Below, piece by piece: positions 1 to 64,000 of a stretch of 64,000 bases of DNA. Each line of letters opens with the position of its first letter. Within the stretch, counting starts at the first letter, position 1. Under the pieces are notes generated by a model. It did no database searches and was not told the origin of the DNA. It saw nothing but the letters and a program-made list of their open reading frames with translations. The DNA lies in NCBI GenBank assembly GCA_019055375.1, contig JAHQIW010003978.1, positions 434,001 through 498,000 of the forward strand, read 5' to 3'. The position numbers were made by a program, and so were the translations under genes. The stretch comes from Parelaphostrongylus tenuis (taxonomy: Eukaryota; Nematoda; Chromadorea; Rhabditida; Metastrongylidae).

Positions 1-617
1 ATGATACGGAGAGAAATCTGCCTAGTCACATGCGCCAGTGACATTTCAATGAGTTCCTTTATTGTATAAATTAATATACTGTGTTGAGCCAGAATGCTCT
101 TCCTCCATGTTATTTCTACCAGCTCATTTCGGATGAAGTGATTTTCCGTTCGATTAGAGCGATGGGATAGATGGGAGCCTCTCAGAAGAATTACAATTCA
201 ATAAATTCAAAGGACTTTCTAATCGTACGTATACACTATAGTGTCTATATCGTCCGAAATGTGTCGAATATGGCTTAGGTTAAAATTCCCAGTAGTTCTA
301 TAGCAATGACAATGAACGATAATTGTTGAAGAATGACCCAGCACTTTTAGAGGTTATATAGCAATTAGAAGGGATGATAAAGGACGATATAGTATTGGTC
401 TACACTTCTGCACAACACACCAGAGCCATCTGGTGTTGTAAGGGAACCTTGATTTTTGGCAAATGAAGTGGTTAAATCGGAATTGCGAAACATTTGTGTC
501 AACATCGGGAGTGGTCGCTCTGGTCTTTTACTTGGCAAAATTGCAACTAGTTTCGAACATTGTCGTTCTTGTTTTTGTAACTTCCCCCAATACTGCTAAT
601 CTTCTGTTCCTAATTAC
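1..617. other. Intergenic, no gene seen
   Basis: AT-rich sequence with no long open frame and no recognisable repeat. The upstream FAD-domain exons of the PDPR gene that begins near 981 were looked for here and not found, so they probably lie before the window. Confidence 0.4.
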
Positions 618-840
618 TTTGGCTGTCGCTTTACTATGAGTATTGCAAGTCGATGTTGCCGCTTGACCCTTTGACGACCACCGTTGATAGCAGGCGGCGT
701 CGCAGAAAGGCAGCAGCTGTAAGCCGATCGCACCCGCAGATGCGACGTCGCCATTATAGTAGATGAGTGAGGTGCGACATCGCGCGGCGTGGCACTTTTC
801 GCAGCGCGTGGTCCCCAGAGGTTTAATCGACTGCGAGGTT
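618..840 (-). CDS. Possible internal exon with a MYM/TRASH-like cysteine motif
   Basis: This stretch is open on the minus strand and clearly richer in G and C than its surroundings. It follows an acceptor-like TTTTAG and runs to a possible donor, AAA|GTAATT. The translation contains a pair CEKC, about 35 residues later FCDAAC, then YQRW. A C-x2-C pair followed by F-C-x3-C resembles treble-clef zinc fingers of the MYM/TRASH type, but only one such unit is visible. No partner exon was identified on either side. It lies opposite in strand to the PDPR gene and so would belong to another gene. The function is unknown and the exon itself is not proven. Confidence 0.35.
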
Positions 841-980
841 CTAAAACCTTTGTCCTGCAACTTTTACCTGTAGTAAAGGCTTCTTGTCAACACACTGTGA
901 CCCAATGAGAGAATAGGAGATCACTAAATGATGCAGCTTCAAACTAATCTTTTGTCGCGATTTTTATATGAATAAACTAG

Positions 981-3900
981 GTGGAAGTGGGAGAATTCCT
1001 TGAAGAGTTCATACGGTATTTGCAGTTATGAACGGCCACTATGGTTCGAAAAGAATCCGAAACCAGATCGAAACGCACTGTACTACGGCCAAGATACTTT
1101 AATTGGGAGACCTGTTTGGTTTGACTGGTTAGTTTACGCTGTTAGAGTTCATCTCATTATTGAACCACTGTTGTTTTCCAGTGTTGCAGCTGAATACGAA
1201 GCATGCAGGGAACGAGTAGCATTGGTCGACATGAGCAGTTTCACAAAGTTTGACATAACGGTTAGTTGCTTGCAGAGTCGATACCTTTTGTCGCAAAAAG
1301 TGATAGCAAATAGGTAGCCCTGGTAGTACTTTGGTTAGCAGGTTACCGCGCGTCCCCGGCAGAGGTGGAACGCTCATTGAACTTCCAGCCAGGGTTCAAA
1401 GTTCTGCATATCATCTCACGATGTTTTGAGCTTTTCATGTTGTGCATGTCGTCAACAATGCTAGATATGATGATGGGCCTTCGTTGGGATCACCTGGCAT
1501 CTTTCAATTCCTATTTACTTTAGGGACGTGACAGCGTCAAGTTTCTGCAGTACCTTTGCTCAGCTAACATCGACAGACCGATTGGGACTACAGTATACAC
1601 GGGAATGCAGCACGAACGTGGTGGATATGTGACTGATTGTACTCTGAGTAGGCTTTCGGAAACTAAGTAAGCGAAGTGTTAAGCATCAAATCTTTTGAGA
1701 ATTTATGTGAAAATTTCTCTTTTTACAGGTTCTTCATGATTGCTCCTACAATCCAGCAGGAGCGTTGTATTTCTTGGATGAAACATTGGTCTAAAAAGAT
1801 GGACGTGAATGTTCATATTCAGGTGATTTTTGATTTGAGTGTAGTTGGAATGGTTGATGGCCCAGCGTAGAACTCTTCGGTGGTTTGTTTCATTCGTATG
1901 AGATTATACTCTGCTATTTGCTCAAAATAGGCAAAAAAGAATGGTCGTGATTCCACGATCCGGAGCGATTGTAGATTTGCTCTACCTAATTGATGATTTT
2001 TTCGAACCATAGTTCACTTTTTACTTTAAAGGTGGTTATGCAAAGCTAAGTCCTTCTTAATATTAGAATAAACTAGATGTCGCTGTTTCAGGATGTAACA
2101 GGCATGTATACGGCACTAGATGTAGTGGGTCCATCTTCCCGTTACTTGATGTCAGATATTACCGAGATGTCCATGAGTGCTCAAGATTTCCCTACTTTCA
2201 ACTGCAAAGTAAGCCGTCTCTTCTTGCTGTTATGTTCGCAGCTTTATTGCATGTATCTAGGAAATAAGCATTGGCATGGCTACCGGTATTCGTGCAATCA
2301 GTATTACCCACTGTGGAGAACTAGGCTGGGTAATATACATACCAAATGAGGTCGATTTTATGTCAAGAAATATTTCCTCACACCAGCTTTGTTCCGTACT
2401 TTGGCAATCGATTTCTCAATTTAGGTGGCTCAAAATGTTTATGAACGAGTAGTTGACGCTGGCAAAGAGTATAGCCTACTTCATGCTGGCTATTACACGT
2501 TACGTCAGTTGCGAATCGAAAAATTCTACGTGTATTGGGGTCAAGACATCAACGCCACCGTGACTCCCGTGGAATGTGGACGATCGTTCCGAGTCGATTT
2601 CAAGGTATTACATTGGAAGTAATCCTTGTCAATAACGAAAGGTGTCAAGGTAACTTGAGAAAAGGCTTTAAGTAAACACAAGATTGATTTTGTGAATTCA
2701 ATTTCACGTTCTCATGCCTTGTTGACAACAAAGCGGTGTATCATGACAGTATTATTGTTCTATCTGGAGCGTTATGATCTGATCTGGAAAGATAGCATTC
2801 GCATTTATTTGATTACAGGCGTATGAGTATGACGGGTTACGGCATGTATGTTGGGTTTTCTTCACCAATACTTGACTGTGCGCGTATGGAACGGTAGAGG
2901 TGCCCCACGAAGCTCACAGGGTCAATGGTTCCATCCCGCGTCCAGCGCTCGCAGTCTCCTAACCTTTTGGGGTCTGTGAATTGATACCAGACTTGTCTGA
3001 TAGAATAGGAGCAGTGATTTGATACATCGGTAGGTCACCGCAAGTCATTATTAAGGCCAAATGTGCATCCAATCACCCCCTGACGATGCTCGACGAAGTC
3101 GAATGCACGGCGCATCCTTCAGCAACTGGTCAACATCGAGAGCTTCAGGAGAGCTTTCATATCTGATTAGTAATCGCTTCGTCTCGATCCACCGGTATTT
3201 TCGTTCGACATTTGAATTTGGTCGATTAAGCCCCAATCAAGGACTTCCTGCTTACTTATGAAGTAATTCATATCCGACTGTGGTCCCACTATCCTTTAGT
3301 CTTTACCACGGCTTTATTTATTGAATTTATGTACAATTACTTATCTTTTATATTCAATCAACCGATATTATTCGTAATATAGTGTGCTAATTTTGAATAA
3401 CATATAAATGTGCTTTCTCAACTGACCGTTTTGACTTCAGAAGAACTTCATCGGTAAAGAAGCGCTGGAGAAGCAGATAGAACGAGGTGTATCAAGAAGA
3501 TTTGTTCAATTACTTGTCGACAAACACAACATGGACATAGACCCATGGCCACAGGGAGGAGAACTGGTGTTCAGGTATGCATTGAGTTAGTTATTCATAG
3601 AGTTATGTAGTGGAGGAGTACATTTATCTCCAATTTATGAGACAGACACACTGACGACCACATTATCAGTGTATATATTTCATCGGTACCACATCTTGTA
3701 ACACAAGTAAATCTGTGATGTCGCTGATTATTGCATAGATTTAACGAATGACAAACCTCTATTCGCTCTTGCTGCGCGTGCGAGCGGCTCAGTGGGTTGA
3801 ATCCGTCTAAGAGACAGGAATATTACCTTAATTTTGATAAGAAGCTCTTTTTCATTTGTTTTTCGTTATGACTAACCACAAGTAGTTAACCATTTTTTAC

Positions 3901-5361
3901 CATTCACGTGTTTTTTATTTCTACGTTGATTCCCAGATAGAAATGACAGGCTTCGATGGTCCGTTTTGAGTGCGAAAACCTCTACTGTGCCTCTTTTATC
4001 AAATACAAGGAACATAACTCCTGTAATAACCTGTCCGTTACCAGTTGGGGAATTGGCTCTGAGGGTGTTTCATGTCTTTATGAATCTATCTACACTCTTC
4101 ATACACAGCTGAGACCACACTGTACTGTTCATGCCAATAGAGCTTACCTCTGCCTATTACTCGTTTGTCAAGGCAGTGCTTTCTCTATGCATTTACATTA
4201 CCTTACTATTTTACTAGATGATTCTGACGAGCTTTCCGACAATCCGTCTGCTCGCTTCTGTTTTTCTCAGACCTATTAACAAAGCCTGTTTAGTTCTTAG
4301 TGAGATATCGTAAGATTACTTAGTGCAATCCATAAACAATATTTGTATGTGCTTTCCAACCAAGATCATCGACATTTCGACTGCTGAACCTGAACTTCCT
4401 GCACATTGCTTAGGTATTAGTTTATTTGCGCACGTGCTGGAGGAACATTTAGCTCAGTATTTGGCATGTGTCCTTCAACACAATGTTAGTACAATCCCGC
4501 GCCCCAGGTCCACCAACCCTCTAACTTTTTGGGATTGGAAAATTGTGACCAGACTTGTTTAGGAAGATAACAGCAGTAATTGTATATGTCAGTAAGCAAA
4601 AGAAAGTTACTATAGGTCAGATACGCATCTGATGACCTCCAATTTACTCGGTTAGAGGTGTGCATGTGGCACAGTGGTTTGAGCTATTATGGACACCCAC
4701 GTAGTCGATTAGTCGATGGTTGAATCAAGGCTCACCAGACCTTCCATCCGTCCAGCATTGGGGAATTGATCTCAGACTTGTCTTAGACGAAAGTAGCACT
4801 AACTTAATACATCGGTAGGTCTGCGCGATTCATAAAGAATGCCAGATATGCATTTAGTCTCACCAACGATGTTAGATGAAGACGAGGCATCGCGTTTTCC
4901 TCAGAAATTGATCGAACCCGAAAGCTCTACCTGCAGCTCTATTTAACGGAGTTGGCTACGTGGCATATCGCCGAGGGTTTAGAAATAACACCTAATGATC
5001 TATCCTTTATAAGTCGATGTTGAATTTAACTTAATCGTGGGTTTTTCAGAAATGAGAAGCCTGTTGGTCTAACTACTTCTGCGGCATACGGCTTCACTCT
5101 AGGATGCCAGGTCCATTTATTTCTTCTATTGTCTCTTTCGATTTCACTTGCTTATTATTTTTCCCTAGTAATGAAACATTTCAGGTGTGCACAGCATATG
5201 TGGAGAACCCCGAATTCGGAATCTCTATTGACTTTTTGAGTAAAGGTTCCTATGAAGTGGACATTGCTGGGAAACGATTCCCAGTTCGACTGAATCTCCA
5301 TTCACCTTCTTTGCCAATGATCTCTTCAGAACACCCTCTTCATTATCGACCAACACAATAA
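981..5361 (+). CDS. Pyruvate dehydrogenase phosphatase regulatory subunit-like protein, C-terminal half (5' partial)
   Basis: Ten exons join in frame: 981-1127, 1182-1260, 1524-1666, 1729-1822, 2092-2208, 2261-2350, 2425-2604, 3441-3574, 5050-5110 and 5185-5361, ending at TAA. All internal introns are GT-AG and phases agree at every join. The roughly 406 residues carry hallmarks of the folate-binding, aminomethyltransferase-like half of PDPR: DMSSFTKFDIT, then THCGELGW, YTLRQLRIEKFYVYWGQDIN, ECGRSFRV, and DIAGKRFPVRLNLHSP near the end. In animals PDPR is a mitochondrial matrix flavoprotein homologue of about 880 residues that binds the catalytic subunit of PDH phosphatase and lowers its magnesium sensitivity. 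It is related to dimethylglycine and sarcosine dehydrogenases. The FAD-binding N-terminal half is not seen and presumably lies upstream. The start of the first exon (acceptor AACTAG at 980) is uncertain. Introns 7 and 8 carry SINE copies. Paralogous dimethylglycine dehydrogenase is the main alternative, but the motifs favour PDPR. Confidence 0.88.
2890..3160 (+). repeat. tRNA-derived SINE copy in a PDPR intron
   Basis: Degenerate copy of the SINE family best seen at 13890-14110. It shares the GATACCAGACTTGTCTG-like block, the TTGATACATCGGTAGG-like block, the GCATCCAATCACC-like block and the distal GTCAACATCGAGAGCTT motif. The tRNA-like head is worn. It lies in the intron 2605-3440. Confidence 0.7.
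4480..4660 (+). repeat. SINE fragment in a PDPR intron
   Basis: A body fragment of the same SINE: an ACCAGACTTGTTTAGG-like block followed by a CAGATACGCATCTGATGACC-like tail. The tRNA-like head is missing. It sits in the intron 3575-5049 with a second copy directly downstream. Confidence 0.55.
4675..4960 (+). repeat. tRNA-derived SINE copy
   Basis: The head GTGGCACAGTGGTTTGAGC resembles a polymerase III A box, and GATGGTTGAATC lies at B-box distance. The body matches the 13890 copy (CAGACTTGTCTTAGACGA, then ACATCGGTAGGTCTGCGC). The end carries a decayed GATGTTAGATGAAGACGAGG-like and GATCGAACCCGAAAGC-like tail. Confidence 0.7.
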
Positions 5362-6009
5362 CTTACGGCCTCGTAGACTAGATAGATGTATATGATCGGA
5401 TCTGGAGAATATGTCGTGAAGAACGTCCGTTCTGTATAGACAGCACATCTCTTCCTAAGCCTTTGGAAAACACTCTGCCATTACTTAGCCAACTAATTTG
5501 ATATTTAGTCATTTTGTATGTCACTTAGGACAACAAAGCCGTGTATATTCTCGGTGACCTAGACGGTGACCCACAGCTTTAAGAGATAGCACAATAAGGT
5601 ACGAGTGAGAAACAACCACAGAAAGATTGTATAATTACGTGTAGATTTCGATTAAACCTAAGAAACGAACGTGTTCACACCACTGAATTTTGTTATGTGA
5701 GAAGGAAATTCTTTAAATATGACGTCATCGACGTAATTAGCGGGCATGAAGGTCCAATTTCACGTGAAACCACAGAAAAGCAGTCCAGTCCAGCCCCTAT
5801 TTACTTTTTCTTTTTTTTTTCAATAATGGTATCTCCTGCATTTTACTACTTACTTCTTATCCATGCTTATTAGAGTTAAGAACCTCATGAGGGGTAAGGA
5901 CCACGAATCGTTTTTGCTACTGCCTCAGCAAAGAGATCTTATCCGAAGATCAAATAACCATACTAACTCTTGACCAACACTAACACACCACAGAGAAGAC
6001 TGTGACTCG

Positions 6010-6110
6010 GTGATCCGATCAATTATTTCGTGGAAAGTCTAGAAGAAAGATATGATGCTCAGCGAATTCATATGCCGAGAAGGACCCATTAGGGATGAGG
6101 GGAAGTTCCA
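6010..6110 (+). pseudogene. RTE LINE C-terminal relic
   Basis: A short frame reads a YFVESLEERYDAQRI-like peptide ending in PRRTH and a stop. The same ERYDAQR block appears in LINE relics at 36040-36140 (+) and near 43090 (-), where the tail THxATLARDR follows. It is a 3'-end fragment of an RTE-type reverse transcriptase ORF. The rest of 5362-6404 shows no gene; 6215-6404 is strikingly GC-rich and probably belongs to the 5' flank of the next gene. Confidence 0.6.
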
Positions 6111-6400
6111 CTGGGCTCTACTCGAGTCACTCGAGGATCAATGGCATGTCAGAAAGGTGATAACTTTTTGCAAATAAAAATAACTTTAGAAAAAAGTTTA
6201 GAGGGAAAACATTCGGACGGCAGCGCCACCGGACCGGACGGACAAAGCGACCGTCTAGGGCGACAGCACGGCTAGTGACTGAGTGGCTGAGGGGCCGCAG
6301 TGCGACCGCGACGCCGCACGCGACGCGTCTGGGCCGCACGCGTGGGCCGCGCCATCGTCATACGACGCCGCACCGGTCTTCGCGACGCCACCTTTGCGAT

Positions 6401-6452
6401 TCAGATGGAGGTCGGTCTGAGCTCATCATCCAGTCTGTTTTCGTCGGACGAG
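6401..6452 (+). promoter_or_regulatory. Possible trans-splice acceptor and alternative first exon of the MADF gene
   Basis: GCGATTCAG is directly followed by ATG at 6405. The frame reads MEVGLSSSSSLFSSDE and then a GAG|GTGCTT donor-like site. This looks like an SL-type acceptor with a short first coding exon. The next exon would have to start at 6532 after a poor acceptor (CGAGAG), so the join is uncertain. Confidence 0.35.
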
Positions 6453-6531
6453 GTGCTTATCACTCGCTAACAGTCGTCGGTGGTCATCCGATTCCGTGTG
6501 AGTCGGTTGGACGCCGGCGGAACGGCGAGAG

Positions 6532-9500
6532 ATGCTCGGATTTGATGTCGTCGAAGATGAAATGCTCTTCCAGAAACCGCCACCGATAGTCGATGGACAG
6601 CACATGCAGGCGCTTCATCCGGCCGAGCAGCAATGGGTCGGATCACATCAACAGCAGTCCCCGGCCCAGCCCGTACAGGTACGACGTTTTGATCTCTGTT
6701 AAGCCCTGGAGTGATGCGGGAATGACCGGTAGACGCCAGCAGATCAAAATGTGGAGGATTTCAAGCTGAGAGGCCAACTGGGGCCGTTGGATCGTCACAC
6801 GAGCCTCGATGTGTGGGGATTTTCTCCGAAGGAAACTGAGAGGAAGAGGGGGGAGGGGGTTCTTTAGCGCTTTGCGCACGGCCACTGTCGATCCGACTCC
6901 CTAGGCGGCGCGGGTTCTCTGGTATTTGGTAGGGTTTTTTCTCTTTATACCTGGAAAAACTTTGGATTTTTTGTGTTACTCTGACTCTTCATGATTTTCT
7001 TTACATGCTCATATACTTTTTTTGCTTATATGACTCTATATGGGAAGAAAATACCGAGTGTGAATTGTGATTTTCTTCTCGATCCTGTAGCACACTACGA
7101 AGATCTCCTCAGAATCCAGGTTTAGCTTTGGAATCGCCGAGATTTGTGCTATCAAATGAGCTCTAATATAGTCTAATTGGTTCGTCCACAGGCCTTAGCC
7201 GAGCGAATAAAGTGCTCCTAGTGCGTATCATGATTTTATTTTCGCTGCTACGGCGCACTAAGAAGGTCTTTTCAGAAATCAAGCACGGTGATAGAATCGC
7301 CGAGATTTAAGCTTTCGAGCGACTACTAAGTTCTATCAAATAAGCTTTGTACAGTGAAAAAGACCGCTAGAAAGTCGTGCACTTAAAATGACTCTATCCG
7401 TCAGCAAAGAGTTGAGTTATTAAAATTTTGCGATCTTCAGCATCATGGTGGTTCGATGATCACCGACGAGATCCGCTTCAGTATAATTGATGCGGTCTAT
7501 CTAAGACCTGGAATATGGGATTGCCAAAGGTGGGACTTCTTTTCCGCGTATTTCATGCTGTATCAGATTTACTACAGTAATCCTATTAAGTTTTTCCAGA
7601 GAAAAGACTGTTGGTCCTTCAAGAAAAGAGCTGTTCGCTGAAGTGACGTCACTCATCAATCAGCAGAATCAGCTTGATCCTGAGCTAACACGTACGTGGA
7701 GCTTTTCTAGCTTTTCTTTACGTTTTCTATCACCTTAGTAATATCGACTATACCACTGTTTATCAGTAGTTATCTTTAAAGATCAGGATTTTGAGGTCTT
7801 TGTAGCTCCTATAGAAGCGTTTGTATTTGAAATACCCATAAGATTAAGCTTTGAATATTAGGTGGAAGTGTGCACTGTGTTTTTAGATGATTTCAGAAGG
7901 TAATTGTGAGTCTCAAAAATTTTCGTTCACTTAAGCGTATCATCTAGAATTTTTCGAAAGGATTCCATTTATAATGTCCTTCGTAGCTACAAACTCATAC
8001 AGTACTCAGTTATAGTATGGATTAGCAGCTCTCATTTCTAAGTTGAGTTGATTGTAATAGTTCTCTGTGACTTCGACGTACACGATTACCTTCTATCCAG
8101 GATTTCGAGGATTACAAATAATATTTGGGTATTCAATTTCTCCCTTGAACGATCTGCTAATTTACATACCTTGTGGATGATCCTCTTCATATGATCATCG
8201 TTTTGAGAAGTTTTATAGGAATTAAGTTGGTTCTAAGTCACAGTCATGATGCTAGGTTTTCTCATGAATTTTGTCACTAGAGCAATTAACACCAAATTTA
8301 TCATCCAGAAGTAATTCGAATAGCTAAACAGCACTAACAACAAAGTTACTACTACATCACAACACACTTAACAACAGACGATCAGTGCCGAGCGCTACTG
8401 TGAGCATCTGAATCGCTGCGATCAAGCATTGTCACGTTGCCGTCGCCGTTATGTCATTCTGCTTCAAGACAACGCAAGGCTGCATTTCGCCAAATTGACA
8501 AAGAGGAAGTTGATTGGCCGAACTGGGCTGGGAGTTGCTGGATCATCCGTCGTACTCTCCTGACTTATCGCCGTCTGACTATCATCCCTTTTGGTCGCTG
8601 GAGCACTTCCTGAGCAAAAAGAATTTTTGGGGATATCAATCATTTGCGTCGAGGATTGACAGCTTTTTTTGAATACAGGGATAACGAGTTCATAAGGGCA
8701 GTATTGATTTGTTGCTTGAGAGGGCAGAAATGTGTTCAGGCTGACGGCGCGGGCTTTGAATAGTGTTGTTAAGCATGTAGTACTAAGACTTATTATAAGA
8801 TCTAATATTGGTTGAATTGTTATTCTTTCAGCTGAGGAGGTTGAAAAACAGTGGAAAAATCTGAAGGATACTTACGTGAAGACCAGAAAGAAGGTGTTTA
8901 AAGTTTTCATCTGTTTGGTTTTTGTAAACCGATCGTGGTAATATCTTACGAATTGATCTTTACAGTTATCGTATAACAGCGACAGCATGCCAGTAACACC
9001 CAAATGGAAATTCTACAGCTCTCTAATGTTTTTGGATGATCTGTTCAGCGTTCATCGAAATAATCTCAAGAGAAGAATTGACGAAGTTTCAGGTTCTTCC
9101 CAGGTATGGTATTTTTCCTCATGCCACATTCACTATCCTGCTGGTTTATCATCGGTGCCAAGCTATTTGAGTCTATCGTTATGTAGATTTAAGATGTTGC
9201 ATCTTCTTTGGGGGTCGGTGGCCGCTTGGCTAGTGACTCTCAACATGAGATTGATCTCTCCTCCCTCAACACTTTCTGTCATCTGATAATGAACGCCCTA
9301 AGGACCACTCTAGTTTGGCTGTCTTGGAGATTGCATGGAGATGTGCTCAGCCACCGTTCTGAGACGTTCATGAAGAAGACGAATCTGCAATCAAACGTTG
9401 AACGCGAGGAGACGAAATGATTACCAGAAGTCTTTGGATTCGCACAGTCAAAATGCACCTTGTTCATGTGTTTTTCAGTTTAGAGTAATTAATTAATGTT

Positions 9501-10250
9501 TTTGTTGCAACAATGTCTGGTGCACATGGTAATGCACTTTTCGAATTCCCTATTGAGTTTTAGCGAAAAATAGCTTATGTCCCTCATTGTTGCGCAACAA
9601 CATTGAGTAGATTTTCAACACTTCTGTACACCGATAAAATTAGATTGAGAATAATTGAGTAGCTATTCGCGAAGTGAATCATAGTGTGAAAAAATACTTA
9701 GTGTAAGTGACGATTTGAATAGGAGTAAAGTTGTTTCGCATAACCATTCCTCTATTAACCTTGGCATTTCTCAGTAATCAAGAAATTTTTCTTCGTTAGA
9801 CAAACGTGAGTCTATTGTAATACGACTCATTCGATAAGTTGACGTTTACGCGGTTTCGTCTTCTCCAGAGCTTGGAAGAAGGCGAAGCCACCGAGACGTC
9901 GGCTCATCGAACAAGTCGTATTGTAGTAGCCTCATGTTTGGCCTAAAAAATTAATCTGTGATGTAGTAAAGTTATTCTTGTTCAGAATGCAATTGTTTCG
10001 GCAAAGCGAATTCCTCCTCCGCCATCAGAAGAAGCCGAAGACGAGGATGAATATATGGCTTTCTGTACGTTAATTAGAGATGTGCTATTGTGAAATCAAC
10101 TTGTACATAGACGATTTAGGTCGTTCCCTTCTACACCCGTTGAGGGAAATTGCCTACAAGGATAGAATTCAGTATCTGAAAGTCCAGAAAGCAATTCGAG
10201 ATCTGTTGCATGATGCACAAATGGATATGCTTCTCACCCATATGCGATAG
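6532..10250 (+). CDS. MADF-domain protein with a C-terminal BESS-like segment
   Basis: Eight regions join in frame: 6532-6678 (first seven use GC-rich codons at the 5' end), 7441-7529, 7600-7691, 8832-8893, 8966-9103, 9986-10064 and 10111-10250, giving about 248 residues. The N terminus is Gln/Pro-rich. A MADF domain follows: IRFSIIDAVYLRPGIWDCQR opens it, then KELFAEVTSLINQQ, PEEVEKQWKNLKDTYVKTRK and TPKWKFYSSLMFLDDLF. MADF domains are Myb-like DNA-binding modules of transcription regulators. An acidic linker (SEEAEDEDEY) leads to a helical tail (LREIAYKDRIQYLKVQKAIR) in the position of a BESS interaction motif. Start choice is between ATG 6532 and a spliced start at 6405. An intron holds a mariner relic. 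The paralogue cannot be named. The count above lists seven exons; an eighth would be the optional 6405 exon. Confidence 0.85.
7050..7330 (+). repeat. Dispersed repeat fragments in a MADF intron
   Basis: Two similar stretches share TCGATCCTGTAGCACACTACG / TCGCTGCTACGGCGCACTAAG-like and GAATCGCCGAGATTT motifs. Related 'TTTTATTTTCGTTGCTACA...TAAGCTTTCGA' fragments recur at 52.6-53.8 kb and 63.1 kb. They look like units of one old dispersed repeat. Confidence 0.5.
8380..8770 (+). pseudogene. Mariner transposase relic (C-terminal half)
   Basis: With frame shifts, the plus strand reads RRYVILLQDNARLHFAK, then a WEVLDHPSYSPDLSPSDYHP-like stretch and HFLSKKNF-like residues. These are the second catalytic-Asp block and the following YSPDL-x-PSDY block of mariner D34D transposases. 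Several frameshifts and stops make it non-functional. It lies inside the intron 7692-8831 of the MADF gene. Confidence 0.8.
9838..9910. repeat. Imperf. palindrome with hammerhead-like motifs on both strands
   Basis: GACGTTTACGCGGTTTCGTC and, after a short centre, GAAGAAGGCGAAGCCACCGA followed by GACGTCGGC form an inverted repeat. Either strand resembles the CUGAAGA-type motif seen elsewhere in the window. The cores are mutated. It lies in the intron 9104-9985. Confidence 0.5.
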
Positions 10251-11555
10251 GATACAGTTTTGTCCACACCAAATTCCGGGTTCTTTTCCCCTTTTTGCCA
10301 TCACTTTTGTTTATCGACGTATTTCCCCTCGTACTGTTATGCTTAAGCAGTTGTTCCAGTGTTTTCATTTATGCTCTGTTTTAGACATTATAGAGAAGGA
10401 ACTGCTTCCCATTTTAGAATTCGTTTTAACCTCATATATGTGGTTTATTTGATAAACTGTGGTACAAAAAAAAAACACATTTTTCAATATCTTGATATGA
10501 GAGGATTATTTAAGTACATGTAAATGACACAGTAACCAGGTCCACAGATGTTCCCGTACAGCGATTGTTATCACTTGTAGATCTTTCAAGAAAGTGGAGT
10601 CCAAAAGCTGGGAAAGTGTTCGGATTTGTTGATCATCTTCTTCAGCTCAGATCCCGGCCTAGGCCATTTGTCATAATAAATGACCTGGAAATACCAGTTT
10701 CGAATGACCTAGTTTTAATGTCGACGACTATATATGTTTTGTGAGTAGTTGAGGATCATAAGAAATTTAGACGAAGGTTACACGAAGAAGACGTTTAGAT
10801 GGGGTGAGAATTCTCTGATAAACTACTGACGACGCATGTTTACCAGCTTTTCTTGACGGAACGTTAGCACGTGACTCTCAGATCTGGTTTTTCGACAATT
10901 GGCGATGATTTCTCGGTCACTCGAGCGTTTGAGGGGTTAGGAATTGCACAAGTCTTTTAGACTGGATTTTCTGCCCTAACTTTTTGAATATTCATAAAGT
11001 CTATTCAGTACTTTTCCGATCTCAGAAATTTTTTGGATTAGAGCTTCTGAAAGACTGAGGATCGAATAGCCTTATTGGATTTGCGACGCAAGCTCAACAG
11101 CCGCTAAAAGCGACGAAAAATTGAGAGTAATCGTGTTTTGGACGAGATAGCAGTTTTTTAGTGGATAAAAAGAAGCGGGGTTACGTGACAAATATATTGG
11201 TCCAGACACTTATTGTGCTAGAATAGGGGAACTCCTTGTCATGAACAAGGATCAGTGGCGTGAAGTGATTTTTTAGAACAACTAAGTGCAGCTTCAGATG
11301 TAGCGCTAGTACAGAATTGGAACCAACCAGTGTTGCATGATACGCATTGTATTCAACGCATGCTAGGCATAGTATATTAAAGAATAATTTTATTTACGTC
11401 TCAAGTAAAATTCAATAACTATTCAATTTGTAGACAAATAGTGACGTATACAAGGATTTTGTAAGGTCGACGAGAGTGCCTTTTGAGTAGCCGCTTTTTG
11501 CGGTGATATGATGCTACTAATATATATTCAATCATGTTGTGTGATGTGCAAAACT
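10251..11555. other. No gene seen
   Basis: AT-rich stretch downstream of the MADF gene. Only short open frames occur and none has exon-like splice signals with recognisable coding content. Confidence 0.4.
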
Positions 11556-11559
11556 TTAA

Positions 11560-11642
11560 GCGTCATGCGGGATTCAAACCCGGATATAATCCTTTATGGG
11601 ATCGCGTGCTAATCATTGCACTACCGGCCCTCGTTCTGCCAT
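11560..11642 (-). repeat. tRNA-like repeat fragment
   Basis: On the minus strand GGTAGTGCAATGATTAGC is followed 40 bases later by GGGTTTGAATCCCGC. These match the polymerase III A and B boxes, but no closed acceptor stem forms. It is a tRNA-derived repeat, not a functional tRNA. Confidence 0.5.
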
Positions 11643-12272
11643 TGCAATTTCTTCGACTGCATTTTGTACGATTCAGTGATGAGAGCTCCAATTTCTAATG
11701 ATGAAGGTGATGTGGTAGCCATCAATTCTACAAGCAGGTTATTAGGTTAAAGAACGTGCTGGTGAACTGGTATTCAATGCACAGGTGTCTCATTAGTTCA
11801 GAACTTGATGCAGAGAAAATCACTGGCATCGATTCAGGTGGCATGGGGACATTTAACCTCTATGCAGCAAATTATGGCTCACATCGTTGACACTACTATA
11901 CTAATCGCATTAGATATGAGTTTGCTGCCTAGAGAGACCGCTAACTACAGTGTACTCTAAACAACTCCAGTGATATCTATTTAGATTTTTTTCTAAGGTT
12001 ATTCATTAGTCATTAAAATTTACTGTATAGCAAGAATGTGGCTAACAGAAAATCGAAGGAACCTAACCTCTTTAGCTTTCACATTCAGAAAACCACTCCA
12101 CCAGGAGAATGTCCCTGTAGATAATATCAAAGCATCACAAAGCGTCAGAATTGCCATATCCACTTCACGCTGCTTACCCGGACACGTGAAAAGCGTACCT
12201 GTCCATAAATGGGTTATCTTATTGACCTAATGATTTATTAGCACATAAAAGATGATATAAACAGACAAAAGT

Positions 12273-12455
12273 ATACCCAATAATGTAGAGTGCTGTGCAA
12301 AAACATTTGCGTCAGCCGGGATTCTAACCCAGATCTGTGCAAAACGAGCGTCGATGGTGCAACGCTTCAGCACACGATCCCGAAAAGAGTGAGATCTGGG
12401 TTCGATTCGCGGCTGATGCAAATGTTTTTGTACAGCACTCTACATTATTGGGTAT
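12273..12455. repeat. Foldback element with tRNA-like arms
   Basis: Arms of about 65 bp are nearly perfect inverted copies. The outer ends read ATACCCAATAATGTAGAG and its complement; the inner parts contain AGATCTGGGTTCGATTC on one strand, a B-box sequence. The loop is about 50 bp. It looks like a nonautonomous MITE derived from a tRNA-like sequence. Confidence 0.75.
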
Positions 12456-12587
12456 ATTACAAGATCATACCACCGCAAGAAGCGGTGAAATAAATGAATT
12501 CCGATAGACGAAATTATATTGATCAAGCTGCTGTAAAGAAGGTCGTCCTCTGCTTGTGGTTATGCAGGATCTTTTTTATTTGCTCAG

Positions 12588-12840
12588 TTATTCATCATCT
12601 ATTAGTTCGAATTTCAAACGCACAGCCTCAAAATATGCCATTACAAAATAACCCGTATCCTTTATAGATTTACAATTGCGGAGTTGAATTGAGTTTGTCG
12701 ACTGGCTGTCAAAACTCGCATCTTGTCCCTCAATGACGAATTCGTTCCAGTTGACCGAGCATTCAGGAAGTGCTTGATTATCCTGCGGCCCCATTCACCC
12801 TTATGTCCACTTGCGTAGCCAATAGCGCATCCCATTAAAC
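12588..12840 (-). pseudogene. Possible mariner C-terminal relic
   Basis: A 68-codon minus-strand frame reads NEFVIEGQDASFDSQS, then NCKSIKDTGYF. The spacing resembles the extreme C terminus of mariner transposases (EF, F, GI, W-KCI, G-YF). The catalytic blocks are not visible and the similarity is weak. It could instead be an isolated exon. Confidence 0.3.
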
Positions 12841-13019
12841 GTTCATTGATCCACTACAAATTTTGTGGTTTAGTTCTAAATCTTAGCTGAGTACAGTAGG
12901 AATTACTCTAAAGGAGCATGGTCTATTAGAATCCAACAAAAATTGAGGAAGTAAACCACGCGATGCTTATGCATTTTAACGTGCCGCGTGATGTCAAAGT
13001 GTTTACCTCTTCATATGCG

Positions 13020-13760
13020 ATAATCACATAACATGCTTTGAGCCTTTTGTGAGGTCTTGTAGGGCATTTATACAGTACTAGAGGGCTCGTTTCAACCTTA
13101 GGCTCATCAGTGGACTGTTTTTTTGGTTCAGCCAGTCCCTTGGGGATATGTCCCTACTCAGTGCAATCGACGCTGAATAATGAATCACCACAAGTCAGGT
13201 GATAAATCTCCCGACATTGTAGTGACTAACGGCCCAGATCGTGGCTTTTGAAATAAATCTTACCTCTGCATACGACTGATTTTATAGACCTCGCACAAAA
13301 CCATAATAATCTGGTAATAACATAACATGTTCTGAGCCTTTCGTGAGGTCTGCCGGGGCACTTATAAATTACCAGACGGGCCCGCTTCGCCGGCAGGCTC
13401 ATCAGTAACACAGTGCCTTTTGGTTCAATCCCTTGGGAGATACACCCCAACTTCTAGAGCAATCATAGAGAGCAATCTCGCACCCACTGACAAGCCTGCA
13501 AAGGCGGAACGGTATGATTCATTTTACCAGTTACGAGCTCGACTGTTGTCACTGCAATGTCGGAGGATTTGCCACCTAACTTGCGGTGATCTAATATTCA
13601 GTGTCGATACTTTATAAGTGGATGTATTTTCCAAGGGATCGGCTAAAACGAAAAGCACTGTGCTACTCATGAACCCTCCAAGGCGAAACGGGCCCGTTTA
13701 GTACTGTATAAGTGCCCAATCAGACCTCATAAAATGCTCGTATATATAATGTCATCATCA
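13020..13760. mobile_element. Decayed hammerhead-bearing inverted-repeat elements
   Basis: Two left-end-like blocks (13060-13140 and 13330-13450) face one right-end-like block (13630-13750). All carry the same terminal sequence (GCACTTATA...CAGTACT-like), a hammerhead-like segment and the GGTTCAGCCGATCCCTTGG-like motif. Minus-strand CUGAUGA cores lie at 13104-13110 and 13399-13405; the plus-strand copy at 13666 has CUCAUGA. Internal sequence (GAATCACCACAAGTCAGG; CGAGCTCGACTGTTG) matches the element at 24358-24832. It looks like one element plus part of another, both old. Confidence 0.65.
13349..13412 (-). ncRNA. Hammerhead-like ribozyme motif, slightly mutated
   Basis: Minus strand: CUGAUGA, stem II GCC-UGCC-GGC, GAA, then G where A15.1 is expected, and a palindromic GCGGGCCCGU as stem III. 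Stem I pairs only through G-U wobbles. Activity is doubtful. Confidence 0.45.
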
Positions 13761-13889
13761 GACGATTATTCTTTTTGAACGAGGTCTTCGTATGCTCGGC
13801 TAACAAAGAGGCTTTACTACCCTCCTGTCAATTAGTAAAGAAACTCGTACAATAAACCATTTTTCTTGCAAGCTGTATAGGGAGTGCCA

Positions 13890-14110
13890 TAGGAAGTGCG
13901 TCTGGCGCAGTGGTTAGACGAGCCCTGCAGGACACACATCGTCGATGGCTCGATTCACCGTCCAGACTCACCACATCTTCCATCTTTCCGGGGCCGGAAA
14001 ATCGGCAGTGGATTTGTCTGCAAGGATTAGCACTGACTCGATACATCGGTAGACCACCGCGAGTCATTGCAAAGTCTAGATACGCATTCAACCACGTCTA
14101 ACGATGCCTA
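13890..14110 (+). repeat. tRNA-derived SINE, best-preserved copy
   Basis: The head has a clear A box (TGGCGCAGTGGTTAGACGAG) and a B box (GGCTCGATTC) at tRNA spacing. A non-tRNA body follows with GACTCGATACATCGGTAGAC, CCGCGAGTCATTGCAAAG and GCATTCAACCACGTCTAACG. At least nine other copies or pieces share this body. It is a nonautonomous, polymerase III-type retroposon. Confidence 0.8.
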
Positions 14111-14508
14111 ACTCTTTCGCGACCGCGTCTTTTTCTCTTTTTCCCTAGACTTTTAGTGGCCATTCGATGACTAGAATCTTGATGCTTTTAACACTGTACT
14201 CGGTTTCCTTGAGTTTGTTCTTAAAAAGGTGTTCATAGAGCGTGAGCGTAAATTAAATTACATTTCACCCTCGCAGAAATATGCACCGTAAGCAAATGAG
14301 CGTGTGAAGAAATCTTAGTGTATCCAAATATTAGAAAAATGTGAACATATTTATGAATGGGAATAAAACTTCTATATTTCAAATGAAATCGCGTTCTCTC
14401 GAGTCGGCAGTTGAAATTGCTGCGAGGAGAGCAATTTTTGTCATAATGATTAGAAAATATTTAATCGTTTCAGGAAAGATTTCTTAGTTTCACATATCAA
14501 AAATGTAG

Positions 14509-15993
14509 AAAAAACTTTGTTTTGTCACTCTGTAAATGTAAGCTTGATTTTCTTATCATATTATCAATTAAGCCCACTATGAATTTCAAGCAGGGAGGTG
14601 ACTGCTTCGAGTGCGAAAAGTAATCTTCCTTTCGCTTTTACAGCGCTGCATAGAGATTTCTCAAAACCAAACTACTTTACCCAAGGGGTTAGTAAAGCCA
14701 AATGCATAATGTATCCTTTAGGCACTGACCAACGCGAAAACCTTTTCTAAACTTTGATTATCGTAGAATATTATTTTTTGCGTCGCACCAGACCGACATT
14801 CGTGGAAAGAAAGCTGTTCATATAATGCAGTGTACAGCAAAAAGCTCTGAAGTCTAAAGGGCAGTGGGTCAAAATCAATGGATATCATTCGTCGGCCCAC
14901 AAATATGCAAGAAAATCGTGAGACGATTATTTTTCGACTACTAGACCGCCTGAGGAGTCGAGAATCCAGCAGAGCTTTTTTCATGTCATTGAGGGTTAAG
15001 ATAATTTCATCATAATGTGAGTTCGGTTTCGAGCTTGCTACAATTTAGGTTTTGAAAAATTGAAGATGACTTGGCTGACGTCAGTATGAAAAACGGATTT
15101 AGACACATTACTTTGGATGGGATCTCGCTCGATCAATCGTTTCGTTGCTCGAAATACGAGCTTGAGAAAGACGGGAAACAAAATTTTTGAGATCTTTGTT
15201 TTGACACATGAAATTAGCGATGAGCTCGATACGCTTGTTCTACATGGGCGATGCGCATTTATTACAGTGCATTTCTTACTCGGCAATACTTTGTGTGTTT
15301 TCTAACTTGAATTATTGATGCCACCATAAATGTCTCGCCTAGTGTGATTCGAGAAAAGCTGCATTCTGCAGATGAAGCAAGATGATTGAACTACTCAAAT
15401 GCATATACGTGCATTCCTCAGAATTTTATTGTCTCTGGTGCGAAAAGAAGGGAGGGGTTGAATGAAGTGATGAGTGAGTCCATCATGAGGCAAGGTGGTG
15501 ATTTGACCTTCCCCCTCTTATACTCTTTCGGAATCCACGTAGGAACACCTTAGCACGGGCATCTTCAAAATCGCGAGGAGAATCGACTTCATCAGCGTTC
15601 TATCTTATCGACAAAGAAGACGAAATTCTTGAGAAGCAGCAGAAATAATACGCACACTTTTCGAAGTTTTTTATGGAGCGATGAACACGAAGAAAAGAAT
15701 CGAATTCATGATGTGTTAGACGCAAGAAACTAGTATCCTACGATAGCCAAAAGCTAAAAAAAAAGGTTTTTGCGTTGATCAATGCCTAAAGGATGCATCA
15801 CGTGTTTAGCTTTACTAACACTTTGGGAAAAACAATTTGACTTTGAGAAATCTCTATGCAGCGCTGTTACAGCAAAAGGAAGATTACGTTTCGCACTCGT
15901 AGTAGTTACCTCTTTGCTTGAAATTCACAGCGGGGTTGATTGATGATATGAAAAGAAAATCAAAGTTTACACTTATAGAGTGATAGAACAAAG
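14509..15993. mobile_element. Long inverted-repeat DNA element, non-coding
   Basis: Terminal inverted repeats exceed 200 bp. Left-arm landmarks CGAGTGCGAAAAGTAATC, CAGCGCTGCATAGAGATTTC and CTTTAGGCACTGACCAACGC recur in reverse complement at 15770-15993. Similarity continues inward to about 14800 and 15700. No transposase frame is visible between them. Part of the interior (GACGAAATTCTTGAG-like) recurs at 37700, so this is a multicopy family. Confidence 0.65.
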
Positions 15994-16019
15994 TTTATTC
16001 TACAAAAACCAATATGTGC

Positions 16020-16300
16020 AACTTAGAATTCTGCCTTGCGATACCGCCGCGGTTGTTGGTTCAATTCCGAGTGTCGCGATCATCAAGCCTACCATTCCTC
16101 CAGGGTCGGCATATTTACAGCAGAGTTGTTTGGAATGACAACAGCATTGATTTGGTACATCAGTAAGTCCTCGTAAGTCTTCGTGCAAGAAAGATATGCA
16201 ATCACCACGTTTAGCGATATCTGATGCGCTCGAATACATTGTGTATCTCTCAGGCATTGACCAACACCAAAAGCTTTGTCCTCTTACCCTTTATCGTTTT
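16020..16300 (+). repeat. SINE copy
   Basis: Worn copy of the 13890 family: GGTTGTTGGTTCAATTCCGA (B-box region), CATTGATTTGGTACATCAGTAAG-like block, ATATGCAATCACCACGTTTAGCG-like block and GCATTGACCAACACCAAAAGC-like tail. Quotes are shortened consensus blocks; the order is the same as in the better copies. Confidence 0.6.
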
Positions 16301-16559
16301 CCCGTTTCAGAAGAAGAAAAAGAAAACTAGAACAAACCTTTCTCTTTGCTTGGTAAATTGTTCTTCACCCATGAAGGATTATCCGAGCACACCACGAATA
16401 CCACCTAAATCACCACTATCCAGAGTTATGGCTTACTCGTTGGTGCTTCAACCATGAAGAAATCAGAAGAGAGATAAACATTTGATGGATTGATTAGAGA
16501 TAGAAAACACAAATCTTAAAACTTTAGTTGGCTCATTTTTTGTCTTTGACATATCCTTA

Positions 16560-17590
16560 ATGTCAAAAAAGACAACGTTTTCATCGACCTCTTGCCAAAC
16601 CCATTGGAAAACGTTCGACATGGCGATACGATATCTTTGAAGCTGTTCACCGCCAAACTGCAGTGGATAATGAGGTCGCTCGACTGGGACAAGAAGGGAG
16701 TACGCATTGATGAAAAATCACTATAAAGCTCTCCTTTTGTGGATGACATCGTCGTATTCTTGAAGAGAACTAGTTCGGTAGAGACGATGCTCAGAAAAAT
16801 CAACGAAGCGGGTAAGTAGATCGGACTATGCTTATTTCGCATGAAGACCCAAATCATGGAAACAAATGTTGCTATGAGAAACAGTTCGAATTGGATGGAT
16901 CTCCGATCAAAAAACCACCTTGTAAGTGTGGGCGTTCATTGAACATAGAGAATAGCATTAAGAAGGAATTTGACGGAAGAAGAATACCAGTATGGGCCAC
17001 ATTCGAGCCTCTCAAAGAAGCCATCGATTAGCGACTTCAAAACTACTCGCTAACCTTTATAATTCGACATTCATCCCACCGCTCTGCTATGCAGCAGAGA
17101 GATGGGCTGATAGTTCGACTAAATCGGGACTACTGCAAACAGTCCACAGAGCGCTTAAGCGATCTTTTTTAAGATTCAGTCGGCATTCAAAGATCTAGCC
17201 GGCTTGTGCAGTTCACATCTTCGAAACTTACCTCACCTTCGTGATCCAGAAGAAATTATCTCATCGATAGCGAAACACAGGTGGTACGGTCATATAGTAA
17301 GGAGATCAGACGACAGATGGACAAAAATAATTGTAGAATGAACACCACAAGAATACACCGTCCCCGAGGATGAGCACCTACAATTTGGGCGGACGCGTTC
17401 AACAGAAAAGCTGATTAGCTGTACTAGCGGCTACTGATATTTCCTAGGTCACGGTATGAAACTCGCACCAGCCGCCATATTCGAATCAAACCACCACCAT
17501 GTACGACAATTGCGAGAAGAGGAAACGAATGGACATTATGCTAAGGTCCGCAGAACTCGTGAAGACGGACCATCCAAGAATCCAAGTAAG
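16560..17590 (+). pseudogene. RTE-type LINE reverse transcriptase relic
   Basis: The plus strand reads RHGDTISLKLFTAKLQWIMR, then a SPFVDDIVVFLKR block containing the reverse transcriptase catalytic DD. Downstream come NLYNSTFIPPLCYAAERWAD, GLLQTVHRALKRS and RWYGHIVRRSDDRW, the C-terminal part of RTE ORFs. In-frame stops and frameshifts interrupt it. The 5' endonuclease domain is missing. Confidence 0.8.
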
Positions 17591-17599
17591 CAATTTTGA

Positions 17600-19370
17600 C
17601 GTCAGCAATAAAGTGGAGGATGAAATAACTCTTTTTGGTCCTCATTCGATACACTAACGATTCATTGCTCCTGATTACTAGTTTTGGATCAATGGATTCG
17701 CCTGTACAATCAGCTCTTTGGGATCCGCCTCCCTCGTGCAGATCTCTTAATTTTTGTTCTGAGAAGAGGGGAGCTCACAAAAATTTAGTGACTAAATCTG
17801 AATTTATTTTCTACCGGCAGCATCTGTGGAAGATAAGATTGGTCTATACAATCTAACGATTGCGACTTAGTTAGATAACCAGCAAGAGATAGTTAGAGAA
17901 CCAGCAAGAGATGCCCGTTCTTAAAATACTCGGGTCAACGTGCAGTGTTCAACAGCAGGCAATCACTAAATCATGGCTGAACTACCGCAGCTTTTCACAA
18001 AGACAATAAAAGTAGATCGTGGGGCAGAAATCGAAAAAAACAGCGGCATTGCTTGAAGTCGTAGAGTACGAAAGAGCGTCTGGAGTGCCTAACAATACCT
18101 TCTGGCAAAAACCAAATGTACGTGAAGCACCAAGATAAAACAAACCTTGTTTCAAGAAGAGCAGTAGATAAAAGATCAGTATTATTTCGTTCTCTTTGAA
18201 GCATTCCTTTTGCCTCTATTTCAAATGTGGAAAGGGGCATATAGTACAGTGGTTCTTCGCTTCTGCTTGAAACATTATCTGGTTAAGAAAAGATGTTGAC
18301 TGTGTGATAAACAGCACTAAAGCAGAACGCTTAGAGAGATTCTTCTGAACTTCACCAACACACTGGCTTCACCATGAAAGGTTATTTGTCGGATTACAAG
18401 TTTACAAAGCTTCTGGAACAATCTCTGCTCTATCGTTCTACAGGTATTATCCTCTTATTTCGTTACATTTTGCTGCGGTAAAGCTGTTGAAAGCGTGCAA
18501 TGACGTTCAGGACACGATTCAACTACTTAGAGTGTTACTCGTAAACCCCTTTTGCTCTTGCAACACCCTATAGAAATCTTGCGAAAACCAATTTGACTTC
18601 GAAATTTCGAGGCTGAGTTATGGAATAACTGTTAAGAGTTGTCGGGACTCGAGCTTTCAAGAGTCCACTCAAAATCTAGGAAAATAGCTCTGTCCAATAA
18701 GAAAGTCTAAATAGTCGTGTAGCAAAAACGGTGTATGCCGTCACGAAAGAGATAAAATCTGCGTCTCTCAAACCATTAAATGACTAAAAAAAATATGGTA
18801 ATGGTAAAAAATATAAGTCCGGCAGAAAAAAACTGCTGAATTGAGCGTTTATGAATAATCATGCAAGCACTTCAAAAGCCTAAGAATTAGCTCTTTCGAT
18901 ATTGATTGGTACCATCTCTTTACAACATTCATAAGCAGAAAGTGTGCTGACTATGGCGAGTGAGTGAATAAAGTAATAATACAGTATACACGTGATTGAT
19001 GATTCAACCGTTTGTCCAGGGCTCAAAATGCTCAAATTGTTTTATGTGTTATGCTTAAAATTATCCGTGTTCGAAGACTCAGAAACCTACACACTCGTTC
19101 ATAACTGTGTGCGGCTGGCCTTCATCAAAGTCGAGAGAACTGGTCAAAAACAAATTGATGAGCAATTTGAAGAAGCTTTTCACAGTATGATATAAAAGTG
19201 TTTGGCTAAGTAGATTGTATATCAACTATTTGACCTTTCCGAGCTCTGGAGAAGGCGAAAATTTTGAAAGCTCGTCTGTGCACTTCAAAAAAATAGTGGA
19301 AAATTTAGACTGTTCTACTGAGATTATATGAATGCCTTGATGGGTCGACAAGCATCGTAAGCAATAATCG
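17600..19370. other. No gene seen
   Basis: Only short frames on both strands. The missing C-terminal exons of the neighbouring GT11 gene would be expected here, but no GTFGWW-like motif was found. A fragment of the dispersed 'GAAATTTCGAGGCT...GAGCTTTCAAG' repeat lies near 18550-18700. Confidence 0.4.
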
Positions 19371-19377
19371 AAATGCA

Positions 19378-19492
19378 CTAGGTTGGTGCAAAAGTGTTTG
19401 CGGTTCCAAAATGTGAAGTTGTAAATTTTTCACGCATTTCAGGCCAATTTCAACAATGCATAAGCAGCAATTTCCTGCGCCAACCTAATACA
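19378..19492. mobile_element. Mariner-type MITE
   Basis: The ends TAGGTTGGTGCAAAAGTGTTTGCGG and CTGCGCCAACCTAATA-like are inverted, share the GGTTGG(C)GC-type mariner terminus and abut TA on both sides. About 115 bp long with no coding capacity; it would depend on a mariner transposase in trans. Confidence 0.75.
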
Positions 19493-19661
19493 TTTAGGTG
19501 CCTCTACAATGTTTAATGGACTTGAAGTGATAGCGCATCGTTAAAGTATTCATGGACACCGAACACTTTATCCTATACGCTTTACTATTACTAATTGTCT
19601 CATAACGGTAGGAAGATCTGTGATTCTAAGTGCTTTCTTCACATTTCGTGCAAACACGTAC

Positions 19662-22600
19662 GTTTTCGCGATCTCCTTTCGCCATCTGCATGGCGCGTTG
19701 ATAGTAGTCGACAGTGGCGGCAACATGACCGTGTCGTCGGTTTCGCTCGTTCATCACTATGTCGATTCCTCGTCGCACATGTACTCCGACGTAGTACAAG
19801 TCATCCGACACTTGAATATTTTAGATTGTTTTAAAATGGCTTCTAAAGAAGGGAAGACCATCTATAAAGTACGTTCCTATCGGACATATTTTAGTTTTAA
19901 CATACGAAAAGAAACTATTCTCTATTAGACATCAAATGTACGTCATCTTGGGAATGGATGTAACTGGTCAATGTTGTTGTAAAAGAGTATTTACTCTGAA
20001 ATCCCTAGTGTTTTTATTGCTTTTTTTCGCAGTGTTATGATGGTACATATATACCTAAGATAACCGAGTGGTGAGCAAAAACACGGCCCCATGCGGGAAT
20101 CGAACCCGCGCTTCATCCAAAAAGAGTATTTAGTTTTCTTATAGAAGAAAACTCTCCTTAACGTTAAAATTCTTTTTTCTTCATTTTAGTGTCAAATGGC
20201 TTTTCTTTAGATTACTATATTTTCTCTTGCATTTTTTCGCTGCTCTCTTGATATGTCACGTTTTAAGCGCATTTGCAACTACATGTATGGATATCAATGC
20301 ATACTGAGAATGGGTCTCTCAAAAGGCAAGAACTTATTCAAATATAATTTTTAGGTTAACCAATATTTCTGGTGCAACTGCGCATTCAAGGATTGCAAAG
20401 ATCGCAGGATTTAGATCTCAAATTCTCCTACGATGGAAGATAAGTTTGTGAGCATCGCACTGCTTTTTACATCGTGGTTCCATTTTTCGGTAGGGTCATC
20501 CAAGATGAGGAGTCTTCACCCTTAAGCTTAGCTTGGTGTGAATCATTGAGTATGAATTAATTTTAAAGTCCGCAGACTTGACCCAAATGTTGGCCAATGA
20601 TACGCTATGTCAAAAGTGATGTCTGAAAACTTCACTACCTTTTCGGAACTCGGATCACCTTAATATGACAATTTCTCTTTTGAAATTACCCATTTGAAAT
20701 TAACGTTCCAAACACTTACATGCACCTGGTTCCATTTCGAGTGCTTCGTCTCCGGGCTTGGCGTTCTTATTGAATAGAGGTCGCGCACGCTCTACTGCTC
20801 TCCTTGCCACCAAACTATTGAGAAAAGTTAGTGCCTGGAAAGCTGTTGATCAGTTTACCCACTAATTAGGTCACCTCATTCACTTCATGTGTTCACCACT
20901 TTTACATCAATATTCCGATTTTCAATTTACTGTTTCTTCTTCAATATTTCACTTTTCCATAAACATCAAGGAGTATGTTAGAAAAAGTTCTAAAAAATCT
21001 TATACATAAGAATAAAAACATAAAGAAGCCTGACATAGCCATCGAGGCTGCTAGAAGGCACTGTCCATGAAAACTGTTTGTTTGGAAGCAATGAAAAGCG
21101 TACAACAACAGCAACAGCCTATTTCTTTACCTTTTCGAGCCGAGACTTCATTGCTCTGATATAATAATTTCTTTGTAGCGAAATGACTACCTTTTGCTGA
21201 ATAGGTTGCAAAAAAGTGAATTCTTTGCGAATTAGGGCCTCATTAGTTGGAACAAAGTATCGCGGATTTTGTAAATATCCAATAATTGCACTGATCCGTT
21301 CTTTGGATCTGCTCGGAATCTTCGAAAATGAGCAGCAGCTCTGAAAATTGAACGAAGATCACCAGACAAAGTTCTGAAAGCTACGATGAAAGCTCCAGAA
21401 ATAAAAGCAGAGCTAAAGTAAATTGAGGCGGAAATCACTACATAGCTGAGAAAAAACCCGCAGTTTTTCGTGCTTGCTAACTACATGTGGTTCATTTTTG
21501 TCACATCTAAAATTGTGAATTAACGGACCGTAATTTCGACGGTTGAGTTTGATGCAATTTTGAGCAATTGCTTAACGACTTTGTCGGTTGCGAAAACAGC
21601 ATCCAAGTCGAAAGCTCGCCTAAATTGTTCCTCTTATGAAATTCAATTTCGGCGTTTTGTTTACTGGTCAATTTTATTTTAACAATAGGATACGCGTAAA
21701 CTTCAACCACAAGGATGGTGCGATATGAGCAACATTTGGAATTTGATGCTTTTTGTGTTAAAAACTTGGAGCTACCCCGAAAAGCTATAGTGGCGGTTCA
21801 AGTTCATAACACCAAAAAGATCATGTTTCTGACCTTGCTCGAATCCCAGCATTCTTGTGGTAGTATTTACTCTTGAATTTGTCTCCATATTCCGACCGTT
21901 TTGAGGGGATATTTTCGTTTTTTTTTTCTTGAATCGAAGAAATTGATTAGAGAAGAGTGAAGAGATCTCAATGCGAATCCTATCAGATTAATTGATTGGT
22001 GTGAAAATTTGTACTGGCACCTTAAAGTGTTGGAGACTGGTACAACCAAAATGGATTGACGAGCTTCGGCAATACTTCGCAGGGATGCGTATTGAAACAT
22101 CAAATTGCCAAGCCCTGAAAGCAATTTGATCACGCATAGCAACAGTAGAATAATAGATATCATGAAGCGCTCAGCTAGGATCAACCCCAGCGAGACGTGT
22201 GGCGCATTCGCCTCCGTTCGTTGCATTATGGAGGTAATTGAAAACATAGTTCATCTATATAATGATTCCAATAGGTCTGCCAATCTACTAAGTCAATTAT
22301 TTTATCCTTCAAAACAAGTTTTACAAAAAGCTTACAATCCGAGACGGATTTATAACCTGGTAAGCTGAGGCGTGGGATCGAACTAATGACCGATTCACTG
22401 TGACCTTCAGGAATACTCCCACTGTATTACGCATATCTATTTTCCCAGGTGAATTATGGCTTGAGAATGCTATAAAGAGATACTGTTAAGTCAAATAAGC
22501 TGGAGTTTTGGCAAAAATGTTCAGCGCTCTATGCAGTTCTGATAATATCATATCGTCTATGAAAAAAACTGAGCTCATTCTTGCTAGCAGTTCATTCATC

Positions 22601-23262
22601 AATAGGAATGATTTTTGCTTATCACCTTCACGCTCTCTCAGCGAAATCAAACTTGTGTGGCTGGCTGAACTGTGCAGAACTATCAGATGCAAGGCGGTTC
22701 ACTACAAAGGCAATCAAGAGATGGTGAATTACTACTGAATGACAATTAGTAAAAAAAAACATTACCTCTGCTGTAGCTGAAGTTACTCACAAGGTAAGTG
22801 TGACCTGTTCGCTCAAAGAAACTTATATCATTCATCAATTGTGGGTTCGGTAGCAACCATGGCTGATCAAGCACAACGTCCTCGCCTACGGAAAAAATCA
22901 ACTGACTTCAAATTATAGGTGATCATTTAACTTACTAAATTTGCCACATTCTATACTAATATGTACATAACCCGAAAACTCGATAGTGTGAGGAGAAAAA
23001 CAATATATGAGCACAGCATATTTCATGCAGAAAATCAATTAATGTAAAGCCACGTAAAAATTTCAATAATTAGAAATGCAGAAGTAAAACTATGAAGCAG
23101 TTTCGTTACCGCCTTGAGGAAACGTTTTCGCTTGAGTAAGGAGACTTGTTGTGGGACGACTTCCAGGTGAGACGACATCGGAGTAGGTGAGAGTAAGCCT
23201 TAGCAGAAATAATGTACTGAGAACAATTAGCGTCAGAGACAGCACCAGAGTGAGACGAGTAG
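19662..23262 (-). CDS. GT11-family (alpha-1,2-fucosyltransferase-like) protein, partial
   Basis: Minus-strand exons join in phase: 23262-23110, 22885-22766, 22114-22021, 21619-21529 and 21340-21191; 19810-19662 clearly belongs too. The first encodes a hydrophobic anchor (LTLVLSLTLIVLSTLFLLRL), as in type II Golgi enzymes. GLGNLMFQYASLRSIAEAR is the GT11 N-terminal nucleotide-sugar motif; RAFDLDAVF and IIGYLQNPRYF follow; YVGVHVRRGIDIV is the HxRRxD-like donor-binding motif, with Ile before Asp. A GC-rich exon candidate at 20814-20726 (VARRAVERARPLF) fits the phase of the last exon but not that of the exon before it, so something between is missing or wrong. The Met-bearing first exon and the C-terminal exons were not found. 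GT11 enzymes add fucose to glycans in the Golgi; specificity cannot be told. The gene may be truncated. Confidence 0.8.
20020..20115 (-). repeat. tRNA-like repeat fragment in a GT11 intron
   Basis: Minus strand GCGCGGGTTCGATTCCCGC is a perfect T-arm/B-box sequence followed by ATGGGGCC. The flank (CAGTGTTATGATGGTACATA, then GAGTGGTGAGCAAAAACAC) matches the arms of the foldback at 26655-27070. The 5' half of a tRNA is absent. Confidence 0.6.
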
Positions 23263-23750
23263 CTGAAAGATGTTTTTGAACTGGCCAAAGGATGACGCTG
23301 AGACTTTCAACTCTTCAGACGAGTACTCGGGGAAGATAAGTAAAGACATAAGTGAAAGCACCATCAGGAACTGTTTTACCAAAACGCTAATTTCCTTATT
23401 TTTGTGATGTTAACAAAAAAGTTGTTGTCGCACTACGTAAAATATGGGGTATCTCATTTTAAAATTAAGATATTTCTTATTCGGTGTGGCGTATAGCCAG
23501 GATCCGGAGGTCGTTGAAACTGATCCAGAAACCTCCTTTTCATGAACATCACGTTAAAATTGAGTTATCCCAGTATTTATTTCTTACTACTGTTTAGCTC
23601 TCTTTTCTTTCTATTTCAAATTGTGTCATTGTCAAAAGGGTGTGGTATGTTGGAGAATGTTCAGTAGCTTCAGGCAGGAGGGCATAGAAAGGGACGCGCG
23701 CCGCGAGTTAACTGAGGATTGAAGTAAACAAACGCCAATTATACTCGGTT

Positions 23751-24357
23751 ATGCTTTACGAGTATAAGTTGGAGACCAGTGTAAGGAAGACAGTTGAGAA
23801 GATCAAAACTGTGCGTGGAGCAGGTACTACCACGTAAGCTACTGTTTCATGCGCTTCGACGATAGATACCTCATTCACTGACCCACTACGAATGATCTGA
23901 TGCTTGACCGTCTGTGAAAGTCTTCTGGTCGACCGCATAGGCAACACTTTCTCAAGTCGATCATCACTGGAGATGAGTTCAGATTTACTACAAGAACAAC
24001 ACGCGCATCATCGACTGGCTTGGCGGAAAAATCCCGCCAGCTCAACCAATGCCCGAGTTTCTTGCTTGGGAAATTATGCTCTCGGTTTTCTGACAATGGC
24101 AGGGTATTCTGCCTTGGAAACTGCGTAACAATAAGCAGTGAATCAATGCCGACGGCTGCGGAAAATAATTTCTGGAGTTGGCTGCAGACTTTCGTTTTCA
24201 CATTGCAAACTCAGCTCGCTAATTTTGGCGAAATTAGGCCAAAGTACCACGTCCATCGCATTTCCCTGATATTTCTCCATTGGATTATAATTTCCTTTTC
24301 ACTATGAAGCAGTATCTACGGGAGAAAAAATTTAAGAGCTACGACCAACTCAAAAGT
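23751..24357 (+). pseudogene. Mariner transposase relic, first part
   Basis: The frame opens with MLYEYKLETS, the typical mariner N terminus, and later reads FLKSIITGDEFRF, the first catalytic-Asp block. Frames shift several times. It reaches ISPLDYNF (equivalent of APSDYHLF) and ends at DQLKS, where another element interrupts it. The rest lies at 24833-24980. Confidence 0.75.
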
Positions 24358-24832
24358 AGCTCATCATTTGACCGCTTTCATAGACCTCGCTCAAAAACAG
24401 TATTAATCTGATAACATGACATCATGTTTTGAGACTTCTAGAAGGTCTGATATGGCACTTATACAGTACTGTATAGGCCTGTTACGCCTTTGTAAGCCCA
24501 TTAGAAGTAGGGTGCCTTTCTGTTCAGCCGGTCCCTTGCAGGGGGATATACCATTACATCAGAAACAGTCGAATAAAGAGGCGTGAATCATCTCACCAGA
24601 CGAGCTCAACTGTTGCTCACTGCAATCTTGGGGAATTTAACCGCCTGACTTGAGGTAATTTTTTAATTCGGCGCCGATTCCATCATAAGTAGGGGCATAA
24701 CCCCCTGTAAAGGATCGGCTGAACCGAAAAGCAGCGTACTATTGATGAGCTTGGAAAGGGGAAACAGGCCTATTTATTACTGTGCATGTGCCATACTAGA
24801 CCTCATAAAAAGCTCAAAATACGTTATCGTAT
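24358..24832. mobile_element. Hammerhead-bearing element inserted in a mariner relic
   Basis: A 475-bp insertion interrupts the transposase frame and is flanked by direct copies of CAACTCAAAAGT (24346-24357 and 24833-24844), a 12-bp target duplication. Its halves contain inverted hammerhead-like blocks: a decayed minus-strand copy near 24460-24510 and a plus-strand UUGAUGA...GAAAC copy at 24735-24785. The GGTTCAGCCGATCCC-like motif lies inside each. No protein is encoded. Confidence 0.8.
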
Positions 24833-24980
24833 CAACTCAAAAGTGACATCACCGACTTCTTTTATCGTAAGCCTCATTCTCTCGAAGAGGAAGGCATCCA
24901 ATCTCTGCCTAACTAATGAATGCATATCACTTATCAAGATGGCGATTATAATGTTGGTCGATTGATTTCTTCAAATAAAA
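24833..24980 (+). pseudogene. Mariner transposase relic, second part
   Basis: Continues in frame from 24357 once one duplicated copy is removed: QLKSDITDFFYRKP, then EEEGIQSLPN, matching the C terminus of mariner transposases. This continuity is what dates and delimits the insertion between the two parts. Confidence 0.75.
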
Positions 24981-25076
24981 AATATTTCAATTGACAAGGG
25001 TGATGAAATACGCGTGAAATTATGGGACAACCCAATAATTAGTATTATATATGTGAATCTTAAGAACTTATCTTTC

Positions 25077-25275
25077 TTAGCGGATGCGAGGTTGGTAATA
25101 GTAGCAGCTGCAGCGGTAGTAGTGATGATAGTTCGAAGTTTTATAATCATACAAATAACTTAATACAACGTATGACCATGCTTTGAAGAAGGCGAAGCTG
25201 CCAAACATCTGGCATTAAACTTACTACTACAACTGCTTTAACTACTACTATTACCAATATCGCAGGCTAAGCAAA
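25077..25275. repeat. Foldback element containing a CUGAAGA-type motif
   Basis: Arms run from TTAGCGGATGCGAGGTTGG to its inverted counterpart near AATATCGCAGGCTAAGC, with imperfect GTAGTAGT-rich middles. The centre holds CTTTGAAGAAGGCGAAGCTG, a mutated relative of the hammerhead-like motif at 44100 and 30920. Confidence 0.5.
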
Positions 25276-25532
25276 ATGAGTAGTTTTGAAGGCCACAGAA
25301 TTGTCCTGTAGCCGATGGAGTCATAGTAAATCAAAGACTTGGTGAAGTGCTGAGATCATGTAGTCCAAAAGAATAAAAAGTAGGATTATCTCAAAATTGA
25401 TACGTTAGTAAATCAATTGCAAGTATACTCAGTTTGCCAGGTGCCATATTACAAAATGAAAAGTAAAACGAAAAATCCACAATTACCGAAAAATCGGTGG
25501 AAATAAGGATTAGTCGACAACAATGAACTGAC

Positions 25533-25702
25533 CTTGTCGTGTTCGCATTCCGTTGGCGGTAGCACCCTGGAATCGGTTGCCGCTCAGACATGGGGGCAGA
25601 CGGGACAACATGAAAGAAATAGGTCGGACCACAACTCATACCATCGGCAGAAACGACGAAGAAGACTATTTTTGCCAAAATAAACCACTCAGAGCTCGAC
25701 AC
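25533..25702 (-). CDS. Possible exon of unknown secreted or membrane protein
   Basis: The minus strand reads WFILAKIVFFVVSADGMSCG, a signal-peptide-like stretch, then PTYFFHVVPSAPMSERQPIP and GCYRQRNANTTR before a donor-like AAG|GTCAGT. The frame has no early ATG apart from the one after the hydrophobic stretch. No partner exons were found and no family is recognised. Confidence 0.25.
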
Positions 25703-26100
25703 TTTTGCAAATTCGAGTTAATTAGAAAGCGTTGTCGTTATAACATTAGACGATTTCTTTCTTATCATTAATTTAAACCTCTTTGAAACGGTAGCCATTT
25801 TCGATTTCAACTGTTGGGCGGTTCAAACGGCTACGACCATCGGTGTGGCCTACGCTTGAATGAAAATATGGGAGTTTTGTAATGAAGGCAGAGTATCAGC
25901 GAAGGAACTTCATCACCCTTTTTAGTTACGTCAATGCGTCTTAGCGTTTTTCATATGGATAACCACATGTCTGCGAAAAGGACAATTTCTTCCAACTCTT
26001 ACTGAACGCTTTCATGTAATTATACGTATAATTATTCATGCCTCTACTTTATTTATCTTTAATTTCTTATAAGGATATACATATTTTGAGCCATAGGTCT

Positions 26101-26150
26101 AGTGCTATATAGGCGCCTATTTCGTCCTATTGGGACTCATCAGTAGCACC
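26101..26150 (-). ncRNA. Hammerhead ribozyme, intact consensus
   Basis: Minus strand, identical to the copy at 26446-26495. CUGAUGA core at 26143-26137, stem II GUCC/GGAC with a five-base loop, GAA, stem III from the palindrome AUAGGCGCCUAU, cleavage base A (26108), and a seven-pair stem I closed by 26150-26144 with 26107-26101. Confidence 0.88.
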
Positions 26151-26445
26151 CTCCTTCGGTTCCGTCGATCCCTTGAGGTGAAACAATCCTCCAAAGGATA
26201 GCCATAGGTCTAGTGCTATATAGGCTCAAAATATGTATATCCTTATCAGATTAAATCATTTTGAGCGGGTCTGTAAAAAAGCAGTCGATAGCAGAAGTAT
26301 AGTTCATTTTAAAAGCCGTAAGCACGACTGCCGGTCACCACAAAGTCAGGTAATAACATCATCCTACTTTGGGTGCTTAATTTTACTCGGCGTCGGTTCC
26401 TTTGGAGGATTGTTTCACCTCAAGGGATCGACGGAACCGAGGGAG

Positions 26446-26495
26446 GGTGCTACTGATGAGTCCCAATAGGACGAAATAGGCGCCTATATAGCACT
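26446..26495 (+). ncRNA. Hammerhead ribozyme, intact consensus
   Basis: Stem I pairs 26446-26452 with 26489-26495 (seven pairs, one G-U). CUGAUGA is 26453-26459. Stem II pairs GUCC with GGAC around CAAUA (26460-26472). GAA is 26473-26475. Stem III is the loopless palindrome 26476-26487. The predicted cut follows A26488. All invariant core bases of the family are present. Confidence 0.9.
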
Positions 26496-26639
26496 AGACC
26501 TATGGCTCAAAATATGTATATCCTTATCAGATTAAATCATTTTGAGCGGGTCTGTAAGAAAACAGTCGATAGCAGAAGTATAGTTCATTTTAATTTCTTA
26601 TTTCAACAGCAATTCACCTTCAGATACTACAGCCAATCA

Positions 26640-27070
26640 ATGGCAAATAAATGATACAGTGGTGAGCAAAATTACGACCTCAGACGGGAGTCGAATTCGC
26701 GTTTCATCCATATTGGGTACGCGTGCTACCACTACACCACCGAGGTAGATTCGCGCCACCACTCATTCTTCAACATCTCTATGTTAGCTGTCAGCTACCA
26801 ACCTTTAACAGGGTTAGTCGGGTATGCGATTCCGCTTTAAAAGCCCAGTTGAGCTGACAGCCTTTGTGATAACTAATAGTCAAAATCTCTAGTGTTTTAT
26901 TGCTTTCTTGCAGTGTTATTGCAGTGTTATGATGTTTCATATGTACCTAAGAGAATTGAGTGGTGAACAAAAATACCTTGAATCACGAATGTACCTCGGT
27001 GGTGTAGTGGTAGCACGAAGTCGTATTTTTGCTCAACACTCAACTCTCCTAGGCATGTATGAAACATTAT
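26640..27070. repeat. tRNA-like foldback element
   Basis: Minus strand 26655-26760 reads GGTGGTGTAGTGGTAGCACG (A box) and ATTCGACTCCCGTC (B box). From 26930 to 27070 a second inverted pair shares GTTATGATGTTTCATATGTA and GAGTGGTGA(G/A)CAAAAATAC with their complements, around GTGTAGTGGTAGCACG in plus orientation. Several related copies lie elsewhere (20020, 46815, 59185). Confidence 0.6.
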
Positions 27071-27315
27071 AACATTGCGAAAAAACAGTAAAAACACTAG
27101 AAACATCGAGTAGTCAACATATACTTCACAAATAAAGTATTATGATGTAAATCTTTCTTTTTTATACTGTCTCATTCCATAAAATACCCAGAAATTATCA
27201 TAATGATTGAAAATTACAAAACAATGAACAGACTTAAGAAGGACACAGCACGCTGCATGCGATATCACTTTATCAATAACTCTTAATAGTTTTTCGACCT
27301 AGTGCTATTCAGAAG

Positions 27316-27630
27316 TTGGAACCTCTATACAATTGTAGAAAAGACTTTGTTCTCCTTTTTTGTGAATATAACTTTCCATATACCCACTTTTTCTGTGTTA
27401 TAACCGTAATTTTCTGTGACCCGCCTGACATTAAACATACAAATGTTCTATATGTCTACGAATTTCTATTCAAATGTCCTCGCTGTGGCATCTCGTACCT
27501 TGCCCAGTTTTCACCTCTCCAAATAGTTTCAATGTCACCATTTACAAGCAGTTCTAGAAGATCATCAACGCATCAAAGCCAGCCTCGTTGTCCATTTGCT
27601 TCCGATGAAAATTCTCCTCCGCTTATATGA
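27316..27630 (+). CDS. Unassigned ORF, possible exon
   Basis: A 104-codon frame includes CPRCGISYLAQFSP and a serine-rich end (SPFTSSSRRSSTHQS). No family is recognised and no splice partners were found. It may be chance. Confidence 0.15.
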   Translation: MEPLYNCRKDFVLLFCEYNFPYTHFFCVITVIFCDPPDIKHTNVLYVYEFLFKCPRCGISYLAQFSPLQIVSMSPFTSSSRRSSTHQSQPRCPFASDENSPPLI

Positions 27631-27639
27631 ACGCGAGTT

Positions 27640-30340
27640 TTTTTTTGTTAGGTGGCTTATTTCACTGCATCGTTTATTTTGAAATATTCATAGCTGATGT
27701 ATGTTAGATAGAATCAATACGTATGCGTTCCTAATGGATTCTGTGCGAGAATGGACAATCATATCTAAGAAATAAAAAGCAGTGCACCCTCTCTCTTTTA
27801 TCATTATATCTGATAATTATTATTTGGGCTAACATGTCGTGGTGGCATGTTTGCATGCAATGTTTTATCTGTTTCAAGATACCAGGTTTTACTCAAACTT
27901 TCAAATTTACACGTCTGTACTTCTCAGACGACCAATGATTGACACCTCGACAATGCCTTTGATTAGTTGCTATACCAGGTTCACAAAGTATGGTGATTGC
28001 ACATTTGCTACAAGATAATACTAGCCAAATGTATACTTTAGGTTATGTACATTCTAACGGCTTGTAAAACAAAATTCTGTCATTCAGCTTGGGAAAATGA
28101 TTTTAACACATGTATTTTGGGCGAATTTGAGCTCATCAGAAAGCTTTTTTGTTGTGCATCGAACATTGTATCATGTGACTAGACAGACTTCAGAATGGCA
28201 CTGTCTAAGGAAGAATTTCTTCTGCTGCTCACCCCCACTTCAATTTTGGTGTAAGCGCTTCTCAGGTTAATCGACAAATCTGCAAGGCGTGTAGTGCGAG
28301 TATCCACCGCATAGCGCGAACTTGGCACCGAGTGACTACCGCTAATTTTGTTCAATAGAGCTCTTTCTGAGAGTCAAGAAGTCCCAAAATGTCCCCGAAA
28401 TTAGCAAAATCTTCGCACTTTCTCCAAATTGAGATATTGCAAGTCTAACCGCCGCAGAACCTTTCTGCTGTCGGACATGCGACTGAATTGTCTTGATGTG
28501 GAAGAGGACTACTTCAACTAACAATTTATCTTTTGTTTGAGCTTAATTGGTGCACAAATAAATTTTCCTGTGCATTTTGAAAATACCACAGAACTTTTCA
28601 ACAACCTGTTAGAAAGATGTTCGTTTTATTATGCAAATGTACATAGTATAGCATTGTAGGCATTGAAAAACTGTCAGAAGCGACTGCAGATCCTCTATCG
28701 CAATTGTAATGTGCGTATTATAATAAAAAATTGTGGTAAATTAGTGCAGAAAGACCAGTCCATCTCAGACTAATGTGGACTGCTAGTCGCAGAAGCTCTA
28801 TGGTGAGATATGCTAAGATAAATACTTTGAGTAAAAGGTTTTGAGCATGAAAAAAATGCAAAATTAGATTGCGCACTTTCTTCAAGGACGGTCACGAGGT
28901 GATCGATTGGGCAGATTGCGAGTCATTTCTTTCTTTCAGACTTTCTTTTACAAGAATGTGTAATAGCAGTTGAAAATGTGTCCAAAATATTGTCCTCCTA
29001 TCAGAAATACCAATTTTTGAGACGCATGGGTAATTCTATTACTAAACACATCTATACATTAATGTTTTCGGTGATAGCCATCTTTTCATGACGATGAAGT
29101 GCTGCCATCATCCAAAATTCATTGTTCAACTGCCAGCTAAGAGTTCTAAAAACAGGCTAACTACACGAAAAAATTGGTGAGATTTTCTTCGTTTTGGTAC
29201 AGGACACAAAGAAAGTTTTTCCAGAAACCATGCTGTCCACTAAAATCTTTGTTTCTTAAGCTACTGAATGAATACTAGTAGTCTAGTGAAATAGCTGGAA
29301 GTACTAGACTGACGATTATAAGAAGCAGAAATTCCATGCTAAGTTGACGCGCTGACCGAGTATGAACTAAGGTGAATTATTATTGATCGATGTTGATTGT
29401 ATAAGTTGTTGATTGCTGAATTTTTTAAACAAAAGATTCACAGCATCAGTGAAAGTTCGTGAAGTATGGGCCAGGAACAAATATTTTCTTCGGAGAAGTA
29501 CCCCCACAATGATGACCCCCCCCCCCCTCTTTCTACATTTGCACTAGTAATTCCTATAGATTCTATGATTGGCATTTTACAAGCCATACATTATAAAAAT
29601 TTATGTTTTCAAGTTGCATTCTTACAAGTACACAAACGGCTGGCAAGAAAATGGGGAGTTTTCGGAATGTTAACATGTAAAATTTGAATAGATGCGAAGT
29701 ATTCTGAGTGACTTTTGAATGAGCCACTCAAAATAAGTTTTGGAGCAGTTGAACAGATCAGCATTACTCACTAGCATTGTCCAAAGGTCTTATTTGTTCA
29801 CTTTTTGACTTGAATAATAATGCAAAAAAATTGTGATGTGAATTGTTTTGTTTTCTGAAGCAGTAATCTAATCACACCAACAAGAGGCATAGCATTGAAT
29901 ACCAATTCGGAAAGTCGTGTGCATAGGTTCTTTCGAAAGAAAAGCATGCATGCACGTGTATTATATCGTTAAGTAATCAATTTAAGAGCAAAGAACCGCG
30001 TCTGCTAATACAAAACGAGTTTTCGAACTAATTTACATCTCAAAATTCCGTCTAAATAGGCATTTTATCTTGCAAACTACTTCGAGGTTTGATTGAGAAC
30101 GTTATTTTATGCTAGCGGATGTGGGTGGTCCTTGGCTATAGCATCACTTTATTCTGCAGCTTTGAAAGCTGCAAAATATCATAGTGATCTTTCACTTGTG
30201 AGGTTGAGGTATTGTCCAGGTACTTCGAATATCCCTGAGGCAAATTTAACTTGAACATTGAGATCTCTTCATATTCATGCAGTTTCTTTCATGTGCCTAT
30301 TCTTTTCTAAATCCACACGATAATTTATGAGCTTTCAATA
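27640..30340. other. No gene seen
   Basis: Long AT-rich intergenic region with only short, unremarkable frames. No tRNA, repeat array or recognisable transposon was found by eye. A poly-C run lies at 29516-29527. Confidence 0.4.
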
Positions 30341-30349
30341 AAGACCCAC

Positions 30350-30595
30350 TATGCTGTCTTGACGAGGAGTTGCCGCTGCCAACACGGGCTGGCGAGGTTC
30401 CATATCTGGAAAGGCGCTGACTAGGAGAGGGTCTCCTCTGCGCCTTAGTCTGTAAATTCCAATCTCCTTATGTGTCGGCACTTTCGTTGGTGGATATGTA
30501 CATCACCTTCACGGTCCGCTTCGTGATTTTCGTTTTCTGGGATACCTTTTATGTCGATATATGATAATATAAACAATAACTGCCGTACGGTGTTT
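30350..30595. repeat. Dispersed repeat fragment
   Basis: GC-richer block with TTGCCGCTGCCAACACGGGC, followed by GATACCTTTTATGTCGATATATGATAATATAAACAATAACT-type sequence. The last part recurs in reverse complement at 44405-44450, which shows it is a multicopy repeat. Its class is unknown. Confidence 0.5.
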
Positions 30596-30644
30596 CAGTC
30601 AAGAAAATTCTTTTTTATATTTAGTTCCCAATGGCCATCAGGCA

Positions 30645-30728
30645 ATGAAATCAGCTTGCATGATTTTACTTTTCTTATTCTCTATCGACTATGTTTTCGG
30701 ATGTAAAATAGCTAGGTCTGAAGCTAAG
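30645..30728 (+). CDS. Possible first exon with signal peptide
   Basis: ATG opens a frame reading MKSACMILLFLFSIDYVFGC, a plausible secretory signal peptide with cleavage near FG-C, then KIARSEAK and a donor-like AAG|GTTTGT. The downstream neighbourhood is transposon sequence and no second exon was found. It could be a gene fragment or chance. Confidence 0.25.
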
Positions 30729-30904
30729 GTTTGTTATGTCAAAAACTTGTATTCCATGCATCTGAATGTGTTTGTTGAAGCAATTCCCAAGACCGACTAT
30801 CGATTAGCCTTGGCATTGATTGGAATATTCCGTAATTTTCTTTGCTACAGTAAACACGAGGTTGTTAATACAAGCTTATTTTGTACAAAGTAGTACAACG
30901 AAGA

Positions 30905-30950
30905 TCGTATCGGTGGCTAACGTTTCGACAGTCTTGCCTTCCTCGGAGCC
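30905..30950 (-). ncRNA. Hammerhead-like motif 3' of the Penelope-like element
   Basis: Minus strand GGCUCCGAGGAAGG and, after a short stem, GUCGAAACGUUAGCC. Stem I pairs GGCU with AGCC and stem III is ACGU. The core has C where U4 is invariant, so it is probably dead. It lies about 200 bp past the GIY-YIG frame, where such elements carry ribozymes. Confidence 0.45.
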
Positions 30951-31153
30951 TGAAAGAGTCTAACTAACCTACATCAACTAACTCAACACTTCCATAGCCA
31001 AAACAGAAAGGAAAGAGAAGAGAAAAAGAAAATACATCTGAACAATTTTAAATAGTAAAATAACCACCTAGATTTGACTCGCCGTTTTGTTGTATGGTAT
31101 CCGTTAAATATGTAGACCAGACGCACTGAGTGTTATACGGAGGAGGCGTGTGC

Positions 31154-32255
31154 CTAACTCAGATTCATAAAGATCGATCCAACATATAGCGCAAAATCAT
31201 GCGTGATTAAGAGGCGCTCATCTTCACGATCCATATCGGGATTTTTGGAATGGATCCAAAGCGCCTCAAAAACTTTGCGCAGCGAGGTCTTACGTTCTTG
31301 CGCAATGATATCTACTTTTACGTCAAAATCATCTCCCTCAAGTATCTGTGTTTTGTGAGTACCTAGTGGGGTACTTGGTTTAGAATTACGTTTAATGGCT
31401 AGGTGTTCCTTTATACGGACATAGAGTGGCTTCCCGTTTCGCCAATGTACTCGCCGCCGCACGCCTTGCAAGAGATTGAGTAGATTGTACCCTTACTCAT
31501 GCAGTCACCATCTTTACCGTTATGACAAATTATACACTTTTTTGTTGTACATAGACGATCGTACAAGCGATTTCGGTCTAGCTGACGCTTAAGATTATTC
31601 GGCGGTATCTCAATCATTGTAACCGATTCATCCAGCCTGCCGTTTTCAAACACCGTTCAATAGAGCTATACTTATTTCATTTGTAAAAAAGGTAGCACAA
31701 ACGGGACCTTATTTTTAGTGAATTTTTGTTGAGGGGCACGTGATTTCCTCTAAACTTATCCCGGTGGACTAAATTTTTATAGCCACTTGAAATGGCTATT
31801 TGACGAGCCAATTTTACGGATTCCACCTTCTGCTCTCTCCCACTACACATATAGGCAGCTGTTTGGAACAAGTTTTTTATGAGCGCCTTTTTTTGTATAT
31901 GAGGGGTGAGACGAGAGGTAATGAATCTAAATATTTTTGCTGCTTGGCTTGCGGTACCACTTAGTGATGTAGCCGCTTTTAAATAGTTTCACTTGGACGT
32001 TAAGAAAGGTGAGCCAATTTTCTTCAGGTGTCTCACAGGCAAATCTTGTGTACTCTAACTGTTTGTTCAACAATTCAAATATCTGTCCATCTCTTTTGTA
32101 AAACACTTAACAAAGCAATCATCAATGTACCTACAGTATCTACAGCAGAGTAATGGCTTGAGACTAATTATGGGGGCTTCCACTTTGGACATGAAAGCAA
32201 TAGCAAGAACCGCTGCCAGTCGTTGACCCATTGCCAACCCTCTCTTTTGTACGAA
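31154..32255 (-). pseudogene. Penelope-like retroelement, RT and GIY-YIG domains (broken)
   Basis: On the minus strand the reverse transcriptase end reads GLAMGQRLAAVLAIAF and, after a shift, CRYIDDCFVK, the catalytic block. The linker (FQTAAYMCSGREQKVESVKL) leads to a cysteine motif (CIICHNGKDGDC, then YSISCKACGGEYIGETG) and KPLYVRIKEHL. The cysteine knuckle followed by Y-x-I...YIGETG is diagnostic of the GIY-YIG endonuclease of Penelope-like elements. A frameshift splits GETG from KPLYVRIKEH near 31440 and others occur upstream. The N-terminal RT half is missing; an RTE LINE abuts at 32240. Such elements retrotranspose, with first-strand synthesis primed at the endonuclease nick. This copy is dead. 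Confidence 0.85.
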
Positions 32256-35200
32256 TCATCTGTATCACCTGTCGTTCCGTTGATCGGCGAGTGACCCACT
32301 CAAGCGGGTACCAGCAACACATCCATTTTTTCCTATCGCTCGGACCAACACGTCGGTGGTCTTCCTGTAGAGCGCTTGATGTACCGAAAAATTCAGTAGG
32401 TAACGGCTCTCGTCCATCGGTTGTCGTTGAAGCACATCACGTGTCCGGCCCACCTTATTTTCGAAATCCTGACGTATAGAACGGTGTCTCTAATTTTCGA
32501 TCGTTGACGTAGGTCTGAATTTCTGATTCTTTCACACATTTGCGAGATACGGATACTCCTAGCATCGACCTTTCGACTGCGCGTTCGATAACGCCAAGTG
32601 ATCTTCCATCCTCCTTACGTAGCAACCATGTTTCTGTTGCATACGTTAGCGCTGGGATAATCGTCGAGTCGAAAAGGTGGGCACGGAGTCGGATGTTCTT
32701 TTGTTCTCTTTACTATATCTTAGATGCTCTTGAACGCTCCCTAAACCGTTCGTTTCCTCCTGCTCTTCTCTGGAGCTAGGTCGTTCATCATGTTGATTTC
32801 ATGACCTAGATAGACGTAACTGGAGCATTCGGAGATTGTTGTTCCGTTGAGCGTGAATGGGGCACTCAAAACCCATCCGTTCCTCATGAACATCGTATTC
32901 GTTAGATTTGGTTAAACACCAATCTTTCCACAGGGTTATCAAAATCGGTCAACATTCGTTGCGCTTGGGTGATGTTTGGCGTTATGAGAACGATATCGTC
33001 AGTAAAGCGAAGATAATTTGATTGTCGACCGTCAATTTCCACTCCCATATCGTCCCATTCTAATGTGCGCATGACGTTTTGTAGTGTGGTAGTGAATAAT
33101 TTTGGCGAAATTGTATCGCCTTGTCGGACCAGACTTCTTATGCCAATGGTGATATTGCTGTAGAATGGAGATATTTTGGTCATGAATTTTTATGAAGCTC
33201 ACAAAGGATCATTATCTATAAGCCTCTATCTTCTGTTCTCACTGAATGAAAAGCTTTCTTCAGATCGATTAAAGTGAGACAGAGTGATTGTTTGCACTCC
33301 CGTGAAACTTCAATAAGTCTTGTAATCGTGTGGATGTGGTCTATGGTACTAAATCCTTTTGGGAACCCTGCTTGTTCGCATGGCTGTCCTTCATCCAGTG
33401 TTCTGTCAATCCTGTTTAGGATTACTCAAGTAACGAGTTTATAGACAACGGACAGCAAGCAGATTGGGCGATGATTGTCTGTGTTGTAAAGGTCTCCCTT
33501 TTTGAACAACAATACGGTCTTGCTGGTTTTCCATTGAATGGTGACCTTGCATTCTGACAGATAGAGAGTGAAAAACCGAGCCAGGGTGTTAATGAGAACT
33601 GGCGGTAGATTCTTCGGGTGATCTGGTTCATTCCTGTCTTGAGCGGGTGTTATTCTGTTCTTCACCGACGAATAGCATGTCGAATTTTCGAAGGAAGGAC
33701 CGCTGGAGAGACATATTCATCCTCTTTCGATTTCTATGACGGTAAGAGGAGATGGCTAGCGAAGAGATCCTAGAAGTACTGGTGGATGATTTTCTCCATA
33801 GCCCTTCTGGAAGCTGTTAGTGTTCCGTCAGGGTATCGCAGTGCATTCATCTTGGCCTTATAATTGCCAAAGCTCGCTGGGCTCTGCGAATGCTCTTCGC
33901 AGCTTCTGCAGTCTCTGCCATAACAGCTGTTCGTCTCTTCTTAAGGCCTTCTTTTATCGCTTTTCTGCAGCGTTTCCCAAGTTCGGACGTAAGGTATTGG
34001 TTACTTATAGCCCATGCGATTCCACATTGTCATGTAAGCTCGAGTGTCTGCGAAGACAAGCGTCTCTTCGTGAGCTTAGAACTCTCGACTTTCATAGCGC
34101 TAACGTGAAGATACTCAACGAGCCAATCATATTCTTCGTCAATGTTGTCGACAACGGTATCTTCCCAAGAGCCGACTAATGATTTGAATACATCTCAGTT
34201 TATAGTAGCTCTGGAAACTTCGTTGTTTAAATTTAGCTGCTTTCTCTTTTTCTACAAAAACCGAACGATGCGCGAAGGAGGTGGTGGTTTGATCACGTGT
34301 AGAACTTAGGAACAACAGCGACATCGGTCAGGCAACCTTTGATTTACTAAGACGTGGTCTATTCCGTTATGGTACTCTCCATTGGAAGACTCCTGCGTCC
34401 ATCACTGAGAGTGACGCATTTGGAATTGTGAGTTACCAAGGATGGTTTGGGTCGTCATGATGAACTCAGATAGTCTCTCATCCTGTTCATTCCATTCTAG
34501 TCTGTGGGTCCTAATGTGACGTTCTTCGGACGTTCTTCTAGGTCCAGTTTTTTGGTTAAAATCTCTGGCATTGACCTTGAAGAATGTATGATCTTTCCTG
34601 AGAAATTTTTCGAGGCCCATATAGAACGCTTCGACTTCGTCTTCGTCATAGCTTGATGTTGGTGCGTAAGCAACGAAGATGGTCAAAGCCGGCATAGAAC
34701 CACATCGTTTTACTCCAATTTTACCGATACGGGTTGTGTTGTTCAAACGAATCTATGTTCACGATGGAATTCGATTTGACGAGGAGCCAACGCCGCCGAC
34801 ACTCTGCTATCGCATGTTCCAAGAAAAAGTTCTTCTCCGGTGTTATAAACAGCGTGAAAAGGATGGCGCCTTCTCGTCTCAGCCAGGCCAGAGACGTCGT
34901 ACCTTTTCCTTCTTGCTCGAATCATTAGATCTTCTGCAGCGGATCAGTGAGCAAGGGTTCTTGCATTGTAGGTACAGGTCGTCATTTTAGTCCGTCTCGA
35001 TCTTGGCAACCTAGTTTGGCCCTGAAATTTTAGCAGCTTCGCCGTACTCGTCCTACCTGGCGCTGCCGTACCAGGGGCTCTTTAGGGGTCAGGAGAATGA
35101 GGCCCCATATTTGTTACTGTTTTTGGCACTTTGATACCCAAAGTATAGCTTGCCAGGCTCTAAACGTGGGGGCTGGGCACTCACGAGTTGCTTGCCAGTC

Positions 35201-35500
35201 TCTCTCGGAGGCGCGGGAGGAGCTTATTTGTTGGAGGCGACTCCTAATCACTTCCCATGTACTTCCCAGCCGCTTGATTGCGGGCTTTTGGCCGACTTTA
35301 CTCGTAGAAATAGAGTTTTGTCAAGTTGGTGCTGCAAAAGCAGGCAGCTCATCCCGTGAATCCAGCGTCTCTGAGAAGCATACGGTCGCTTTTGCTCCGC
35401 GTTTATTCCCCTATCCACCACTTGAAGACGCGCCACATGCCCTCGCCAGTAATCGGGCGGGATCCCTCAAAGGAAGGTCCGTGGTAGTGCGAAATAGTTT
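32240..35500 (-). pseudogene. RTE-type LINE, near full length, degenerate
   Basis: On the minus strand a GC-richer 5' leader (35500-35010) precedes MTTCTYNA. The apurinic-type endonuclease follows: [39 protein letters not shown] and [11 protein letters not shown]. Reverse transcriptase blocks are LLFKKGDLYNTDNHRPICLL (33.5 kb), RQGDTISPKLFTTTLQNVMR and LRFTDDIVLIT (33.0 kb) with the DD pair. The C-terminal part continues to about 32240. About 3.2 kb matches the usual RTE length. Multiple stops and shifts break the ORF. It lies head-to-tail with the Penelope-like relic. Confidence 0.85.
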
Positions 35501-35519
35501 CAAATAATTAGTTTGTGTA

Positions 35520-37140
35520 GCCACTTTATCAAATCACAGGTCATCATTTCTTCAGAAATAGACGACCTTGATGGTATCGACCACTTACAAAGGGCAAATA
35601 GAGTATCAAAATTATCCGCATAAAGAACTACTTTTTTAGTGACGTTCATGTTGAACTTTACTTCCCGTATGCACTGATTTACAGTAGTTCGAAAGGTGGC
35701 GATTAGCAACCTAGGGAAAATTTATCATGGCGAGTACCACTTTCGTAAAGTCCATTCGTAGTAAAGCTTCAAGACCGAATGGCTTCGCCCAAATGCGGAT
35801 ATTATGGAGATGAACGGCGGTGTATGTTGCAGGTTCACCCAATGGGGCGTGTAGGGGGTCCGCACATCTGAAAGTTACAACCATGATTTCTAAATACTAA
35901 TCATGTGACAAATGTCTTGATGAAAATAATTGAATCTTTCATATTGTTATCAATATCTACTTACTTATTATTATTATTGCTATTATTACTTTCTAATTAT
36001 TCAGACAAGATATTCGGAAGCATTGATTACATTGATAAGCCCGATGGCCAGAGTTTTCCACGAAAACGCTGTACGAAAGATATGATGCTCAGCGAGCCCC
36101 TCAAGCGAGTAAAGCTCACCGAGCTAGAGAGAATGGATAACTTATTGAAATTTTGAAATTATGAAGTAAATTATCTTGTTTTAAGGTTTTTATGGTAAAA
36201 TTCATTAACGACTATGCTAGTACTACTTTATTTTAGTATTATTTTAGTATAGGGAAAATCAAGTCTATTCATCATTAGATGATGCTCCAGATTAATGAAT
36301 ATGATTTAGTCAGCTGAAGTCTTGACGTCTTCGCTTTCTTCATAGACTATCGACTCGAATCATCTTCTCTGAAAAACACGACAAATACGTCGGAGCGGTA
36401 GCCAAAGAAATCCTAGTTACCAATCTCGTGTATTAGCTGAGTCAAAAAAGCTATCATTGGCTGGTCATGTCGAGGTTGAATGAAAGTTGTTTTCGAAGAC
36501 TTTGGTCAGTTTATTTCTCTAATGGTCAGTAGGAAGTACAGATATATGACCTGTAATCAAAAATAAATGAAAAATTGAATCTGAAGAGCACGGGAATAAA
36601 CTAGACAATCAAAGTAGCTACAAACAATAGGAATGAATTGTTTAGATAACAGATCAGCTTAGTTGTTCTATTGATGTTCTAAAATTCGATCGTTTTTTGT
36701 CAACCGCAAAAAGCGTTTTGGTCGCTTGAACAGCTGTATGGTGGTGACGTTGGAGCAATGCGCGGCCATTTGCTCTCGAATCACCCTAGAAGTAATCGAA
36801 TCGAAACAGTGTTCTCATCGTTATTTTTATCCATCTATTTGCTCATCCGATCCTAATCATCGGCTTTCTTACTTATTCATAATTCGATTTGCTTCGTGTA
36901 CATGTGACTTAGTGCCTAAAGTTTTTGCGCAAAACACATTTAGCCTTTGGATCGACTTAGTGCCCTAGGCTCAGCAAATCTTCTCTTACTTCAAGGCCGG
37001 CAAATTTGCACCGCACTTGTCTAATGTGCAAGGTCTACAGATCGGACGATTTTCATTGGCAGGCTAGCAAAGGTTCTTCATAGATACCTATTAGTTTCTA
37101 TTGGGTTCACCCATGAATTCTTTCGCATTTCTACTCCTTT
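35520..37140. other. Mostly empty; RTE relic at 36000-36140
   Basis: At 36040-36140 (+) the frame FSTKTLYERYDAQRAPQASK matches the C terminus of RTE LINE ORFs. A competing frame (PDGQSFPRKRC, then LKRVKLTELERMDNLLKF) follows a good acceptor at 36003 but is probably a shadow of that relic. A CTTATTATTATTATT-type simple repeat precedes it. 36150-37140 shows nothing. Confidence 0.5.
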
Positions 37141-37149
37141 CTCAGTTCA

Positions 37150-37575
37150 GCTGGTATTTATTTGAAGAGCCGGTTAGTCAGCAATATAATCACCATCATG
37201 ATCATTGATATGTGACCATTTGTTGGACAAAGACTGGATGCCTTTCTGTCAGATAGAATAAGGCTAGCGATCAAAGAAGTCGGTGAGATCACTTTTGAGC
37301 TGAGTGTAGTTTTTTGAGATTTTCTCCAACAGATGCTGATTAAGAGACATTTTGATGAAGCAATAACAGGGCTATACAGTGGATGTGGTATCGTGGTCCA
37401 GTCCAGTCTTCTGCAAAATGTGGCTAACTGACTCTTTAGTCTGAGATGGTCTATCAATGTATGAGGTGTCCGTCGACACATGACTTTGGGATAACACACT
37501 TCATTTGAAAGGCGAGTGATGGTGTTATGGCCGTACCCAAGTGCCTGCTCTAGTTGGTAGAACATTTCTTAATGT
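37150..37575 (-). pseudogene. Mariner transposase relic (C-terminal)
   Basis: The minus strand reads DWTTIPHPLYSP in one frame and KMSLNQHLLEKISKNYTQLK, SDLTDFFDR, GIQSLSNKW in another. These are the YSPDL block and C terminus of a mariner transposase, closely parallel to the relic at 24.2-25.0 kb. Shifts and stops disable it. Confidence 0.7.
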
Positions 37576-37824
37576 ACCATAGCCTTTAGTTAATAGTGAG
37601 ATTTGAACACAAAATACCATATAATACAGTGATGCGGAATAAATAATGAAACAACTCAGTATATTGCGAAATCACTTGCGAAAAGAAAGTTATCAATCCT
37701 AAGAAGAGGACGAAATCTTCGAGCAGCAGTCGAAACAACACACGATACTTTCAAGGTCTTTGGGCCAACGAAGGCAAGGAATCGAATGGAAAAAGGTGGG
37801 ATCCACGCTGGCAGATGCAACGTT

Positions 37825-38278
37825 TTATATAAAAAATATCTGTCTAGTATTAACCGTCTGTATAAAAAGACACCTCTGAGTGAGGTCTATTTTTTTTTTG
37901 AGCAATTCTCCAGTCCATAGGACGAATGACTGCCGACGCGCATAAATCGGCGCTAAAGAAGATGAAGACTGAGGAAGTTTAACGAATAGACGTTGTATAA
38001 CAGTTTCGTGTGAAATGAGAGAAATCAAAAAATCTATCATCCACATATCAGCTTCTCTAAATTGACTTCTACACTTCAGTCTTTCATTGACACGAATTTC
38101 ATTGCTTTTTGTCAGCCAATAGGTAGCATAGTCTGGCCTGGTATATGATTCTTTCGCTTTCTCTCCAAATGAGTTGCATCGTGGTAGTGTTTCGAAGCTA
38201 TCCATGAGTGTTGAAATGTAATTAGAGTTTGGGAGAGCAAGCTCAACGACGAAGATTTTATCATTAGGCAGTGTCATC
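37825..38278 (-). CDS. Unassigned 151-codon ORF
   Basis: The longest open frame in the window. An acceptor-like TTTCCACTTAG lies four bases before ATG, which would suit an SL trans-splice site. The start MTLPNDKIFVVELALPNSNY is followed by a basic/polar middle and FVKLPQSSSSLAPIY; no signal peptide or known motif is evident. It lies about 100 bp downstream of the receptor's stop on the same strand, so it could be a single-exon gene, a downstream operon member or an alternative 3' exon. Nothing assigns a function. Confidence 0.35.
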
Positions 38279-38376
38279 AAGCTAAGTGGAAATGAGACTT
38301 TTCTATCTGAAAACCAAGATGGCAGTCAGATGCCGCCAAACTGCCCTTTGTCTGCCGAAAACAGGAAAAAGTGGTG

Positions 38377-41300
38377 TTATACTGGAACTGTAAAAGCTCT
38401 TCGAACACCTGAGCGAGCGGAGCCTAATGCAGTTCTGGTGAGTGAAGAAAACAAATGAAAACTCTATTAGAACTCATGCTCATGTGACTAAATGACTATC
38501 GACACTGCAAGTAGCAAATTTTTTACTGACTACTAAGGACACTAAGATATACCTGTTTACAATGAAGTACATGAGCGGATTGATGCCGGCACTCAAAATC
38601 CACATCATATTCAAAACCATGTGAGACCAGATATTTGCCGGTAGAACAGCCTAATAGCAATTAGTTTGTAAGTAACATGCTCCATACTGAGCGAAAACTT
38701 TTTCTTTTGCCTTACGCCTTTGTCACATTCTCATGCCTCTCAAATATGTCGCTAGGCGCCGCATTCACAATTTCTTTAATCAGTCGTACTTGTTAAATTA
38801 CAATAACGCGTAATCACAGGCACATTCGCAAGCAACCGATCACAGCGTCGCTAACTAACGGAATGAGATTACTAGCCATTCGATAATCAGCAGTCAGTAA
38901 AAACGCAGCCAACTAACACGGTTGTTAGAATGTTCCCGGACAATCTACAGCCTAAATGGCAATCAAGTGAAATTTTACTTTGCCTGGACTATTACAACTG
39001 CAACCACCACTGCTACCAGTGGAGGTGCTGTAGGCATGTGGCACTGATAAGGCATACGAAAACTCTGGAACGTATGTGAGTTACTACCGCGCGAAATCTC
39101 TGGAAAGCTTGAAGCATTATCAGACTATGTCAAACCTTTCAGCGCGGTTTAAAACAGAGTGGATTGAAAGGCAGTGAAATAAATTGTTAACATCGCCGTT
39201 TTATGTTTGGTTCGCAGAATTGGAAAGAGCTTCAAGGGGTCTAAAATGATTGTTAATGTGTAGTGTGTACCGAAATTGCAAACGTGGTGCGACGAATTGT
39301 ATGAGCACTATAGTAAGAATACGTTCGTGAATATTTTAAAGGCAATAAACAATTGGAAAATAGTGTAACAGAGAAAAATGGCTTTGCAATGTATTTCTCC
39401 ATATTAGGCATCCACTTAGTTCACTTCAGGAGCCCTTCCAATTATACTGTACTGATGATTCTCTGTAGATAACATGTACATTGAGAATGGGCAACATGGG
39501 AAGCTATATAGCAAACTGACCGTCATTTAACATGGGCATAAATAATTAGCCTATTTTTGTATTTCTTTGATAACCTAACTTTTGATAGCCGAACGTGAGG
39601 TTGTTTCTGAAATTAATCGGGGCTAACGTCTGTGGCTATTTAAGCCCTTGAGTCTCACATTCATTTTCCACAGGGCAGACGGCGGCACCGCGCAACGACG
39701 CTTTGAACGCAGCGCGGTAGGATGACAACGTGATGGCTTTCTGATGTGCGTGCGTCGTAGAAAATCGGCGAGCGACCTTGTGAGCGATGACACATATTCG
39801 TGCCAACTGGGACTGAAAGGGTTAAAGTTGAGTTAATCTGGATGGAATATCCCTAGTGCCCCAGTCAATTTCGACTGCCAGTATCCCCAGATTGTCCGCC
39901 TAGTAAAGTTACTTCGCGCCAGTGATGCTCCGCTGAAGTCTTGTGTTCTCCACATTTTTGAGCTCCTCAGTATTTTGAGCAGATATACTGTGATTCAACA
40001 GTGCATATATAGAACCTACGCACATAGTTCAACAACAGGAAGCCTACGGTGCACTTATGCAATCTAAGCAAGGTGCTGTTTGACAACATGCAACTATGAT
40101 CATTACAAAGATCATAATGAAAATCACGGAAAGTTCATCATTGTACTTTCACAAGCGGTCACTATAGGACAACAATGGTGTGCCGATGAGAAAGGCTACT
40201 ATGAATTTGTGCTTCTAAAGACTGGAAACAAAAGCGAAGCCTAATTTTCTTATCATACGGTTCAATCATACTTTAGAATATAGATGCGTTGAGTTCACTG
40301 CGTACGTGATGCGGGGTGAATTGGACAGTGCGCATTGATTTGAATGCTTTCTATATCTTTCTCTTTATTTAGCCGCACCAACAATTTCTTCGATAATTTC
40401 ACTACTCATATTGAATCTGTAGAACTCCGTAGAAATCCTTTTTATTGCCACAAATGTCGGGCCATATTCCGCCTTGAAAAGCGATTTTCTTTCGAAGCTT
40501 GAGAAGGAGAGACTATTCTAGGGATAAGCTTGTTTGCTCAGAAGTTTTGAAACTATCCTTCCTCTTTTTGTGTCGATATTCCAACATAGAAATTCTTGAA
40601 GAAGGAGAGTATGAAGATGTCATAAATACGGACAAAATGGCGAAGATATTAGAGTGGAAATTGGCATCTACACACAGGATTATAAAACTGCAGCTCATAA
40701 AACTTTCGAAACATTCTGGATAAACACTGAATACCCGAAAGTGAACCGTTAGGAAAATTGTTTCGTTGTCAAGTATAGTCTCAAGCAAAATCACAGACTG
40801 AGATTTCGACAAGAAAGATTCCCATCTAACCCATCCCTGCGCGGTTGGTTTCCACGTGAAATCCAATAAAAGATTCATAGAAAGCAAAAAGGAAAGAGTG
40901 TACGTTGAAACTACTTTCTTCCCAGTACGATGATTTTAAATTTTGTGGTAAATATGCTGAGTTTGTGGAGCTATTTGACTGATTATCTTGCAGTAAACTT
41001 TGCCTTTTCAAGCTTCAAAAAAGACAAAATCCACAGAAGGCTTTTGCGAATGAGCAGTTTAATAATAAACCCTAAGCAGATGTTTTTTCTACAGTTGTCT
41101 TACCTTTGAATTGTGCCATAATAGATTCAGAATGGTACAATAAATAGTAATTGTTAACGCTTGGATGAATATTTTCATCTCGCTTCGGTATGACGATCTC
41201 GCAAGGAATCGCTTTCGCTGAAATGAGAAAACACAAAAATGATCTGATAACCACTTGTGAACTCATAATAACCTATAGGCTTTTCACTAAGGATTGTTTA

Positions 41301-44300
41301 TAATTTGCTATGACACCAAGCATTAAGCCACGTCCTTCAGCTCACGTCAGTTTTGTGCATTAAACAACTCCGCTGCCTTTCAAGCAAACTGTTCAACGGA
41401 TAGAGCGAGTTTTTCGTTAGATAGACGTCTTTCATATTGATGCTCTGTCGTTACAATATATACGACATTGCTTAGCATGTGTTACTACGGCTTACCATAC
41501 AATCGCATTGTTATCAGTATTTAGAGTGATTTTGAAAATTCTGTTGCCCAACGAGGCTTAGGGAACTCCACGTAATGTTGCCGTTGACACCAGAGCCTCG
41601 ATAAGCTATTGTATAGGAGGGGATTCGGAGGCGCTTAGGTGAGCATTCCTTTACGTTCCATGGGCATTTCATGCGATCAGGACAGAGATTTGCGAGCACG
41701 TGAATATATCTCGTGCTGTAGTATGCCATAAATGTAAATCTTTACTCCATACGCGCACTTGCTATCAAAATACACATTCGGTACTATCAGTTATAAAACA
41801 TTTGAACGACAATCTGAAGACAGACTTTTCTTCAACCTTAGAATTATTACCAGTCATTTATGCATAGTCTTTTTCGATAATGCCAATAGCGCAAAATCAA
41901 TAGAAACAATTTTATTCTACTGGCGCTTCACCATCTTCGTATTCTTCAGAACCGATAATTCGAGCCAATTTATCGCAGCCGTCGTTCGCTCTCGTTTGGG
42001 TCTTCATCTTTGTTGGCGATCGAGTCGAATACTCTTCGATGGGACCGCTTGAACGAAGAACCTCACTCGGCGATGGACGATGTTTTATCATCTGCTCTAC
42101 ACAGGAGCCGATAGACAATCGTTATGAGTGTTTGAATGAACAGTCAGAACACACAGCCTGGGAGAAAGAATGCGCCTTCAACAAAAAATGTGACCGAAAG
42201 ACAGGTAATATAAACATATTGATTCATTACCTTTCCTCTCATCCATGACAAGCCAAACGCACGCTTGAGAAAAGCGTATTTCGGGCAGGTACAGTGTGCA
42301 CACAAAAAGAGAACATAAGGAGGTCACCCAGACTTGGCGCGAAAGATAGCCCTTTTCAGTGGTCACGAAATTGTAGCAGCTGCTTAAGTTAGATTTAAAA
42401 GTTGCTTCCAGACGACAGCACTGGAGAAAATAAGGTCCAGCAAATCTGGCTTTCATTTCCAGCGGAATAAGCACAGCTATCAAACGCTCTTACAGGTTTC
42501 CTAAAATTAGTTTGTAATTGAAACGCTCGTAAGCGTTCTGAGGTGCCATCTGGTCCGTATCCGATTGCATGACCATCTGTGAAGCAAAATTTGCACAGTA
42601 TGCTCTGACGGTAAAAACGGCGATTGCTTGAAACTTGCCATAGATATACCTAATTCTTTCCCAGGCATGCCGAGCCGAATGCAATGCCGAGATATGTAGA
42701 CCATCTAAAACCATAAACAATTTCTGCTTGGAAAAGTGAGAGCCGAACAAAACACTTCCTTAAGTACGCTTAGGAAACAAAAATATAACGAAAACGTTGC
42801 AATGCGGAAGTCAATATCCTTACACAGAAATCCAGAACATCTGCTTGAGAAACTCTTGAAGCTTTTTTGGACAATACTAAAACTTTAATAATGGCTTATA
42901 AGGAGGAGAGTCTAGTAACCATGAGTGATCTCGAACCATCATCTTTATCAATTGTTGCCCCGTTGATCGTCGAGTGACTCGAGCGGGTACCAGCAACACT
43001 CCAATTTTTTCCTATCGCGTGCAAGAGTAGCCTAGTGGGTCCTCTTCGCTTTAGGGATTCGCTGTGCATCATACATTTCTTCTATGCTTTCCGTGAAGAA
43101 ATCGGACCAACGGGTCGGTAAACCCTCTTGTAGAGCGCTTGATATCCCTAGGAATCCACTCGGTAACGGCTCTCGCCCATCGGTTATTGTTGAAGTGCAT
43201 CACTTGTCCGGCCCACCTTATTTTCGATATCCTGAAGTGTAGAACTGCGCCTCTGATCTTCGATTTTTGACATAGGTCGGAACTCCGGATCCTCTCTCTC
43301 ATTTGTGAGATACGGTATATTCCTAGCATCGACCTCTCGACTGCGCGTTCAATGACGTCAAGTAATCTTTATTCTGCTTACGTAGTTACCAGGTTGCTGC
43401 TGCATACGTTAGGGCAGAGATAATCGTCGAGTCGAAAAGGTGGGCACGGAGTCGGATGTTCTTAGTCCACTTCACTACATCTTTGATGCTCTCAAACGCT
43501 CCTCAAGCCGCTTCTTCTCCTGTCCAACTCTGGGCGTAGGTCGCTCATCATATTGATTTCACGACCCACATAGACGTAACTGGAGCATTCGGAGATTTTC
43601 GCTTTGGTGATCATGAATGGGGCATTCAGAACCCATTCGTTCCTCAAGAACATTGTTTTCTTTAGCTTTAGTTGAAGACTAATTTTTCCACAGGCGTTGT
43701 CGAAATCTGTCAACACTCGTTTCGAACCCTCAAACCACACCTCAGGCTAATGTTTTGACTTGGGTTAAGCAGGCTCCCTATGCACCTTCCTACCTTATGC
43801 ACATCTTTATGCGACTTGTGAGTATTTTGCTAAGAAATTAATTGCTAAGCTAACCAAAATTTGTGTATTATGCGACTTTTTTCGGTCTGACGAAAGCATT
43901 TGATTGAGTTGATTGCTGATCATTGAATTTAAATATTCCACGCTTTGAAGAAGGTGATACCGCCAAAACGTCAGCTACTGTATTAATCAAAAGTTCGACT
44001 TTCTAAGCTCGGCATAATTAAATGATATATGAAAATCGAGAAAACTCATCTTGACTATCTGACGGTTGGTAAAGTAGTCCTAGTAATTCGGCTCAGGTTT
44101 CGGCGACCCACCTTCTTCAGGGCCTGGGCCTATGGAGTATACTACAGTATACCCATACGGCAGTATACTACAGTATACTACATACTGTAGATTGCTGCAG
44201 CATAGTGCATACGGTAGGGTACTACAGTATACTACAAATATGCACTTGACATACCAAACCTTGGTTTCAGACCTAGCTAATTTTCATCCAGAAAACATGG

Positions 44301-47300
44301 GCGATAAAGATAAAGAAAAGTGAAATCATGCAAGCTGATTTCATTGTCTTATGGCCATTGGAAACAAAATATGAAAAAGAACTTTCTTAACTGAAACACG
44401 GCACGGCAATTATTGCTTATATTATCATATATCGACATAAAATGTATCCTAGCAGTAAATACGACTAATCTCAACTCCGCATCTGTTTATCAACAAAACA
44501 CTGAATTTTGATCAGTTTGTGACCACAAGAATGTTGAGATACAGGCAGTATTAGGAACCTGGACATGTGGGGTGAACTCGAAACACGGCTACCCTTTCCC
44601 GAAACGCGCGCGTTCTCATTGCACCAACAGCGCATCATATCTTATCTTGGTGTAAAAAACGAATGAGAAAGCGGTTTCAACCATGGCTTCAGCTTAATAG
44701 AATTTGATGCCGATTTGTGCCCTCCAGATCGATTTCGTTGGCGGATGATTGTTGACAACGATGACAATTGAAAACGTGGCTAACAGGGAGGCACAACGGA
44801 CACCTCAATGATGCAATGCAAACTAGAGCGCCCATGGAAAGTCCGGTCGTGAAAAGAATTCGTGACGCATACATTAGATATCAAACCAAAGAACATCATC
44901 TCAGTATTCTTGTGGATATATTTCTCATCGCATCCTGGAGTAAAAATAAATCAGGCACTAAATAAGGTTGACACTGTAACAAAGAAATTACGTTGCTGTA
45001 TGGCACTTCCCCGCAGAATGTGTCAGGATTACATTTTTGCAAGGTAGTTTTCTAATTTTATAGTATTTAAGGGTGTGAAAACTACATTTTTACATATCAC
45101 TTCCTTTACGAAGTATGCATGAACTGCGCATTTTTTGCAACAGTCTCACGCAGAAATTTACATATTTGTTTAAGCTGTGACGTCCATGTGAAAGATTATG
45201 ATTATGATTATGATTATGATTCAAAATTGCAAGTTGTGTGTAAAGATTGCGAGCTCTTAATGGGATTAGCAAATTGTTCATTTGCACATGGAGGCTATGA
45301 ACTGAGCGATGACTGATCAATATAGGACGAAAAGGCAACTGTTTTATACTAAACAGAGGCGCTAAGCAATTCAGAAGAATGAGATGAAATGCTCTTTTGA
45401 TATAAGCAAAGTCTTCAGTTTTTGATACCGAAAAAGTGTGAACCGATTGTTACAGCCAAACAAGGCCGTGTTCAATATCAACGATAAATTCTTGTATTAG
45501 AACAAAAGTTTTTGTCCGATTTGAAAAAGAATTGCGCTATTTCTAAAGAAAATTCATTATCTTATTTGCTTCATTTGTGTCGTGTTCAGTATTGAAATGA
45601 CAAATTATTTCCGCAGGACCCTTTCAGCAACTGTGTGCCACACTCTGCATAAATTCATCACAACTACTATTTTACAATTTAGGGAGTACTCCAATGAAAT
45701 CCAGTAGCCAAAAACAGCTCTGTAAAAGCTTACGGTTCTACAAAGAATGCCAATGGTGAATGCATAAAATACTGTCGATAGAAAAATATTGCTGAATTCG
45801 ATTAACATCTCGGATTTCTGCACCCAACGCGATAAACTCCGAGAATAATCGTAGCTCCAAGAATACCTAAAGAGATTTTGCAGTAATAGTATTTGCAAGA
45901 CAATTCAAAGGGTGACGTCACTCGTGGGTTATTAGAAACTTACTTTTCGGGAACATAGCTGATCGTAGCCCATGGAAGAGATAAACATATAGCGTGCACT
46001 GACCAAATGACCACCACGGATCCTAGCCACACCTGAAATCAAATACCTTCAGCTCAGACATGCTGGGCACTGTACAATTAACCAAATAAATGCAGAATTA
46101 AGTTCAGAAATTTATATGATCCAAAGATCCCTCCAATGATTGTTCGTTGGAGCACTTACATTTAATATATATAATAACCCTTTCCTATCAAATTACCGAA
46201 CATTGAACTCGTTTAAAAGAAGTTTTTTGTTGAGTGCTGATTGTAAAGATCAACTTTCTTGAAGTATCACAATTATAAAGTGCTAATGCGCTAATTGAAT
46301 TGTTAAATCCATTGCAAAATCTGTTTATATTACAGTAGTACAAGAATCATTACTAACCGAACAATTTGAACCAAATAACAAGTAGATTTCGACACTTCAT
46401 TTTTGAGAATCTATAACGATTTCATCTCATTTGCCCGTTTCTGTTTCCAGATCAGAAATCTCAGCTGAACTAGTGGATAATGTAAGTTTAAGTTCCTTTC
46501 ATAAAGCCGATCCCAAAGTTTTTGAAGTTTATCCAGAATTTTAGGAGCTTTGCACACATCGCGCGATTGAAGGCTAAGTATTGTTTCCATCAACTAAGGC
46601 TATGGATAAATTCTGCTGCGTATCAATGTAGTTCGTTCGAGCTCAAACGATGGCGAAATCTGCAGAAGCCTTTGCAAATCAGATATTGTGTAAATAATTC
46701 TTGATGTACTGATGAGAAACACGTAAACATACTGATCAATGCTGAATTTTTTTCGCAAAAGCGAATCACTCATATTTCTTTGACTTTCCCGCTTTCTAGC
46801 AGTGGTGTGGTAATGGAAATTTCATTTAAGAAGCTTGAGTGGTACGCAAAAACTTGACCTCAGCTCGCAGTTGAATCCGCGTTCTACTCTTACCGTGGGC
46901 GCCTGTTACCACTACACCACCAAAGCCATCGCTTTACGACCATTCTCTCTTCGAAATGAACTATCGAAGCTATCAGCGACCAATTCTCTTGCGAACGCTT
47001 CCTCTGGTAAGCACATTTCAGCATTAATCTCGGTTGAGCTGCATCCTTCCTTCATATATAACCTATATTTCTTAATATAGAGCTTTCTAGCAGTGGTATG
47101 ACGTTGAAATATTCATCCAGGAAGGTTGGGTTTTTGAAAGGTGTCTCTGGTAAGGTAAAACGCAGGGGACCCCTTGATCTTTTTAGAAGAAAAGTGAGTA
47201 TTAAAATTTGTTAATGTTATGTGCTCATAGCAGATTAAAATTACACTCACATCTACTGCTGATTTATTGAAAAACTTGTCTTCAAGTTGAGGCGAATACA

Positions 47301-48550
47301 TTAGCATAAGTCTGTTAAATGCTAAGACCATGGTAAGTGTGACGTAAGCGATGTAGGATGGGGTAGCGAGAGCACCCATCAACTGCAAAAGGCCTTTTTG
47401 AAATGTGCATGTGAATAATCTGAAGTAACATGCGGAGATGATTTGTAAACAACTCATATACATTGCATTGTGCGATTAATGTTTCTAAAAGGATGTGAAA
47501 GGTAAAATGAAGATATGGATTAAGCGCCGCACTCTGGTCTGCTGTGCTCTCGTGGGCAGTTTGACCGCAGGATGGTTCTTACCTGGTCTACTTATTTCTG
47601 TTTGCCCGTGATCGATTGAGACCATAGATTTAATGTTCGTGAACCCGTTAAAATGGCTAACCTTGCTTAAAAGTGGATGGTATACCGACTGTTTTATAGT
47701 GAATATACCGGCAATAAAGTGAGGAACACACTGGATAGTGTCGAAAGTTTCCAAAATGAACATAAACTTGTACGACGCCATTTTCATGAGATCCGCTTTC
47801 CAAAAAGTCTACAAAAAACCTTAATAAATACGTATTGCATTTCGTGTGCAGTAAGCAAACTTTCAGTAATAGAAGTGTTGAGGTACGAGGAAAAACTCAA
47901 AAGTTGAGGGGATTTCAAACACGCGACAACCGTCTCCGCAAGAGTATATGTTACCCACGACAGTTTCAGCTTGACTTGAGTACTGTGCCAATTTGTGCAC
48001 GTCGCATCAATCCCTCGGCGGGTGATTGCTGATAGCATTCATACGGTTCAAACATGGCTCGGAGAATGGTGGAAAAAAGGTCTCTGTGATGTAAAGGTAG
48101 ACTGCACAAGGGGTGAGTGTGGGTTCAAAGCCACATCAAGTTCCAAGTTTTGCTCGTATCTCACCATTCTTATGATTGTATTTCACAATGTACCTTGTCA
48201 TGGAGAACGGATAGGCATTTTATTCCAGTTTGAATTATGCTTTTCTTGTTACTAGTTTGACACGCTTGCAATTAACACCTATATTATACATCTTCGAAGA
48301 GAAAACTTATTACATTAGTTTATACCGCTTCTCGTTGTTTGAAACACATAGTGAGAAAGAAGAAGTAATTTTTAGTAAGCTTGGATCACATCACGCAAAT
48401 GTGCTGGACAATGATCCTTGAGCAGTCCTAAAAGTATAACTCTTCGAAACGGATTCCTCACCTTCAAAACGATAGCGTGCGCAATTGCACATATCATCGA
48501 GAGCAACATCATCACACAACCAACGATCACATCGCTTAGAAGTGTTCTAC
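38377..48550 (-). CDS. Seven-transmembrane serpentine chemoreceptor, SRT-like
   Basis: Minus-strand exons: 48550-48462, 47808-47645, 47419-47251, 46032-45944, 45866-45734, 41217-41104, 38650-38553 and 38434-38377 (TAA). A candidate first exon is 48794-48747, ending in METEG phase-compatibly. All introns are GT-AG with agreeing phases. Helices in order: VIVGCVMMLLSMICAIAHAI; SYKFMFILETFDTIQCVPHF; YIAYVTLTMVLAFNRLMLMY, with the LAFNR motif in place of DRY; VWLGSVVVIWSVHAICLSLP; IFLSTVFYAFTIGILCR; EMKIFIQALTITIYCTILNL; MMWILSAGINPLMYFIVNR. About 320 residues is normal for this class. The YKFM and LAFNR patterns favour the Srt family over Srx, but this is not settled. Such receptors act in the cilia of chemosensory neurons. 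Introns of 4.5 and 2.5 kb hold a nested gene, LINE debris and tRNA-like repeats. Confidence 0.85.
41912..42576 (-). CDS. Nested gene: unknown 138-residue single-pass membrane protein
   Basis: Three minus-strand exons join in phase: 42576-42494, 42379-42231 and 42096-41912. TTGCTTCACAG directly precedes the ATG, so the transcript is probably trans-spliced or has a non-coding leader exon. The N terminus (MVMQSDTDQMAPQNAYERFN) is polar. One hydrophobic stretch (VWVTSLCSLFVCTLYLPEI) occupies residues about 46-64. A basic, Ser/Thr/Pro-rich segment (HRPSPSEVLRSSGPIEEYST) leads to an acidic end (IIGSEEYEDGEAPVE). It lies wholly within the 4.5-kb intron of the serpentine receptor, on the same strand. 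I recognise no family. Phase agreement at both junctions and good splice sites argue that it is real; conservation is untested. Confidence 0.6.
42940..43745 (-). pseudogene. RTE LINE C-terminal relic
   Basis: The minus strand reads SLQLKLKKTMFLRNEWVLNA, CSSYVYVGREINMMSDLRPE, then ISKIRWAGQVMHFNNNRWA. The end is a TRWSDFFTESIEEMYDAQRI-like stretch followed by RTHxATLARDR. This is the region after the polymerase core in RTE ORFs. It is inside the receptor's large intron, in the same orientation. Confidence 0.75.
43945..43990 (+). ncRNA. Hammerhead-like motif, decayed
   Basis: GCTTTGAAGAAGGTGATACC and CGCCAAAACGTCAGC follow the CUGAAGA-stem-GAAACGU-AGC pattern, but the core starts UUGAAGA and GAAA has become AAAA. 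It is probably inactive. Confidence 0.35.
44095..44136 (-). ncRNA. Hammerhead-like motif, decayed
   Basis: Minus strand CUGAAGA core, stem GGUG-GGU-CGCC, GAAAC, then CUGAGCC. The base at the cleavage position is G and stem III is not complementary, so self-cleavage is unlikely. It points opposite to the copy at 43945. Confidence 0.4.
44128..44240. repeat. Palindromic AGTATACTACAGTATAC repeat
   Basis: Several imperfect repeats of AGTATACTACAGTATAC, each nearly self-complementary, could extrude as hairpins. There is no coding signal. Confidence 0.6.
45119..45316 (+). CDS. Possible small zinc-finger-like ORF with a GATTAT microsatellite
   Basis: From ATG the 65-codon frame has CLSCDVHVK and VCKDCELLM, two C-x2-C pairs separated by an Asp-Tyr run that is encoded by five GATTAT units. 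The pairs could bind a metal, but no family is recognised. It lies inside a receptor intron on the opposite strand. Confidence 0.25.
   Translation: MNCAFFATVSRRNLHICLSCDVHVKDYDYDYDYDSKLQVVCKDCELLMGLANCSFAHGGYELSDD
46815..46930 (-). repeat. tRNA-like repeat
   Basis: Minus strand TGGTGGTGTAGTGGTAACAG (A box) and CGCGGATTCAACTGCGAG (B-box region). It has the same layout as 26655-26760 and 59185-59255. No intact tRNA cloverleaf forms. Confidence 0.6.
48065..48140 (+). repeat. tRNA-like repeat fragment
   Basis: GTGATGTAAAGGTAGACTGC and GTGGGTTCAAAGCCAC have A- and B-box spacing. A similar B-box-like sequence on the minus strand lies near 47895, so the two may be arms of a foldback. Confidence 0.4.
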
Positions 48551-49204
48551 CTGCAAGATCATTCACTTAGAATCATTGTCTGCGACCAAGGTCTCTTGAT
48601 TTGAGAGCTGCTCTGCTGATCTAACAGTTTGCACTTTTCTCTAACATCCATCATATGTTGTCTGTAACGGTGTAGACTGATGTAGTTAAACTATCGATGG
48701 GGAATGTAGACCTTTTCGAGATTCCCATGATCTCATTTCCTCTCACCTTCGGTTTCCATCCCCAAAGGTAATTTGAGTTGGTTGCTCGCAAAAGCTATCC
48801 AGGAAAGAAAGTCGTAACTGGAACCATTCCTTTATAAAAAGTGGTTCTGAAAAGTAATTTATTATGCATTTGCCCTTGCATACATTCTATCAATTTCCCC
48901 TTTGATTACGATGTAAATTCTATCAAATACATTTCAAACGGCTTCTTTTTTCCTTCGATTGAAGCTCGATATCTACGTGCACTCGTGTCTTCGTCAGTGC
49001 ACATCTTCCGCGGAACCTGTACGAAAGCGAGGTGCAATACGTTTCGAAACAGTCATTCTGTTGTTTGGTTCTCAGAAAGGAAAAAAAGAGAAAAAGGAAT
49101 TTTAGACCAGATAGAGACATGTTTCAAGGACAAAAGCTGGAGAACTGTAAAATCGGTATGGACACCATGACGTCAATCTTGTGAGAAACGTGAAATGAAG
49201 TGAA

Positions 49205-49690
49205 ACACATTCCTTTCATTATTATTTGAGCTAACTTATCATGTGGTCTGCTAGGAGCTCTTGTATGGCCCAATACACGTGTTTCGTCCTTACAAACTCG
49301 TCAGTCGGGCAGAACCCGTCGTCTTTCAATCTTTTTCCGATCAGTTCTCTCGAGAGACTACTCTCCCTACAGAGAGTCATCGAAGACGAACGTTTTACAA
49401 TAATCCCAACCAATAATGGAAGGATCTATCGAAATTTGAACGTGGTCTTAACAAAACACTTGAAATAAAGGCATAATATGATAATATACCAACCAAAAAG
49501 CAATCGAGTGTGCAACACTCTGTGTTAGGTGGAAATTTCACTTGACATAGTGTGTAAAACGTTTCGTCTTCGTAACTTCTTGTAGGGAAACTAGCGCTTC
49601 CAAGAGAACTGATTATAAAAAGATTAGAAGACGACGGGTTCTACCCGACTGACGAGTCTGCGTGCTCTTTACAAACACACTCGAAATAAT
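49205..49690. mobile_element. Repeat element with hammerhead ribozyme
   Basis: Starts with TTTCATTATTATTTGAGC and carries an intact minus-strand ribozyme. A plus-strand block near 49630-49665 (GGGTTCTACCCGACTGACGA) is an inverted partial copy whose catalytic 3' half is lost. The interior (GTGGTCTTAACAAAACACTT and CAATCGAGTGTGCAACACTC) matches the 54.3-54.7 kb element in changed relative orientation. No ORF. Confidence 0.65.
49268..49310 (-). ncRNA. Hammerhead ribozyme, intact consensus
   Basis: Minus strand: stem I GCCCGA (49310-49305) with UUGGGC (49273-49268), CUGACGA (49304-49298), stem II GUUU/GGAC closed by a GUAA tetraloop, GAA (49285-49283), stem III the palindrome ACACGUGU, cleavage base A (49274). 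N7 is C, which the consensus allows. Confidence 0.88.
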
Positions 49691-49699
49691 GGTATGAAG

Positions 49700-52500
49700 C
49701 ACAATCATGACAGAGCAGAAATTTACACATTGTCACTTGTTTATTTGTTCTCGTCGTTCTAAAGTTAAAAAGATCAGAATACTCTTAAGATTCTACTAGT
49801 CCTCTTCGTAATCGTTCCATAGAATGTCACACCAGGAGGCGTACCAAGATGATCATTTTTGGTTTTTTTTCAGATTCTTTTTTTTGGCTTTACCGGGCAC
49901 CGTTGGAGGCAAATGACTGCATATTTGGTTCATACAGTATCTTGCGGTAGCTCATCGATAGTTCAAATCTACGGTGCTTAGCTTCGAGACAAATCTGATA
50001 CAAAGTTTCTAGCTCAAATGGATGAAAAGCTTGCTAAGTCTAGGACTCGAATCGACACGCGTATAATGCAGCTATGCTCCTAAGCGTTGCTCCTCATGTG
50101 CTCCATCAACTCAAGATGCCTCTAAGAGTCTTTGAAATGGTAATTTTGCAGCAATTTCAGTATCTGAATAGTTAATTGTCACTTCTCAAAATTACACTTA
50201 CAGAATTGAACAGTCACACTTCTGAGCTTTTCACAAATATTGAAAGCTCATACAGAGTAAATGATAAAAAAAAATACGAAATCGAGAATGTTTTAAAATA
50301 AACGGCCGGAAACGAGAACGGAAATTTGCTACGTGGTTAATGAAAAAGCGCAAAGAAGTTCTCATATCAAATTGAGTTAATTGCCGTGTTGTTCGTTTAA
50401 ATCGCGGTATCTATAAGTAATTTTATTTATTTCTTCTGATGCATCCGTTCCTTATCTATGATCTGTTTCACACACTTCAAAATGATAGAGCGTTCACCGT
50501 TGATTGAATCCTTGAGGGATCCAATGTGCATTTGACTTCTTCAAACATCGCCAGAGATAGTCAAATGCACATCTCGCTTTACGATAACTCACGATGGCCT
50601 ACCAACGTACCAAATATTTGTTGATCATGGAGGGATGGAATAGTTGATGAGTCCGAGTCACAGAGCCTAACGAGAGAATGATTCAATGCATGTTACATGA
50701 CTCCTTTAACCACTGCCCCACATTTTTCAGATTCACCTCAGCTGCGCAATAATTTTGCGCATAATCAAATAGCTCACCCAGCTTCGAGTCCCCTACTCTT
50801 GCTGGTATAGAATATACCTTGAAGTAGTAATAAAGGTCAACAATTGCCGACTGTTTAAAAGCCGGTTGTAGTAGTGAGAACTGAGTAAGCCGTCGTCTAT
50901 ATAATACCCTAGGAGACGAACATGTCGATCATTTATGCTGGCCCCACACAATACTGATGGACGGAAACTGTGCGATTGTACAAGCAAAATTCACTGTCTT
51001 CCCAATAAGCAGATAGCAGGCTGTTGTAGCATAATTTATTAATCACCACTCCATACAATAAAATAATGGCTGACGTTTTGGAGGTATCGTCTTCTCTAAG
51101 CCTGGAAAGGTCTCCTGTCTCGCATTTCACTGAATCATATACACTAACAACCTTACCAAAAAATGTGATGCAGAAATTTTGGTTCACAAAATAAGCAGTT
51201 TTTTTCTGAAAAACACTCACCGATTAGTAGTTTTGAGTTTACTAATTGATTATTGGCTGCAAACCACTGAGTCTTGCATGAAATAAGAATGTCCCTGGAT
51301 CTTGTCAGAGAAAATTAGTCTGAGGTATGATTCGAAGTCACGCGTGATTATGAAACAGTCGTTATTGCAGTTGATCTTTGGATTTTTATTGATCACCACT
51401 CAGTGCAATAAAAATAGTTTTTTTTACCAAAAAGCTTCAGAGTTTTCACGTAGATATGTTGAAAAATGGTGTGAGGATTTTGACTTTTGCGTCAAAATCC
51501 TTTCCACTATATTTGTTTTGATCTCCATGAGTGCTTAGCGAACTGTTTTGTTTAGCTTTCGGTTTTCCAACTAAATGGCTTTCATATGGATGCAGAGTGG
51601 ACTACCCGCTTTGCTAATGTAGTCATCCTGCATACCTTACAAGTGATTACGTTTACCGTGTTAATTTTCTATTGCATTTACATTTATGAATCCGTCGTTT
51701 TCCGCTGTAAAAGTAGTAAAACTGAAGACATGCAATTCTCCGTTTTATTTGAAAGTGCGTTATGAACGTTCTTTATTCATATGCTTTTCTATACAAAACA
51801 TTTTATATGTTAATTCTCTCAAGACTTCGAAAATGGCGACTCTGCACTCGAAAAACGCCGCTTGCCGGAACTTTACTTTTCGGATTTATTAACAAGAAAT
51901 GATTGAAACTGCTTAATTTTAATATCGTTCAATTGCGCATTTCCTTGCAAACACTGTAGTATACAAATTGCCATAGCTGCTCTGATACCTAAGGGCCCAC
52001 TATAGAAACTGATGCACGCAGAATCAAATGCGCGATTTGCGTTGTTTAATTGAGGTTTTCTTCTTTCTTAGTTCTGATATTCCCTAGGTTCATACAGATC
52101 CAAAAATTTTTAAGTGAGTAAGATTTAGAAAACAATGAATATTATATCAAAAAAGATGAAGCATGCTGTATGCGATACCAGTTCATCGATAACTTTCACT
52201 TAGCTAAGTTTATATCAGTCATTCGTTTACTGCCAAATATTTAGAATTGACGTATATGAGAAAATACTAAGAATTTTTGTATAGTTGAGAAATTCTGAGC
52301 GTGGAGGGATATTGTGCTTAAGTAAAAAGCTTAGAATATCGGTATTAGGCAAACTGTTGGTCAGAAATATGTGTCTTCAGAAAAGTATTCTTGGCACTTT
52401 TTTTCTATCCGCACCCATATAGGGAAAACTCATTTTTCATTCCTCTTTGACGCTATAGTAATTATTCGACAAATGGTTTCGCATTCGGTGTGCATCGCAC
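49700..52500. other. No gene seen; SINE and tRNA-like fragments
   Basis: Only short frames. A tRNA B-box-like CGTGTCGATTCGAGTCC lies on the minus strand near 50050. A minus-strand SINE copy lies at 50490-50680. A mutated CUGAAGA-type motif lies on the minus strand at 51060-51110. Confidence 0.4.
50490..50680 (-). repeat. SINE copy, minus strand
   Basis: GATAGTCAAATGCACATCTC, TAACTCACGATGGCCTACC and GGGATGGAATAGTTGATGAG match the reverse complement of the 13890 SINE body. Confidence 0.6.
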
Positions 52501-52539
52501 TCCACATGGCGCACATTGGGCTGCTCGATCGGCACGGCG

Positions 52540-53820
52540 CCGAGTGAGAAACTCAATGTTCTATTAGCTGTAACAACGCACCAAAAGCTTTCTAAGAAAC
52601 AAAGCATATTGTTGAAGTTCTTATGATTTTAGCTATCGAATGAGCATGAAAGTCTGAGAGAAGAGCCGTGTCCAGCGAAAAGTACTCAAATACGCAACAC
52701 AATTTTATTCTTGTTGCTACAACTTGCTAAGAGACTTTTTCCAAAAAACAAGGACACTGTTGAAATACTCGGGATTTAATCTATAGATTGGTTACTGAAA
52801 GGCGATGGCTCTATGCCAATGTTGCAAAATCCATCCTCACACCGGTGCAAGGAATGCGCGCCGCGTATAATTTCAGTGTTACAGCGCAGTAAGAAATTTT
52901 TTCCAAAAACTCAAAACACCATTAAATCTGGTAGAGTTTGTGCTATCGAATAGCCACTGGTTTTTTTAAGGAAAAGCTTTGCTCAGCGAAAAATATTTGA
53001 GTGTGGAATGAAATTTTTTTCTTTTGTTACAGCGTAATATCAAGGCCTATGGATAAACAAATTACGCCAATCAAATTTTGAACTTTAGGCTATCGAATGA
53101 CTGCTAAAATGTCTGGGAAAGCAAAAAATATGATTTTTGGATATGGGTGTGAATGGGAATGTAGCGTATTCTCCACAATGACAGACGTGCGCTCTTCCTA
53201 CATTTATTCCAGCCATATACAATTACCAAACAATTACCTTCACGTGTCTATTAGAGGTATGTATTCGTAGAAGATGTGCTTTCAATCTGTGTTCAATCAA
53301 GACAAGCGATACAAAGGCGCAATAAGGTTTGGAAGGTTGTTAATTTTTTTCACAAGGACGTGGTATCACCGCTTATGAAGTGAAAAAATTCATGAGAAAG
53401 AGTTGCTCTTTACATCAAAAACCCTTTATGGAAGATTCACTCGTTTATTCTATTCTTTATGTAGTGTTAAGATACTTCTGACGTATAAACTTTCTCGATA
53501 ATTAGCAATAAGCCACTTATGACGTCCAAGCGGAGCGGTGACATTATAGACGGAAAATGTAAACTTCTTTTCGCTCTTACAGCGTTTTATGACGTCACTT
53601 AGAAAAACCAATTACATCACCGAAATTTTTTCAGACCTGGGCTATATAATGATTAGTAAAACTCAAGCAAAATTTCATATCGAAGCCGCAGCATAACAAA
53701 TGAAGCAAGTTGGGTGTGAAACATAATTTTATTTTCGTTGCTACAACGTAATAAGAAGACCCTCTTCAAAACTAAACATATCGCTAAAATTACAGAAATT
53801 TAAACTTTCGAAAAATTGTT
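52540..53820 (+). repeat. Degenerate tandem-like repeat, ~155 bp units
   Basis: At least four spaced units (near 52560, 52720, 52880 and 53030, then 53580 and 53740) share GTTACAGCGTAATAAGA, TTTTTCCAAAAAC and CTATCGAATGACTGC-like blocks. Related single units occur at 7.1-7.3, 14.6, 15.85, 18.6 and 63.1 kb. No coding potential. Confidence 0.5.
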
Positions 53821-53859
53821 AAATGTTGGAGAGAAACCTTTTTTTCCAGCGAGAAAGGC

Positions 53860-54290
53860 TTTCAAGCGGTCATGCGCCAACATCGGTATACGTCGTCTCT
53901 TAGGGGGTTTAATATGGGGCTGTCTTGGGGAACAAATTCGCTTGCCACCCATGCACAAATGGCACGTAGGGGAAAAGGCTAGTGAAACGGCGCACACGAT
54001 TAATGGACCTTGGAGTGAGCTCCATCTTAGAGCAGGCACAGGTAAATTGTATACCAAAATGTTCGCAAGGAAGTGCAAAATTTAACGATACCGATGTTGT
54101 GCAATTTCATCGCAAGAACATATTAAAAAATCAAATCAGCACGAACTTTGCAATTTTGCTGTGTGATAATGTTCGGTTTCATGCTGCTAAACCGATCGAA
54201 AACGTCATAAAAGAGTTGAGATGGGCGGCCTTAGAAGTTTTTGTCTTATTCATATACTCTCCCAATAATGAACCGCCAGATTAGCACTTG
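53860..54290 (+). pseudogene. Probable mariner transposase relic
   Basis: After frameshifts the plus strand reads FAILLCDNVRFHAAKPIENV and then ELRWAALEVFVLFIYSPNNE. This parallels the LLHDNARPHVA and YSPDLAPSDYH blocks of mariner transposases. The DN motif is intact but the frame is broken. Confidence 0.5.
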
Positions 54291-54304
54291 AAACTGTCAA
54301 ATTC

Positions 54305-54590
54305 AAATAGCAATAGATCCTTTCATTATTATTTGAGCCAACATGTCATGTGGTCTGGTAAAGGCTCTTGTACAGCCCGAGACACGTGTTGTCCTTACAG
54401 ACTCATCAGCCGGGCAGAACCCGTCGTCTGTCGATCTTTTCATAGTCAGTTCTCTCGGGAGCGTCACACTCCTTATATATAGTTATCGACGACCTACGCT
54501 TTACACTCTATGTCAGGTGTCTATGTCATTCACCTAACTCAGAGTGTTTTCGCACTCGATTGCTAGCTGGCTGGTATTTTATCTTATTAT
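54305..54590. mobile_element. Second copy of the 49-kb hammerhead element
   Basis: Begins TTTCATTATTATTTGAGCCA. The minus-strand ribozyme block at 54372-54416 has CUGAUGA and a GUC/GAC stem, but two bases are deleted at GAAA, so it is dead. Downstream sequence matches 49480-49560 in inverted orientation. Confidence 0.6.
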
Positions 54591-54749
54591 ACCTTTCCTT
54601 CGAGTGCTTTATTAAGACCCACGCTCAAATTTCAATAGATCCTTTCATTATTATTTGAGCCAACATGTCATGTCATGTTGGCTCAAATAATAATGAAAGG
54701 ATCTATTGAAATTTGAGCGTGGTCTTAATAAAGCACTCGAAGGAAAGGT
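54591..54749. repeat. Near-perfect 159-bp palindrome
   Basis: Arms of about 75 bp are exact inverted copies around 54670 with only a few central unpaired bases (GTCATGTCA). Each arm includes TCAATAGATCCTTTCATTAT and GTCTTAATAAAGCACTCG, the ends of the neighbouring hammerhead element. It looks like two element ends joined head to head. Confidence 0.85.
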
Positions 54750-57180
54750 CAAATAGCAATCTTTGAAAAATGGCGTTTTTCTTGTACGAAAGTCGTCATC
54801 TTCAAAGTCCTATCAAATCCATCATATAAATTGTTTTGTGTATAGAAACATTTAAATAAATAGCGTTTCTAATGCACTTTCAAACGAAAAAATTTTTCGC
54901 ATGTCTTCATTTTTACTATTATTACGGCGAAAAATCGGCGTAGTCATATTTGTACACCTATCAAAACCATCTTATAGTGCTAGACTCAAAGAAAACGACG
55001 TCACAGAGGACAAGTCTGGCGGCAACGAAGTCCCAATCATTCACTCCTTTTTTATCGGAATGAACACAGCTATTGAACATTGCTCAAAAGAAGGGCACGT
55101 TTGAATAATTAGGTAAAAGTGACTAAAATACCCCCAAATTCTCTAAAATCCCAATTGATCCATAACCAAATGTAGGACCTACTCTGCGAAGCAAAAAATC
55201 GCAGATTGCTCCAATGGTAAAGACAGGGATTGTATGAGAACTGGTGCGGTGTACCTATTCTCTAATAAGGCCTGCGAGGAGGGGAAGAATACATTGGCTA
55301 AACGGCTAGACTATTCTGCGTTTGCATAAAAGAGCAACTAATTGGAAGATTTGAAGCCAAACAGGACACTTCAATAGGTATGCACAGGGGAAAAAATTCA
55401 ATAAAAAAGATCTGATGTGAAAACAGTATCTTCGCACTTTAATCCAAAACCTTCTGCGCGAAAAACTCTCAAAGCTTTTTGGATAATACAGAAATTCCAA
55501 AAATGACTACCAGGCAAGTGTTTCCTATCCATGCGTGTCCTCGTTGACATTTAGAGATAATTTTTTCCAACTTGAATGAGGCACATTCCTACCTTGTTCA
55601 GGACCTAGTGCGGCTTGCCTTCAGTGAATAATTGGATGGCTCAAAACAATAGAATGATAAGCGGTGCTCCTTCTTCGAAGATCCTATTCGAATGACAACG
55701 AAAACAGAAACCACAGTGAGAGTGACCAAGTGCGGTAAATGAAAAAAATTCTGGTTTTTAGCTAGAGTCACGAAAGTAAGTGACTGAGTGGATTGCGAAT
55801 CCGTTTGACGTGCTTTGAGCTCCTCTGAAATTAGCAATACATGCAGAAAAAAGTAAAAAATGATAAGAATGATCTCTTCAAGTAGTGCAATGGGATTTGC
55901 GCCGTATGAGGTACGTTGAAATCCTCAGAAATCTGCATTATCTTGCAGGAAAAAAGTGGGAAATGCTATGAATGATCTCTCCAAAATTGTCGGTAGAAGT
56001 AATGTTGAAAGACATCTCATAAATTGTAATTCCACAGGTTTATAAAACCTCAGTGAGGGGCGTGTGGTATTGATGAGACAGGCTAAACCGCTGGAACGTA
56101 CGTATATCACTAACATGTAATATGTAACTTCGAGAAGGCTTCAAGATGTTTGTGGAAGTATATTGAAATTTTATAAAGAGGACATATCGTACACAAGATT
56201 GATCGACAGGTTATCATACTCTTTTGTTCCAATATGTCAATCATTTTTGTACACATTTTTTTTAGATTTTCGAATGGAGTTTTGTGGAAAGTAAAAAAGG
56301 GTGGAAATCTATGATATTACGACTACACGAAGATTAACATTGAGGGTACCTGGTGCGACAAAAAGACTAGAATGCAATTAAGTGATCAGATCGTATTCTA
56401 ATTTACTGCATAATGGGGCAAACCCAATAAGGCCTCTCATCAGATTTCTTTTTTTTTTTCTGATCCAGCAAATGAGCATCATCACGAGCTCTGATGAATG
56501 GGGCCCACTGCGACACAACGTGAGGACAGAGGGACTTTGCCTAATCCTAATTAGTACTCGATTATTATTTTCAATTGAATACAAGATTTTCTGTGAAAAG
56601 CGCATTACACTTTAATTCAATAATGGGATAGATGCCACTCTACAGCTCACCAAACAATTCTACTTATCATTTAATTTTCAGAAAAAAGGCGAAAACAAGA
56701 TTTTTCTATGAAAAGCGCATTATACTTTACTTCAGTATTTAAATGGATGCTACTCGACAGCTCACCAAACAGTCCTACTTATCATTTAATTTTTAGAGAA
56801 AATGCGAAAGCGTTTGAAAACACTTCATTTGGAGCCTATAAATCAATTTCAATATTATAAAACTATTAATCTTACTTTCTAACTTTCATTTGCAGCTCCA
56901 CAAACGTGGAAATTTTTGCTTATTACAACATTTTCAAATAGTACAGCACTGAAATCAGGCTCCGATGGTTGCGCAGATAGACAACAACGACCACTCGCCT
57001 AATTATTCTCTAAAACTTGATTTATTCTAAAACAATGGCTAATCTTCCAGCGATGTCGCCTTGCTGAGATCTAGACGACGTGCCATGTCAAACCATATCT
57101 AATTCTTTTAGCCGATGGTTTCGGCTGGTAGACCAAAACTAATCAATTAAATCGACTGCTTCTAAAACCTCGTAATAAAC
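54750..57180. other. No confident gene
   Basis: Weak minus-strand exon candidates only. One follows a good TAATTTCAG acceptor near 55830 and reads ELKARQTDSQSTQSLTFVTL, then a hydrophobic LPHLVTLTVVSVFVVIRIG. It could be a receptor fragment, but no second helix-bearing exon joins it. A repeated unit (CAGCTCACCAAACA...TTATCATTTAATTTT) occurs at 56645 and 56760. Confidence 0.3.
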
Positions 57181-57237
57181 ATTCACAATAATTCCAAAAA
57201 AAAAGAATGTTTTAGCCTAAACGAGGTTGGTACGCCA

Positions 57238-57285
57238 GGGTCATACACCGGTGTTTCGGAGGTTCGTCCTCCTCGTCAGTGACCC
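57238..57285 (-). ncRNA. Hammerhead ribozyme, intact consensus
   Basis: Minus strand: stem I GGGUCA (57285-57280) with UGACCC (57243-57238), CUGACGA (57279-57273), stem II GGAGG-ACGAA-CCUCC (57272-57258), GAA (57257-57255), stem III the palindrome ACACCGGUGU (57254-57245), cleavage base A (57244). Every helix is perfectly Watson-Crick. No inverted partner was found nearby. Confidence 0.9.
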
Positions 57286-57299
57286 CCGCCCCACATTAA

Positions 57300-59590
57300 G
57301 CCCTGCATTGTAGGGAACCCTGTTTTGTACAGTAGAACTGTAGAATTTGTGATCTTCTTTGATTATTTGAGACCATTGAAGAAGGGCCAAGCAAGGCGCA
57401 CAAACATGCAGACAAATTAATCACTCGGAAAAAGAGAAGTAAGGTAATATAACACAGTAAATAATAGTGTTATTTTGATGAAAGAGTGCACTGGAATTTA
57501 TGTGAGCCACACACGGTTGGTTTACACTTTGACCATTCAATGAATGACTCACAAAGATCGTTGAGTTTGTGGAAAGGTTAATTTGTTCTTGATTTGACTT
57601 AAATTAAGGTTAGGTGAGTTTTCAAACTATAAAAGTGACAGGAGTGTTTGGCTGTATGGGATGTAGGCAACCAAATCTTCAAAGGCTGATAAGAAGGATA
57701 AATCCGCCGGTTTGGGAGCTATTCAAATAAACTTCATTCAAATAACTTCATGTCTTGACTTATTAAGAGAACCTATAAACTATTGAATAATGCCGTGTTT
57801 AACAGATAGTCGGGAAATAACTGCAGAAAAGTGCTAATTCCGACGAGATCGAACTGTTTTCCTTTTTTTTCGTGATGATTTTTGGTGGTGTTAAGAAACT
57901 CAAAATTTGTTCGGTATTACTTAGAAAAGAGATAATTGTGAATCAAATTGTGTTAGTAATCCTACGGTCTGAACTACGGTGTTTAGCTTTTCTTCTGCTC
58001 CACGTTTGGCTAATCCTTATGTGCTCATTTTGCACTGTATATGAGAACATCGAACGGGAGGAAAGGATGTTATGTGGTCATTAGCAGACCTGACAATTGT
58101 TAAATCAACTGCTCTTTGTCGCGCTAATGCAAACTGTACAAAGTAGTGATCTCCCACTAAGATTACGTAGATATCATGAGTTGTGTAGTACAATTCCTCT
58201 TAGAGTATATGTGTAGACTGACATAATTACCGTGTTTAGATAGCTATGAATTTGCCTGTTTCATTCTTATTCGATAGTGGCCCGGCCACATTGCTTAACT
58301 CTTTGGATAACATATTAATGCGAAATTATTTTTGCAAATTCTTGATAGCTCTTCTACAAGGTATCACGTTATCTATACTGCTTTAAATTAGATATCCGAA
58401 CAAATTAGCAGCAACGTAGTAACGTATATTGCTGAATATGATTTAATCAATAAACCTCTTCACAGAAAACACGTAAAAGTTCTTCCAAAGGTTTTTTCCA
58501 GTTTTCAAATAGAACCATTGATTTGTTTAACGCTCAGCATCTACGCTTAGTAGGCATTTTCACTTGTTTTTGTGCTTCAAGACCGTCCTTTATATGTGAC
58601 TCTTCATTAGTCAGATGTGTAGAACGACATTTCAAGCATTTCCAAAAATCAAAATTATTATTTTATTAAGGATCACTTTGACAGCTTTTCCAGAAATTCG
58701 TTAAGAATCTACTCATTTCACCAAAAACGATCATTGATTGCTATAACCAAACACATAGCATCTTGGCACCAAAAAGATAACGCATTGTACACCAATAGAG
58801 TTTTTTGACTTTAAGGCTTTTCATAAGCTGTACAAAAGACGTATTTATATGGAAAGTTTGAAGTTACTAAAGTGCGTGAAAATTATGTGCATCTCCATAA
58901 CAGCTCAACAGTACTGTATAAAAAATGTTCATGCCCTCATAGTGGCTGAGGACCGAAGAGAGGTTCATGACTTTTGATCTGGGATATAATGTCTGAGTTG
59001 ATTAACAGGAAATCCAACTGGGCTCAGATCACTGAAAAGAATTACTGCCTGGCAGCAATACTATCTTGCTGACAAGCTGGTGAAGAATTGTGGAAGTCCC
59101 AGCACGATTTTTGAGACCTCGTAAGGAGAAAATCTTGTTCAGCCAGCTAATTTCCAGTATATGTAAGTTGCGTTAGGACCTGTACATTGGTGGTGTTGTG
59201 ATAGCACTCTACCCTCGTATAGGTGAAACGCGGGTTCGACTCGCTCCTTATGTGGAATCTTTTGGATACCATTCTACTTTCAGATGTATATACATGCACA
59301 AAAGCCTTCGTAGTGATTTACTACCTCAAAAAATCATGTGTTTCAAAGTCTTATTCTCATGGGCGTAGCGTCAAGAAATGAATTCTTCCATACAGGTGAT
59401 TTTATAAATTGTTAACTTGTGAGGGACGTTTTTCCTGATTTGACTCTTATTATATTGACCTGCTTTCCACTGGTTATCGAACAGATATAGCTAGCTTGGT
59501 AACAATTTTTTTTCAAGACTCAAAGAACTGAAGATGAAGATCATTGATCGAAATCGATCGCTTGTGCAGTCAGCCTCGTTTGCACTTTGA
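57300..59590. other. No gene seen; one tRNA-like repeat
   Basis: AT-rich. At 59185-59255 (+) TTGGTGGTGTTGTGATAGCA and ACGCGGGTTCGACTCGC form A and B boxes of the same tRNA-derived family as 26655. Confidence 0.4.
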
Positions 59591-59594
59591 AAAA

Positions 59595-60725
59595 GGAAAA
59601 GGTTATGAGCTCTGACCAATCTCTGAGAAAAGCGCCATGCATTCTTCAATATTTAGCTTCGCTTGTAGTGATTGAATCAATATCAAGGCTTTGCATTGAC
59701 TCGCGGTGGCCCTCTCGCAGTATCGAGTCAGTGCTGCTTATCCTCCCGAACAAGTCTGGCCAGTCTGGCAACAATTTACCGACTCTAGAGGGATGAATGA
59801 CTTGATGAACCATGGACAAGCTATCGAACCACTAATCTCCGATGCGACACAGAGCGCCTCTAGCCAATGCACTCTTGTTATTCTTATTTTTACAAGTACA
59901 CATTAAAATTGCCCTTTATGTGAAATAATAAAGAATAAGGCTTACGTTTCGGTCATTCCTCAAGGGATGCGCAATTCGTTCGACTCCATCCAACATTTGA
60001 TGATTGAATGCATATCTGACGTTTCTGAATGACTCACGGTGGCTCAACGATATAACAAAACAGTGGTGCTATCCCCTCATGCAAGTCAGTTGCCAATTTA
60101 TCTATCGCAGAGGGATGGAAGGCTTGGTGAGTAGTGACCGCGGAATCGAGCCATCGAGCACTTGTTTGTCCCAGTCATCTCTAGCCATTGTGCCGCACGC
60201 GCCCTTTTGTTATGTATCAATGAGTGATTAGATGATTATCGACTTTTCTAAGCAATGTTCGAAATGATTCCAGTTTTTAGAAGGAAGTTCTCAGAGTATT
60301 AATCCATCCTAACAATCACATATGTTTAAGCTATCTCAGATGAGCTGCATCTAAGGGCTGTAACTACCTTGGATTCACATCAGTATGCAGCTTTGATTGG
60401 ATCAATTTGATTCCCCTTCATTATAAAAAGCAAAGGGTAAAGCTCTCGACGTTGATCAATCCCTGAGGAATGCGTCATGCATTCGTCATCAGTTTTCTAA
60501 CTTCGCTTGAGGTGATTGAATGCACATCTAGCCTTTACAGTGACTCGCGGTCGGCCTCCCTCTGTATCGAGTCAGTGCTGCTCATCCTCCCAGACAAGCC
60601 TGAAACCCGTCTGATACCAAGTACTGACCCCAGAAGGATGGATAACTTGGTGGCCATGAGCGCGAGATCGAGCCATCAACCTTGCGTGAGACGCAGAACT
60701 CCTCTAAGCTCCGCGCCACATGCGC
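59595..60725 (-). repeat. Cluster of three minus-strand SINE copies
   Basis: Copies at about 59595-59895, 59960-60215 and 60440-60725. Each contains TGATTGAATGCACATCT-like, GACTCGCGGTGGCC-like, ATCGAGTCAGTGCTGCT-like and GGGATGAATGACTTG-like blocks, reverse complements of the 13890 SINE. The A-box end faces right. Confidence 0.75.
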
Positions 60726-60729
60726 TCAT

Positions 60730-62100
60730 TGTAGAGATCCTCGGATGCGGATCACACCATCGACGTTGCAACCCACGTAAGCGGTCGATGTGATGCTCCT
60801 ATTCTTCTTGCGTCTTGACTTGATTAAAAGTATCCTGACGCGCTTAGCACAGCCCACCCATAAACAACACCAGCATGCCAATCACAACGCGATTCGGCGT
60901 CTCCACTGTCGTCGTCGATCACCTGCTCTTATCAGTACTGCCAAACTTCGGCCCTCAATCCATCCGTTAATAAATTCCATTCCTCTGACCATATGGTGTT
61001 TCTCTCATCATTGAAACACTACAGAATCGCAGATTGTTTACTTCTGATGTGGGATGTCTCTACTACAGGGGTACCCGGCCTTTTTTTGTGATGGTACCGT
61101 AATTTTTCATGTTTAAGTTTGTAGAATTATTTTTGAGGTCACAAATTAAGGACAGTCAGAAGAATGTCTTCTGCAAAACACTGTTGCAAACCAAAAACAA
61201 ATAATTACTATTTTATTGCTTTACTGTTATAGTCTAATTGAAGTATGACTCCAAAATAAAGAAAGATATAGTTCTTCCTATAGCTTTTCGATAAGAATTA
61301 TTTCCATATAAGCGCTTTAGCGGTGGTATGATGTTACAACAAAATCAATAATGTAGAGCATCGTTAGCTCGACCGTCCTCTGGATCAATTCAGCCTCCCG
61401 CTTTCGTCAGAAATAGTATTTATTCCACAGGCCTTTAGAAAGGAAATGGAGGTCGTATAAAGTGATCGCTTAAAAATATGCTATGTAGTGAATATTATGG
61501 TGATACTGCTGTGTTCGGAATTGCGAAGTGCTTATATCTATAGTTTCGTATACAGCGGCTATATTGCAGATACTGCTTGCATTTTTGGAATCACTTAGGA
61601 ATTGGAGCATCGTTCGACTGTTGATTTCGAAAAAATTTTTTTTTATATACACAACTGATATAAATATTGCATCTTGCGAACAGAAAAATAAGAAATGGAA
61701 ATAAGAAAATATTTATCTGTGTCGGTTCGTTGGACCTAACATAGGAATCTTATTCTGATCCTCTGTCACTACAAAACTGGGTAGTAACCAAAACATTCAC
61801 ACCAAGCTAAAAACTTTAATCAACCTTTGGCCCTACGTTTGAATTATTTCCAGCTTTAGAATCATGTATGGCTATATATTGTTAAATATACCTTTGGACC
61901 ATATATTATCTGTTTTTCTCTCAAAAAATTGGTTCGCAATCATTTGATGGAGATCATGGAAATGCAGTTCAGAAGCAGGTCTCACTTAACTACACTGAAA
62001 ACCTTTGCTTCACCTAAAACTTCCGATTATGAATGATATTCCTTCGAGTTCATAAAGTTCTTACCATTATGTGAAATTGACAAAGAACTCCGTGATCATA
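60730..62100. other. No gene seen
   Basis: Short frames only; no recognisable repeat beyond the SINE tail at the left edge. Confidence 0.4.
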
Positions 62101-62101
62101 G

Positions 62102-62293
62102 ATCTTGTCAACAATCCATTGTATAATTTCCATTTCTATTTTCGTATTTCTAATCAGTGCCATATCTTATAATCACTCGAGCTGCTATCGCAAAGATTTC
62201 AGGTATCGTTGCTGCAAAGAACCGACAATATCGGCATCCACACATCTCGCTTTGAATTGTGCAGAAGCTCCATGCACGGCACGTAACTTATAA
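62102..62293 (+). CDS. Possible terminal exon of a small secreted Cys-rich protein
   Basis: After an acceptor-like ATCATAG the frame reads a hydrophobic CIISISIFVFLISAISYNHS, then SCYRKDFRYRCCKEPTI, LNCAEAPCTARNL and a stop. The pattern C...CC...C...C after a signal-like segment suggests a short disulphide-bonded secreted peptide. No ATG lies in this exon, so a first exon would be needed. No known family is recognised; chance cannot be excluded. Confidence 0.3.
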   Translation: MLSTIHCIISISIFVFLISAISYNHSSCYRKDFRYRCCKEPTISASTHLALNCAEAPCTARNL

Positions 62294-62424
62294 ATAACCA
62301 CTTCCACTTACATCTTATCGTTATTATTTTTAAGCATATTTTCTTCATTTATTATTGATTTTCGGTAGTTATTTCGGTGCTTTTTGGATAGAAGGGAACC
62401 AATGTATACTCAACCTCATTTGCT

Positions 62425-62784
62425 GTGCAGGAATTTTTCATAGCAGTGTTAGTAATCACTCGAAAGCTCAAATCTCTGGCTAGCTATGTACGTTGCCGAT
62501 TTGTCAAAATAACATTTTACAAAGGTGTAAAATCTGATATGAAATTATGTTTCACACCACGCGTTTTTTTATCCCGCTTATATTTCGTTGGACAGAACTC
62601 CTACTTAGACTGCTGGTATTTTTCCGATAGCACAAGTCTCGAAGAACTCAGAAATGTATTGGCTTTCTGGAAAAGTTCTTTGAATAGGGCTTCAAGACAA
62701 AGAAAATTTTGTGCTTTACATATTGCCAGACAATGCTCTTTCTTCGAACTATTAGTAGTCATTCGACAGCATAAGTTCCGATGA
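62425..62784 (+). CDS. Unassigned 119-codon ORF
   Basis: Frame follows TTTGCTGTGCAG, a good acceptor, and reads EFFIAVLVITRKLKSLASYV onwards. No motif is recognised. Its distal part resembles dispersed repeat sequence (CTTTCTGGAAAAG recurs downstream), so it is probably not a gene. Confidence 0.15.
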   Translation: MQEFFIAVLVITRKLKSLASYVRCRFVKITFYKGVKSDMKLCFTPRVFLSRLYFVGQNSYLDCWYFSDSTSLEELRNVLAFWKSSLNRASRQRKFCALHIARQCSFFELLVVIRQHKFR

Positions 62785-63099
62785 TTCCAACGCTGCGCTT
62801 ATTTTCTGGAAAAGATCCTTTCACTGCAGTGTAGCACGGTAATTAAGATCAAGTTTCACATATTTGGCGCTCTTGTTTGCCGGCTAATCTATGGGCTAGG
62901 AAGCGGGACGATTTATTGATGCTTTGTCCATCAGACAGGTGGGATGGAACTTCTTAGTCAATTGGGAATTTTCTCACCGTTTTCAAAGAAACTCCAGATA
63001 AAGCGATTGACTCGGATACAACTAAATTTCCTCTACACGTTCACGTGTTTTTCGTGAGCGAAGTGAAGTATACATTATACGCATGATAAAAATCAATGC

Positions 63100-63270
63100 G
63101 CGCGGCGGGAGTTGAACATAATTTTATTCTGGACGTTACAGCACTATGAAAAGACTTTCTCAAAAACCTTTTATGTAGCACGCTAGCCAGAAATTTAAGC
63201 TTTCGAACGATTACCAACACTCACATAATAAATTCATATACAGCGAGTGAGGTCGAATATTTATTTGTTC
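63100..63270 (+). repeat. Dispersed repeat unit
   Basis: TTTTATTCTGGACGTTACAGC and AAATTTAAGCTTTCGAACGA match the repeat at 53.7 kb and 7.3 kb. Confidence 0.5.
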
Positions 63271-63411
63271 TCTTGCAACCGCAAAGCACCGTTACTTCTA
63301 TTCCCTTATCTTCATTACCATAGCTTTGCATTGAAAGGCTAGAGTCTCAGAAGATGGCTAGCTCATTCTTCTCAGTATCAAAGCGAAATTTATAGGAAAT
63401 TAACGCATCAT

Positions 63412-63648
63412 ATGAAAGGTAGAAACTATTTACAAATGCTCGATTCTTATTCAATGATCGTGTTCAATTTCACTAAAGTAACAATGATTTGCTATGCTTT
63501 TTTTTCCTCATACTCCGAACTTTCAAAGAAGCTCAAAGAAACTGGAACACAGATTTTGGCATGTTCGACTGTCATCGTTTCCCTCATTGTTCTAATACTC
63601 CTAACTATTCGCTGCCAAATAGTAATTAACTACGCTATAACTATGTAA
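63412..63648 (+). CDS. Possible membrane-anchored ORF
   Basis: ATG-initiated 78-codon frame ending in a hydrophobic segment (STVIVSLIVLILLTI) after SKKLKETGTQ. It is unassigned, and overlaps no recognised repeat. Confidence 0.2.
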   Translation: MKGRNYLQMLDSYSMIVFNFTKVTMICYAFFSSYSELSKKLKETGTQILACSTVIVSLIVLILLTIRCQIVINYAITM

Positions 63649-63657
63649 ACCTCGTTT

Positions 63658-63860
63658 TAACACAATTCCTCGTCATAACTTGCGTCAGAATCATCACAGT
63701 CAAGGCATCGTCTCTCCAGAAATATCCAAACTGCTGTTTAATAGATTCTCCCTTGCTAATGATTGATACACAGTCTCCTATAATAACCTCGTGTACGACT
63801 GTGCTGATCTTCACTCCAGTGGAATAAACATGAACAGAAACAGATTTTCTTCCGGTGCTG
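63658..63860 (-). CDS. Possible exon with PTB/PID-like sequence
   Basis: The minus strand reads STGRKSVSVHVYSTGVKIST, VVHEVIIGDCVSIISKG and QQFGYFWRDD before a stop at 63660. The order (beta strand, G-V-K-I, H-x-V-x-I..CVSII, F-G-Y-F-WRD) resembles the central part of phosphotyrosine-binding domains of Dab/Numb type. It is a partial match by eye only. An upstream GTGAGT near 63880 is too close to be its intron donor. The gene would continue past the window's right edge. Confidence 0.3.
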
Positions 63861-64000
63861 CCCATAGTTCCCAATACTCACCAATCAAAGCGATGGACGA
63901 TATCTGTCTTGCAGAATGCACTTCGAACATGACTAACAGTTACGCTCTAGTAAGTTATTGCATGATACAATGTGATAATGAAGAACTACTGTCCTTTGAA

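Follow-up and report, generated by a model that had tools for sequence, protein, structure and literature searches.

At positions 26058-26601 of the 64-kb window (the whole stretch of Parelaphostrongylus tenuis DNA analysed here), two intact type I hammerhead ribozyme (HHR) motifs face opposite ways on the arms of an inverted repeat (26065-26198 and 26398-26531; 134 nt, 99% complementary, 199 nt apart). Both motifs display the type I hallmarks, i.e. a CUGANGA...GAA core, three stems, a UH cleavage site and an open stem I end. Direct reading of the letters gives core elements CTGATGA and GAA, a stem II of GTCC/GGAC, a stem III formed by the loopless palindrome ATAGGC/GCCTAT, an A at the cleavage position and a stem I of seven pairs, one of them G.U. 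Each copy matches RF00163 with an E-value of 4.3e-05 over 801 bases and of 0.0034 over the whole window, and both are missing from the default Rfam scan because their 29.5 bits do not reach the gathering score of 34. A strict descriptor for this layout, composed only after the motif had been seen, has five matches in the window (core positions 26453+, 26143-, 49304-, 13405- and 57279-), compared with none in 300 simulations of it under a first-order Markov model, both strands included. The permissive Rfam scan (E up to 10) reports three of these five motifs, namely the two copies above and 49268-49310 (27.9 bits). The original prediction that the two inverted arms bear the same complete HHR is thus borne out by profile and descriptor on arms of 134 nt. 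Self-cleavage is predicted from these motifs.

The original prediction was limited to an inverted repeat of 130 bp. Its arms were recovered, but the pair is nested in a larger unit (locus A, Table 1) with flanking direct repeats read as target-site duplications (TSDs), an internal direct repeat and a third, partial HHR. From left to right, this unit consists of a shortened inverted copy, a 26-nt inverted scrap, hairpin-tail, spacer, HHR, hairpin and tail, the order within one unit being spacer, HHR, hairpin, tail. The hairpin-tail recurs as a 90-nt direct repeat (26223-26312 and 26504-26593, 98%) at a spacing of 281 nt, and the direct part of the locus is therefore a partial tandem with a unit of ∼281 nt. 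A tandem non-coding unit of ∼170 to 400 nt with a type I HHR is one mark of metazoan non-LTR retrozymes, and this partial tandem has that form. The longest stop-free stretch within 26223-26588 spans 81 codons when all six frames are considered. The arrangement is head-to-head, since the 3' side of the unit forms both outer ends. The inverted scrap joins the next piece through a 3-bp GCC overlap, as read from the sequence, and the junction piece extends at least 4 nt upstream of the predicted cut site; the template at that point was thus not a ribozyme-cleaved end.

Table 1. Features of the head-to-head hammerhead locus, its relatives and Pfam matches in the window
Feature	Positions	Strand	Remarks
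Locus A	26058-26601		Larger unit enclosing the inverted HHR pair; exact 13-bp direct repeat at its bounds
Putative TSD, left copy	26058-26070		13 bp, TTTAATTTCTTAT; exact match to 26589-26601
Inverted 5'-terminal head-to-head arm	26071-26198	-	Spacer u, HHR, hairpin severed in loop
Intact type I HHR, inverted copy	26102-26149	-	RF00163 Hammerhead_1, 29.5 bits, and descriptor; cut predicted between 26108 and 26107
Third, partial copy at inverted junction	26200-26225	-	HHR 3' half and hairpin start; 100% copy of 26089-26114
First hairpin-tail (h-t) copy of partial tandem	26223-26312	+	98% to 26504-26593
Non-coding spacer (c-u), hairpin-tail to HHR	26313-26446	+	Part related to locus B, 65%
Intact type I HHR, direct copy	26447-26494	+	RF00163, 29.5 bits, and descriptor; cut predicted between 26488 and 26489
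Hairpin h, 3' of ribozyme	26495-26554	+	Loop contains outer end of inverted arm; z-score -3.69
Tail t	26555-26588	+	Present at outer end of direct arm only
Putative TSD, right copy	26589-26601		13 bp; identical to 26058-26070
Locus B	13008-13795		- units at 13405 (passes descriptor) and 13110 (decayed); + unit near 13660 (core G5 changed)
Locus C	24346-24844		Decayed HHR units on both strands; overall orientation opposite to A
Locus D	49211-49662		Intact HHR on - (49268-49310; RF00163, 27.9 bits), truncated HHR on + (about 49640-49662), hairpin-tail copy between
Locus E	54303-54760		Decayed HHR on -; inverted hairpin-tail pair 54585-54755
Locus F	57160-57290	-	Solo intact type I HHR (core 57279), then hairpin (z-score -2.53)
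RVT_1 fragment, LINE-like	32905-33189		Pfam
GCV_T exon (aminomethyltransferase folate-binding domain)	976-1314	+	Pfam

Related loci and the placement of their ends

Self-comparison, sequence reading, alignment and a profile search of the window (in which matches to the ten arms that built the profile occur by construction) identified six loci that carry HHR units. In four of them (A, B, C and D) both strands bear units, locus E combines one HHR unit with an inverted hairpin-tail pair, and locus F is a solo HHR for which no inverted partner was found in the window. Together they contain 11 units, intact or decayed (A-, A+, B-, B-, B+, C-, C+, D-, D+ (truncated), E- and F-), five of which pass the descriptor: both A copies, D, F and the B unit at 13405 (B2, with a weak stem I). 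Intact units on both strands are found in locus A only. The two same-strand units of locus B lie ∼295 nt apart. Decayed units display mismatches together with core changes, such as TTGATGA and CTAATGG in C, CTCATGA in B+ and the loss of two core bases in E, and a hand alignment of eight units revealed that stem I pairs 2 to 5 vary on both sides with pairing mostly kept. The HHR of locus F is absent from the Rfam matches even at E up to 10. With both strands occupied at four of the six loci and an inverted end at a fifth, the inverted arrangement is recurrent and not a one-off rearrangement within the window. A fragment at 27786-27854, which has ∼70% similarity to the locus E hairpin, was excluded from the locus count, and a weak profile match at 58021-58084 (E 0.17) was rejected as another copy.

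The flanks of the five inverted loci (A to E) were each compared with 400 randomly drawn zone pairs matched in size and spacing. Exact direct repeats of 12-13 bp flank three of them, A, C (CAACTCAAAAGT, 12 bp) and E (TCAAATAGCAAT, 12 bp), and a match as long was obtained in only 1, 2 and 1 of the 400 control pairs, respectively. We read these repeats as target-site duplications. At locus B, the longest exact flanking match is 8 (equalled by 53 of 400 controls) and the TSD candidate is imperfect, with one mismatch in 11 bp, while no TSD was found at locus D, where the best flanking match of 7 was equalled by 206 of 400 controls.

The ends of the arms are placed unequally. Alignment of the arms shows that, at loci A, B, C and E (four of the five with inversions), the inverted arm stops on its outer side within the loop of the post-HHR hairpin, beyond which the direct arm continues for about 61, 25, 53 and 42 nt, respectively (hand count on the alignments); the arms of locus D align poorly. 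All four loci have a 5' copy that is inverted and shortened, arranged head-to-head. Their ends, one in the hairpin loop and the other 25-61 nt on, may reflect an optional tail of 30-40 bp at a reverse transcriptase start in a stem-loop; the stability of the hairpin is beyond the shuffle range in two of six folds. The two are those of A (0 of 200 shuffles as stable) and F (z-scores in Table 1); the other four, of which B contributes two and C and E one each, lie within that range. The duplicated targets of A and E are similar to the hairpin sequence past the break (control fractions of 0.008 and 0.002), as if the target had annealed to the RNA there. Such likeness was not seen in C and B (0.78 and 0.42) and, as it holds in two of four loci only, target-to-hairpin similarity was rejected as a general rule.

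On the minus strand of locus E, 54635-54706 gives the best match of the whole permissive Rfam scan, to mir-651 (35.1 bits versus a gathering score of 106). This match corresponds to the hairpin-hairpin junction of the locus, which indicates that foldback elements of such kind can mimic microRNA precursors. All permissive matches to mir-651, mir-129, tmRNA and others were rejected, their scores being under the respective gathering thresholds.

Predicted folding of the ribozymes

Since stem III is a loopless palindrome, a lone ribozyme is expected to close it poorly. Single-strand folds of the HHR regions were not more stable than those of shuffled sequences in any of four tests. When two identical strands were folded together without constraint, the ribozymes of A and F both gave a double hammerhead, with an intermolecular stem III of 12 and 10 bp and a gain of -19.7 and -15.3 kcal/mol, respectively. 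The dimer fold of locus D gains -11.9 kcal/mol and is not a clean double hammerhead. Dimer action has been reported for axolotl retrozymes (PMC7229834) and for the minimal HHRs of Penelope-like elements (PLEs) (PMC7761336).

In the predicted fold of the full locus A transcript, 48 of 48 HHR bases are paired with the opposite arm, whichever strand is transcribed. Taken together, the double hammerhead of same-sense copies and this foldback lock suggest that the tandem form can work and that the inverted one is expected to be silent. The ribozyme would then act as a tandem, in which two same-sense hammerheads pair via their palindromic stem III, while the inverted arrangement would silence the ribozyme in its own read-through transcript. 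It had been proposed that each transcript holds one active and one antisense ribozyme. Folding agrees with the proposed pairing of the arms but not with an active copy, as both are predicted to be locked in the foldback. Considered with the placement of the ends and its likeness to the PLE signature, the inverted pair is probably a by-product of insertion. It need not be a working device, and inversion would predictably silence the ribozyme and yield long double-stranded RNA.

Origin of the inverted arrangement

On the basis of the anatomy, the TSDs, the recurrence, the tandem period, the predicted sequestration and the predicted double hammerhead computed here, we favour, with a probability of roughly 55%, a non-coding, retrozyme-sized retroelement inserted by a PLE target-primed reaction, with a head-to-head product whose inverted form is a by-product. 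Locus A would represent a single insertion of this short element, the ∼281-nt tandem unit comprising hairpin h, tail t, spacer c-u and hammerhead. The target-primed reaction would leave direct copies on the right, a shortened inverted copy on the left and the 13-bp TSD around all. Reverse transcriptase would start inside the post-ribozyme hairpin or a few tens of bases beyond it (the optional tail), so that both outer ends would be located there. The simplest source of two outward-facing ends would be two-sided priming, in which each of the two cut target strands serves as primer on one and the same RNA. Ribozyme cleavage, a circular RNA and a PLE enzyme would all take part in such a scenario. 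Several results weigh against this reading, namely the lack of a PLE gene among the ORFs analysed, the absent TSD of D and the imperfect one of B, a hairpin supported in two of six folds, single-strand HHR folds no better than shuffles, the D dimer, the uncleaved template at the junction of A and the solo state of F.

Several properties of PLEs are in line with this reading. In rotifer Penelope elements, PMC3846280 describes a pLTR-ORF-pLTR with an adjacent inverted pLTR, 37 bp shorter in the example, mostly in head-to-head order and with palindromes at the inverted junctions. In the cases given there, TSDs measure 8-10 bp and a 31-bp tail is optional, and pLTRs can enclose a host gene or, in a few instances, non-coding sequence. 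The pLTRs of PLEs are reported to carry minimal type I HHRs (PMC7761336). The present loci share with the described PLEs (for example Pen2a_Av of Adineta vaga and PAc of Anolis) the head-to-head, inverted and shortened 5' copy, the TSD, partial tandems and an HHR in the repeated flank, and probably also the optional tail and an end at the post-HHR stem-loop. They differ by a unit without coding sequence, by TSDs of 12-13 bp versus 8-10 bp in the cases given, and by a stem III palindrome (8-12 nt) longer than in the minimal PLE motifs of PMC7761336. Pfam analysis of 20 of the 93 open reading frames of at least 80 codons in the window yielded a GCV_T exon and a LINE-like RVT_1 fragment and nothing else, with neither a PLE gene nor a GIY-YIG domain among these 20, and locus A has no ORF with a telomerase-like reverse transcriptase and GIY-YIG endonuclease. 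In keeping with this lack of PLE coding sequence, we do not class the element as a PLE but as one that would have moved like a PLE.

The proposal of two-sided priming for the head-to-head form is drawn from biochemical work (PMC11167929), in which a purified PLE protein cleaves both strands of the target, extends them and begins reverse transcription inside the stem-loop downstream of the HHR, the tail being the stretch between two start sites. In that system, insertion in vitro persists when the HHR is mutated, and the main text uses 'inverted' for blocked primer ends only. As a tentative generalization, head-to-head hammerhead elements might be an ordinary product of two-sided target priming by a PLE-type reverse transcriptase that starts in the post-ribozyme hairpin of the same RNA. 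No statement of two-sided priming as the source of head-to-head forms was found in the literature searched, nor any paper joining Penelope-like elements, inverted orientation and hammerheads. No paper on natural hammerheads in nematodes was found either, in a literature coverage that was partial and on which we base no claim of unpublished status. Searches for relatives gave 0 matches to the motif pattern of locus A in viral and genome contig collections, 0 to the D/E-type pattern in viral contigs and none to 26000-26650 in a phage collection; these results weigh little because the collections consist of viral or prokaryote sequence.

The self-priming that the authors of PMC3846280 prefer would involve the same element and the same PLE enzyme, the inverted arm arising by fold-back of the antisense template. 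They argue for it from the palindromes at inverted junctions, and the junction of locus E does contain a hairpin-hairpin palindrome (54585-54755, 95%). However, the junction of locus A is made of a 3-bp overlap and a rearranged piece with no clean palindrome, and the fact that the inverted arm repeatedly stops in this loop of the hairpin (four of five loci) requires an extra assumption. We consider this route rather doubtful, while giving it more credit than the remaining ones.

The loci also meet retrozymes on many points. Metazoan retrozymes are described as tandem units, about 170-400 nt long, whose TSDs exceed 4 bp (PMC7229834), and the metazoan non-LTR retrozymes of that source share with the present loci a type I HHR capable of dimer action, a non-coding unit in this size range, low G+C, such TSDs and dispersed copies. 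In contrast to the tandem copies described there, where 'inverted' and 'head-to-head' are absent from the main text, most loci here are head-to-head and apparently tail-bearing. PMC7229834 lists LINEs besides PLEs as candidate helpers, and a retrozyme mobilised by a LINE could have been inverted by LINE twin priming. The window contains a degraded LINE with RVT_1 and endonuclease-reverse transcriptase matches (32905-33189, 43072-43368), and the TSD lengths are compatible. Twin priming is known in L1, whose twin-primed insertions likewise combine an inverted 5' part with a TSD around all. Nevertheless, the present loci have no poly(A), nor was any simple-repeat or A-rich 3' end observed, and both of their ends are keyed to one hairpin with an optional tail, which is a habit of PLEs. 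LINE twin priming is thus an unlikely source of the inverted arms.

A distinct class of mobile element, with the ribozyme inside terminal inverted repeats, had been put forward for locus A. The mobile nature of the element and the recurrence of ribozymes on both strands are upheld by the present analysis; the definition of a class by terminal inverted repeats is not. A DNA transposon or MITE-like element would fit the near-perfect arms of A and the several inverted loci, but terminal inverted repeats imply identical, inverted ends, whereas the ends differ here, one arm stopping in the hairpin loop and the other past hairpin and tail. In addition, the 12-13 bp TSDs differ in sequence between loci, the direct hairpin-tail repeat of A marks a tandem unit within its 13-bp TSD, locus B has two - units and one + unit, and F is solo. 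An inverted, shortened 5' pLTR with a TSD and an optional tail has moreover already been described in PLEs (PMC3846280). A transposon of this type is therefore very improbable.

Equally hard to sustain is a retroviroid-like origin, in which the locus would be copied into DNA from a rod-like circular RNA bearing hammerheads in both polarities. Some viroids carry a hammerhead in each polarity, and on each strand of locus A one ribozyme faces its own complement, but the locus contains a same-sense tandem unit of 281 nt, B has same-strand neighbours, F is solo and the truncated inverted arm has a fixed end. Finally, an assembly or amplification artefact, in which inverted chimeras are known to arise, or a chance rearrangement is scarcely credible given three loci with exact TSDs and arms of very different ages (99% identity in A, 74% in C).

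Insertion of a retrozyme-sized element in the manner of a PLE would bear on the mobilisation of retrozymes. In PMC7761336, metazoan non-LTR retrozymes are presented as devoid of a conserved motif that would betray the autonomous element they use, PLEs/Terminons being likely candidates, and PMC7229834 names PLEs as a strong candidate helper. Retrozyme-sized units with PLE-style ends would be a sign of the mobilising enzyme. Besides, because the two outer ends are placed differently, two-sided priming could be tested by counting. If it proves true, these loci would connect the PLE machinery with the helper-less retrozymes of metazoans, and genomic DNA would display the extension of both strands so far seen in vitro with one purified PLE protein.

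Other features of the window

The degraded LINE is present in two copies (32340-32963 and 43102-43724, 81%), with RVT_1 and endonuclease-reverse-transcriptase matches. Its ORF at 43072-43368 has nine protein matches, including two from Parelaphostrongylus tenuis (the better one with 77% over 80% of the query), five from Angiostrongylus cantonensis and one from A. costaricensis, which places the window in a metastrongyloid nematode or a close relative. Downstream of locus A, a tRNA-like sequence on the minus strand (26676-26746; 32.5 bits, just over gathering, with weak D and T arms) is probably a tRNA-derived SINE, of which a 32-bp inverted piece lies at 26986-27017. Another imperfect palindrome, with arms of 81 nt (26896-26976 and 27023-27103, 77%), is related to 19999-20085. 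A 115-bp tandem duplication (two copies, 84%) occupies 56577-56809.
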